In this document: one piece after another, positions 1 through 64,000 of the stretch
Numbering within the stretch: the stretch's first letter is position 1
How the letters are laid out: every line of letters starts with the position of its first letter
NCBI RefSeq assembly: GCF_964199755.1
Contig: NC_133904.1
Span: 1,612,001-1,676,000 of the forward strand
Reading direction: 5' to 3'
Source: Larus michahellis
Taxonomy: Eukaryota > Chordata > Aves > Charadriiformes > Laridae
DNA length: 64,000 bases
Notes under the pieces: model-generated
The model's database searches: none
Told to the model about the DNA's origin: nothing
The model's input: only the letters and a program-made list of their open reading frames with translations
Program-made: the position numbers and the translations under genes

Positions 1-3000
1 AGAGTATTCTCCGAAAATTTCTGTCCAACAGCTGTTCAATGTTCAAGCATAAAAATAAAAATAACACTAACCTATTTTCTTCTGGATGCTACAGACTCCC
101 TTTTTCATCTAGAAATTCAATGCATTCACTCTGTATTCCCTTTCAACCCCACTGACAACCTATAAATTATTACTTTATATTGCAGGGCATCCAGAGGCTC
201 CGGCCAGGGTCAGGGCAACGTGCTAGAATAGAGACACCGGCTCCAGAAAGCGTCTCAGTCCTGGTCTGTCAAAACAGCCTTTTAGTGGATGCTAAAATGC
301 TCCCTGCTTGTATAAAATAAACTGTTCAGTCTATGCCAATAGCTTCTCTGCTGCTGTTCCCCCCGGCAAATTCATTACCAATCCACCCAGATCTTCTCCT
401 TCACCGTATTAACTGATGCGATGTCATTTAAAACACATTAAATACAGCAATAGTATTTACTTGAAAATTTGAATAATTCATGAAGAAAAAAAAAAGAAAA
501 GGTCTACACAAAGCTAGGAAATTTTGCAAACATCATTCTTTCAGCTACCACCCTCCCCTGGATTTTTTTTAAAACTGAAACTGAACTTGGGGGCAATTAA
601 TATCCGATACAGTTCTAACGGCAGCAAAATAATTTTTATCATCTCCTTCGAACCCCTGTTTCATACCATCCATCACTTACAGGAAAACACGATCAAGACA
701 GGAGTCTATGAATAACTCTGCTTTTTCTCCAGGATTCAATCTAGACTGCTTCTAAATATGTATAATGCCCAGACTACATTAACACATTAAAGCTTTGTAG
801 ATTGCCATCACTGCTTCTGCAGCTTAATTTCATCTGTCCCTCACAATTCAGATCTTCAACTACTTTCATCCTGAAGAAGAAAACAAAATAAAAATCACTC
901 CACTTTAAATATAAAACCTCATGATGCTCACATAAGCAGATTGCTAAGCACGTTTAAGAGGATATATATTTAAAACCTGGCAGCAAAACTTTATTCCCCT
1001 ACTAAACGGGGGTATTCTCTTGGATTCTATTCCCTCGATGTTAATAAAAAGCATATTCTATGATCAGTTAAGCTTGAAGAAATCTGGGAAGGATGATGAG
1101 TTTGACAAGTCAAACAATTGAGGAGTAGAGTCGGAGAATATAGCAAGTGATAGAAGAGGGAAAATTTTAAGCAACTGATAAAAAAAAAACCCCCCACAAG
1201 GGATTCAGTGTGTTTGTCTTCTGCTCCAGCTGCCCAGAGGCTGGAAAGGCACAGAGCACTAACACAAAATGGATGCTTTTTCGCAAACACCACCTTAATT
1301 TCCAAACAATTTTGTCTGTCCGGTTAAAAATTCATTTCCTACTTCTGCCTGACGATTTTAATTGCTAACACAGCTGCTCTCTTCCGCTCATTCGAAAGCG
1401 ACGAGAGAATTTAAGGCATTCTGTGCCCGAGACAGTCCTGCTGCACAAAGTAATTGGAAATGACAGATCACACACAGCAGCGCAGGCTTGACGTTTGTAC
1501 ATCGAGTTCTGCAATAAACCTCGGCAGATTCACAGGAGGACTCCCCCCAAGCTGAACGAATTCAGCGGCAAGAGCCTGGAAAATAAAACTTACCAATTTC
1601 ACATTAAACACATGAGAACAGCACGTATTAATTATTGGGCAGAAGTTTAAAGTTTCCTTTAATCATTTCGAAATGCTTTGAAATCCCATGTCTGGTACAA
1701 CGGCTCCGAAAGAGCTTTTATCTTTCAGCTGTAAGACGGGAGGCACGCTGGAAACCCCCGACAAGATTTTCCGCCCCCCAGTTTTGGCATCTCTCCTTTT
1801 GAATTAGGTTTCCTAAAGTTGTGCACAGCGAGATACACCACAACTCGTAAAGAAACTGTTTAAGTACAAAAAAAAACACCACTAATTTTAACACAAGGAG
1901 AAACTTCTACTCAAAAATTAAGAGTCACAGAAAGCCGAGCTTCAGTTAAATATATGTATTTTATACGGTATCCCAAAGCTTCTGTGTAAGTACAATAGGT
2001 TAAAAATCCTGCCTCTTCTACGCTACCCAGCTCGCGCTTACAGTGTGGATAATGATATGCAATGTACAAAAGAAGGTAATTAACATACTTCTCACATAAA
2101 AACAAACATCGGGGCTAACAGCATGCAGACCTGTTCTCACGCACCACCTTACCCAGAAGAATTCACCATTGATGCTGCCAGGCGCTGGAGTAATTCCTGG
2201 ATGCCATGGTAACGCACCGACAGCTCACCCACTCCCACCTTTCAGCAAATTCGTGCAACTACTACCTCTCCAAACTGCGATTCCCCCCCGCCTCCGCCGC
2301 CTCCACCCTATTTCCCCTCCCCAGCATCCTTCAGCAGTCACCGAGCTTACTTACCATCCAAAACGGGGAAAAGAAAAACCTCTGAAAATTCGGTTTGAGG
2401 CATGAGAACCCCTCAGCTGTCCCCAACACCCCCCCCAGCAGCACAAACACGCCGGTGGCGTCCTGTCCTCCGGGGCTGGCTGAACCTGGCTACGGCCACG
2501 ACACCTCCTCTGAGCACACTGCCATATGCCTTCCGCAGCTGCGAGTTCGTCAACTGGGTGAACGTTAACCGTTTCGACACGTTACAGAAACTCCAGCCCC
2601 AGCGTTAACCCAGCACAGCCATTTAGTAAGCAGGGAACAGGAAGGGTCTGCTCCTTTTTCTTACCTTTAAGCAAAGGGAGGTCTCTGAATTCTAGCGCAT
2701 CTCAGCTTTTTCAACTTCAAAAATGTATCGGTTGGTGAGTTGAAGTGTTTTCCCTCTCCGATTTCCTACAGGGGAGATGTGGAGAGAAAAAAAAAAAAAA
2801 GAAAGAAAAAAAAGGAAAAATTGAAGTACTTAAGGATCTGCAACAGCCATCGGAGTGGAATTTTTTCCCCCCTCTATCTGTAAAAATCCTCTTATTCAGT
2901 CCTGCCTGCTCTTAAGACAGCACTGCTGACGAATTTCAAGGCTCAGCTCCTGACATGCAGAATCACTGAAGGATCAAGAGCATAAATGTCACTTCCTCCA

Positions 3001-6000
3001 GGCAGCACATCAACTGCAAAGGAGCCTAATCTGCTCTGCCCACCGCAATCCTGCCCGGCCGAGGAGTAAATCCTGACATCTGCCTCACGCCGAGCTTTCA
3101 TTAAACCTTTCTGAAGAATTCCAATTTAAAGCCCCTATCTAAAGGCTCCCAGTTTTAGCTAAACCATTATGTAGTTTCACTTGAGAAGCTGCACAAGTGG
3201 AAGAATATCAACTGAAAAACTAATAAAACAGAAGTCAAAGACTAACCTCGAAACAAATTACAGCTGGCTACATCCGAGCAGTAGCAGAGGCTCTGGAATT
3301 ATTAAATGAGCTTCAGAAGAGATTTAACTAACCAAATTCCACTGCAACGCTTTATTTATGGTATGTGCGCCGGTCCCAAAAATATTTGCTAAGGTTTTTC
3401 CATCTCCTTTATTGCTTTTGCATGTTCCCTAATCAAATCCAACAGGCACAAACCCTATGGAGGCTGGGAGATTTTTTTTTTTTTTTTTTTTTTTTTACAG
3501 TATTTCATAATACAGTGGCCTAAAGTTCCTCAAAATAGAAATTAGATGTCATGAACACAGCATCCTAAATACACGCTATACGTGGATGAAACAGAAATCA
3601 GGACATGGGCATCGACTCGAAACACCATATAATTAGCTCCTAAAATGGCATTTTAATGGTCTCTGCCCTTCCTCAACTTGGCAATAGCCTGTATAATTAC
3701 TCTCTTATTAGCTCTCCGCATCCTTCCCTCGCATTCCCAATTTAAAATTAAACAAAAACTCTTCTGTTGGAGTTTGCCTTCAAGAAGTCTTGTTTTAAAA
3801 GGATTACCCGTCGCTAAAAGCAAACTGGAGTCCATAAAAGGAGGCTTATTCGGGCACTTGGAGTCTATTTCTTTAGGTATCTAATACACACCTGGATCTT
3901 TAAAAAAAAATAAAAATCTATTTGAATTCTCTTCCCGAATTAGCTCAAGAAAGTAAATTTTAATCACCCATTAAAATGGATGCCAAAGCAACTTGAGCCT
4001 GCATGGTGTTTCTCCCTATAATCCTCTCGCTGGAGGCTCAATTTAATAAACAAAGGCAGCTCTAATAATTCAAATCTTACTTTCAAAGATGTGATGTGCC
4101 TGTCAGAAGCTTTCTGCAACGTACCACTACGTTTCTTCAGTCCCTCTCCAAGGCTTTGCATACGTTTAAGCCTGCGTCTTGCCTTTTGAATGCTGATAAC
4201 TGCTCTGTTTCTTTTCTCTCCTTTCAAGGATTAAACGCAACCGCACAGACATTTTTATTAGTGCATCATGCACCATTAAATTGTCAGCTTGTCTTCCCTG
4301 ATTCTCTTTTAAAAAATAAATACGTGGCCTTGAAAACATCTTTACAACAAAATACTCATTTTCTTGGCACTTATTTATAAACTGAAGCAAACAAAGCCAA
4401 AACCCGACCAGCAAAGCACCGCGTGTATTTCCCTTCCAGCCAGGTTGCAGAAGACGAGAACCCCGCTACACAAAACATGGATTTTTAAAGACCGCGCGGT
4501 ACGTTCACGTAACATCTACCAAAAAGCCCTTCGCTTGGCTCCCCCAAGAGATTTATTTTCATTATTTAAGAGTTCGCCCTACTGCCTTCAAGTGGCAGAG
4601 CGAGAACTCCCCCGTTTTGCACTCTGGTCATACGGGAACAACTCCCAGAGAAAAAATACAAGATTTCACCAGGAGAAAACAGTGATATTTTCATCCGAGG
4701 CAGTCCAACGGACACGAAGGGTGGTGCCAACACACGGGCTACGTGTCCCACACCAAGAAGATGATGGCTTGGGATGCTCTGCAGTCACTTCCTAAGGGCT
4801 GGATTTTTAATACCTCTTTTTGGCAATATTTCTATCTGGGAGTGAATGGGCTCTTTTCCATACACTGTGGCTTCTTTCTCCCAAACTCCAGCCTACTGCC
4901 AAAGGTCCCCAAAATTTCCCTCAACAGGGCTGCGCCTTTGCGCAATTTCCAACCAGCCCTAACTGGAGAAAAACCAGCCGGCACTGCAGAAATTCTATTC
5001 CTGCCCAGATCAAACCTGTCTAGAAGATTCTGCCCAGACAAATCCTTTACCTTGTGTCTGACTAACAAGTTTTAAAAGTAATCAACATGTTTGACTTGGA
5101 AGGCACAAGACACATTGACACTTTGGATTTGCACATTCCTTCTATTTTTCAACATAGGCAGCAGAAATATCTTAGCACCTCTTCATCGAGGAGAAATTGC
5201 CTTTAAAATACTGGTAAAATTCCAGAAACCGTTGTGGTCCTGGGCGGCTTGGTTACAACGGGTCAGCAGAGAATAAACACGGAGCATCTCTGCAACAGCT
5301 TGGACACGGTCAGGAGAGTCAATCCAGCCAAGCCGGGTTTCTCTCTGCTCCTGGCTTGCGGAAAGACCAGCTGCAGAGCCTGGAAATAAACCCGGGAGAT
5401 TCCTGAGGCTGCGCCCGGAGCAGCCGGGCAGGGGGAAACCCCCCTTTCCCTCCCAAAGCGAGAGGCGGCTCCTGCAAACAGCCTGCGGCGGAGGCTGGAG
5501 GAGGGCAGCGCTCCACGAGCACAGAAATCCCCGGGGGGACCTTCGGAAAGAGGGATGGGGGATCCCACCGCAGTGAGACATTCAGCCAGCTCCACCAGGA
5601 CGGCTGTAGGTGGAGGGTTCCTGGAGGGACAGGAACCCAGCAGGAGAAGGCACAAGTGACACTTAAGGCGGCCCCAAGGGATGGAGAGCGGCTGGTTTCC
5701 CTCCAGAGGGGCCCAAAGCCAGGTTGGAAGCAGCAGCCCAACGTGTCGGCTTCCTCAGGGGGCACCTCAACAGAAAATCTGTTGACTTGCAGGTTGAAGG
5801 AAAAAAATTCACATATGCGCAGCTGCACGGTTACCGAGGGCTTTTCCGGGTACAGGCACAAAATGAAAGATTTCTAACCAACAGGAGAGACAAGTTTTTG
5901 CTCTCTGCTCCCAGCCATCTGCTTCGTTTTAAGCCTCCCTCCACTCAGCGTCACTTCTCCAAACTCAGCTTCAGCCCCGAGATGAAGCTTTGGATCCCTT

Positions 6001-9000
6001 TTTATTGTATTTCGGAAATCATAGAGATGCCAGCAGGGTTTGCTAAGTCATTAATACGCGTACCTGGCGATTAGAAGCCTTTGCTCGCAACCTGCACTTT
6101 CGGCACAGCCACAGCAGCATTATCAGATAAGGTGTTAACAACTTGCTGGGTTACAGCAATAGGTACGTGCCAGTCGCAGAACGGCAAAACAAACAGCCAA
6201 GCACACAGATTTTACACAATTCCAAACTCCCGACTGAAGTTGAAATCCTGTTTCTAGATACAGGCTGACGCTTCTAAAACACCGTGGGAATGCAATACCC
6301 TAAAGGGCAATTCAAACAGCAAGGACTTGCGATGATTTTTTTTTTTAATTAAATTTTTTTAAATCATTAAATTGACTTTTTTTTTTTTTTTAAAAAGAGA
6401 GAAAAAAGGACTACTTGTCACTGCCCACAGCTTGCCTCAGGAGGCGCAGCCCTTCCAGTAGCAGGATAAGGTTGGGCAACGGCGTCACTCCAGCTATTGT
6501 ACACAGTTTTAAGAGCCTCACATGAAAGAATAAGACTTTTCCGTCTCTGATAATGAACGTCTGGACTGCAGGCAAAGCTAACCGGAGAGGGGACGGGCTA
6601 AGGAAAGCTACAGAGGAGACAAGTACTCAGGCCCCCCAAGAAGGACTTGCAGAAGAAGCCAGAGGACCTCATCCTAAGGCCCTCAGGATACATTCCAAAG
6701 ACAAGGTCCAAAGCTAGTTTAACTGATTTTGTCCACATTACTCTCAGGAATCCATAAAAATAACATTTTCTCTTCATGCCCAGATAGGAGGATTTCATCT
6801 CGTTTCTATCAGGCAGAAGAGTAAGACCTCATATTTTACTTCAGTGATCTATAAAACAGAATTTGTTGTTTCTAAAGCCCAAGATTAAGAGAAAAAAAAT
6901 CCCTACTCTGCTTCCAGCTGTTGCACATTTCTGACACTGAGCCACATCTACAGGCACAGGCAGGACACACAATTCCTTCTCTCAGCTGCATTTTAATATT
7001 TTCCCATCTGAGTCAAGAATCCGACGGGTTCAAGTTACCCAGTTCAGATCAGGCATCTGATGTGGCCAGAAACCCCAAGATTCCTGCTCTCGTACAACGC
7101 CTGTGATCAACGCGGCTCCTCTTAATGTCTCGTGCCCATCCACGGGAAAGGGACAGATGCTTTTTCCAGACCCTCCCAGCTGCACAGGACGATGGTACGG
7201 ACAGTCAGACGAGCATGGTGGAAGCTGCAACCCGATATCTCCCCTGAGATGCCAAAGGCCAGCGGGGACTCCCGGGTTTAAGGTTGGCATCAGCCTGCGG
7301 GAAGCGGGCAGAGGAGAAAAGGTGCAGGCGCAGCAGCCTACTGCCAGCGCGCCGAACACCCGGAGCTTCACACCGCCATCCGTCATTCACTGAGAGCGCT
7401 TTTCAATTGGAATAAGGTGGTTAAAGTGAGAGCACCCAATTAACTCCTCAGTAGGAGGACAGCATGCATATTCATGAAATATTCAAAGCGGACGTGGGGT
7501 TCTTAATTGTCTGAACCCACATGCAACAAAGCTGCACTAATACTGTACCACCACCACCACCCCGCCAAATACTTTAAAAAAAAGTAATCAATATTCACTT
7601 CAGTAGCCAATTTGTGTTCAACTCGGATTTTCGCCAGTGTTCAACTTTACCCATCTCTGTTCCTGGTGAGAGGGGAACTTCTGGTCCCACAGAAAGAGGA
7701 TCCGGCCTGACTCAAGCCCACGGGGTTAAACCCAACTAAACCAGGCGCCGGCTGTTGCCCCAAGTCCCTCAATTTGAGCCATCGAGGCAGGAAAACCATC
7801 CTTCCCAAGCGTTCAATCCCAACACAGCTGGTTGCGCCGACTGCAACGTAGTGCAAAGAGGTTATTTAGAGTAAAAAAAAAAAAAAAAAAAGTAGTGTCC
7901 ATTTAGTGCCCATTTAAGACTGATCTACCCTGTTGGGTTATGAAAAAAATAAGACTACAAAAAAAAATATGCTCAGACTAAATTATTTTGGAGACAGTTC
8001 TGGGATAAATGCAAAGGACCTGCCTGGCTCCAGTCACCGAGGTGGAGAAGCAGCTCCCGCAGGTCCCCGAGCAGGGGAAACCTCTGCAGAACAGCCGCAC
8101 CATCCTCAGCTTCGCCCTCCCAGCTGCGCTGGTTTTAGCGGCGTCTCGTTTTTCATCCTCGGCAGCCTCGCGAGCCTCCCCCACGCAGCCCCCGCTGGTT
8201 CCGCGCAGACCCCTGCTCCCCAGCTAGACCAACAGTAAGCTTGCAATGCAGAACGGGGGAATACACATATTTTTTTAAGCGTGTCCCATAAGAAATGATG
8301 GCGAATAGCAGGAGGGCTAGCTGTCCTGGGATATCAAGGGGATCGAATCATCCTGGGGTACCAAGGGGACCGAATCATCCCGAGGGGATGGGGTTTGCGA
8401 TGCACAGAAGTGACATCAAATCCACAGACCAAGCTCCATCCCTGGAAGCAGGAGCGAGTGCCAGCAGAGGGCACTCGGATGCCAAGAGAGAAGAGACCCA
8501 CCGTGCGCAGGGCGTGGGGATGGCTCTGCCAGCTCCTCCGTGCAGCAGAACAAGCGAGTTTGGCCATTTTTCTTCCAAGGAAACGCAGCACGCTCCATCC
8601 AAGGTGTAACTTCGGGCTCTCCTCCAGCCACAGCAAACGCCTCTGCTGCCAACTCCTGTTTGGAAGGGTCCGCACTGGGCTTGGGTGGGTTTGCTTTGGC
8701 AGCCCAGACCAGAGGATAAGAAACCCCACTCCGCTCCCCGAGGAGTCCGTCCACCTTGGGGAACTGTCTAAGGGGAGATGTGCACTACCGTCAGTCACGG
8801 CGGCTGTTAAAATAAGGAGAACGCCATGTCGCATGTCAAGCCAAGCCTCTCCTTAGGTATTTTCTATGCTGCAACATTTTGCAAAGGAAGCTTAAATCTT
8901 CTTGGAGAAGTGGCCAAGTTTATAGCAGCAAAATTTGAAATTCACTGTCAATCAGGCAGGGAACTTGTTACCAATCCCATGAGTATTAAAGCACAGAGCA

Positions 9001-11280
9001 TTCCAAGTCGTATCTCGGCAAGATAACCTCCATTTGCTCAAACGGAAACCAAACGTAAGGACTGAAACCAGTAGGACCAGTCTCAAATGTGGGGAAAAAA
9101 AAGAAGATTTACTGGTGAATGGTCTTTCTGGAGCAAGAAACACTCTCGCACAGAGCATCATTTTAAAGTAGCTGTGGCAGCAGGGATTAAGCCTCCAGTT
9201 ACAGCCCACATCTCCAAGCAAATGCAATGAGCTCTGCACCCTGGATTGTGCACAGGATAGAACACGTGGGCTGAGAACCGCACGCTATATAACCCATGCC
9301 AGGGAAAACACCAGTGTTTACACGCACTATAAAAAGGGGCAAGATTGACAGTCGTATTTTTTCATTTACATAGGTTTAAAAACTTAGATGTAAGACAGGT
9401 TTTTTAGGATGACACAGATGGATTTAAGGCAAAAATCAGAGCGCGTGACTGACAAGGGTCAACATGTGCTGCTCCAGCATCACAAGAACACGCAGCCTGC
9501 GAGCGCTGCACCCCTGGCAAATGCCGAGAGTAAACTGGAGCCAGGTTTGCCAGGCACAGAATAGATCAGCTTCTGACCTCCTGATACTGTGCCCTTTTTT
9601 ATAAACACACATGTCAGGAGACAAAGCAATTTAGTAAGTGGCAGAGAAACACAGCATCACCTTAAGTCTTCTGAACGTGAAAAAGGGCCATCAAAACGTG
9701 GCGGTTCTGCGAATGATCCATAAGCTCTCATTTTTTCATGCCACCGATACCATAAAATGTAACAAAAAAAATTTTAAAAAATGTATTTAGGTAAGAGACT
9801 TGAGAATTATATCTTTAAAAAGGTGAGAACCTGATAAATCTCACGCCTGCAAGAAAGACAATTTTTGCAAATAGCTAAAGAACGTGTCACACTTACGCAT
9901 TACTATACAGCCTGCAGTGTTGTGGCAGCCCATTTGCATATCTATTACTCCATAAATTTTACAGTCCACAAATACCAAGAATACTTTACTGTTTCTGAAT
10001 GCCGCTGCCAAGACGTCCCTTTCCAAGAAAACTCAGAACTATGCAAAATCCTTTGTCTAAAGCCTAACCTTCACTGCTGGTGCTCACTGTAATTCTCGGC
10101 TTCGTGACCCTCTCCCCTTAGAGTTTAAGAAGAAATTCACCTTCTATATACGCAATACTTCTGTAAGATATAAGGCACCAAATATTTACTTCTAGATGTA
10201 GTTCAAAGATCAACTAGGCGTTTAAGGACCAGATGTGTATTGCGACTAGCTTTCTCCATGCTAGACCAATAGGGATCCATAGCCTCCTGTCCAGAGCGGT
10301 AATAAACTACGCAGTCAGGGATAAAAAAGCCCTCAATTGAAACCTCTACTGGAAATAAGACCCGTGACTATCAGGGGAAGCATGTGGCAGACGTTAAACC
10401 CAAAAGCACACCTTTTCTCACCTCTCAGCACGGGGCTGATCTCACTCCCACCACTGAGCGTTGAAGGGTTTTGGTACCCCACAGCAAAAACGTGTTTGTG
10501 TGTGTGCGCAGTTTATTTTCATATAAAGCCATTTCCCTCCCAGAATTAAGCAAATATACACCTTCCAGTAACTACAGAGGGTCACACACCGGGGCATGAG
10601 TGTACTTCCCCTCTTTTTTCCACTGTGATGTTGTTTTGTATATTATGCAAAGGCAACCAAGTGTTGCGTTAAGTTTTCCATAATTCTTCGGGTTTTGTGA
10701 TAACATAATAGCAACAGTTCTTTTAAAAGTCTAATTCCCGGCAGGCTTAATATGAACATTCTCCGGGAGTGCTGTTCATGCTTAAAAACAGGCATTAAAC
10801 AGCTAAAACATTTGATGTTTGGAAACAAAGTTACCCATCTGCCAAGGGTTTTGGAAGCATTACATACCACGGAAGATTTTTCTGTTCTAAAACCATTTCA
10901 TGTTAAAGAAAAATCTTCAGACATGCAAAGCTTAAAGCTTAAAAATAATCCTTTCCACTTACTTCTAGCTCTGCCACACAAAAGTGTTTGTCTATTGAAA
11001 AGCGCCAGTTTGCTGTTGCAAACAGCCACCCATCACGTAAGACTGAGTATTCAGATCTACCTTACCTCTACACAATGATGGCATTTATAAATTAATCATA
11101 ACACTTAAAAATAACTGACCTACTTTGCTTGGCCACCTAGGATTCGCTGCGCGCAGGCGTCCAAGCGAGGAATTACGGCGGTGCCGAGGGAGGTGGGAAG
11201 GTGCTGCGCGTCGAGCAGGGGTTTCACGGCAAGCTGCTGCAGAACCTGCGCTGAGGCCACGCTCTGCTGCTGGGGGGCTC
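1..11280. other. Non-coding, probable intron or flank of a leftward gene
   Basis: No exon with recognisable protein similarity on either strand. The open frames here are short and lack conserved motifs. Contents include a 25-T run at 3472-3496, several A/T runs, and a short duplicated segment near 8330-8385. A strong donor-like GATG|GTAAGTAAG occurs on the minus strand near 2350 but has no recognisable exon attached. If the CpG island is the GLCE promoter, this is likely its first large intron. Confidence 0.5.
8330..8385 (+). repeat. Two-copy tandem repeat of about 27 bp
   Basis: The motif ACCAAGGGGACCGAATCATC and the near-copy ATCAAGGGGATCGAATCATC are adjacent. It is a short local duplication with no evident function. 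Confidence 0.6.
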
Positions 11281-11283
11281 ACG

Positions 11284-11735
11284 ACTCACCGAATCCCAGG
11301 GGTCGGAAGGGCCCTCTGGAGATCACCCAGTCCCACCCCCTGCCAGAGCAGGGTCACCCACAGCAGGTGGCACAGGAACGCCTCCAGGCGGGGTTGGGAT
11401 GTCTCCAGAGACAGAGACTCCCCCACCTCTCTGGGCAGCCTGTGCCAGGGCTCTGCCACCCTCACAGCAAAGAAGTTCCTCCTCGTGTTGAGATGGAACT
11501 TCCCATGGGCAAGTTTGTGCCCGTTACCCCTCGTCCTGTCGCTGGGCACCACTGAGAACACCCTGGCCCCATCCTCCTGACACCCCCCCTTTAGCTATTG
11601 ATGAGCATTGGTGAGATCCCCTCTCAGCCTGCTCTTCTCCAGGCCCCAGGGCTCCCAGCCTTTCCTCAGCACAGAGACGCTCCAGTCCCTTGGTCATCTT
11701 TGCCAAGCCTCCCAGTGCCAAGGTCCAGTTACCTC
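11284..11735 (-). mobile_element. CR1 retrotransposon fragment (3' portion)
   Basis: Reverse-complement CR1 3' region: GGAAGGGCCCTCTGGAGATC, the CACAGCAAAGAAGTTCCTCC block, and TGAGCATTGGTGAGATCCCC. It is 5'-truncated as usual. It is almost identical over about 350 bp to the copy at 35147. Confidence 0.9.
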
Positions 11736-14700
11736 CATCAGGTTTCCAACAGAAGTGCTACAGTCCGGCTGAGCACGGCATCGGTGGCACGCACTGACCC
11801 ACTGGAGGTACTTGAAGTTTCAGCTACAGAGCGGTGGTTTGCAGAAAGCTCATTGTCTGCCCAGGGAGACGCTGAAAATAATAGCTTAAAAGGAGACAAA
11901 CACCACATCCCTTGGCTGCAATGCTCCTGTGATGCGAGGGACAGGCTTCCAAGCAGAGCGGCTGGAACACAAGCCCAGGAGCTGGTGGCAGGGCCATCCT
12001 CGCTGGGGCAAAGGCAGCGTGTTCGGGGTGAGAAACAGCCTGGTGCTTGCGAGGCCACAGGCGTCGAGAAGCATTTTTGCAAGCGAAATGGCAGCGGTAG
12101 AGGTGTAACACCACACACCGAGAGCTGGGGGTCCTGGGCTGTCCGGCCTGTGGGGGTGACCGAATTCTTACCCTCTTCTAATTCTAAAGCCCCGCTGGCT
12201 TTAAGTTACCACTAACATATGGCTGAGCAGGATGAAGCTGTTCCTCCCACCTACCCAAAAGCGAGCAGCTTTTCTGACAGTTTAAACTTCCTGGGAAATG
12301 CAGATTTTTCTGGAAGAATACTCAGTGCACGAAAAATATAGCAGAACCCAGTAAGCTGTGGAGGAAGGTGGCTGTCATTGTACAAAGCATGCAGATCTCC
12401 AGCACCTCAGTTGTGGGATTGGCATATAACAGAGATTTTATCTAAATTCACCTTCCATATGGCAGCTCCGGTGCAAATTCATCGTGTGGGCAAGGGAAAA
12501 AAACCTACTCAAAACCAGTTATAACGTGAAATAGAGGTGCACAGCTCTATTTAAGAGGAGATTAAAATAAAAAAGAAAAAGAGTATCACAACTCTAATTA
12601 TACTCAGCATCTTCATCTCCCACAGATGCCTCATCCTTCGTTTTCCTCATTTTCCCTTCCAGTAAAACCAGACGGTCCCAGAGCACCAGTGGAGCCCGCT
12701 GGCAACCGCGCATCACCAAAACGCTTGCCGCCTTTGCGGTATGAAGTATGTGACCTATTTTGGTTCCTCAGCTACGTGGAGAAACAGTTTATCAAAAAAA
12801 AAAAAAAATCAAACCACCCCACACTGAGTAAACGACTTCCCCCTTACTGCAGCAGAAGATGCTCTGATCTCATTTGTTGACATTTATCATTAGGGAGAGA
12901 GACATCTGAAAGCCCTAGGAGGAGAGGAAAGCTTCTTAGGGTTTTTAAGAAAGCCTACATTAAACAGCAGGGACGGCAAGAGCCGATTAGTCCTTCAGCT
13001 TGAGATACACAGTACAGTTAACACAATGTTATTTTTTTAAAAGAACTTAAGAAAATCAGCTAAGACAACATAAGCAGCTGCCTTCTGTACCCAACTTGGT
13101 GTTCAGGTACCTTTGTGAACAGGAGAGCTTGATGAATAAATACATCTTGAAGCCACGGTTCAACTTCCCAAAAATCAAAGTCAACATTTTTAACAATATA
13201 CGCTCAAGGAAAAGTTTTCTGCTTATCAAAGAGCAGAAACGTAAATCAAATGGGCGCAGACCAAAAAAAAAAAAGTATTTTCAAAGTCCCCTCGCCTTCA
13301 AACCACAAGCCAGAACCCTATTTTCAGAAATGTATGTTAATGCGAGAGAAGTTTCTGCAGACGTGTGACATCTTCTCTCTCTGAAGTCTTGAGACCCTCA
13401 GCCACCAAACACACTCAGGTCAGCTCACTAACCCCGCTTACGACGACTGGTCACACACGCAAACCATGCTCTTAAACAGCCAGCTCAATAAGCAATTTAA
13501 CAACCCTTACACCTGCTCAAACGCGGCTGAAAACAAATCATTAGAAAGAAAATTAAGCCAGCAGCCATCCATTATTTCTTAGTCAGTCAAAACAATACCT
13601 AGCCATCTCGTATAACATCAAACTACACGGGGCAATCCAACAGCTTTTCAGAGAAAATATGAATAAAAAAATGAAATCAGATATTGTGTGACGGTTACCT
13701 GACTGGATACCCTTCGGGTCCATTTAAACAACTCAGCTCTATTTTAAAACGCGGCAAATACCACAAGCTCTCAAAAATGAAATGGAGATACGCCCTGGGG
13801 AGGTTAGGAAGCCTGCAGATCCGGAAGCCTCAGGTCCTTCGTGGGAATGTATCCCACCGTAAGCAACAAGAACTGCACTTGTAGGGCATGATTTTTAAGG
13901 ATGATTTTCTTGCCGCAGCTACCTTTGCCGCCAGGATGGCGCTGAACGCCTGCAGCCAAGCTAATGGGCTGCTAACGAAGCAGGGTAGGAAGCGTGGGTG
14001 GCATTCACCCATCTCGACTGACCCCTAGAAACAATTTTTTAATTCTTCAAGCTTTTTTTTTTTTTTTGCAGGAATTAATTGGTATCTTTTGGTATTGTTG
14101 AGAAGATTCCTATGGGAAATTCAAATATTCATTAAATATAATAACTGGTAAAAGCAGCTCATTCTGTTCAGATTTAGACTTCCTTTTTTCTCTAAGAGAA
14201 GGAAAACAGCAAAAATACTTCTTCAGGAAAACCACACCCAGGAAGAAACGGGGAAGTCATTTAACTTTCAACATGGAAGCCAGTTTAAGAGGAACAAAAC
14301 TGCCTTTTCAAGCCCCAGACACGTTTACTGAAGGCGAGTTCAACCTTTGGTATCTCCAAGACTGAGAAGCGCAAACAAAGATCCTGAGTTTGCACTTCCA
14401 AGGGAAGCCCTGCAGCCTCACTGGCTCTGGGAGCTCCTGATAAACTGCTTCTATTTCAAAACTTTCTGGAATTTCCTGCAGCCCTTAATGCAATTAAAGA
14501 GAGGAAAAGAAACGCACCAACAGCCCCCGTTTCCCGTGCGAGACCAGCTCGGGGACGCTCCTGTCCAACCTGCCTGTTCAGGAGGCTTCTCGCTGAAACA
14601 CACAGCCTAAACTAAACTCCCAAGCACCCTACAAGGGACACAAAAAAAGCTCTAATCCTCTGGAATAGACTTCGTTTTTCAAAGCAAGAAGCAGTACAGA

Positions 14701-17700
14701 GAACACTGAGCTTGACTGAAGCCACTTTAGAAGCTAAACCAGGCGTTAACCTTCCTCGTTCACGCTAGGTAGGAGAAGATGAAGTGCTCCACCGCCAAGT
14801 CAAGCTCATTTTACGCTCGCTCACTCCAGTTTTCCCTCCTCTTGCTTTTCCGTGGGTCTGTGCATTAGCCCTACACCCCAGCAAAGGCGGGTCACCACCA
14901 TTCCCACTTGCCGAGCGCTCACTGGACCATGTCACCTCCCCAGCACCTTCTCCAGGGGACAACCCTGAGACCTCGGCCCCCGCAAGACATGGAAATCCCT
15001 GGCTCAAGTGAGCTCCGTTAGGTAGGCTGGACTCCGTAATCCAAATCATCTCGGCACATCTCTCCATCTGGATCCAAACCACATGCACACTTGTTGAAGT
15101 ATAAAAACTTTACCTGCTATTTCCCATATTCTTCAGCTAATATTGCCGTGGAAAACCCATTTGAAAAGAACCGTAATCAGACATAAAACTTACAGTTCTT
15201 AACCTGACCAAGGTCAGCAGGAGATACATTTTAAAGCTCAAGCTAAAAGGGTTTTAGTTCTTCGTTGCTTGTTTTTGGGGGTTTTTTGTTTGTTTGTTTT
15301 TTTGGTTGTTTGGGTTGGGGTTTTTTTGAGTGGCTAACCTTACTGCTTAGTAATTACAGTTGCTTCAGAAAATTCTGGGTCAAGGTTTTCCTTACAATGA
15401 AATGGGGAATATATCATTCCTGAATGAGCTGGGATCCAGTGCTCCAAACTCTCGATCTATACAGTAGCTACTGCACAGGCAGCGGCATGGGTATTCCCTG
15501 AACATCTTCGGTTCCAAAAGCGCGGATTTACACAACAATACATTCCAGCTCCTGGCCAAACCAATTTATATTGTACATGTAATCAGGAGTCTGTAAATCA
15601 GATTTTCTAAAGTGACACCAGCCAACTGGTTCCAATATCAGGGGACACCAGCTGATCTTTAACTCTAATAATACAAGCAATATGAACGAGGAAAAAAGAA
15701 AAGGTGGCATACTTGAGATAAGACACTAATTAAAAGCTCATTTCCTTTGGAATTAGCAGTGAGCTTTCTTTAGAAGGATCTCATTACCATACATTTTATC
15801 TGTCACCTCCAATATTTCAAATTCAATATTAACATTTAAAACACAGCCGAGAAGCTACGCGTGGTTTTCAAGTAAACTTTGTTAAATATTAGCTAGATCA
15901 TTTCAAAGTCCTTCTAACTCACCGCAGGTTTGCGCACAGCTTCCCCCAGATCAAAAGCAAGGGCTGAGGCTCACCTGCGGCTCGGGCGGCCAGTACGGCA
16001 CAAAGTTCAGTGGCCACAAAGGCGAGGAGGGATGAAAACGCCGGCAGCCCGCTCATCACGCAGAGGGGACATGCCACGTTCCAGCGTCGTCAAGACACTG
16101 TGAAGGAGCAGGAAGGAAAAAGGATGCCAAGAAGAGACGAGGTGAAAAAAAACCAACAGGAGGAAAAGCTGCAAGTGTGGAGCACGGAGGGGGGAGTCAA
16201 GAAAATAGCAAGGGCTGACAGGAAAGCGAATTTCCATTTTGTGCTAGAAACGCTAAGCAAAAATCCAGCGTAACTACAGAAAAGCTAAAGTTGCACAAGG
16301 TTCACTTTCATGAGCACATAGTCCCTAAATACAAGCGTTTATTCCCCAAATTTTATTTAGGAGCATCAGCATTTCAGCATTAGGGGGAAAAATGGCAATA
16401 TTGTAAAAAAGGGGAACATCTTCCGACATTTTAGGTCTGCAGCACAAGGTTAAACTGATGAGTCAACTTGCTTTGAAAACCAGCAGAAATTAGATCTTGA
16501 AGTTTTGACTGCGGCTCAGACATGAAAGCTAGTTCATTAAAAACATACCCGAGTACTGAAGTAACCAGTTTAAGGAATACCGCAAGTAGATGCCTTTTAA
16601 TCTTACGGCTCAATTAAGTGTTCAGAGAAAGAAAGCTACTTTAAATATAAACTCAATGAAATTCCGCTTATTATTCCCCTTTTCTCACCAAAGGAGTAGA
16701 GACCCTGAACAGAAAGAAAGAAGAAAACACCAAAGACCATCATTAGGCAAAAAACCCACAAAGCAGCAGTTTTGACGATCACCTGCTCATGTTACAACAG
16801 TACCGCGGGTCACCATTGCCACTCCTGGTGAATGTTGTTTTGGGGGGCTTTTGGGTTTTGTTTTTTTTTTTTAAAGCATCTTTTACCTATTTCTCTGAAG
16901 CAGTTGCCCCAGCCCTCCTGTTTACGGCAGCACGCGCACTTGCCTGTGACCAGCGCACCTCCGGTTTTCCCTGCTGGAGTAGCACTATAGACTCAGCATT
17001 ACAAATGGGAGCGCTATTGTTAAGGAATCAATTGGACAATGAAAGAGCTAAGGACACTTGTCTTACAGAAAATTACTGTCAAATGCTGCCAGACCCAGCT
17101 TTCCCTCTTTCTGGGCCACCAGCCAGTTACTAATCATTTCAGGTCCCTACTAATTTTTAGCTGTGTAACACGCTGCGTGATACAAAAGGGGCGGCTTCGT
17201 CCAGGCAGTGCTTTAGGACACTTTTATTGATCATTAAAAAAGAAGGAACTGCTACCATCCCGAATGCAGGCAGTGACATTATTGCCTGCTGAAAAGTTAA
17301 AGGACTTCCCGAGGCACCACCTGAAGGGACATGTGCCAGTATCTCCTTATTAAAGCACGTCTTTCTACCTTACTAGAGCACAGTGTCAAAAGCCATTCCA
17401 CAAGCTGGGCTGCCAAAATAATCACGGAAGTTACGCCACATCCTGATAAGAAAGGATTCGCTTTTCTAAAAAGGTACAAAGAGCACCTGGATAACCGAGA
17501 TGCCTTTGACCTCAATTATATTTATTGATCACCAACTGTATCAGAAGGGTCAGCGGTTCACTGAAGTGAAAAACAAAGCCTTTAAATAAAGAGAGAGCAA
17601 TATTTCACCCAGATTTCACAACTATGCCAAAGAACACCTTAGTAGGGCAAGCTGCCTCTGCAGATATGTTAAATATTGTTAAGGCTTGTTACAACTGGCC

Positions 17701-19400
17701 AAGTTTAGAGGTACATAGCGTCCTTAAAAACCTTTCTTGCGTGGCCAGCTCTAAGTAGGAGAACTATTAACTACTGGCAACTCCTGTGTCTAATGGAACA
17801 AGCCAAAACGCTCAAGTTCCTAACAGTAACAAAAAAAAAAAAACAAACCCAACAACAACCAACCAACAAACCACCAACTCCAAAACCCTACACTTCTGGG
17901 GTCTGAGGTGCTGCATTCCCCTGAAGCCAACAAGCACCATGTGGAAGAACTGGAAGATCACGCTCCTGTATGTACATGGATCCTCTTCAGCTACCTGGGA
18001 AGCTGCAGGTATTTGCCTTTCCAACATTAAAATTTTGCTTTAAGGCAGAATATATGAGCTGAAACTTTGCATCGTAATGCTACTGTCACGCATCCTTCTT
18101 AACGATTCTCAAAACGGGCAGAAGCAGAATAGCTCATGGACGCTCAGCCTTATCTGCAACTACAGCATAAGCACGTCATATTTGTGTTCTCATGACTTCG
18201 TCTTACAATAAAGTGCCCAAAATCTCTTTCATTATGAGAGATCTTCCACCATTTCACGTGCAAGGTCTGCAGCAGCTGATCCGCACGTTGTATTTTGAAG
18301 GAAGACACAGTACGTATGATCCTGGCACGTACTGACCTCATTATACGAATACTCACTTGCACTCATTCTAGCTCTTACAAAAAAACCATGGACATTAATT
18401 TCCCCCTTCCCAGAGAGCATGTTGATGAGGTTTTCTCCTCTTCACACCGTTCGAGTGGGTGTGAATTCCAGGAGGCAAAACAAAGAGCACATATAGGCCA
18501 CATCTCTTTGAATTAAGTCCCATTAAGGAGGGTGACTGTTCCTGTACTAACATACCTCCAGCACAAACCCCACTTAGCTGCAGCCTTCCTAACAAAGCCG
18601 ATTTCATCTCCTTACACCTGCTACCTTGAAGCACGTGGGGATCCTTCAGGTAGATATTTTACAGGTGGTTGTTACTTCCCTAATTCCAGAGAAGGGAAAC
18701 CTGCCGTTTGCTGGTACGGTAGTTTCAGAGCTTGCTTGAAACAAGAGAGAAACAGAGCTTGAAACAGAGCTTGCTTGTGTTGACAGAGTCCAACACACCT
18801 TACCTCCCCAGTGAAAAAACAAAGAATAAGAAAATACTCCAAGTTGAGTTCGGCTTTACGAATGCCTGACCCAGCATCTCGGCCTTCCGACGAGTGCCTT
18901 CACAGCATCTTTGTTATACCTCAACATCTCAGGTGCAGACACAAACGCACACAAAACGCCTGGACGGAGATGAAGAGCAGCCGCGTCCCAGCGGGGACAC
19001 CTCGGCTCCCACCCAGGCCACCTCGGCCCGTCCCCAGGGACGCCCCAGCTCCTGCCCAGGCCACCTCGGCCTGTCCCCGTACGCCACATTCAGAGTGAGC
19101 AGCATCTCGCTCTGCACCAGGAGCCGACCTCTGAAGACCCTCGCACCCCTCCAGCCCAGCAGAAGCCATGTCGCACGACACAATTAAACACCATTCCTTA
19201 TTCTTCCCACCGCACACAAACCTCCTCCCGTCCCACCAGCAAACACCCCACGGCGGCGCTGAGGCCAAGGAGGCAGCTCGGCCTCCCCTGGACAAAACAC
19301 ACCGTGTTTTACCAGGACGGGGAGGCCTCAATTAGCGCAATTACTCCTTCCAGAATTCGGTTCACCTTCAAGTGGTGCTTTTCCCGGCAGGACTCGCAGC
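11736..19400. other. Non-coding stretch, no gene recognised
   Basis: No conserved coding exon seen. It holds A/T homopolymers (14050-14066, 17830-17842), a T/G-rich low-complexity tract at 15260-15330, and a GC-rich short repeat near 18965-19080. It is probably the first intron of the leftward CpG-island gene. Confidence 0.5.
18965..19080 (+). repeat. Short GC-rich imperfect tandem repeat
   Basis: The phrases CCCAGGCCACCTCGGCC and CAGGGACGCCCCAGCTCC recur at roughly 30-60 bp spacing. The copies are imperfect and few. Confidence 0.5.
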
Positions 19401-20650
19401 ACTGGGACCCACCAGGTGGGGAATAAAGGGCTCCTCCGCGGATCCCTGCGTTCCACAGCCCCTATTCCTGCATTTTCCCTACCGGGCTCTGAGGGAAGCC
19501 CCAAACCTCACAACGCGGGCTACGCGCCCACCCCACGGCGGGGAGCCCGCCCGGCCCCGGCTCCCTCCCCAGCCCACGCGAGCGGCCGCGGGATGACACA
19601 ACCCGCCGCGGGGAGAGCCCCGAGCCTGCCGTTACCGGCGGCCCGCTGAGAACAGAGGGAGCCGCCTGAGGAGGGGCCGCGGCTCCTCCGTAGAGGCTCC
19701 CCGGGGGGCAAGAAGTGGGCGCCTGCCGCCGCGGGGCGGAGGAGGCCGGGCCGGTCCCTACCTGGCGGCGCGGGCCTGGCCGGCGGCGGAACCCCAGCGC
19801 CGGGGAGGCGGGGGCGCACGGAGGGGCCGCGCCGCGCCCCGCCTTCCCGCCGCGCCGCCAATGGGAGCGCGGGGGGGGCCGGGCGCGCCGGCGGGGCTGG
19901 CCAATGGGAGGGCGCGGCGCGGGGCGCGCGGCGCGCCGTGACAGCGGCGCCGGCGGGGCGGGGAGCGGCGGCGGCGGGAGGAGCTCGCTGCACCGGGGGC
20001 ACCGGCGGGGCCGCTCCCGCCCCTCCCCTCCCATGCCATCCACCCTGTGCCGGCCCCGCTCCATTCCCCCTCAGCCACGGCCTCACCTCATCCCGCTCCG
20101 CTCCAACCGCCGGCGCGCCCCTACCTGCGCGGTGCCGCCGACATAGGTGACCGGCGGGGAGGGCGGCGAGGCCTCACGGTGACCGGCAGCGCTCGGCGGC
20201 CGCGGCGGAACCCCAACGCCGGAGGCTGGGGGGGGTGGGGGGGTGGGGGGGTATAGTGGGGGGGGAGCGCGCTGTGCGACCCCGCCCCTACTTCCCGCGA
20301 GAACGGCGGGTGTGGGCGAGGCCCGCCGTCGGCCAATGGGATGCGGGGGGCGGGCCTGCAGGGCGCGGGAGGCGTTGCCTATTGGCTGCGTCGCGCCCCG
20401 CCCCTCGGCAGCGCGCACGTGGCGGGGGGCGGTGCGGGCGCTGCGGGGTGGGAGCGGTCGGCGCGGGGCTGGGGCTTGATTAATGTAATTAGAGGCGGGT
20501 TCGGCGGTCTTGGAGGACGGCGCCTTCCTGCGGCAGGGCAGGCCGTGGCGGGGACGGCCACCCCCGCCGCCTGGGGCGGGAATTCTCCCGGTGGGACCCG
20601 GCCGGGGCTGGGCTGCAGCTGCGCCGCGGTCCCCGAAAACGTCGCCTTTT
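19400..20650 (-). promoter_or_regulatory. CpG island promoter, probably of GLCE (leftward)
   Basis: About 1.2 kb of very high GC and CpG content, flanked by AT-rich DNA. CCAAT boxes lie at 19858-19862, 19901-19905 and 20333-20337, an inverted one (ATTGG) at 20381-20385, and an E-box CACGTG at 20416-20421. Two minus-strand donors, CAG|GTAGGG, end candidate 5' UTR exons at 20125 and 19762. In mammals GLCE, the heparan sulfate C5-epimerase gene with non-coding first exons, follows NOX5 in the same orientation, so this island is in the right place. No GLCE coding exon was found in the window, so the gene name is inferred. Confidence 0.5.
20123..20125 (-). other. Candidate splice donor of a leftward first exon
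   Basis: CGCAG|GTAGGGG on the minus strand inside the CpG island, a good donor context. A second donor of the same form (CCAG|GTAGGG) ends at 19762. Together they suggest alternative 5' UTR exons of a leftward gene. Confidence 0.35.
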
Positions 20651-20884
20651 ACAAATGTTATTGTACATTTTTATTTTTTTTTTATGCCTCGTTTTCCCTT
20701 GAAGTCAAAGTAATTGCTTGCTACGTGAACTAAATTTTACTAAAAATCGCCTCCTTTGCTGTAAAGTTGATTTCAAAAGAACACGGTTAAAATGTCGCAT
20801 AAGCGCTTTCTATAAAATGGGAATATAACTCGGATCGAACTTCAGCTGCACTCCTGAAATTAAAGCTTAATTGGGCCTTTTGCA

Positions 20885-20970
20885 CCTGGACTAGATGTAG
20901 AAACAATTAAACTTAGTTGTGCCCTTGCACATCCACCTGGACGAGGTGTAGAAACGATTAACCGAAACTC
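20885..20970 (+). repeat. Two-copy direct repeat beside the CpG island
   Basis: CACCTGGACTAGATGTAGAA and CACCTGGACGAGGTGTAGAA occur about 50 bp apart, each followed by ACAATTAA or ACGATTAA. A local duplication of unknown role. Confidence 0.6.
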
Positions 20971-21224
20971 TGATCAAATAAATTGAATTATTGAAGGATT
21001 ACCGTACTGAGAGCTCATGGAAGGCGAGCAAATCCTGCAGAGGGACCGCGCTCCCGGTCTCTGAGCTAAGCACGGGATGACAAGATGTGTCCTCTGTGGA
21101 ATGGCGTCGAGATAAGAGTGTGTCCAAGAGGAGCCCGAGGAGATTATTATACTAAAACATACACCCACTTGTAAATAGTGAGCATGCTAATTAAGGGGAT
21201 TTCCCAGAGATGTTTAAAGCATTA

Positions 21225-21950
21225 CCTTGAATGCGTGTTCAAGTAACGCATGAGTTTCTCTGGGAGGTGGTGGTGGGGAACCCCATTGAAAGCCTTGGAG
21301 AAACCCAGGTAGACGACGTCCCCTGCTCGCCCCTCGTCACCCGAGCAGGTTACTTAGTCGTAGAAGGCGACCAGGTTGGTCAAGCACAATTTGCCCTCGG
21401 TGAATCCATGCTGGCTTTTCCCCATCACGTGCTTCACTTGTGATAGCCCCCGGGAGGATTCACTCCATAGCTTTCCTGGGGTCTGAACTAAGATTCATGG
21501 GCCTGCAATCTCCTGGATCCTCCTTTAAGACTGTCTTGTCGATGAGGGTGACATTAGCCTTCTTCCAGTCTTCTGGGATGTCCCCCTAATCTCCACGACT
21601 TCTCAAAGACTATGGAGAGCGGCCTCACAGCGTCAACCAGCTCCCTGAACACCCTCGGGCAGATGTTGTCAGGATTTGCATCCCAACTCCTCCTTCACTG
21701 GCGGCGGGGCTGAGATTGCACCAGCCTGGATCGCTCTTCCCAAGGCCTGGGGCCCAACAGTGCTGGGAAAGGCGGAGGTGAAGAAGGTGTTGAGAACCTC
21801 TACCTTCTCAGCGTTGTTGGTGACTAATTCCCCTCTCCTTTTTAACAGCCAGACAATATTTTCCTTCTATTTCTTCTTGGTTTTGTTCTGCACCTCATCC
21901 AAGCCCACCTGCCTCCAGGTCTTTTATACCACTGGTGACTCCCTGTGCTA
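21225..21950 (-). mobile_element. CR1 retrotransposon fragment (internal, reverse-transcriptase region)
   Basis: Reverse-complement CR1 internal sequence, including GGAGAAACCCAGGTAGACGA, GACCAGGTTGGTCAAGCA, AATCCATGCTGGC, CTCCTTTAAGACTGTCTTG and the CCAGCTCCCTGAACACCCTC block. The reading frame is broken by many changes, so this is an old dead copy. Confidence 0.85.
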
Positions 21951-24140
21951 AAATCCAGGTTTAGGGAGCTCTGGCTGGAAATGGCGGGTTGACCTTCCAC
22001 TGATCTTAAATTAACCGAGTAAGAAGACATTCAGCGAGTGGCTTAATTGCAGCATTATTGTCATTGCTCATTAGCAGACGCGGGAAGGTGTTTCCTAGAG
22101 GCGAGGACTCGCCTTCACCACCTCGCCCTGGGGTTGCAAAGCACCGTCCTTCGGCCTTATCTTCTCCCGTGCAAACACAGGGGAGCCCCAGCACACGGCG
22201 TGCGAGGGCTGGGAAACGGGCAGCGCTGGGACTCGGCGGGGAGTCACTGGGACGCACTTAGGTAGGCAAAAATGTGTGTAAAAAGTGCAGAACTGGGTGC
22301 TGCCCTTTGGTTCTGTGGCATGAGCTGGGGAAGGTCGTCTGCCGCGGCTCTCAAACGGCGGGATTTTGGTGGCTTTGCAGCGCAGGAATAGTCTTAAAGG
22401 AATTATTCTTTTCGCTTGCCCCAAAGACTGTTTCCATGGCGATCAACACGCGCCACACCCCCACTCCTTTGTCTAAGTTGGTCCTTAGTCTTATTTGTCA
22501 CACGCCGTGAAAACAAAATCATAGGGTAAGCTGCGAGGAGATTTTAGAGTAATGAAAGGTTATTGCCTTCCGCCGTTCCTCCTGGCGCGCAGAGGCAGCG
22601 TGCCAGCGCAGCCAGCCGCGCCGAGGCATTGCCATGGCAGACGAGTTCCACGTCCCACCCGCGCTTTCGCGCGCTTTGGTGGCTGTAGCAGGTCGCGCGG
22701 AATACATCTCGCCGCTTCCGTGTGAGAAGCTCTCGAAGCGCTGTACGGGAGGCATCGTTAAATGAGGGGGGAGAATAAATAAAGTGACAGTTTCCTTCAT
22801 TAAAATGCAATACTAAAAACTAATAAACAAAAACCGACTTCAAGGCCCCTTCCTGCTTGCCCCTGGCCGGCGTGACGGCACATGGGCTTCTCCTGCCTTG
22901 CTTAAGCGCCGTTAGGGGTCTCTCCGAAAGCAAAGGGCGTCCTCGAAGTGAACGTTGTAGAGAAATCCCGCAGGTGCTCTTATTCCAGCACGGGATAAGG
23001 GATTTCAGCAGCGGCCCCGTTCTGCCCTAATGCATTTAAATAGAGCTTAAAAGACGCGGTTCGCATGCTAGGGTGAAAAAAAAAATAATTTATAAATTTA
23101 CATTGCAATTATTATCTTGTTCCAGATTAGCCGCTGCGCCCTGTCTGCGAAATCCTTTCTTTCCGCCAGCCCGACGTCAAGCTCGGTTCTTCTCCGTTCC
23201 GCCTCCCCCCGCTCCGGGCTCCGAGCTGGTGATTCATGTATTAATGTGTGGTTATTAGCCGAGTCCTCTACCTCCGCTGCTGCGATCTGTCTCTGGCAAT
23301 GGAAGGAGGAAATGAATTCTTAAAACCTCAGGAACAAATAGTCCATGCGCGGAGATCAATCCTGCTCCCGCTGACGTCAATGGAAACATTTCCATCGGCT
23401 TCAACAGGGGCAGAATTAGCCCTATATATCAGATATTAGCTTGGTTCGTAACCTCACGAAACTCCACGGAGCTGAAGGGGGAAAGCTGTACCTGCCAAAA
23501 ATAACTCATGGGAATTAAGTGACTGTTAAAGGTATTTGGCTTTTTGGGGGAAAAAAGGCAACTGGGGCCGTGGGCTGTGGATGGGGGGGGCTGCCCATGA
23601 CCTGGGGCCCCGCTCAGCAGCTGCCCGTGCCGAGACCCCCAGCTCCTCAAATGGGGCTGTGACGAGTTACTGCTCTTTAATTAACTCCCCCATCTCATCC
23701 GTCTCCCCCCTCGAAAGCCGGGCGGGAGGGCGGCAGGGGAAGCTGGTGGCTGCGGCAGAGCCTCTCGCTCCCCCCTGCCGCGGGACGGTCCCCGACCCTC
23801 CTCTCTGCAGGGAATCACCCGCTTTACAAACTGGTTTTACTGCCCAAAAACCAGAACTTAATTTAATTCCAAATTTAATTTAACCCCCCCGCCATCCTCC
23901 TCGTGTTCCTGGTCCTGCATCCCATGGCCCTTCCCCTGTCCCTGGCACCCCCCGCTCCTCAGTCCCCAGCTCCACCAGTTTGGGACCAGTTGTGCCGGGC
24001 ACAGGAGGGGCAGGTCCCATCCCCTCCCTCTGCAAAATTCCGCACCCAAGCTCCCGGCTCAGGAGCATCTCCCTCCCCTGCCCCGCCAGGCAGAGGCAAC
24101 AGGAAGACCCAGAAATCACCACCGGTCCTTCGTTTCCCTA
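21950..24140. other. Intergenic, no gene recognised
   Basis: Mixed GC-rich and AT-rich sequence. An X-box-like motif, GTTTCCATGGCGAT, lies at 22430-22443 inside a block free of repeats. No coding exon was recognised. Confidence 0.45.
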
Positions 24141-24500
24141 ATTAGAAGCCACCAGCTAATGAGATATCATCCAAGCAAAATATTAGGAGTCGCATAATAA
24201 TTATATCAATGAAATCAACAACAATTTAACAGCAAAGGTTAATTACATTTATTTAAAAATCTGATAGACAAAATGATGCTCAAACAGTTGGGCAGACTAA
24301 TTGAAAGCTAATGTTGCTCCTAAATTGAATTTCAAATGAATTTTACATCCATAGTTCATTTTGCTAATTTCATTCCCTGTATCCTGTAATTTGTTGGCAG
24401 TGATTGATTACTTAAGTGAATAATATCTGTGTACCAGGACCACTTAGTAATAGAATATGCCAAGGGTGATCATACTGTTAATAAATACAGTTCCTTTAAG
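24140..24500. promoter_or_regulatory. Candidate conserved non-coding element (AT-rich)
   Basis: A 360-bp AT-rich, repeat-free, stop-rich block inside GC-rich DNA, with many TAAT/ATTA homeodomain-type cores, TGATTGATTACTTAAGTG and CAATTTAACAGC. The composition resembles vertebrate developmental enhancers. Conservation itself cannot be seen from one genome, so this is inference. Confidence 0.35.
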
Positions 24501-25009
24501 GTTTCCCGCTCTGGGTTTCGGAGGAGCAGGGACGTGGCACCAGGGTGGCAAAGGGCTGTCGGCAGCCGTAAGCTCCTACTTTAGTTTTATTCTTAACAAC
24601 ACGTTGCAAAAAACCTTCTCTTGCTGACAGCAGCCGCCCCCCCCGCAGCATCGACACACGGCAGCGTTTCATCACCTCTCATCTCAAATCCTCATTTTCA
24701 TTTGTCAAGGGACGAAAATGGGTATATTGAGGGTTATTCAGGGAATATTCCGCGTGCTGTACTCCGTGCCAGAGGCGCCGCAGCCCGGGTGCCCTCAGCC
24801 AAACCCTCTCCCACCTGAAACCCGGTGCCGAGCCCCGCTCCGGCACTGCGGACCCCCGGCATCCCGACGCCCAGACCTGATCTCCCGGGGGCTCAAACAT
24901 CACTGGAAAACCCATCAACTGGAGCGGCGGATCGGGGTAAACCCGGCAGAGCCCCAACGCGCGCCGCCGCCGCCTCCTCTCGGCATCTTTGAAGCATCCG
25001 CTGCTGCAA

Positions 25010-25165
25010 GATGAATGCAATTATATCTTAATAAAATTTTAATACAGGGAATTATGCACTTTGCATCCAACCAACAATTAGCTGTTGCTATGCTACAGCC
25101 AGAGTGCAATCACAATAATGAAGCCAGCCAAGGGAAGGCATTAATCAGGAGGTATGTCATTACCC
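25010..25165. promoter_or_regulatory. Second candidate conserved non-coding element
   Basis: An AT-rich block between GC-rich flanks, containing ATTATGCACTTTGCAT and an RFX-like X-box, GTTGCTATGCTAC, at 25083-25095, plus CACAATAATGAAG. It has no coding or repeat features. The enhancer role is inferred. Confidence 0.35.
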
Positions 25166-25762
25166 AACCTCACCCCCTGCCTCCCCGGCTCCTGATTCGG
25201 AGCCTCCTGTTGCTCTAATGTGAAAAACAACCCCAAAACCAAAGCGGACCCCGGGCTTGGAGGGAGCAGCTCCTCTCTGGGCATCGCTTCCCATCCCAGC
25301 CGTGGTTTGGTTTGGCCAAGGAGCCGAAGTTACTGGTACCTGCCTTGCTCCAGCGCCCAACCCCACCCCCCCCCCTTCCAACTTTCACATCTTTCAATCA
25401 TTTATTCCTGGGATCCAAAGGAAACATCCGACGAACCGGAGGCGCGGAGCAAAAATGGCAGCTGACGGAGCTTCTGCGGGTGGAAGGGGAAGGAACTCGT
25501 TAATTTTTCATTCGCCGGGACGTGAGCAGCTCAGGATTCATCGTGGCAGCGGTGACCTTGATGTTGCCTCCATCCCGCAACCCATCACCCGCCGCCCTCG
25601 GAGAGCGTTTCCCCCCAACCATCTGCTGAGCATCACCCTGCCCTCCTCTGCCCACCAGCGATGGAAAACACCCTGGGCTGGGTACCACTGTCAGGATGAG
25701 CAGGGACCTGAAATCCTGCAAGATGCTTTGATGCTTCGGGGCAGCAAAATATACCTCCTGCG

Positions 25763-25857
25763 ACGTGCCGGGTGGGATGCACGTCGCTGCGCTGGCCGGG
25801 GGGGGACGTACGTCCCCCCCCCGGCCAGCGCAGCGACGTGCATCCCACCCGGCACGT
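25763..25857. repeat. Near-perfect 95-bp palindrome
   Basis: The left arm (25763-25809) is the reverse complement of the right arm (25810-25857), with no spacer. The centre is ACGTACGT and the only difference is eight G against nine C. The arms are GC-rich (ACGTGCCGGGTGGGATGCAC at the outside). Flanks outside the arms do not match. It is either a real cruciform-forming palindrome or a fold-back assembly artefact. Confidence 0.9.
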
Positions 25858-27820
25858 GTCAAGCCCAAAAACAGGAGGAGCAACCAAATTCCTCGCGATA
25901 AACCATATGCGCGACTGGAAAAAGGCGGTGATGCGTGCTCTGGCGGGCAGCCTACCGGCGGCAGAAGGGGACACGCTCCACCTCTCGGCGTCCCCAAACC
26001 CCATCGCCTTCCTCCAAAGGGAAAATAATAAAAAAAAAAAAAAAAAAATCAAAGCCCGCCTGGCTCGCAAGACCCTCCTGCCCTACAAAAGCTTCCCGCC
26101 AGGGCGGCAGCCCCGTGTCTTGGGTGTTTTGCATGAATTCTCCCCAAAATCTTTCTGCTTTGGGCGCCCCGATGCTCAAAAAAGAGCCAAATTTGCTTTA
26201 TTTTGGAGCGGTTTTTTGGAGGGGTTTTTTTGTTGTTTTTTTTTTATTTTATTGGAGATGCTGCAAGCATCAGAGCGCTTCGGCACCCTGCGATTCAGCA
26301 GGGATGCGGAATGGAAATGATTATCAGCAGACGCATAATGATTCATTCTGTTTATAATTGCCTCGAAACGTAGGGAGAGCAGGGAGATGTAATTAACTCT
26401 TCTTTATGATTGAGATGAGCGTGTTTTCCTCGGCCACGTGATGCTGCCGCATTATTTTTATTTTTTTCCCTGGCGTCTTTGGCAACGTGAAAGCACACAA
26501 ATTGAGTCATTCCGGGAGCGTAGCTGAAAGATATCCCTGAAACACCGTAACTCCGTCTGCCAGGGTGGGGGGGGTGGCGGGGGGGAGATATTTATTTCCC
26601 CACAAGCCCCAGGAGGCTGCAGCTGTCCTGGTTTTCCCTTGGATGTGGTGAGCAGGAGCTTACATCATCCCCTGATTGAAACAGCCGCCTTAATTACAGG
26701 CCGTGGGCTGTCATTGCGGCAACGCTGGTCAACAGGCGTCCTGGTCCGTGCCCCAGCGGATCAGCCCGTGGGTCCGGGGGGTGACATCCCGGCTCCGTTC
26801 CGCAGTGTGGATCTCTTGCAAAGACCCTGAGCAGGTTTGGTTTCCTTGGCCGAAGCTTGGAAGGGAGACGGAGCCGCGATGGGGAGTGCGGAGCCGAGGA
26901 GGCTCTTTGCAGAGCGAGCTGAAGCTGGAGAACACCCCCGGAGGGATGCGGTGGGATGCAGAGGGAAGGGGAGCCCCTCTCCCACGCTGACACCGCCGGA
27001 GCAGCTCAGTTCGGTGAGCTGCCTTCCGTTTCCATCCTGCCGCTACGCCGAGGAGGCAAGGAGCCCGCATTAGCCAGGGCTAAGAAAAACTAACACTCGA
27101 CTTTGGGATCTTCACCTCGTGCTGCATTTTCACGGGGAGCTGAGAGCGCGCCGCTGTCTCTCCATCCATCGCGTGGCAGCCCTGGACATGACCCAGCGGG
27201 GATCGTTACCCAGCCCATCTATCAGGGTGTCTAGAGCAGGTTCAGCCACCGAGTTTGTGTCACGGCCCCACGTCAAATGATTTCTCCTCTCTGGCTCCAG
27301 ATTTCACTGTTATCACTGGAGCCAACTGCACAGCCCAGCTCCTCCACACCGCCCAAATCAGCTACTGGTTTTAGGCTAAGTGATAAGGTTGGTGGTCTCT
27401 GTGCCCGCATCCCAGCGGGTCCGGGATGAGGCTGTTGGAGTGGACGGACAGCACGGCACAAAGGGTCACCCAAGGAACCCTGATGCCCCCCTGCCCCTTT
27501 ACCTCGTGCAGGAGGGGCTACAGCAGGGCTTGCAGGAAAAACAAGAGCGCGAAGGTGCGTGTCCCAGTTTTGGGGGGTTTCTGCCTCGCTCAGGCCATGC
27601 CTCCAAAAGGCAGTGGGGGGGGCAGCTCCCAGCACTGTGCTGGCACTGGGGAAGAGGGGGCTCAGCCCCCGCCGCTGCCCAGGGCACCGACCTGGGCTCC
27701 CTGCTGCATTGACACCTTCCTACAGCTGCCATGACTGCCCCGGGTGAACCAAGAGCTCACGGGCAAAGGCACAGGCAAAACGAGGAGTATCAGCGGCGCA
27801 GCTTTGCACCGTTACGGCAA
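25858..27820. other. Intergenic, no gene recognised
   Basis: Contains an A run at 26029-26048, a T/G tract near 26210-26250, and AT-rich blocks at 26290-26470 with TAATTAAC and TTATGATTGAG that resemble the candidate elements to the left. The open frames have no recognisable product. Confidence 0.45.
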
Positions 27821-27824
27821 TGAG

Positions 27825-28245
27825 CCCCTCTCCTGCGAGGACAGGCTGAGAGAGCTGGGGGGGGCGGGGGCCAGCGTGGAGAAGAGAAGGCTCCGGGGAG
27901 ACCTCAGAGCAGCTTTCCAGCATCTGAAGGGCGCCTACAAGAAGGCTGGAGAGGGACTTTTTACAAGGGCATGTAGTGACTGGACGAGGGGGAATTGCTT
28001 CAAAGTGGAAGAGGGGAGATTTAGATTAGACATTAGGAAGAAATTTTTCCCCCTGAGGGTGGTGAGCCCCTGGCCCAGGTTGCCCAGAGAAGCTGGGGCT
28101 GCCCCATCCCTGGAGGGGTTCAAGGCCAGGTTGGACGGGGCTTGGAGCAACCTGGGCTGGTGGGAGGTGTCCCTGCCCAGGGCAGGGGGTGCCACTGGGG
28201 GGGCTTTACGGTCCCTTCCCACCCAAACCGCTCTGTGATTCTATG
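27825..28245 (+). mobile_element. CR1 retrotransposon fragment with intact 3' tail
   Basis: Sense-strand CR1 3' region: GGACAGGCTGAGAGAGCTGG, ACATTAGGAAGAAATTTTTC, GGCTGGTGGGAGGTGTCCCT, ending CTCTGTGATTCTATGA, the CR1 tail. Confidence 0.92.
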
Positions 28246-29330
28246 ACCCAGGATGGGGTGGATGCTGTGATGGGCTCTGGAAGGCAGCGGGGTTCGGGCA
28301 TCAAATCCCTGCCCAAATGGCCCCAGCAAGGAGGAGGGAGGGAGCAGGGGGGAAGCAAAGCTCCGGATGGGGCAAGCGCCGAGGGGCAGGGCAGGGCACC
28401 GCACCAGCTCTGTGGCCCAGGGCATGCTGATGGCCACCCCAACCGCGCTGGGCTCCTGTCCCCCTCCAGCATCCACACCAGTCAGCACCCATTCTGCACA
28501 GCACGATGGCCCGGGGACCACGCGGTGCAGGATGCCGCACGCCGTGGGCTCCCCCTGCACCGAGGGGTGCCATCCTGCCCCCCGGCGCGGCTGGGGGCTC
28601 AGAGTCTCCCCAGGGTCCCTCGGCACCCACCTCGTGCCATGCCGTGCCAGGCTGCGCTGGCTCTGCCGGGACGGCCGGGAGCACACTGTGCCGGCAACAG
28701 GCGGCTCCTCTGGCCCTTCATTAGACTTTGATTCCCCCACGGGCCACTTTGCCATCAGACGAGTGTCTCGTCTACATTAATCTTTCCTTTTTGTGTTTTT
28801 GGTTTTTTTTTTTACACAAAAGCATCAGCGTATTGCACAGGTGGCCCCTAAGAGGCCGTATAAGGCAGGCAGGGAGGGCAGCTTCCCACCAGCGTTTGTT
28901 TTGGGCAGCGATGGGTCCCCGTGGGCCATCACTGCTCCCAGCACCGCCGGCCACAGGCGGGGACATCCCTGCACCCCCCAGCCCAGCGCGTCCGATGTCA
29001 CCCCGTCCCACCGGCCACCCCGAGGCGGGCGGGCTGCGCTGGCCCCCCGCGGCACCGCCGAAATATCTGCTTTTCTAGCGGAAAAAGAGGCAAACCCCCT
29101 CCTGCGCTGCCAACCAGGCGGGCAGGGCTGCGGCCGGTCTGCCCTCGGGCGGGGGGGGGTCCGGGGGGTCCCGGCCAGCGCAGCCCCGGCCCCGGGCGGC
29201 CGCACGGCCCCGGTTGCCGAGTCTGCAGTGCCCTCCTGTGGGCACCGCACACCGGGTGCCCGCCACCCCCACGGGCTCCAGCACCCCGTCCCCTCCGTCC
29301 CAGAGCCCGGCAAGGGGACGGCAGGACCCG
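28246..29330. other. Intergenic GC-rich sequence
   Basis: Long open frames on both strands arise from high GC content. None matches a known protein. It lies between a CR1 copy and the 42-bp minisatellite. Confidence 0.45.
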
Positions 29331-29334
29331 TCCC

Positions 29335-29840
29335 CTCCGTCCCAAAGACCTGCAAGGGCATCCCCTCCTTCCCAGAGCCCTGCAAGGTGATGCAGGACCC
29401 CGTCCCTTACATCCCAAAGCCCTGCAAGGTGATGCAGGACCCTGCCCCTTACATCCCAAAGCCCCGCAAGGTGATGCAGGACGCCATCCTCTCCATCCCA
29501 AAGCCCTGCAAGGTGATGCAGGATCATATTCCCTTCATCCCAGAGCCCTGCAAGGGGATCCCCTCCCTCCCAAAGCCCTGCAAGGTGATGCAGGACCCTA
29601 TCCCCTCCCTCCCAAAGTCATCAAGGTGATGCAGAACCCCATCCCCTCCCTCCCAAAGACCTACAAGGGGATGCAGGACCCCATCCCCTCCCTCCCAAAG
29701 TCGGCAAGGTGATGCAGAACCCCACCCCCTCCCTCCCAAAGACCGACAAGGGGATGTAGTACACAGTTCCCTCCATCCCAAAGCCCAGCAAGGTGATGGA
29801 ACCCCATCCTCTCCATTCCAAAGCCCTGCAAGGTGCTTAT
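29335..29840 (+). repeat. 42-bp minisatellite downstream of NOX5
   Basis: About twelve imperfect units of the form CCCAAAGCCCTGCAAGGTGA followed by TGCAGGACCCCATCCCCTCC. Typical spacing is 42 bp, with shorter variant units. Because 42 is a multiple of three and the unit lacks stops, it produces spurious long open frames on both strands. It ends about 300 bp beyond the NOX5 stop codon. Confidence 0.9.
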
Positions 29841-30154
29841 GGACCCCCTCCCCCCCATCCCAAAGTGCTCTGGGGCATTGGTTATTTCCCCCTCAAAACC
29901 TCTACACGGATGCTCCAGGACACCCATCTCCTCCACCCAAAATGGCTCCAGGACTGCGTCCCCTCCACCCCAAAGCCCCATGGCCGAGCTCAGCCCCTTC
30001 CTCTCCCTGTCCCTTGCTGTGCGTCCCACCCTCCCCAGCTTTGACTGAGAGACAGCCTGGAGCCAACACGGGCCGTGCAGCAGGATCCAGCCACCAGAGC
30101 CCATCACCCGGCATCAGGGCTGGCAGGGGCAGGCAGGGAGGCGAGGGCCAGCGG

Positions 30155-30286
30155 TTAGAAGTTTTCTTTGAAGAAGCGGAAGCCGAAGTGCTCGCAGTGT
30201 GCCCTGATGACTTTGGCAAGCGCTGGCGAGCCACAGAAGAAGACCTGGACTTTCCCTTTCTTCTCCTCCGCCACCTTCCCAAACAC
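30155..30286 (-). CDS. NOX5: NOX5 terminal coding exon 15 (residues 677-719, stop TAA)
   Basis: Acceptor TGTGCCCTAG|GTG. It encodes [20 protein letters not shown] and ends [10 protein letters not shown] before TAA, the expected NOX family C-terminus. No AATAAA was seen in the next few hundred bases, which run into a minisatellite. Confidence 0.95.
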   Translation of the reverse strand: MFGKVAEEKKGKVQVFFCGSPALAKVIRAHCEHFGFRFFKENF

Positions 30287-33200
30287 CTAGGGCACAGGCG
30301 AAAGGAGAAGAGGAGGTGGAAGGGAGAAGAGAAGGTGGTGGCACAGCCCGCTCCCCTCCCAGCGATGGCCAGATCCCTGCTGCCTGCTTTAGCAGGTGCT
30401 GCCCGGCACAACTCAGCCTCCGGGTGCTCCCCAGCACTCCCACGGGAGGGATATCCCAGGAATATCCAGGTCTGGGTATCCCAGTGCATCCTCCTGCTCT
30501 AAAATGGGTCTCTCCCGCGGTGTCCCTCCACAAAGAGCGGGTCTGGGGGACACGGTGCCCTCCCCACGAGCGTGCTGTCGGCAGCGGGGCAGGGCCAGCC
30601 CTCACCTTGCTCCAGTCGGGGCGGCCGGGCTGGGTCCTGGTCCGCAGCCCCGTGATGGAGTCCCTCTGCTCCTTGGCGGCCAGCAGGTCCAGGGCCATCT
30701 GCAGCCCGATGGCCTTCATGTCATTCTTGCTGAGGGCCGACGTCATGTACATGTGCATCTCCAAAAACGGCTCTGGGTGTTCAAGTGGAGCCCGGCTGCA
30801 GACGGGGGGTCCGGCCCCACGCCATGCCCCCTCGGGTCAGGGTGGGCTCTGCGGGGGGGGGGATACCAAGCACAGGGCTGGGCACCCCCAGGTCAGGGGG
30901 CTGTGGTGGCCGGCCCCTGCCTCCCGCTCACCTCCCGGCTCTTGCTCAGCCTGCTCCATTTCCAGCTTGGTTAGCAGGCTGACGAACCACTCAAAGTGCT
31001 TCTGGTCCCGATTTATCCAGATGAAGTCGACCTGAAAGGACACAGCAGCCTTTGGAGCTGTCAGCACGGGGGCCAAATCCAGCCACCCAACGCCCCAGAC
31101 CTCCTGGACTGGGAAGGGATGCTTGTGGGATCTCCACCCCCGTGACCCTGCAAGCCCCCTTGTCACTGTCCCCAGGGTTAACCTTGGTCCCCCTCTGCCT
31201 GCTCCTACCTTCCTGAGCGTCATCTCCTCGTCCCGCAGGTCCTCGCACCACGAGTAATGGCAGCTGGGGCAGCTCTGCTTTCGCCGGCGGTACCTGCACG
31301 GGCAGACACAGCCCTGCCCGCCCCACTGCCCGCACCCCGCACACCCCAGCAGACCTTCGCAAGGAGACCCCAAGCACCCGTTCCTCACCATCTCCAGGCC
31401 AACCTCCTGCCAGCGGGTCTCCCTGCAGCAGAAATCCCCAGGGAAAAGCCTGACACGGAGGGAGGACCCAGCTGTGGGTCTCGTGGCCACGTGTTATGAG
31501 TCCCAAGGTTAGAAGCGAGGAGGAGCCACGATGGGTGCTGCCCCATGGTGCTCATCCCGCAGGGAGAAGTGTTGGAGGACGGGTCCACCGCGGCGTACGT
31601 CATGCCTTGTGCCTCCCAAAGCGACGCCAGAGCTCGTACTGGGGATCTGCTGGCGCGACCGCAGCCCGAGCTGCTGCAACGGCACCAACCTGTACATGAT
31701 GCTCTGCAGAATGGAGGCGAAGGGGGTGATGCCGATGCCTGCGCCGATGAGCACGGCGTGCTCCGAGGTGAAGATCCTCCGCGTCGGGGTCCCGTAGGGG
31801 CCGTCGATGTAGCACTAGGAGAGACAAGAAAGTCGTGGATAAACCCAGCAGCCCGCGGGTGCTAAAACAACTCGTAAGCTGCGGATAGGAGCAGGGTTTA
31901 GTGCACAGGGGGCACTGCAGGCTCGTGGAGCACAGGGGCTACACGCATGGGGTGACCGGGCACACGTGTGGGTCCCCCCAGGGATGCTGAGCACAGCCCT
32001 GCTCACCAAAGCCGGGGAAGGACCGGGGCATCCCTCACCTTGATGCTGCAGAGCCGATGGGTCTCACCCAGCCCCGTGGACACCTGCTAGGTAAAGAGAG
32101 CAGTGAGCGTCTCCTCCTGCCTACCCCTAACCCCTCCGTGACAGCTAACGCTAACCCTCTTGTTCCCTGGGCTTGTTTTTTGGGTGTTTTTTTCTGGGCT
32201 GTGCACACCGCTTCCAGCCGCATCCCTCGATGCCAAGCTCGGTGCGGTGCCCGCACTTCTGCTGGGACACCCCACACACGTCCCATGCCGGGTACCCGCC
32301 ACCTGATGGTGTTGTCTGGATCGTAATCGGGTTGAGTATTGATTAAAAAGGCAATTATCCAGATCCCCACGCAGGCTGGGGGGTGAGTAAGAGGTTTACA
32401 GCGACCACGATGGCGCGGGCGGTGGGAGCAGGCGTGGGGAACCTCTGCTCACCGGGGCGCAGACAGGAGCAAAAGAGAGCCAGGGAGAGAAACTCAGTAC
32501 AACCGGCGCATGTAAATTCGTTATCTGCAGGGACTGCTCCGCCAGCCCAGACAGAATCAATATCCTGAGAGCTTTTCATATCGGGGGATAAAAGCCACTA
32601 ACGGTGGCGCTCAGCAGCCTGGAAGCGGATGAAGTTTCTTTTAAAAAGAGCTTCTTAATGAGTTTCGGCCCATGCGGGATGGAAGCCGCGCTTCCCCTCG
32701 TTTCTGCAGGCTGGGCCTCCAGTCGCTGCCGTGTTGATGAGAGCAGAGACCCCCCTCCCACCCCGCAGGCCCCGGGGGCTCTGCCTCTGCCCCCCGGGGA
32801 GGGCGTGGGGCTGGCGGTGCTGGGCGAGGGCGGGAGACGGTGCTCACCCCCCCCGCCGGCAGGTCCTCCTCTCCCGGGGCAGCAGCACTGGTGGCTCTGT
32901 ACGACATCAGCTGAACGTCTCCGTCCCCTCCGGTGGCCACGGACCCCTGCTCCGAGCCAGCCCTGCTGCAGAGACCTTCCTGGAAGGCAAAGGCCAAGGC
33001 ATCGCTGGCTGCGCGATGCTCGCCGGCATCTGATGGCCCATCCACCGGGGTCACACAGCCTCGGCGGAGGGTGGGACACGAAGTCCTCCAAGGCAGCACG
33101 AGCGCCTTGCGGAGGACACGCAGCAGGAGAGGTGCCCCATGCCCAGCCTGGTGCCGCACGGGTGGCTGAGAACTGGGGCGCCCCCGGGGGGAGCCGCTCG

Positions 33201-36200
33201 GCAGAGAGCGCCCAGCCCGACCTGTCCTCGCTTCTTCACTTTTTTGGAGCTGGGCAGGGAGAGCCCGCGGGGCAGAGCCCTCCCCACGTGCCAGACAAGG
33301 ACATCAGCTTGAGAAACCCATGGGCGCGCTGGGGGTGCTCAGCTTGGCAAAGCCGCATCGCAAACCTCTGCCAAGCAGCAGCATTCCACGGTCTGACCCC
33401 TGCCTTTGCCAAAAGCTGAGCCCCGTCCGCACCGACCTGCGCCCAGCGCCGGCATCTCTTCTCCCTCAGGCTCCTGCTGAGCGGTTTTGGCTCCGGGCTG
33501 GGCAACTCGGGCTGCTGGAAGTATTCGTACAGCTTGTTGGTCCACTGGCCCAGCGACCTGATGTGCAGCCAGAGGGTCTCTGCAGGATGGAGCGGGGCAG
33601 GGGGTGGGCATCCTCCGTAAGGCACTGCCCTGCCGCCCCCGGCACCACGGGCTGGGCACCGCACAGCTCCGGCCCCGGGTGCAGCAATCCCCACCTCATC
33701 CTCCTTCATCTCAGCCCTGGGCTTGCAGCAGGGGACTGGGCTTGCTCCAATAGCTGGGTGAAGCCCAAATCCCAAACCTTGGGCACCCACGGAGCCGGGC
33801 AGGGTATTCAGGTGCCATTCGTTCCCCGTGCTTTGCTTGAAATAAGCCAAACGCATGTTTTTACGCGGCACTTATGCACGGGCAGAGGTTGAGGCAACCA
33901 TGAAGGCACGCTGCCCTGCTCCATGGGCATGGCCACCTCCTCGCGCCACCCTCAGAGGGGATCCAGCTGTCCTCGTGGGGCCGGTGTGATGCAAAACATC
34001 ATCCCGGTGATGCAAAACATGCCGGTGATGCAAGATGAGGAAAGGATCGGCCATCACCTTGCTGCTCGGGAGCGCTGCTGATGGTGAAGGGGTGCCACTC
34101 GTAGGTGGCGATGGCCGGGATGTTCAGGTAGACATAGTCTCCGGGCTCGTAGCGGAAAAACTGCGGTCTCTCGATCACAAGGTGAGTCACCTGGAGAAAA
34201 AGGAGAGCAGAGAAGCTGGGAGCATCCAGCAGGCACGTCGCGCTGGTCCGTCTCCACCGGGGCGGTGTTCCCGCAGCCCACCAGCACCCGGGTTTGTGTC
34301 TCCCGTTTTCCAAAGCAGCCGGCATGAGGCGGACGCACGGCTTCGACCCCAGAAAAGGGTTTGTTCTCCCATTCACTGCCCAGCTTCGCTATCAAACAAA
34401 AATCTCGGCTAGGGCTGGCCTCGAACAGCAATTTTTTTTGAAGAAACTAAGAGCCAAAGCAGTTTTCATTTTATCATTTGTTTTCCTGTGAGTTTAGGTT
34501 TTGGTTTGGTTTTTTTTGGGTTTTTTGGGGGTTTTTTTTTGTTTTTTTTTTTTTTTTTTTACTTGCACAACAGGCAAAAATTCTAAATTTAAAAAGAATT
34601 GCCTGAAAACAAATATCGCTTTCACTTTTTTGCCACAAAGGTTCCCCGACGCAGCCTGAAGCAACGCAAACTCGCGGCTTTTCCATGCAAACTGCTCATT
34701 GCACCCCGTCCCTCCCGCGCGTGGCCGGGGGAGCATCCCCCTTCCAGCTCACGATATTAAAGGTGTTTCTGTGAGATGCGGCACCTTCATTCCCGCTCTC
34801 AGAAGAGCTGGGGGGGTGTGGGAAGGGGTGCAGACCTTGGAGGGGAGCAGGTTGACCTCCACGATGCGCAGCCCCCCAGCGCGCCGCCAAGCCAAGCCCG
34901 CCACCTTCTCCAGCGCAAAGAGGCAGCCGGGAACCGCAAACCACTTCCAGAAATGGGGGCCGTGGAGGATGAGGAGGGTCCAGACGGAGATGTAGGAGAG
35001 GTGGGTCCAGTAGAAGACCTGTGGGCAGGGAGCAGGGGGGCACAGGGTGGGCTGAGGGGGAACCGAAAGCGGTGGAGCCAAACGGTGCTTCCTGGTGAGG
35101 CGGCTCTGGGGCACCCCAACAAACAAAGGCAGCTCAAACGGTAAAGAATCCCAGATTCCCAGAGCGGTGGGGGTGGGAAGGGCCCTCTGGAGATCACCCA
35201 GTCCCACCCCCTGCCAGAGCAGGGTCACCCAGAGCAGGTGGCACAGGAACGCCTCCAGGCGGGGTTGGGATGTCTCCAGAGACGGAGACTCCCCCACCTC
35301 TCTGGGCAGCCTGTGCCAGGGCTCTGCCACCCTCACAGCAAAGAAGTTCCTCCTCGTGTTGAGATGGAACTTCCCGTGTTCCAGTTTGTGCCCGTTACCC
35401 CTTGTCCTGTCGCTGGGCACCACTGAGAACACCCTGGCCCCATCCTCCTGACACCCCCCCTTTAGCTATTGATGAGCATTGGTGAGATCCCCTCTCAGCC
35501 TGCTCTTCTCCAGGCTAACAAAAGCACGGAAACCCCAAAACTGCAAACCTGAGGAGCATTGGATGGTCCAAGGGAGGCACCAGCTCACGAGCTCTCCCCC
35601 GACATGGGGCAGCCCAGGGCTGGGCACCCCCCCACCAGACCCTCCCCCTGCTGCCCTGCTCCCCAACATGGAGCAGCTTTGGCACCGCTGGGGCTCTCCC
35701 GGTCGCGCGGGGCCGCGGCAGGACCCACCTCAAAGTGGCCGCTCCGTCGGATGCAGGGGCTGGAGAAGGCGAGCATGGCGGCCAGCAGCCCCTGCAGCGC
35801 CAGCCCCGTCTGCGAGGCCGTGCCGCCCAGGCCGCCTGCGCCGGGCCGTGCCGACAGCAGGTACTCGGCGAGGGCATGGCGCCCGTCCTGCCGCGCCAGC
35901 CTGCCTGGGCACACGCAGGGTCGGGACGGGGCGCGGGACACCCGCAGCACCCACCCGCGGCGCACCCAGATTTCTGCTGCACCCACCCAACTCTTGCCAA
36001 TTACATTATTTAAATTTGCTTTTTTCTAACTAAGAAGCGCCCAAGTGCTTTGCTCGGACGTTTTGAAAAAATGCAACATTTCTCCTTTCTGGAGCCCGTT
36101 CTCGGGCTCAGCATCGTTGCAAGGGGGGCATTGCGCAGGAGGGTGGGTAGTGCGAGCAGACGTGCTCCCCCCTTGTGTTGCTCATGCCCCCGAGCGGGGG

Positions 36201-39200
36201 GTGCAGCCCTGGCACCCCGCCGTGGGGTGATGGGAGGGCCATGGTGCGCAGGGCTGTGGGGCACAGACCCCACTCGGGAGCTGCGTGGGGGGTGAGCGGG
36301 AGCCCCCCTGCTGCCGGCTGGGGAGCCGCTAGAGGGGGATCACAGCCAGTGCACAGACCGTGCGGCACCGCACGCACCCTCTGGCTGCCCGCACCCTGCC
36401 TGCGGCCTCTCAGCCCCCCTGGGCATGTGCACCCCCCTCCCCAGGGCTTGCATCCCCCTCCCCGGGACATGTGCACACCCAGGACACATGCATCGCCTTC
36501 GTGGAGAATATGCGTGCCCCCTGGGACACATGCGTCCCCTCCCCGGGACATCTGCATCCCATCCCCGGGACATCTGCATCCCCCCATGGGACATCTGCAT
36601 CCCGCCAGGACATAAGCATGCCCCCATGGGACATCTGCATCCCGTCCCTGGGACACCTGCATCCCTCCAGGACACAAGCATCCCCCCTGGCACATATGCA
36701 TCCCCTCCCCGGGACATCTGCATCCCACCCCCAGGACATGTGCATCCCCCTGGGATACCTGCATCCCCTCCCTGGGACATCTGCATCCCTCTGGGACATA
36801 AGCATCCCCCCATGGGACATGAGCGTCCCTTCCCTGGGACATCCGCATCCCCCAGGGACACGAGCATCCACCCTCGGGGCTCGGTCCAGGCCCCCTCAAC
36901 TTTTCGTCGGTGCAGGGTGGGTGATGCCCCCTGCACCGAGGGGCATTTTCCACTTTAGCAGAGGGACTGGAAGGGGGGAACCCCCCACAGGGTTGATGGG
37001 GCGCGTTAGAGCGGGTGCTGCCCGAGACAAACCCCTGGCAGCCGAAGGGCCTCCCCTGCCCGGGAGCTGCTACTTACTGAAGTTGGCGACGTGGGCGCCC
37101 GTGTGAACGGCTGCCAGCACCAGCACCACATACCCCACCAGCTGGTGGAAAACGACGTGCTGGTCCAGTGGCAAAACCTTGGCGATGGGGGTAGCTCGCA
37201 GCCAGGTCAGGCACCTCCGCAGCATCAGCACCTCCGGGAGAGGGGCAGTCAGAGATGCCGGGGACAATCAGAGATGTTGGGGGGCTCAGCCAGGGGCTGG
37301 TCCCCCGGGGCTCCAGAGCCAGCTCCCTGCTAATACAGCCTGGAGAGCACCCAGAGGCAGAAATCAAGGACCCATCTGCAGGGTGCCATAAGTGCCCTCG
37401 TCCCAGAGAGCTCACATCCTCCCTAACCCATTATTTATTTATAAATAAGAGGAGACAGCCTGGTCCCACAACCGCAAAAGTTCACAGGCTCCGATTACTG
37501 CCCTCCAAGGAGCCCCTGGCACAGAGAGAAGGTCCTAGCGTAAACGTGACCATAAACAGCCCAGGTAACCATCACCCCGCCCCCCCGCCAGCTCAGCATC
37601 CCTCCTGCCACCCGGCACTCACTGCGAGGAAGGAGCAGTTGAAGTTCAGGCACTGCCCGCAGCCCCGGGCCACCACCAGCCACCCGCCGAGGCCGGCGTG
37701 CCGCAGGGCAGCCAGGGCGAAGAGCAGGAGGTTGAGGCTGATGTAGCCCCCCAGGAAGGCGAGCTTGCCGCGGTGGTTGTGCCAGTACGCCCGGGTCAGG
37801 TAGCGTGGCCGGCAGCTCCTCTCCGTGGGCGGCGGGGGCTTCAGCCAGCTCGCTGCACTGGGAGCGGAGGCATCGGCTTGCTCCTTGCCCGGAGAAAGGG
37901 GGAAGCCGGGGCAGTCCCACACCCAGGCTGGTACTCATCCCTGCATCTGAGTCCTGCCCCCAGCGTGGCATCATCCCAGCGCCATCCCTGCACCCATCCC
38001 AGCACCATCCCTGCACCCGTCCCTACATCCGAGCCCTGCACCTATACCAGCACCATCCCTGCACCCATCCCTACATCCGAGCCCTGCACCTATACCAGCA
38101 CCATCCTTGCACCATCCCTGCACTTATCCCTACATCCGAGCCCTACATCCATCCCAAAACCAGCCCTGCACCTATCCCTACATCCGAGCCCTGCATCCAT
38201 CCCAACACCTATCCTCACATCCAAGCCCTGTCCCCATCCCAGCAGCATCCCTGCAGCTATCCCTACATCCATCCCAACGCCATCCCTGCACCTATCCCAG
38301 CACCATCCCTGCATCCATCCCAATGCCATCCCTGCACCTATCCCAGCACCATCCCTGCATCCATCCCAATGCCATCCCTGCACCTATCCCAGCACCATTC
38401 CTACATCTGAGCCCTGCATCCATCCCAATGCCATCCCTGCATCCGTCCCAATGCCATCCCTGCATCCGTCCCAATGCCATCCCTGCATCCATCCCAACGC
38501 CATCCCTGCACCCATCCCTACATCATCCCTGCACCCATCCCTACATCCAAGCCCTGCATCCATGCCAACACCTATCCTCACATCCAAGCCCTGCCCCCAT
38601 CCCAGCAGCATCCCTGCAGCTATCCCTACATCCACCCCAACGCCATCCCTGCACCCATCCCAGCACTATCCCTACATCCGAGCCCTGCATCCATCCCAAC
38701 ACCATCCCTGCACCCAGCTTGGCACCGCAAGGCACTTGTGTCGCTCCCAGTACCTTATGGCCTGGGCACCCCATGAGAACCTTAGTGAGGGCATAAATCC
38801 CATGTTTTTCCCTCCACTCAGGAGGAAAAATGTGCTCACAGGGGAACCCGCAGCCCCACGGGACTGCCGGAGGGCCCCCCCGTCACAGCTACCTGATGGT
38901 CAAGTTCTCCATGACCTCTGGGAAACCCTCCAGCTCCTCCCGGAGCTCCTCGAAGGTGATGGAGCCGCTGTGGTCCTTGTCGGCGGCCTCGAAGAGTGCC
39001 CAGGTGAGGTCCGCCAGCCGCTCCTCAGGCAGGGCTATGGCGCTCTCCCGCAGGCACCACCGCAGCACCAGGCGCAGCTCGTCGGGGTCGATGCAGCCGC
39101 TGCCTGCGCGGGGCGAGCGGGCGCCGCAGCGGGTCACGGCAGGGACCCCCCACGCGCTGCCGCACCCCGACAACCCCACGGTTCTACCTTCACCTTGCAC

Positions 39201-40711
39201 CTTTGGTGCAGAAATCACCTCCCCTTAACGCACGCAGGCTCTTTGGGAGGAAGGACCGTGCCATTGCTCATAAATCAGCTGGTTTTTTTAAAGAAAGGCG
39301 ACGTAATGGGCCGTTTCCCCGCAGCAGCCGCGTTGCCGCCTGGCTGGCAGAGCTCGGCGCTAGCAAAGCCACGCAGACGCGCTTATCTGGCAGCCAGGCA
39401 CGAGGGCAAACCAGACGGGCAAGCGGCTTGGCTCTCAGTTCTTCGGCCAGCATTTTCTGCCCAAGCAGGTCCGAGCAGGAAAAGCAGCTCAAGAAGAGCT
39501 TTGCTTTTGTTATTTCCAGCTTTCCCAGCCCATGGAGGAAGAAGGGAAGAAGGGAGCGGGCTGGGATTTGCAAATATCAAGGGGGCTGAGAGCTGATGCC
39601 TGTGCGGAGCAGAGAGGGCTCCTCTCCGCGGCCGAGGGGGAAAGCGAATTGTGGGAATTCCTGCCGGGTGGCTGGTTTAACTGCTGGTTTTCAGGTGGAT
39701 TTGTGCCAGATAGACGCTTACCTTTAACGGATATCCAGCAGCGAAGACCCACCTCCCCCCTTACCCAGCTGTGCTTAACCCCAGAGGGGACCAGCACCGA
39801 GCCCGAGGGGCGATGCCGGCACTTGGATGCTCAGAGGAGAGCCGCGCCACCTTGCAACTTTGTTCAAAAAAAACCCCACAAATTAACCTGTTTTTCATCA
39901 TTTTACCATCCACGTCGTAAACCTGGAAGAGGAATCTCAGCTTGTCCGTCTGGCTCCCGTGCATGAGCAGGCTCAGGGCTTTCAGCAGCTCCTCCAGACT
40001 AATGGTCCCGCTCCCGTCCGAGTCGAAGAGCGCGAAGAACCTCTCGGCGAAGAAGGACTGCGGGGAGGGGGGCAAACGCTCTCACGTGGTGGCGGTGGGA
40101 TGCTCTCCCACCGGCCGGGTCCTGACGCTACAAACAAAACCTCTCGCCACCAGCCATGGGAATCGTCTGGCAAAAGCTGAAAGTCACGGGGACGGTCCGA
40201 AAACGGGAGGGAGGGACGAAGGCTGCCGTTTCGCAGGGGTGTATTGGCACCGCAGCCGGAGGGGGCTGCCCGGGGAAGGGAGGGAGCCCAGGGTACACGG
40301 GATGGGATGGGACGGGGCAACAGGCAGCTGGGAGGGAATATTCGCTGGGAATAGCCAAGCGCGTTCAAAGACAGACTGTGGATATCCAATCTATTTTGCA
40401 TTGCGGGTGGTTAATCCGTGTTTTCCACTCTCACTTGCTGCAGCGTACCTCCAGGTTTCTCTCTCCCGCAACATCATGCGATTCTATTTTTTAAGCTTAA
40501 TTTTCTCGAAGTACAATAAGAGACCACAGCTCGGTGTCGGGCTGCCCAGAGGAAGGGACCCCACACCCCGGCCCCCCGCGGGAGCGCTCACCTCCTTCAC
40601 TTGCAGAGCACTTTTGAATTCTTCCAAGTTGATTTCTTTGTGCTCCCCCGCGATGTTCCCGAACTGCTTCCTCACCCGCCGCAGCCACTCGGCATCCTCA
40701 GCCGCGCTCAT
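30155..40711 (-). CDS. NOX5: NADPH oxidase 5 (15 coding exons, 719 aa)
   Basis: Calcium-regulated membrane flavocytochrome that passes electrons from NADPH through FAD and two haems to oxygen, making superoxide. Fifteen exons with GT-AG borders join in phase to 2160 nt (719 codons plus stop), within the size range of human NOX5 isoforms. Visible parts: N-terminal EF-hands (one degenerate loop near residues 20-32, canonical loops [12 protein letters not shown] near 53, [12 protein letters not shown] near 88, [12 protein letters not shown] near 132); a six-helix haem domain with paired histidines H268/H282 and H355/H368; the FAD motif HPFTISS at 443-449; NADPH-site motifs CYIDGPYG (518) and GAGIGITPF (541); FFCGSP (692) and a C-terminal phenylalanine (719). 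The start is the ATG matching the known MSAEEDA-type NOX5 start. The splice acceptor just upstream suggests another 5' exon. No frameshift or missing key residue was seen. The identification is very secure. Confidence 0.96.
30606..30772 (-). CDS. NOX5: NOX5 coding exon 14 (residues 621-676)
   Basis: Acceptor AACACCCAG|AG, donor AGC AAG|GTGAGG, phase 0. It encodes [19 protein letters not shown] and [12 protein letters not shown], both strongly conserved in NOX5. Confidence 0.95.
30932..31031 (-). CDS. NOX5: NOX5 coding exon 13 (residues 588-620)
   Basis: Acceptor CCTTTCAG|GTC, donor CCG GGA G|GTGAGC, ending in phase 1. It encodes [20 protein letters not shown] and a glutamate-rich tail matching the human protein residue for residue in length. 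Confidence 0.94.
31209..31293 (-). CDS. NOX5: NOX5 coding exon 12 (residues 559-587)
   Basis: Acceptor GCCCGTGCAG|G, donor AGG AAG|GTAGGA, phase 0. It encodes [14 protein letters not shown] and the following acidic helix, an insertion in the NADPH domain that is typical of NOX5. Confidence 0.92.
31690..31814 (-). CDS. NOX5: NOX5 coding exon 11 (residues 518-558)
   Basis: Acceptor TCTCCTAG|TGC, donor TAC AG|GTTGGT, ending in phase 2. It encodes [15 protein letters not shown] and the NADPH-binding loop [15 protein letters not shown], near-identical to the human protein. Confidence 0.95.
32039..32083 (-). CDS. NOX5: NOX5 coding exon 10 (15-codon microexon, residues 503-517)
   Basis: A 45-nt exon between TACCTAGCAG| and AAG|GTGAGG, phase 0 at both ends, encoding [15 protein letters not shown]. 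It aligns with the human segment ending KFCNIK just before CYIDGPYG. It is too short for ORF-based detection and is supported by its borders, its phase and the LCSIK end. Confidence 0.82.
33437..33579 (-). CDS. NOX5: NOX5 coding exon 9 (residues 455-502)
   Basis: Acceptor CATCCTGCAG|AG, then [20 protein letters not shown] and a basic stretch ([12 protein letters not shown]) corresponding to the regulatory polybasic region of NOX5. The donor CAG|GTCGGT is weak and was chosen because it alone gives phase 0 into the next exon. The 3' border is the least certain in the gene. Confidence 0.85.
34058..34190 (-). CDS. NOX5: NOX5 coding exon 8 (residues 411-454)
   Basis: Acceptor TTTCTCCAG|GTG, donor CAA G|GTGATG, ending in phase 1. 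It encodes the FAD-binding beta barrel: [10 protein letters not shown] and the flavin motif [13 protein letters not shown]. Confidence 0.94.
34494..34560. repeat. Poly-T/TG low-complexity tract in a NOX5 intron
   Basis: T-rich sequence with interspersed G, ending in a run of about 18 T. It lies in the intron between exons 7 and 8. Confidence 0.8.
34836..35018 (-). CDS. NOX5: NOX5 coding exon 7 (residues 350-410)
   Basis: Acceptor GCCCACAG|GTC, donor TCC AAG|GTCTGC (a weak GT context). It encodes VFYWTHLSY and the fifth helix with haem-ligand histidines H355 and H368, then HGPHFWKW, the sixth helix and VEVNLLPSK, where the cytosolic dehydrogenase domain begins. Confidence 0.94.
35147..35516 (-). 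mobile_element. CR1 fragment inside a NOX5 intron
   Basis: Lies between coding exons 6 and 7. Nearly identical to the copy at 11284 (AGATCACCCAGTCCCACCCC and the GAGATGGAACTTCCCGTG block), so both come from the same young CR1 subfamily. Confidence 0.9.
35729..35904 (-). CDS. NOX5: NOX5 coding exon 6 (residues 291-349)
   Basis: Acceptor GTGTGCCCAG|GC, donor TTT GAG|GTGGGT, phase 0. The extracellular loop is Gly/Ala-rich and diverged from the human protein. It is followed by the fourth helix (about 323-338) and the conserved CIRRSGHFE. Both borders fit the neighbouring phases. Confidence 0.9.
36425..36875 (+). repeat. 20-24 bp minisatellite in a NOX5 intron
   Basis: About twenty imperfect units built on GGGACATCTGCATCCC plus a variable C-rich tail, between NOX5 exons 5 and 6. 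Variants replace CTGCAT by AAGCAT or GTGCAT. Confidence 0.9.
37078..37231 (-). CDS. NOX5: NOX5 coding exon 5 (residues 240-290)
   Basis: Acceptor CTCCCGGAG|GTG, donor TTC A|GTAAGT, ending in phase 1. It starts [14 protein letters not shown] and holds the third helix with two haem-ligand histidines, H268 and H282. Their 14-residue spacing matches that known for NOX2. Confidence 0.94.
37623..37857 (-). CDS. NOX5: NOX5 coding exon 4 (residues 161-239)
   Basis: Acceptor GCTCCCAG|T, donor CTC GCA|GTGAGT, phase 0. A proline-rich linker (KPPPPTE) is followed by [10 protein letters not shown] and the first transmembrane helix (about residues 193-212), then [12 protein letters not shown], which is near-identical to the human protein. 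Confidence 0.94.
37935..38725 (+). repeat. 23-bp minisatellite with higher-order duplication in a NOX5 intron
   Basis: More than thirty units of the form CATCCCTGCACCTATCCCAG with C-rich variants, between NOX5 exons 3 and 4. A multi-unit block starting near 38217 recurs near 38580 (shared CCATCCCAGCAGCATCCCTG), an offset of about 363 bp. Confidence 0.92.
38893..39103 (-). CDS. NOX5: NOX5 coding exon 3 (residues 91-160)
   Basis: Acceptor CGCGCAG|GC, donor ATC AG|GTAGCT, ending in phase 2. It completes the third EF-hand (GSGCIDPDE) and contains the fourth ([12 protein letters not shown]), then [10 protein letters not shown], which links the EF-hand module to the membrane domain. Confidence 0.93.
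39907..40057 (-). CDS. NOX5: NOX5 coding exon 2 (residues 41-90)
   Basis: Acceptor CCCCGCAG|TCC, donor GAT G|GTAAAA, ending in phase 1. It encodes [17 protein letters not shown] onward, with a complete second EF-hand loop ([12 protein letters not shown]), and ends inside the third loop (DVD). Confidence 0.93.
40592..40711 (-). CDS. NOX5: NOX5 coding exon 1 (residues 1-40)
   Basis: Begins [17 protein letters not shown] and carries the first, degenerate EF-hand ([12 protein letters not shown]). It ends in phase 0 at AAG GAG|GTGAGC. A pyrimidine-rich acceptor, GCCCTCCCGCAG, sits before 40722, so the physical exon probably starts there with 11 nt before the ATG. Confidence 0.93.
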
Positions 40712-40729
40712 GGTGCGGGAACCTGCGGG

Positions 40730-41130
40730 AGGGCACAGCGCGGGACGGGCAGCAGCCCCTCGCAACGCCCTGGAGCCTTCAAAACCTGCTTTTTTACTGT
40801 TTCTGCCATGCTTTCACCACCCGCAGGCTCCCTGCAGCCGGGCACGGCGTGGCTGCTCCCTGCCGGCTTGCCAGGGCAGGATGGGGCATTCCTCGCTGCT
40901 GGTCCCACATTGGGTCCCGCAGCAGCCGCCCTGGGATGAGCCGGGACGCAGGCAGCCACGACAGCCGTGGTGACAATACACACCTGAGGAGCACGTGGGT
41001 GCTGCATCACACACAACCCCAAATTTCCACGTACCAAAGAAACGAGCTGCTGAGTCCTGTTTGTACCTGCCGCGCTACCGATCACCACCACGAATGAGCT
41101 GGAGGTGATATTAGTACTAATAAGGGGTAA
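40730..41130. other. NOX5 5' flank, no further exon recognised
   Basis: Sequence upstream of the first recognised NOX5 coding exon. The acceptor at 40723-40725 implies an upstream exon, but none with an ATG and matching phase was recognised. No TATA box or CpG island is evident. Confidence 0.4.
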
Positions 41131-41445
41131 TTCATAGAATCATAGAATGGTTTGGGTGGGAAGGGACCTTAAAGCCCCCCCAGTGGCACCCCCTGCCCTG
41201 GGCAGGGACACCTCCCACCAGCCCAGGTTGCTCCAAGCCCCGTCCAACCTGGCCTTGAACCCCTCCAGGGATGGGGCAGCCACAGCTTCTCTGGGCAACC
41301 TGGGCCAGGAGCTCAGCGCCCTCACAGCCAAGAATTTCTTCCGAATATCTCATCTCAATCTCCCCTCTTCCAGTTCGAAGCCCTCACCCTCATCCTATCA
41401 CTACATGCCCTTGTAAAAAGTCCCTCTCCAGCTTTTCCTTCCTTC
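41131..41445 (-). mobile_element. CR1 fragment with intact 3' tail
   Basis: Begins CATAGAATCATAGAATGGTT, the reverse complement of the CR1 end, followed by GGGAAGGGACCTTAAAG and CAGGGACACCTCCCACCAGC. It lies 0.4 kb upstream of NOX5. Confidence 0.93.
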
Positions 41446-44400
41446 CTGACCTTTCTTCCCAAGGCAAGTCGAAAGATGCGGCTGCATGAGCCACCCCGTG
41501 CCCGCACGCCCCCTGTGAGACTCTCGTCTGCTTTTGTGGACCCGAATTCACAATGACCAGCACAGGGGATGGTAAGAGCTGAGACACGTGCTGCTCTCGG
41601 GCCTCTGTAGCTGGTCCCTCGGGTAGAGCAGGACCAGTGGGCACAAGCCCTGGGGCTGCCCGGGTCCCTTTGCTCACCCCAGCCTGAGGCAGCATCGCGC
41701 AGCCCGACCTGTTCCACAGCGTGCGCTCAGCGAGGCTGAACAACTTCTTACACCCACACCTTAATCCTAGGAGTTCCCTAACTTCTGGGAGCTCAGTTTT
41801 CTGGACTGAACCGTTCCCAGACCCTTTCAGGGCCCGGCGCCGGGGAGGTGCCACTCCTCTGTCACGCCGGGACAAAAGGAGGGTGGCAGCGGCAAGATGC
41901 CCTGGGGTTTCCCTTTGCCAACAAAACTGGAGCAGGGAGACGGGAAACCTTGCTCTCTGCAGGCACCCGGCCCTCTCTCCCCTTCCCTCTCCTCTCCTGG
42001 CTGGTCCTCATCCCTGTTCCCTTTGGTCCCTGCCTTCTCGCTTCCCCATCCCCCTCTCCATCTCCTTCTCCAGTCCCCCGCATCTTCGAATCCACCACGC
42101 TTCTCTCCGATCTGACAGCAGCTTGCCAACGGAGTCCAAAATTACTGCCGGTTCTCCTTATCTCGGGAAACCAAGAGCAAATCAACACAGAGCCGCAGCG
42201 TCCAACGAGCCTTTCTACAACTCTGAGCCAGCCTCTGCCGCATCGCCCCGACCCCCTCCCGCTCCCCCTTCCTGAACGGGACATCAAACGGGGGTCTCAG
42301 CAGGAGGACACGGTGTTCCCGGGGAGAACAGGCGGTGATAGGGCAAGTTTGGGCGATACGGCTGGGAACAAGGCACAAACTTCTGCTCGCGTACAGGGAG
42401 GTCACTCCTGCTTCGCCGGTTTTAATTTACTCTCTCTCCCGTCTCTCCCGTCTTACAGTCACACCTGGTTTTGTCAGCAGGTCTGCGGCTGCAGCTCTTC
42501 CCACGTGATATTTAAAACATAGCCGATCACAGCTGTTGCATGCTATTCTTTTAATTTCCTTTATTTTATATTTCTTGCGCCATTAAGCAGTCTAACCTTG
42601 GGAAGCGCGGGCCCTGCCAACTCCAATAAAGAGCTCGTATTCACCCGGTGCTTCAATCCTTATTTACTGGCCGTCAGGAACACACGGGGAAGTGTCTTTT
42701 TCATACTGCAACCTTTATTCGTTTTTGAACAAATCCTACTTGTACGGCACTAAGCGGGGGCTGAATTGGGGAGGAGGTTGCCATGGGGATGTCAGGACCA
42801 GCAGCCAGGTAGTAAACCATTTCTGCTTTACTGCTCCGGCTGATGCCGGGGCTGCTCCAGGCAGCGATGGAGCAGGGGAAGCAGGGAGACGTTTTGTACG
42901 CTAAGCGGCAGAGTTTCGCTTCATCGCCGGAGCCGAGGCAGCCGATCCCAGCTGGAAAAACTCCCTCGGTTTGCCTACCGACTTGTTTATTGGAAAGTTC
43001 GCTGAGCTTTGGACAAAAATCCCCCCTCCGGCTCCAGGGGAACTGCAGACGTGGCTCAGGTCTGCGGTGGGGACGTCGCCCAGGGACCAAGGCTTGTGCT
43101 GCACAGAGACCCCACCTCAGGAGCATCCACGGCCTCACCTCTCCTACCTCACCGCCCAAGCCGCACCGTGATGTATGCCCCGTGTACGATGTATGCCCCG
43201 CACACGACGTATGCCCCACGCATCAGAGGGCGAAGAGCGGGGAGGCAGCTGGCTAAGGCAGCAGAGCCCGCACAAGGTATAGGAAACCCCTACGCAGTGC
43301 CCTGCCGTCAGCGCCTTCCCCTCCAGACACACTACCACGACGGAAAGTACCAGGAAACACAAAATCCGTCACGCAAAAAGCATCTCCTTGGGTCACAACC
43401 GGGTCATTCCTCACGTAAGGGCTTATTTCCCTAACCACGGTAAGGCTTCCATTTGAAAAGATGCTGAAACAGAATCGCAGTAAAGAGATTTTATGAAAGT
43501 ACACAAAAATCGGTATAACTCCTTTAACCCAGCTAAGAGCTGAGAAACGGGTGCTGTAGAGACTGCCTGCTGCTGAGCTTCGCTGCCAAGTAATGCAGTT
43601 TCAAGGGGGTTATTCTTCCCATTTCCCACTGCGGCGGCGTTTCTTCTCGACTGTATTTTACACGCAGTCGCAGCTTTCCCCACGGGGATCCAGCAGAAGC
43701 CAAGCACCACAAGTTCTGAACTGAGCAAAACCTGTCAGTTCACAGTCCAGATAAATTCACTTTAAAACCGTGGCAATCCAAGGTCACAAAACCGTTCACT
43801 AGGGGAACGGGAGAGTAAAGTATAAATCATCTCCAAGTACGTGCTGGATCCTGCAGCCACAATCCCCCCTTTATGCCCAGAGTAGTTCACCTATACAAAC
43901 ATACTGCGGATATCTAAAGTAAAGGAGACCTTAAATTCGCTAATGCAACTTAATAAATTGTGGTCAGGCTGCTACAAAAAGGACATAATACCTTACAATC
44001 AGACATCGGACGCTGCACGGAGTGGGATGCCGGATAATCTCCCCTCGGAGCGGGTGGATGTGCCAGCGCAACTCTGTTTTATTTTAGTTCTTGCCTTAAA
44101 TTCCTCATAGAAGTTTATGAAAATAAGCCTGGCGAGTCAATCACCGCTCAAGAAAAGCGCTTCTGTTTCCTCTGCCCGCAGAGGTTCCCCTCTCAGGCTT
44201 TCAAAGCCGGCCACAAACCCAGAATTTTCGCACCGCGCTGGAATGTGTGATGGTAACGCCGGCCGTGCAAGATGGACCGAGGACAAGGACCCAGTTCTGC
44301 AAAAACCTAGAGCGGAGACCAACGCAGGCCGTTTCCATTGAAATCACTAATTAAAGCTACTTTCTGGAGTCAAATCACACATCTGGCAAACTTGACAGGA

Positions 44401-44935
44401 CGGTGCCTCAACTGCCTGTCACTCCAAGACCAAAATCAAATGTACAAACGCATTCAATGGCCTTAAAAGCAGCAAAACACCCGAGGACGAGAAGCAGCTA
44501 CAGCACTAACACCCCAGCAGCCGCCAGCGAGGCTCGCGCCTGCTTAAACGAAGAGGCTGCAATTAACACAGAAGAGACACATCCCTGTAACGCTGCTGAG
44601 CAATAATTTAGGCAAGCAGCAGCTTTGAAATGTGCCTTCCTGAGTCATTTCTTCAAAGGCAACATCCCTGCCAGTGGAGCCTGAAAATCGAGATGTCCGT
44701 CGCCGTGTGCGGTGGGAGGTGGCAAAGGCATCGTCCCGCTGCAGGGGGGAGGGAAGGCGGAGGCAACGCCATCCCTGCTCTAGGAAGAAAGTCACCCTGC
44801 CTGGGTCTTTGTGGAGCCGGAAGACAGTCAAGCCATCATTTTAAGTTATTTTTCGTTGTTTCTTGCATTTATTAGCAACTTAAGTTTTGATACGTTTTTG
44901 GGTTGTGTCGCTCTCCTCCTCCGAGCCCCGTGAAG
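41446..44935. other. Intergenic, no gene recognised
   Basis: No conserved exon seen. Includes pyrimidine-rich sequence at 41950-42100 and a small three-unit repeat at 43170-43220. Confidence 0.45.
43170..43222 (+). repeat. Three-unit 18-bp tandem repeat
   Basis: Units GATGTATGCCCCGTGTAC, GATGTATGCCCCGCACAC and GACGTATGCCCCACGCAT follow each other directly. Confidence 0.75.
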
Positions 44936-44938
44936 TTT

Positions 44939-45465
44939 TCATAGAATCATAGGATGGTTTAGGTTGGAAGCGACCTTGAAGATCATCAAGTCCAACCGTT
45001 AACCCAACACTGCCCAAACCACCACTAACCCATGTCCCTCAGCACCACGTCTACGCGTCTTTTAAATACTTCCAGAAATGGTGGTTCCACCACTGCCCTG
45101 GGCAGCCCGTTCCAATGTCTTCTTTCGGTGAAGAAATTTTTCCTAATATCCATCCTAAACCTCCCCTGGTGCAACTTAAGGCCATTCCCTCTTGTCCCAT
45201 GGCCTGTTCCCTGGGAGAAGAGCCCGACCCCCCCTGGCTCCCCCCTCCTTTCAGGGAGCTGTAGAGAGCGAGAAGGTCTCCCCTCAGCCCCCTTTTCTCC
45301 AGGCTGAACACCCCCAGCTCCCTCAGCCGCTCCTCACAGGACTTGTGCTCCAGACCCCTCACCAGCTCCGTTGCCCTTCTCCGGACACGCTCCAGCCCCG
45401 ATGGGTCAAGCAGAGCAGCACACAGTAAGAGCAGAGCTGGCGTTCCTCGCAACGTCATCCCAACG
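44939..45465 (-). mobile_element. CR1 fragment with intact 3' tail
   Basis: Begins TCATAGAATCATAGGATGGT (reverse-complement CR1 end), then GATCATCAAGTCCAACCG, AAGAAATTTTTCCTAATATC and CAGCCGCTCCTCACAGGACT. It belongs to a different subfamily from the copies at 11284 and 35147. Confidence 0.93.
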
Positions 45466-48400
45466 TCACTGATATTTGGTATTTTTCTGAAAGCTTCAAC
45501 ACCCGAAACTCGCGTCTGAAACTCACGACTCAGTCTCTTCTGACGGAGAGCAACCGGGTTCCCCAGCTTCACGCTATGAATTTTTAAGGCCCCAAACCAG
45601 CAGGTAGCTAAAAAGGGGCCAACATTTATTATTTGTCAGCAATCTGGCTGGTGATTTCAGGGTGTTTGGTGTCGGTTATTCTGGGAGAACCCCCCTGTTG
45701 GGTTTTGGTGGCACCTCGCTGTGAGCGTTCCCAAGCAGGCGGAGCGGTGGGGGGGAGCCAGGCGGAGGAGCCGCGATGTTCCGAAACAGCATCTTCTCAA
45801 AATACCCCGTGGTCGTTCAAGCTTAATACAACCGGCACGTGCCTGATTACGGGGTCAACCGACCCACAGTTTGGCGGCAACTTTTGAAAGGAGAATGGAA
45901 ATAAAATCGTTTATCTGCGTATTCACTCAGTGATGAGTTTCAGGTAAAAACAGTCAAAAAAGAAACACAGCAAAGTGTTTTCCTGCCCAGCAAAGAGGAA
46001 AAAAAGCTACTATTGTTTCATTCACGTACTAGAGGACATTCATGTACACACAGGAGAAGTAAAATGTTTACAAACTTAAGAATTAGATTTGAGAAAATTA
46101 TATCCTTTAAACACAAGGAAAATTTTTAGGATTTTTTTTTTTTTAAGAAAAATTACTATCAAAAATATCCGAGATAATAAAATTTAGATAATTGCTCACC
46201 AGTAAAATGTAATGTTTCTTTCATGTTAAAAACATGCACAAAGCATCGCGATTTAAGTGCTGTGCTCCATTTCTTAGAACTAAGTTAAACATACTTTATC
46301 GCTTTATAAATTCACGAACTGCAATCTAAATGAATACTTTAAATACTCAAACTAAGCACAATTAATACAAAATTATAACTGGCCGATATGTATCAATCTA
46401 AAGAATCCTCCTCAAAATACCTTATTTCCCTTTTTAAAAAAAACATCAACTTAGTTTTGTATTTACCAACTATCAGAATATTTGCATTAAGGCAAGAAAT
46501 TACGTACCCATTAACAAAGTAGGCAACTTACGCCTACAAATACTTAAGTCTGCTCAAATTTTCCACAAACGTTTCTACACAACGGAAAAAATGCAAGATG
46601 TTTAAATTACATTAAAAGCGTCAAAAAAAAAAAAATCTTTCTTTGAAGAATGGTCTGCTATAGCATTCTTCATATTTAAACTCACCTTAAATCAGACACC
46701 GGACACAGCTTTCACCCTGGTTTATTCAGAGACGCAGTGCTCTTCGGATCGCTGCGGATTCCAACCTAACCGATTTCACCTCAGATGACTGTACCCCAGC
46801 GATGCGCACCCTTTTAAAGGTCTAAGCTCTGTCAGCCCCGGTGAAGCTTTCCACGTCAAATAAAAAAAGAAAAGGATTTCAACCGAACCATTAAGGAGCA
46901 TCTGCATGTGACGTTTCCATAATTAACTAGTTATTTTTGAACCGCTTCAAAAGTGGCTTACGGGTCCTCGCCTACATACTCTGAGAAACAGGAGGGAGCA
47001 CGTGGCTCCCCAAACACACGTGATGGAGTTATTCACAAAAATCGCTACAGGACGGGAGCTGAGCAAAGGCCAAGGGTCCGCCACGTCCGCAGGGTGATGG
47101 AGAGGCCTCGATACACGAGCTCTCCTAAGAAATATTCTGAGTGCAGCCGGGCATCGAGCAGACCGCCGTTCATTCACGTTCATAATCGTGCTGGGTTTTT
47201 AATTTGAGGGCTGTAAAAGCCCGTTGGCATCTCCTAACCGCTAACCCGAGGGGCCCTTGCCGAGAGCGCCCCAGACGACGCGAGTCGACGCGCGCGCGCG
47301 CCAACGAGGTTTGCTCACGTGGCGGAGGTCGTGCCCCTTTCGCACCCAAACCCCCCAAGCTCAGAAGCGATTCTTTCCTCAGGCCTTGCAGAAAGTCTTA
47401 CAAACCATTTGTTACTGCCAACAGCCACGAGTCCAAGCGCGTTATAGCCACAAATTTATGCCGTAAGAAAGCTGCGCTCCGACATACTAAGGGCGGTGTG
47501 TTTTGGGTTTTTTTTAAATATCCCTCTTTACCAAAACACACATATATTACCCTATATTGATACAAGCATGTGAAAATAAGGCAACTGTTCTGAAAGCGCT
47601 CGACTCTCCTAAATCCTGGACTTTAAATTGTCTAAAGAGCCTTAATCTTTCTCAATAGCGCCTGCTCACCCTCGATAAGTAAAATACTCGTAATTCCCGT
47701 GAAGCAGAAAGATCCATTTTCTGTGACCTTCCCGTTACGCTGACAGTGGTACCTATTCAGCCAGCTCCCTGCAGTTGGTGAAAATATTTGCAAAGCCAAA
47801 GAATTTAAAAAAAAAAAAACCCCTTGGTCGAGAACTGATTACTCACACAAAAACCTGGGGTTCAGGGTACTGTATCCACCATTCGTTATTTTCCTGCCTC
47901 AAAGTTCCAGCGACCCGCCGAAGGAATACGAATTACTAACTTCAAACAAGCAACACCAATAACAATAAATGAAAAATCAAAGCCGACAACAATTTATAAA
48001 TAAACTGCACACTGAAAATTCACTCGTTTCTAAGTAAAAACTTTTCCAACTATTCCACGCAATCCAAAAGTCCATTTGTTTAGGTATACTTCCAAGTGGA
48101 AAAGCAGAAAAATTCACTGCAATTGCTCCTACAAGAGAAGAAAAATGAGATTTTTGGATTCCTTACCCTGCCTGCTCCCAACCTTTCCCGCGACAGTTCT
48201 GTTCCGACCCCACTGACTTTAGTTTTCATCTTCTTTTCGAAGATTGCCCGTATTTACGAAACCCCATCAGGCAACAGGCAGGAGCTAAAGTCCATGGCTC
48301 TCGGGGACGCGTTTTGCTGCCTCCACCTCACATTTGTATTTCTTTGCACTACTTGCTTTTGCATACATTAGCACTTTAAAACCAATAGCCTACTACTTTT

Positions 48401-49489
48401 ATTTTTTGTCAGGCAGAAGAGAAGACGTTTTGAGAAAACATTTTAACTGAATGTGCCAAATTTATGAAATAATGACTACGCTAGAAAGTTAGAAATATAT
48501 TTTAAAATTAAATATAAAACACAATCATCTTCTTTACTTGGTATTAAAACACCAAGAATGTGCACATTGTTCTTCTCTGAATGTACGACTTGTATCATCA
48601 TGGTATGAACCCGTTTTTAATGGAAAAAGCAACGAAGAAGTATGTCATGGATATTGAACTAAAAGCCATACAAGTGAATATATTTAGTTTAAAAACATGT
48701 TTATGTCAAAAAGCCGAAAACTCCCATTTTCAGCTTTTAACCCATGCAGAAGACTACGTTTCAAGAAAGAACAATATTTGAGAGAAGCCTGCTAAGAATG
48801 TAACTAGAACCAAAAGAAAATGCAAATAAACAGTAAGAAAACAGAAATAGTATAGCGCTCCAAAAATCTGGCAAGAAGCAGCAGAAAATGTAAATATTGC
48901 ACAGTACTATTTTTAAGTAAGAACATATTTTCCAATGAGGACATTTAAATTGGAATATGTCCACACACAAAAAAAAAAAAACCACAACCAAAAAGCAGAG
49001 GAATTGTTGGAGCCAATTTATTACTGTGTCATTAGTGGAGAACATCAAGTGTATTCTAAAAACACACGTGCCTTGAGTTGTCATTCACCAGTTCACTGTG
49101 GTCCAATTTATCGCTGTCACATAACAGACATGAGTAAAAACATTCTAAAATGATAACTTCTGGTTATCATTCTAGATAACCAATCACTGGTTTGGGTGAC
49201 GGACAAAACTGAAAATCAGTCTTTTAAATCTCAAAGAAAGACAATGACAACATTCCAGATATTAGCACTTAACTTATTTTTTAAAGCGTTTTCACCGTTC
49301 TTAAAAGCTGGAATATTTTTCTCAACACAACTATCAGTATATGTATTCAATTGATGACTAAAATCATAAAGCAGGTTAATCAAAGATCTTATTTTCCTGC
49401 TTCCAGCTGAGCTCTCTCCTTGACCTAGTGGACAGACGGATGGAGAGGGAGGAGCATTAGAAAAATTATACAGTTGCTCTTACAAATCC
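45466..49489. other. Intergenic AT-rich sequence
   Basis: Strongly AT-rich from about 45.9 to 46.7 kb and 47.9 to 49.4 kb. No coding exon, RNA gene or complete repeat element recognised. It separates NOX5 from the SPESP1-like gene. Confidence 0.45.
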
Positions 49490-49495
49490 TTTATT
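49490..49495 (-). promoter_or_regulatory. Polyadenylation signal AATAAA of the SPESP1-like gene
   Basis: AATAAA on the minus strand lies five bases after the last possible stop codon of the terminal exon. The position fits a very short 3' UTR. It is a single hexamer, so chance occurrence is possible. Confidence 0.4.
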
Positions 49496-49500
49496 CTTTT

Positions 49501-50148
49501 CTAGATTCCAGCCAATTCGACATACCCGCTGAGACGTGGTTTGTTTAATGCTCTCAGGGCATTCACTACTGCTATCTGTAATGTTTCAATCACTCCCGAG
49601 AGGACTTTCCCTAGAGCTTGATGTTCCATCTTCTTAGACTCGTGCAACCTTTTTCATCATTTTGCCGGTAGGTTTGGGTTTTTCAAATTTAATTGTGATA
49701 TTTAGCATACCTTTTTTTAAGACACTCTTCCAAGATTTCACTAAATCCATTTAGTAGCTGATCAAGAGCCTTATTTTTCTTTCTTTTAGCAGCAGTTTGA
49801 AATATTGAGGCTAGCTCTTTCAGTGCTCTTGTCAGCCAGGTAGACTCAGAAACACATAAACCAGAAATATCTGGGTCGGTTTGGACTGTCAAAGCCGATG
49901 GTGTTGTAGATGGAGTAGGTTTTCTTGTCATCGAGACGTTTTCTAGTTGTTTTTTTTTCTTTTTAGTGTGTTTCCTCCATACTTTAACCAAAGAGAATCA
50001 ACGGTATCATTGAGAGCGGGTGTGATGGCTGAATGCTGAGCTGGCGCATCCTGCGTGGGCACATGTTGCATTACGTGCTCCAGAACGTCCATGAGGCTCT
50101 TCACGGTTTCCTCTTCTTCAGCGGCTTCTGTCCTTGTTGTCCAAGATG
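49501..50148 (-). pseudogene. SPESP1-like terminal exon with three frame changes
   Basis: Acceptor AATACTCTCTTGCAG|CA at 50149-50151. The entering frame stays open through VLEHVMQHVP to TAG at 49943-49945. A second frame is open from the nine-A run (49950-49958) to TAA at 49689-49691 and contains LTRALKELASIF and LDQLLNGFSEILEECL. A third is open from the seven-A run (49712-49718) to TAA at 49634-49636 and contains MLNITIKFEKPKPTG. A fourth is open from the five-A run (49650-49654) to TAG at 49501-49503. Each open piece has protein-like composition, as expected for one coding exon broken by indels. Sequencing error at homopolymers cannot be excluded. Confidence 0.5.
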
Positions 50149-50554
50149 CTGCAAGAGAGTATTAAAAAGCTTTGAAGTTGTGCGTTCAGGCAAACGTCAG
50201 ATGTACATCTCGTTACGCTCACCCTTCAGTCAACATCACAGTACAAACACACTTATGCTAGAATAATTATCATCTTCACATTTACAGAAAATCCATTTGT
50301 TTTGCCATACTAGATGGCAACCTTGCTGACTTGAATGGACGAGTAATGCAGTGAATTGTCCAGTTCACTCTGTCTCTGTAAAGAAATGGAGTCTGTTCCA
50401 CACTGCTCTCGAAAGCTGCAGCTTTTGTGCCCTAATGAGCACGGGAAACGTGCATGGGATGCCTTCCTGAAGAGCTTATTGGCTTGAAAAAGGTCCTACT
50501 GCTTAGTCTGAAGCTGAATTGTGGGTCGTTGCTGTGCAAGGGGAAAGCTCTTAC

Positions 50555-50624
50555 CGTGGACGACAGCACCCGCTGTGTCTGCAGCTGAAAGCTCAGGAGA
50601 TGAGGATGGATGAGGCACCATCAT
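50555..50624 (-). CDS. SPESP1-like exon 3 (70 nt)
   Basis: Acceptor TTTTGTGTTTGGCAG|ATG, donor CAC G|GTAAGAG. Phase 0 in and phase 1 out, encoding MMVPHPSSSPELSAADTAGA. Its first codon is ATG, so it could hold an alternative start if exon 1 is non-coding. Confidence 0.45.
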
Positions 50625-51878
50625 CTGCCAAACACAAAACCTAACTTTAATCCCATCAGGGCTCACCGCTCATTGCGGTGATAATATTCATCGCCATATC
50701 ATCGCACTGAATTTTTTTAGGTTCAAATTAAGAGAAACTACTGTAAAAAAACTGGGGTGGTGGGAGATAACTTTAATGAAAACATTATGCCTAGAGGGGC
50801 CTGGAAACTCAAAGTTAAGGCTACTATTTTTAGTAAAGAACCAATCAAACCAGGCCAAGAAAAAAAAAACCACAGTATATTCATGAATATATTCTTTACA
50901 ATACTCACAACTCATAAATTTGCTTCTCCTCTAGACGCACTATGTGGGGGAGAATATAGGCTTTTTCAAGTTTAAAAATGTCAAAATCCAACTTGCAAAT
51001 GAATGCTTTCAACTGAACGTTTTAATTTACACTTTGCTTTCCTACCTTTTTTCTTGGAAAAAAATTACCTCAGGTAGATTCTAAACAGCTACCCGGCCTG
51101 CATGCAGGAAATATACGTACGAACTTCCACATGCGCAAAACTTTGAACAGGAACTAATATACACTCAGGCCTAAAAGCCTCATGTACGGCCAGTGGCCCT
51201 ACGTGTACACGGTACATTCTTTTATCATTAGACTGAGTATTTTTGAACACTACCGCACAACTAAGAAAGTACAACTTTTGAAAGGTACCATAAAACTATG
51301 AAAAAGTACCACGTGTTCTTTAAAACTACCTGCACCTCAGAAGCAGCGAAGTTTCTCCACCCAGAGGTATTCTAAAATCCTGAACCCAGTCGGTCAACGC
51401 TAACAACTACAACAAAATGTCACAAAACCCACAGCATATCGCAAACTGTGCAAAAACACGGCACGTTATTGTGTTTGAAAATCATAAAACCAGAAAGCAA
51501 CGTACGACTCCTGTTCCTACGTCATCATTCAAATCCTGGCACTAGAAGGGTGTGACATATCAAAACTCAATGACATGTTATAAAAAGTGCCGCTTGATGA
51601 AATGAATCCTCTTCACTAGGAATAAATAAGCGCCTTCATGAAAGGTTCCACCTTGCAAATTTTAAAGTGAAATTCATGCAAGTCTTCCCATAGCGGGAAC
51701 CTATTAGGATCCTCCCTTTGTCTCCCTCGACATTGCTCACATAAAAATCAACAGGAAAGCTTCCTAATAGTCTCAAGAGCAGAAAAATTTGGGTTATCAT
51801 ATACATAGTAGCACCAAAAGAGTGAGTAATTAATGAGATAAATACATCCACGTTCCAAAGTCCCCTTGCTAAAATTAC
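50625..51878. other. Intron of the SPESP1-like gene
   Basis: AT-rich sequence between the proposed exons 2 and 3. No further exon with matching phase was recognised. Confidence 0.35.
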
Positions 51879-51916
51879 CTTTACATGTTTCGCGTCCCTG
51901 AAATTACGCTGCAATG
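51879..51916 (-). CDS. SPESP1-like exon 2 (38-nt microexon)
   Basis: Strong acceptor TTCTTCCTTTTTAG|CA and donor AAG|GTAATT. Entered in phase 1 it reads (A)LQRNFRDAKHVK and leaves in phase 0, which fits both neighbours. It is very short, so the support is splice-site and phase evidence only. Confidence 0.4.
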
Positions 51917-53472
51917 CTAAAAAGGAAGAAAAATTTTTTAGAAACGTAATCAGTCACTCAGCACAAACACAAACAACGGGATCTCGATTTGATACATAGG
52001 CTTGAATTTGCTGTTCTCTGTACTTTATAATCTTCTGCTTTGAATAGAAGTTGCCGTGTCATAAGCAGTTCTGGTAAAGGAAAGCTGCACAGCCCTATTG
52101 CGAAAGAGCACTGGAGAGTGGTCTCTTTTTCACAGCCAGGTTTGTTTGGTTTGGGTTTTTTTTTTTTTCCCCTCTGAAATTTGTACAGATTTTTTTCTGT
52201 AACACAGATTCCCTTCCAAAGCTGGAATTTGCTTCAGGGGATCAGAACCTTTAAAAACAAAGAAAAAAATAAATCATTTTCCCATGTAGCACCTTAATGA
52301 AGATACTCTGTTGAAGCATCCTACCTAGCGCCTCAATGCAGTCTAATTACTGACCTTGGAGATAATACGACACGTCTCCTTTCCCCGTGCCACACCGCCC
52401 TCACGAGCCCCCAGGCAGGCATTTGAAAGCGTTCAAGCGTCCACAAAAGTTCAGAGGCGTATTTTGGGGGGGACTGCCTTCCCCCTGACGCAATCGGTTC
52501 ATCCTAACCATTTCAGCGCGAGTTAGAAATAAAGCTAGCCGCAGTTTGCCTGTATGACGCTGCACGAGTACAGAAATGAGTACAGAAAATCTTACTGGTC
52601 CCTCCTGAGCAATACGAAAGAGCAGCTTTGGAAAAAAAAAAAAAAAACAAAATACATGAAAGGTAATATAAAAATGAGATCTGATCTTCTGCTGCTCGAT
52701 AAAGGAGCCGTGCGAGTTTCCACCTCAGCTATGAAATAACGTGCCCAGCAGAACAGGCCTAGCAGGCGTTCGTACAGCCGCCCCGCTGGCGGGGTCGTCA
52801 CAGCGCCTGCGTTACCATCGTGATCATTTAAAAACTGCACTTCAGTAAGGCTCCAAAATTAAAAAGACACACAAAGGGGAACAGGTCAAAGACAATACCA
52901 AACCTTGAAGCTTACTATTAAGGCCGTGTTGCAGTAACTGCTCAACCTCAAATCCTTCAAATTATTTCCTAATTCCATGTTTTTCTGAGAGACAATATAA
53001 AACAGTAAAAATCTCAGTTGAAGCCTTCACGGTTAATCCCAAAAGCTAGGCAACAGAGCTGCAAACAAAACTAACTGTTATAAAATCAGATTAAAACGTC
53101 ACACAAACGCTATTTCTAAAAAGGATGCGTGATTTTTTCTGAAGGAATGTAAATAAACTTGTGGCTTTCTCCTGTCTTTCGAGAGGCTTCACAATACCTC
53201 AATATGCACGTAATAAATAAGATCCTATAACTTTTCCAGACAAAGCTTTATTTACAAAACAGCATACACACAAGAAATCATGTTTGGAATAAGGCTGAAA
53301 CCACAAAAGAAAATAAATTTGACCTTTGATGACAAAGAGCTTTCCTCACATGCTCAGATCTCCAACAAGTGAGGTTTTAGAGAGCTTGACGCCGCGCTCT
53401 CAATAGCATGAAGTTTTCAAAATTTCACAATTTAGATGAACAATCTTAATGCCTAAAAATTAACCTGAGAAC

Positions 53473-53490
53473 GGGGGGGGGGGGGGGGGG
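53473..53490 (+). repeat. Poly-G run (18)
   Basis: Eighteen consecutive G. It is the first of four long G or C runs within 6.3 kb. Confidence 0.95.
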
Positions 53491-53994
53491 AATTACAGCT
53501 ATGCCCCTATTCAAGCAATGGGAGAATTTGAAAATCAAAGGGATCTTGAAGGGTTTACAGTGGAGAAAGTATGCCAATTAATCCATTTTGTCTGTGGGAT
53601 TACAAAAACACCCCATCCCCAAACCCACACTGTAAACCAGAAGATGAAAAGCCTCTCTGGTTACTACGCCGCCATTTGTCATCTCCGGAGGACAGATGTA
53701 AATTGGAAAGAGAGGAAGAGGACCAGGGCTGTCAAGAAAAATATTGATTTGTACTCAGCTGTCGTCTTTAAAATTTCCTCCAAACCTCCCCAGAATAGCA
53801 ATCGGTGCAGGAGCTGAAGGCCCATCAGCTGAGACTTGACATCGCCTCCTCTCGCCCACAGGCTCACCAGAAAGGCTTCCGTCCGCTGAAACGGCAGCCA
53901 CCGTCCCACCAAAGGTGCTGACAGACTAAATGCTGTCAGCTGGGAACTCAAAGGCATAGCTATCATAAGGACTGAATTCTTCAATCTGGAAAGG

Positions 53995-54019
53995 AAAAAA
54001 AAAAAAAAAAAAAAAAAAA
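53995..54019 (+). repeat. Poly-A run (25)
   Basis: Twenty-five consecutive A with no recognised retroposon body to its left, so probably a simple homopolymer. Confidence 0.9.
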
Positions 54020-55639
54020 GATATTTCCCGTCCTCTATATCAACAGAAAACATTGATGAATGCTACCATCGAGTAACCTGCCAACTGAATAGAAATATTA
54101 TAAACTCTGGTGGCACCTGCAAGTGCCTTCTGCTCTTCCCAAATGTTCCTTATGCCTCAGTTAGCGACAGCCCTACAACTTCTACCACGCTGGAAACAGT
54201 GTAGGAAATTAGGGAAGGTTTCAGGTAATAGGTGCCCTTTAACAGGTTTATCTTGCATCATACCTTGAAGTACAAATTGTGCTTTAACAGTCTATTCAGG
54301 TAGAAGTTTGTGAAGGAAAGGTAAAAGTTTTATAACTATACAGGAGGCAAAGCCTAGTATTATTTTTATTTCTGTCAAGCTTTCTATAATGGCTAAATGT
54401 TTAAAAATATACGTTCCATAAAAAGGCACACAGAAGACTGTGTGAAAAAGACACGGATTTACTCTCGTTCATTGAATGTCTGAGCAAGAACGTAAAGTTT
54501 TTCGCTCTCCTCAAACAAGCCGTCGCTCATCAAACAATCGAAGGGGAAAAGGTGTTTTATGCAGCAAGAGTAACACGAGCAACGGCTTCCCGCAGGCACA
54601 CGTACAATTAACCACCGGGCAGAGTCCTCTGTACCAACGAAAATATCGAATCTCTTCTGGGCCCGCTCCTTCGGAAGGTTAAAGAACGGGAGCTCAGACT
54701 GGAACAAACTCCCGAGCTTGCCTCAGGTTGGTAGCAGCAGTCGCGGACGCGTTCCCCCTCCTCGGTAGCCCACACCAGCAGCAGGTGGCCACGCTCCGGG
54801 GCTCCCTGTCCTGCTCGCTAACTCTCAGACACAACGCTGAACTCCAAGAAACACATCTGACAACATCATTCTTGATAAAGTCTTGATTTAAGCAAGAAGA
54901 GGAGCCTCGCTGTAGATGATCATTTCCATCAACAACAGACTAATGCACTATTGCTAAGCAAACGCTTGCGGTTTGGGTCATAACCGAGTACCTCCAGTGG
55001 AAAAAAAAAAAATTACAAGCTTTGAAAAGAGAGAATAATTTGAAGAAACAGGTAGAAAACGCTACGAAGAAAATGAAATTTTAAACAACATTAGTCCTGG
55101 GAGACGACGACCGTGGGGAGAAGATGGGCCCGTCACTCATCACTTCGCGCTCTGCCTCGCTTGGTGGCAGAAAAGCTCAAGCATTCACACCAGATTGCTA
55201 CTTTAAGCGCTGCAGAAGAGCTATTTCGGCTTGCCACTTCCCTAAATCCGCGAACACGATGTTCCTTTAGGCCCCTCATGATGTGATGGAGTAAAAACCC
55301 TTAACCTACAGCTGACAGGACATAAATATATTTTTACAAGCACACAGAAGCTACGTGGCTTCTAGGTGCTTACGGCCACCTTTTAAAAAGAATTATTTGG
55401 AAACGCCGGAAAGAATATATCTAATGTCACTAGCTAGCTTCAGTAGTATAATGATAGTCCCTTTAATTTTTATTTTTTTTATTCAGCGTTTTAATTTGGG
55501 GAGGAGCTGTGTATGTAGCTAAGCAGGTCAGCAACCCCTTTATGGGTAAACTCTAACGCTTCCTATCTGGTTTTACACGCTCAGCACCACAAATAAAGCA
55601 CAGCACGGACCGTGCCGGTTCCTGGGAAGCAAACTGGGA

Positions 55640-56100
55640 CGCGAGCCCAGGACCAACCACCCAAAAAACCGGTGACCGCCCGCGGGAGGGCCGGCATCGC
55701 CCTCGGGAAAAACCTCACATCGGCGGGATTTCGGTAAAAAAGTTAAAAAAAAAAAAAGTTAAAAAAAAAAAAAAGAAAAAGAGGAAAAGGAAAAGGAGGA
55801 AAAAGCCACATTCCCCCAGCGCCCCCCCGGCCCGGGCGGCTCGGTGCTGGGGAACACAGTGGCGACTCACCGCCGGGCGGCGACAGCCCCGTCCCCAGCG
55901 CCGCGGCCACCAGCAGCGCCAGCGCCGCCCGCCGCCGCCCCGGGAACGGGACCCGGCCCCAGCCCGGTCCCCCCTTCCCAGCCCGGTCCCCCCTTCCCGA
56001 GCCGGGAACCAAGCGGCCCTGCGGCGGAGGAGCCGGCGGGTGGTGAAAACATGGATAAAAGCCCTTTAAATGCTGGCGCTCGGGGGGGGTCTCTGCTGTC
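55640..56100 (-). promoter_or_regulatory. CpG-rich first-exon region of the SPESP1-like gene
   Basis: Dense CpG block in AT-rich surroundings, including the leader exon. It could also fire divergently to the right, but no plus-strand gene was recognised there. Promoter activity is inferred from composition only. Confidence 0.45.
55871..56018 (-). CDS. SPESP1-like exon 1 (signal-peptide exon)
   Basis: GC-rich exon ending CCC GGC G|GTGAGTC in phase 1. The open frame reads GRRRAALALLVAAALGTGL, a typical signal-peptide core after arginines. The 5' end is uncertain; 56018 is only an acceptor-like CAG. The frame has no ATG back to a TAA at 56151-56153. The ATG at 56052 lies in another frame. A 19-20 bp direct repeat of G-rich sequence lies just upstream in the exon. 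Confidence 0.4.
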
Positions 56101-56924
56101 ACACGCCAAACGCCATAAACCCGAGCCGGTTTCAGGCCCCAAACGCGAAATTACCGCAATGACAATTTGCTGCAATGAGGGCACAGAAATAGGCAGCAGC
56201 AGCCTGGATGCACAGCCAGCAACAAGTAACGGCTTCCACCCTACCCTCGGTGCCCACGGCCGCTGTGCCCTTCAGAGACACCCCCGCAAACCACCTGCGG
56301 ACCCTTCCCGACCCCAAGGTACCTGTGCTTCTGCAGGGACTTCGGTCCAGGGGTCAAAATCTCCTGCAGGCAGCAAGGCAGCGGTTGCCACGTCCCGGCT
56401 GCACGTGCTAAGGCTGAGAAGGGGGACCCAGTGTCACCTGGGGTGAGAAGGGGGACGCGGCCTCACCTGTACAGCGCAGGCACTGCTGCGGATGAAACAA
56501 TCCCGGTCCCGGCTCCCCAAAGAAACCAGCCGAGTTGCGGAGTATGGGATGGACGAGGGAGTGCAGAGGCAGAGAGGTCCCTCACGCACCCACGCCTGAC
56601 CCCTCGGCCGAGGATTGATGGTAGCATTAAGTTGGTTACACCGTGATTTACTTCTCTCTTGGCTGTAAGTATGTTAAAGGAACCAAATGGTATTGCCCAT
56701 CATTAGCTACTGCTTTTAAAGTGATTGTTCTGGTTAACATTTCCTTTAGGAAATAAGAGCGGGCTGTGACCTGTATCAAATTGAGAATGACTTAGCGCAG
56801 CAATAATCCAGCTATTAGCCCTTAGCCACAGCTGCTAAGGAAGATCCCGAAATAATGTTAAACTAAGGGGTAGGAAGACGAGCCAGGATTGCTTGTTCCT
56901 ACTACTGCTACCAATATTCCCCTG

Positions 56925-57003
56925 GTTAAATAAGGCAACGCACCTGAAGTGGTTAAATAAGATAACGGTACCGAGTGGTTACATAAGATAACGCATGTGA
57001 AAT
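56925..57003 (+). repeat. Three-unit 26-27 bp tandem repeat
   Basis: Units start GGTTAAATAAGGCAACGCAC, GGTTAAATAAGATAACGGTA and GGTTACATAAGATAACGCAT. Only three copies are present. Confidence 0.8.
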
Positions 57004-58570
57004 ATGAGGAATAAATTCCTTATCATTTAAGCGTGTCAGAGAAACAGGTTTCCCACAGAGTGCCCCGGAGCGTTTTTCCTTACAGACCACAGACACCGCG
57101 TCCTCGCCTTTCTGAGCGGGACCGCGTCAGTGCGCTCTAGTAAAAAGGTCTCCACTCCTCCCGGGACCTTTGTGAGGAAGCCACAGCAGTCTGCCCAACG
57201 TTAATGGCATTTTTCATCACCCGTAGCACGACAGGACAGCAAAAGGAAAGGACAGATATACAAGAAAATTATGTGTACCCCTTAATACGAAGGGGGAAAA
57301 AAAATACGCCATCATGAAAATGAGTCGCTCTTCATGACAGACATCAGAATTCCACTATTGCAATGGGAGAGGAGGTATCCAAAGGGTGTTAAAATTAAGC
57401 TTTCTACTTGGTAGTCTCAGCAAATTTGGTCCAGAGGAGTGAGCACAGCACAGGGCGATGACTGCAGGGGGCTCCTTGGGCCGAGAACGCCGGGCTTGCG
57501 CTGCCTAAGGAAAAATGGACCGCGAACATTTATATTTAAAGAACAGTGGGAATAAAACCTGGGAGACATTAGCAGCAACTGACAGAAAAAAAGCAGTCTG
57601 CGGATACGGGAAAAGATGTGATCTGCGCTGAAACCCGGCTGTGCAGGCGGAGTGACTGAATGCTCGGCTTCTCCCACTGTGGAGCTATTTCTGGGTTTGG
57701 AAAGAAATCCTCTAGAGGGAGTCAGAAAATTGTTTAAAGGAATTTTTTTTTCCCTTTCAGTCTGATAGTATCTAAAGACCAAGGGACCGTGAGCCATTCC
57801 ACAAAGAAAAATAGTAATTAAAGAACTTTGCTTCATTAAATGAGGAATATTTAGAGCACAGCAGAGGCAAAAGGCTCGCGGAGCAAACAGAAACGTTTAC
57901 ACGCCGAGAGGCACCGGCGCAGCAAACTGCAGAGCGAAAGGGAACCTGCCTCTCCGGGGAACTTCAAAGAAAGACATTTTCACCTGTCAAAGAGGTTTTT
58001 GGCGACGAAATCCACGCAAGCCAGAGGAGCTGTAGGGATGGAAGGCTCGCAGCGCCGGGTGAGAGCAGGCAGAGCCAAGCGAGGGGGTGGGAGGCGCAGG
58101 GTGGTCCCCAAGGTCAGGGCTGGGAGATGCGATGCGCCGTCTCCGGGCCGTGCACATCAGCACTTCCACCGTCCTGCCTCTGCTACCAGATACAGAAGCA
58201 CGGTAAATATTTAATTAGATAGCGTTATGGCCAACATAACATCACTCTTTGCTCAGGGAAGTGTTTTAAATAATTTTAAACTGGAAAGTTATTTTAGGCT
58301 CTTTGAAGATTACAGCCATTGTAAATCACTGGGGGAAACGCAGTCTTGTTTTTTTTTCCCCCCAAATGTTATGAACGATTTCATTATATCCAGAATTTAT
58401 TATCCACAGTTTGACACTTTTAACCTATTACAAAATTTATGGTTGTGATTTCAATAACACTCTGTAGCTGTTCATGCATGCGAGTAGTCCCACAAAACCC
58501 AATGGAAATGCATGTGTGAAAACGGGATTTCTGCTCCAGGAAAATGCTAAATTTGTTTTGGTTTTGTTTT

Positions 58571-58593
58571 GGGGGGGGGGGGGGGGGGGGGGG
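58571..58593 (+). repeat. Poly-G run (23)
   Basis: Twenty-three consecutive G after a GTTTTG-rich stretch. Confidence 0.95.
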
Positions 58594-59115
58594 AATCTGA
58601 ATTGGGATGAAAAGTTGCTATTGCAAAACTAACAAAATGAAAAACACATGGGAAAAAGGAAAGTTTTCTTTTAGAGCTTCAAAACAAAATTTACTACAAT
58701 GTTTCTTTCATTTTGATGTCTGCATTTCAAACGACAAGAGCAAACAGCCTGGCGGCCCAGCTACCCGTCTGCAGGTGGTCCCTGCTGGGAGCAGGGGACA
58801 GGGCTGGCACCGCCAGTGTCACCTACCCCCCGCGAGCGCCCAGGCAGCGACTCCCGGGAGCCAGCGCCAGCGCCGCGGCCACGGGGAAGGGAACGCCTGG
58901 GAGTAGCTGTGACCGAAGAGCAAATCCCCGTGGCCAGCAGGGCTGTTCCAAACGCGGCACCTGGCTGGAACTGCGGGAATAAGAACCGCCTCAAAATACC
59001 GCAAACGATAACATCTGAAGTCGGAAAGGCAAACGAGACCCCTTACGCTATCAAACAGAAAATGAGGTGGGAAAGGCAAACCAAAACGTGATTTCAATTT
59101 TTGAAGATTTTACAT

Positions 59116-59135
59116 CCCCCCCCCCCCCCCCCCCC
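59116..59135 (+). repeat. Poly-C run (20)
   Basis: Twenty consecutive C, that is poly-G on the minus strand. Confidence 0.95.
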
Positions 59136-59710
59136 ATTACCGAAACATCAGACACAACAATTTTAAAAAACAGATGCTGTGATACAAAACTTCTATCCAA
59201 ACGTTTCTGCCCATTCCAGCTTAGTCCCTAAACCAAATCAGTGAGAACTTGACACAGGGAGGTTCCTCTACCAGCAAAGCAGTTGGAGCGAAGATGGCAT
59301 CTGCTCCAGACAAAAGACTGGACTTTTTACTGCATTCCTCTCAAAATAAAATCTCTTTTTGTTGAGAGAGTTGGCAGCTCAGGCTCTGGCCTACCTTTCA
59401 GTTCAGTTAAAATACAGCTAATTTAAAAACATAGGCTCATCCCTTTAAACCAAGACTCACTCAGAGACGAATCGGGGCTGACACCGCTGCCAGGTGGCCG
59501 CAGCAGACGGAGTGCAGCCGCCCTCCCAAGGGCTAGAGATGGCAGTGCTTACGCAGGGTTTATAGACTCAGAAAACAGAAGGAAAAGGCTCACTTTGATA
59601 GTTAATGCTGGGAACGCCACACCAGGGTCTGTGGGTTGTCACGTCACTTGTGCATGCAGAGAGAACTAGGTCCCACTGGACTATTGCAGTGGGACCCCCA
59701 TCCTCTTGCT

Positions 59711-59727
59711 CCCCCCCCCCCCCCCCC
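59711..59727 (+). repeat. Poly-C run (17)
   Basis: Seventeen consecutive C within a C-rich segment. Confidence 0.95.
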
Positions 59728-61129
59728 GTAGGCATCCAGACAAGCCCTAACACCACGCCGCTGTTTCCCCCGCGCCCATCAAATCCCCCCGCTCCACAAG
59801 GGCAGCTTTCTTGTACTGCATGGTTCGCGGGAGCGGAATCCGATTCAGAAATGACTTCCCAGGAACAATCCACGTGTGCCTCTCCACGGCTTTCCCACCT
59901 CCGCCTGGTGAACGCTCAGCAACTGGAAGAGATGAGCCAGACAAAGGAGCTGCCAGGTTCTTCTCTGGGACAGCTGTGCTCACCCACCAAAGACGCCCTT
60001 CCCCGGTCACCCCAATCAAGACAGCCTTGACAATACTGACTCTGCACGTTATTCTGACTTTTTACATTTTTGCCTATGGTACACTGGAAACAACCTCTGG
60101 ATCGCTGCCAAGCATGCTTCTTCCTTGAAATCTATAGCCCCCTATTCCTTAAAAAAAACCCAAAAAACCAAAAACCAAACACAAAAAACAAACCAACAGC
60201 CACACCCAAACAGCTCAACAAAAATCAAAAGACAAAAAAAACCTAAACAAAATCTACACCCACTTTTTACTAAAGCGCCTTGCTCCAACTCCTCAGTTTC
60301 CTGTTGTTTAAGGGAAAGAATATTATGATGCATCTTACAAAACGCATCCCACCTTTGCAATACTGTATAATTAGCAAAAGTAAGGGTTTGTCTGCGCACA
60401 GATTCTGTACCAATCCAACTAGCTCCATTTGTTTGGAAACAAATACAGTTAATTCATAAAAGTTGCTAGTGTCAGTGTAATTATATTAGTATAAACTTAT
60501 TGATATAGTTCATGAAACCACTTAACTACTACGCTTAAATGCATGCATAATTGTGCTTGGACCAGCTCTAAATTTGACAAACATATGCCTGACATTTTTA
60601 AAGTGCTAGTAAAGAGTATGTTCAAATGAACCCCTTAGAGATCTCAAATCTAAATTAGGAATCTGAGATAACAGGAACACAGAGACGGCATTAAGTTCCA
60701 GGCCTCAAGCCTAACGATTTGCCGGTACTTGAAATTTCCTGCAGCTCTGCTTGCTATGTGGTGTTACACGGCGTTCTGTGTTGATAAACGGAAGAATTTG
60801 TTAGGAAATAACTGGTATTTAGAAGCTCTTAGGAAACAGGTTTACTGGGACACCGAGGGAGCTCAGGGGCAGTCAGTCACCCCCGACGGCTGCTGCCCCT
60901 CTGCCAGCCTTTCCACTGAACGTTCTACCTAACCATCCTTTTCTTCTCAAAAGAACCTGACTTAACGCATTCCTGGAGTTAGGAACGCCCCAGCCACCTC
61001 ATGGTGGTCAGACAGGCTGGGAAAAACATTTGGTCAAAACACCCTCACTTGAAAATGAGCTTTGAGACCAACTGCAGAGAGCAAAAAGCCTGTGAGGTCC
61101 TGTGCTCACTACCAGTGCGTGCTGTTCTG

Positions 61130-61680
61130 GGCTCCCCAGTACGAGACAGACGTAGACTGGTCCTACAGCAAGTCAAGTGCTCGGCCACAAAGATGATTGA
61201 GGGACTGGAGCATCTTTCATATAAGGAGAGGCCGAGAGAGCTGGGACTATTAAGCCCGGAGAAAAGGCAGCTCAGGGAGATCTCACCAGTGCGTATAAAT
61301 ACCTGATGGGAGGGAATGAAGACGAGGAAACCAGACCGCTCTCAGTAGTGCCCAGTGACAAGAGGCAATGGGCACAAATAAAAAGAATTAAAAAAAAAAA
61401 AAAAAAAAGGAAGTGTCATCTCAACGCAGCAAAACACTTTCTTGTTTTGGTTTGGGGTTTTTTTTTTGTTTGTTTGGGTTTGGTTTTTCTTGGTTTTTTT
61501 TTTTTTAACTGTGAGGGTGGTCAGCGGCTGGAGCAGGCTGCTCAGAGAGGAGATGCAGTCTCCCAACCTGACTTGACACGGTCCTCCATAAGCTGGTGCA
61601 GCGGACGCTGCCTCAGCAAGGAAGTTGGGCTAGCTGATCTCAAGAGGTCCCTTCCAACTCAACCGATTCTGTGAGGAGCC
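61130..61680 (+). mobile_element. CR1 fragment (diverged, T-rich insertion)
   Basis: Sense CR1 blocks: GGAGAGGCCGAGAGAGCTGG, CGTATAAATACCTGATGGGA, GTGGTCAGCGGCTGGAGCAG and CCCTTCCAACTCAACCGATT. It is interrupted by an A run and a T/G-rich tract at 61389-61506 and is more diverged than the others. Confidence 0.88.
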
Positions 61681-62221
61681 CCATCAGGGAGTTTTGTGCA
61701 ATTCAGAAACTCCACTGAGAAAAAAAAGAATAAATAAAAAAAATCTCAAACCCTTATCAAGTTCCTGTGCATTACTCAGACAAAAATAACCCAAAGGGTG
61801 ACAAACACCTTCCGGCCAGCAGCTCTGGCTCCATTAGAGAAGCCCTAGTGATTTATCTGTCAATACCAAATTGGCTAGCTGTGGACTTGCAGCTGGAGAG
61901 GCGGCAGCAGTGAGCGCACGTAAATGTTGTGGAGCCACAAAGCAAAATCTGTGACAGAGAGAAGTCACTCTAGACATCTGCCAACTTCTCTTATTGCAGA
62001 CCCGCAGCACTTGCCAGTCAGGGTCAGCTGGCTCATCCCCAAACTGGCAATTGTTGCACGAACTTTCTCATGTAATAAATACATAAATAAAATAAAGAAG
62101 CAGCATGTTCTTCTGCATCAGCCCCTTTCTCAGTGTCACTGGTTCTAGATCTATTGCCTGTCTTTTGTCTTGCTGCCTGTCTGGAACTCGCCAGCGTGAG
62201 GAATGCAGCGCGATCGCGTGT
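61681..62221. other. Intergenic, no gene recognised
   Basis: Ordinary sequence between two CR1 fragments. No exon or other feature recognised. Confidence 0.45.
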
Positions 62222-62390
62222 CATAGAATCACAGAATGGTTCGGGCTGGAAGGGACCTTAAAGATCATCCAGTTCCACACCCTCGCCCTGGGCAGGGACA
62301 CCTCCCGCTAGACCAGGCTCCTCAAAGCCTCATCCAGCCTGGCTTTGAACACCTCTCTAGGGATGTCTCTTTGCTAGGGCCTGTCCCTGC
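62222..62390 (-). mobile_element. CR1 3' fragment
   Basis: Begins CATAGAATCACAGAATGGTT and continues GGGACCTTAAAGATCATCCA and CAGGGACACCTCCCGCTAGA. Only the last 170 bp of the element remain. Confidence 0.92.
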
Positions 62391-64000
62391 TTTGGGGGCA
62401 GTGGGAAATCAAGGAAATTTACGGTATGAAACAAGAAGCATCACAGGCATTGCTCAGTTTGAGCTTAAGTCCCACATCTCAATTACACCAGATCCAACTC
62501 ATACAACACACACCACCGTAACTCCCAGACACATGGCACATCTCCACCACGCTCAACAGCTGCTCTCTCAACAACAGCTGAAATGCAAGATGTTTAATGC
62601 AAATTCTGAGACCCTGAGATGGGTTTCAGATGCGGATGCACTCCAGAAACACCTGAATAGAGTTGTGTGAGGTTTTTTTAAACACAGGATACCTTTAGGA
62701 ATGAGGATCTTAAATACCTGGAAGTCTTTGCGCAACAGAAACGGCCTATAGAACAGACACTCACAGCTAAAGGGAAACTCAGTCTGCTCAAAGCAAATAT
62801 TCCAAATTGATTCACTTGAGGGAAAGATTTAAAAAGTTTTTTGCCCTTTTTTTTTTCCCCAGGTTGTGAATTTTCTTTACATACCCTAAAAAAAAAAAAA
62901 AAAAAAAGGAGAAATATAACTAGTTACATTTTGCTTAAAATGAAAAAATAAAATAAAATAAAAATTCCTGCCTGCTGAGATCTTACGTTGGATGCTGAGG
63001 TCTTCTCTCCCATGGGGTACGCGTAGTCATAATCTGAGAGACAGTAGCAAAATCTGGTCTGCAAAGGAAATTGCTTTACTACAGGTGGCTTAAAATTATC
63101 TGGTTTCTATTTATGCTCATTAAATCAAATACCTGGGGAAAAGCAATGTTGGCTGAGACTTCAAATCCTTGCCTTTGCAAGCAAAGGCTTCTAAAGCTGA
63201 CAGCCCCCCATCTCTGGGTTATCCACAGTCCCCCAATAGAAAAAAAATGCAACCCATATTTCTGAAAAGATAAAGAGGATTTCTTTCCCATCCTGTTTTT
63301 TAGGCACCATGGAAAATAGATTTTTTTTTTTTTTTTTTAGAAGTGACATTACAAACTTCTCCCCATTCTGCTATATGCTACAAGCAGGAACAGCAGCTTT
63401 TTGAGAAACATCCATAGAAATAATAGATCACAAAGGAACGAGAGAACTGGAAATAACAGAAACCACAAAGTAAAAGATTTTAGAAGGAACAAAAAAAAAT
63501 TCAAAAATTTTCTACTTACCTGATTTCCTAACCACGAACTGATGTCATTCCCCAACCCCCCCAATTCTAAGGTCTGCATCTGAACCAGCAAAAAGCTATT
63601 AAATAGTCAGAGAATTAGCTTTGGACCCATGTGTATATTAGAACATCTGAAGGGAAATTAGGCAAATAATCGCTTTTTATTCAGAAGCCTAACTCAATTT
63701 TCATATTAGAAGAGTACTACTTACTTCCAGTCCCACCAGTTTTCCCAGAATCTCCACCCCATTAAACTTGCTTGGCAAGATATTGACTGACAACACCTTT
63801 CCCCAATGAAACGCAAGTTAAGAATCACTTGATCATCAGCATTCTTTGGCAGACAGTTCCTGAGAGTGTTTCACAGCCTGCTGAGGAGTCTAGGAGCTGA
63901 TTAATGCTTCCTTAGGTATTACATACACCTGATCTATACTGGTAACCCCTTTTGGGGACATGAGGCCACAAAGCCACATCTGTAAAACTCTTAATGTTCC
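62391..64000. other. Intergenic, no gene recognised
   Basis: AT-rich, with A runs near 62889-62907, an (AAAAT)n stretch near 62940-62965, and a T run at 63320-63339. No coding exon recognised. Confidence 0.45.

What the first reader, a model, noticed from the sequence alone, without database searches (positions are those of the whole stretch)
49501..50148. SPESP1-like terminal exon broken by three frame changes
Four overlapping open frames tile one 648-nt exon end to end. Each switch falls at an A run (nine, seven and five A). The pieces have protein-like composition, the exon has a clean acceptor, and a poly(A) signal follows the last stop. This is the pattern of a reproductive gene recently lost in this lineage, or of homopolymer errors in the assembly. 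NOX5, 10 kb away, shows no such errors, which favours real decay.
Basis: partly seen in the sequence, partly recalled or inferred. Interest (0 to 1): 0.7.

Follow-up and report, generated by a model that had tools for sequence, protein, structure and literature searches.

The report
Broken exon in SPESP1's expected place
In what looks like a bird chromosome, the place where mammals keep the sperm gene SPESP1 holds an exon whose reading frame is broken several times; it most likely marks an ordinary lost gene, though it is not proven that it was ever SPESP1 or that it is truly lost.

Summary
The description holds: at 50148-49501 (minus) a good acceptor is followed by four open frames with three frame changes, at or beside A runs, then TAG. 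Chance tiling is uncommon, not excluded: 41 of 5000 shuffles, 25 of 364 local windows. Codon usage is uninformative.

The exon probably does not end at 49501. The last frame, read past TAG and a second stop (TAA, 49482-49480), opens again to TGA at 49233-49231. That piece resembles the SPESP1 C terminus; the first stretch resembles the mature N terminus. Read to 49231 the exon spans 306 codons (human mature part: 331 residues); a global alignment is reached by 1 of 1000 shuffles. Gene order and strand fit SPESP1 (ANP32A, NOX5, GLCE, KIF23). Pfam's SPESP1 model does not match, so I do not file it as a member.

Assembly error is disfavoured: 0 of 30 A/T runs of 5-7 are broken in five control genes, and the two stops are not homopolymer changes. 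NOX5 alone is a poor control. No reads, RNA or relatives were available. Best reading: a decaying single-copy SPESP1 orthologue (0.6).

The parts
49231..50148 (-). candidate terminal coding exon as I now read it, 918 nt (306 codons), with three frame changes and two in-frame stops
49946..50148 (-). first open stretch (exon offset 2); its first ~40 residues resemble the mature N terminus of human SPESP1
49692..49997 (-). second open stretch (offset 1)
49637..49750 (-). third open stretch (offset 2); only about 20 codons of it lie between the second and third A runs
49501..49653 (-). fourth open stretch (offset 0) ending in TAG
49480..49503 (-). two in-frame stops of offset 0: TAG 49503-49501 and TAA 49482-49480
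49231..49479 (-). open piece in the same offset 0, 82 residues, TGA at its end; resembles human SPESP1 residues 287-349
49950..49964 (-). A5 and A9 runs in the first switch interval (49997-49943)
49712..49718 (-). A7 run in the second switch interval (49750-49689)
49650..49654 (-). A5 run at the edge of the third switch interval (49653-49634)
49490..49495 (-).
49017..49022 (-). next AATAAA, about 210 bases after the TGA at 49233-49231
50555..50624 (-). candidate upstream exon, 70 nt, acceptor score 2.9, donor GTAAGA score 4.7; its one left-over base completes an Ala codon with the terminal exon
   Evidence: inferred, no RNA evidence
30158..40744 (-). NOX5 exons (13 tblastn pieces), synteny anchor

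Best explanation
The exon is what remains of the terminal exon of this species' single-copy SPESP1 orthologue, running from 50148 to about 49231. It lost its reading frame through small insertions or deletions at or near A runs and has two further in-frame stops, so it no longer encodes the full sperm equatorial-segment protein. Shown here: position, strand, acceptor, one DNA copy, three frame changes and two stops in the assembled sequence, weak N- and C-terminal likeness in the right order. Inferred: orthology, that the breaks are in the animal and not only in the assembly, and loss of function.
For: Gene order ANP32A (+, exon 1 about 32 kb upstream) / this exon (-) / NOX5 (-) / GLCE (-) / KIF23 (-) fits the mammalian neighbourhood of SPESP1 as I recall it. 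N terminus: with residues 19-62 of human SPESP1 (recalled; the recall matches PF15754 at E 2.7e-165) the first stretch ranks 1 of 1326 open pieces in the 41-kb interval (47 against 40; 61 against 53), and with residues 20-62 again first when stops are read through (47 against 41; 60 against 59); the alignment starts at the acceptor. Shuffles reach the score of upstream exon plus first stretch in 24 and 10 of 1000. C terminus: the piece 49479-49234 ranks 2 and 3 of 1326 for residues 221-350; 27 and 10 of 2000 shuffles reach its score against those residues. It is downstream, on the same strand, in the same frame as stretch 4, and ends within a few residues of the human end. Whole: 306 codons against 331; global alignment of the read-through is reached by 1 of 1000 shuffles with either matrix; the 915 bases need 5 switches, 5 of 3000 shuffles need as few (mean 12.1). 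No GT-AG intron inside the 648 nt bridges a frame change. Controls: 0 of 30 A/T runs (5-7 long) broken in NOX5, GLCE, KIF23, RAG1 and RAG2 against three changes at six A runs here, Fisher P 0.003; with RAG1 and RAG2 only, 0 of 18, P 0.01. One DNA match in the 1.4-Gb genome, itself.
Against: PF15754 does not match the pieces, the read-through peptides or the genome (the tool warns that one search does not show absence). Local alignment of the read-through with mature human SPESP1 is reached by 91 and 89 of 2000 shuffles; stretch 4 plus the C-terminal piece by 61 and 59 of 2000; the C-terminal piece against the whole protein by 74 and 63 of 2000. With stops read through, windows elsewhere in the interval score higher than this one for residues 221-350 and for the whole mature protein. 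In one search the first stretch ranks only 4 and 3 for the whole protein. The 19-62 window and the C-terminal piece were picked after alignments had been seen. Stretches 2 to 4 alone are not above shuffles. Codon usage does not single out the claimed frames. No convincing signal-peptide exon was found up to ANP32A.
Confidence: 0.6

Rival explanations
1. Chance: the stretch is intergenic or non-coding transcribed DNA, and the open frames and the SPESP1 likeness are coincidence.
For: 25 of 364 local windows tile as well as the 648 nt; codon usage is uninformative; Pfam gives no match; with stops read through, other windows of the interval score higher for the C-terminal and whole queries.
Against: Acceptor score 6.9 at the exact start, a score reached by 13 acceptors in 23 kb; N- and C-terminal likeness in the right order, strand and place; 5 of 3000 shuffles for tiling of the longer exon and 1 of 1000 for the global alignment.
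Confidence: 0.22
2. Assembly error: the gene is intact in the animal, and consensus errors broke the frame.
For: All three frame changes lie at or beside A runs, up to A9; the longest control A run is six.
Against: 0 of 30 A/T runs of 5-7 are broken in five control genes. Two of the changes are at runs of only five and seven. If the exon runs to 49231, the TAG and TAA are not homopolymer changes. The contig is 51.9 Mb long, which suggests but does not show good quality.
Confidence: 0.07
3. A working gene with a shorter or different product: for example a short SPESP1-like peptide that ends at the first stop after the A9, or a further intron before the C-terminal piece.
For: An upstream exon joins the first stretch in phase. 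An acceptor of score 3.4 lies at 49424, just before the C-terminal likeness.
Against: The only donor above 0 in the first stretch scores 1.2. From the positions, neither of the better donors (49710, 49525) joins the acceptor at 49424 in the frame of the C-terminal piece when read from stretch 2 or stretch 4.
Confidence: 0.07

Closest known systems
SPESP1 (sperm equatorial segment protein 1, Pfam PF15754)
   Same: Place and strand between ANP32A and NOX5; exon starts where the mature protein starts; about 40 N-terminal residues align without gaps and about 60 C-terminal ones with gaps, in order; similar total length (306 codons against 331 residues).
   Different: No PF15754 match; the middle does not align; three frame changes and two in-frame stops.
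SPESP1 pseudogene of the horse (PMC3434135, passages read)
   Same: Loss of the same gene; that paper infers pseudogenes from a stop or indel at the syntenic locus.
   Different: A mammal. The paper samples two birds and, in the passages I saw, names SPA17 and ADAM15 as chicken pseudogenes; its figure and table, which would give the state of SPESP1 in birds, I did not see.
Unitary pseudogenes in general
   Same: Single copy, intron-bearing, syntenic, frame broken.
   Different: No functional orthologue in relatives could be shown here.

Membership tests
SPESP1 (PF15754) | Match to the curated profile | tested here: not met
   No match at E up to 10 for pieces or read-through peptides; 0 matches in the own genome, with the tool's warning that this does not show absence; the recalled human protein as positive control gives E 2.7e-165
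SPESP1 (PF15754) | Position next to NOX5 and ANP32A in the right orientation | tested here: met
   the mammalian order is recalled
SPESP1 (PF15754) | Sequence likeness to SPESP1 | tested here: inconclusive
   For: N terminus rank 1 of 1326, C-terminal piece rank 2 and 3, global alignment 1 of 1000 shuffles. Against: local read-through 91 and 89 of 2000 shuffles, other windows higher
SPESP1 (PF15754) | Separate first exon with signal peptide | tested here: inconclusive
   Scans of 50.1-82.2 kb gave no convincing candidate
SPESP1 (PF15754) | Intact open frame of about 330 codons | tested here: not met
   306 codons with three frame changes and two stops
SPESP1 (PF15754) | Testis expression, equatorial-segment location | not testable with these tools
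   no RNA or protein data
Unitary pseudogene | No intact copy elsewhere in the genome | tested here: met
   one DNA match, itself (query 49400-50700); the protein-level search did not complete
Unitary pseudogene | Disabling changes present in the animal, not only in the assembly | tested here: inconclusive
   30 of 30 control A/T runs intact; no reads
Unitary pseudogene | Functional orthologue in related species | not testable with these tools
   no other bird or reptile genome held

The most novel reading that the evidence does not exclude
The gene is still used: slippage of RNA polymerase or ribosome at the A runs (A9, A7, A5) yields some longer SPESP1-like protein in the testis, a form of recoding not, to my recall, described for a vertebrate sperm gene. 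The two further stops make this less likely if the exon really runs to 49231.
Probability: 0.02. Interest if true: 0.8.

Novelty: new member of a known kind. Interest (0 to 1): 0.35.

Why it matters
If real, it would show that SPESP1 predates mammals, that it has diverged in this lineage beyond the reach of its Pfam model, and that it has been lost at least once outside mammals; the horse is a published mammalian case. That would help to ask whether sperm-egg adhesion in birds can do without the SPESP1/EQTN pair.

Tried and rejected
Introns inside the 648 nt as the cause of the frame changes: no GT-AG pair (50 nt or more, donor score at least 1, acceptor at least 0) bridges any switch.

A further intron before the C-terminal piece: an acceptor of score 3.4 lies at 49424, but the donors found do not join it in frame; reading on in the same frame is simpler.

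Opposite-strand gene: it needs 7 switches.

Repeat or retrocopy: one DNA match in the genome, and an acceptor at the start.

PDB sequence search: nothing. Rfam: nothing in the window at gathering thresholds.

First exon with a signal peptide: candidates at 51806, 60428 and 72886 (minus strand) are weak. The last, in L002, contains LLWP as human SPESP1 does, but its donor scores 2.7 and leaves phase 2. I treat all three as chance.

Codon usage: trained on NOX5, GLCE and KIF23, the claimed frame is best of the three sense frames in stretches 1 and 3 and lowest in stretch 2. Trained on RAG1, it is best in 3 and 4 only. In control exons the method finds the true frame in only 21 of 33, 14 of 25 and 24 of 44 windows.

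Literature: searches with SPESP1 plus birds; pseudogene/chicken/synteny; sperm equatorial segment protein/vertebrates/evolution; testis/chicken; reptiles; knockout/equatorial segment/fertility; avian/acrosome. None of the listed titles and abstract starts is about SPESP1 in birds. Searches listed only 20 of 9302, 25 of 27 and 8 of 22 papers, and only open-access papers are held. PMC3434135 surveys SPESP1 in species that include two birds; its figure and table were not seen.

Wanted but not obtained: A-rich control genes (TEX15, BRCA2, MKI67), EQTN in this genome, and a paralogue search by protein; the genome tool did not complete.

Full report
What was checked. The stretch at 49501-50148 is on the minus strand and 648 nt long. 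Its acceptor (CTCTCTTGCAG, score 6.9) scores above the four NOX5 acceptors tried beside it (1.9 to 6.5), and 13 acceptors in 23 kb of the same strand score 6.9 or more. TAG is at 49503-49501 and AATAAA follows after five bases. The reading needs exon-offset frames 2, 1, 2 and 0. From the stop positions, the changes fall in 49997-49943, 49750-49689 and 49653-49634. The first interval holds A5 and A9, the second A7, and the third four of the five bases of an A5. The description is right as far as it goes.

Is it more than chance? A greedy count of the fewest frame switches gives 3. In dinucleotide shuffles 41 of 5000 need 3 or fewer; in overlapping windows of similar G+C from 42.5-64 kb, both strands, 25 of 364 do; the opposite strand of the exon needs 7. 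Random intervals of the three lengths would all hold a whole A run of five or more with probability about 0.02, and the third observed interval does not strictly do so. Codon-usage scores do not help, and the control exons show that the method is weak.

The exon probably goes on. In the ranking the piece 49479-49234, just past the stated end, stood second (BLOSUM62) and third (BLOSUM45) of 1326 for the C-terminal part of human SPESP1. It is in offset 0, the frame of stretch 4, and is cut off from it only by TAG at 49503-49501 and TAA at 49482-49480. It aligns with human residues 287-349 and ends in TGA at 49233-49231, a few residues after the point that corresponds to the human end. Shuffles reach its score in 27 and 10 of 2000 against residues 221-350, and in 74 and 63 of 2000 against the whole protein. 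Read to 49231 the exon has 306 codons, against 331 residues in the mature human protein as recalled. Its 915 bases need 5 switches; 5 of 3000 shuffles need as few, the mean being 12.1. A global alignment of the read-through with mature human SPESP1 is reached by 1 of 1000 shuffles with each of two matrices; local alignment is less clear, 91 and 89 of 2000, and stretch 4 plus the C-terminal piece gives 61 and 59 of 2000. When stops are read through in the whole 41-kb interval, this place is first for residues 20-62 but other windows score higher for residues 221-350 and for the whole. An acceptor of score 3.4 at 49424 leaves open that the C-terminal piece is a separate exon, but the donors found do not join it in frame.

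A further candidate exon. At 50624-50555 a 70-nt stretch has an acceptor (2.9) and a donor GTAAGA (4.7); its left-over base makes an Ala codon with the first two bases of the terminal exon in the frame of the first stretch. This is inference from sequence only. No convincing first exon with a signal peptide was found up to ANP32A.

Where it lies. The window is G000:C13:1612001-1676000 of a 1.405-Gb genome in 616 contigs; C13 is 51.9 Mb. As I recall it, this is the mammalian order ANP32A, SPESP1, NOX5, GLCE, KIF23 with the right strands.

Is it SPESP1? PF15754 does not match the pieces, the read-through peptides or the genome, although the human protein from memory matches it at E 2.7e-165. The N terminus: upstream exon plus first stretch against human SPESP1 is reached by 24 of 1000 shuffles with BLOSUM62 and 10 of 1000 with BLOSUM45; stretches 2, 3 and 4 alone are not above shuffles. 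With residues 19-62 the first stretch ranks 1 of 1326 open pieces with both matrices, with the whole protein 4 and 3. The 19-62 window was chosen after one search had been seen, and the C-terminal piece was noticed, so their ranks are weaker than they look. That the two likenesses stand in the right order, strand, place and distance, and start at the acceptor, is independent of that choice. Because a defining feature (the Pfam profile) is not met, I call it a positional SPESP1 candidate and do not file it as a family member.

Decay or assembly error? In 2309 aligned codons of NOX5, GLCE and KIF23 there are 29 homopolymer runs of five or more with aligned residues on both sides; 13 further runs next to unaligned or intronic columns were dropped. 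A tblastn piece cannot itself hold a frame break; a break would show as missing query, and 727 of 765, 617 of 617 and 913 of 960 query residues are covered, the rest in short stretches. RAG1 and RAG2 are free of that caveat, being whole open frames: RAG1 has 1036 codons with 12 runs, ten of them A5 or A6; RAG2, identified by its place beside RAG1 and recalled likeness, has 535 codons with 11 runs, six of them A5. In all 0 of 52 runs and 0 of 30 A/T runs break a frame; the longest A run is six, the longest of any base seven. Here three frame changes lie at or beside six A runs: 3 of 6 against 0 of 30, Fisher P 0.003; against RAG1 and RAG2 alone, 0 of 18, P 0.01. The longer exon has eight A runs. 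For a run as long as A9 I have no control. If the exon runs to 49231, TAG and TAA are further breaks that homopolymer error would not make. The DNA of 49400-50700 has one match in the genome, itself.

Mechanism and meaning. Most likely a single-copy sperm gene lost constraint and gathered small indels at A runs and stop codons. The product would now end shortly after the A9. [quoted passage not shown] Loss is thus a known kind of event for this gene. Missing are any orthologue in birds or reptiles, any read and any RNA. The literature searches listed nothing whose title or abstract start is about SPESP1 in birds; the lists of 10, 13 and 43 were cut.

Verdict. Partly confirmed observation, partly supported interpretation with a corrected gene end, an ordinary kind of finding if true. 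Interest 0.35.

Noticed in passing
29289-29865, 36416-36874, 37968-38714: Three minisatellite arrays inside or just past the 3' end of NOX5 (many overlapping unit lengths, e.g. about 42, 62 and 128 bases); the last lies in a plus-strand frame open for 675 codons (37569-39596) that is probably a repeat effect.
   Followed up: partly
11286-11594 and 34749-35465, minus strand: Two nearly identical open stretches ([28 protein letters not shown]...), by recall the 3' end of CR1 elements; similar pieces near 45.1 and 61.2 kb.
   Followed up: no
19460-20670 and 55560-56450: Stretches with long G+C-rich open frames on both strands, likely CpG islands; neither is assigned to a gene.
   Followed up: no
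L002:8830-8886, minus strand: ATG-led hydrophobic piece with LLWP as in the human SPESP1 signal peptide, but with a poor donor that leaves phase 2.
   Followed up: partly
   Followed up: partly
49424, minus strand: Acceptor-like site (score 3.4) with a long pyrimidine tract just before the C-terminal likeness; could mean a further intron.
   Followed up: partly
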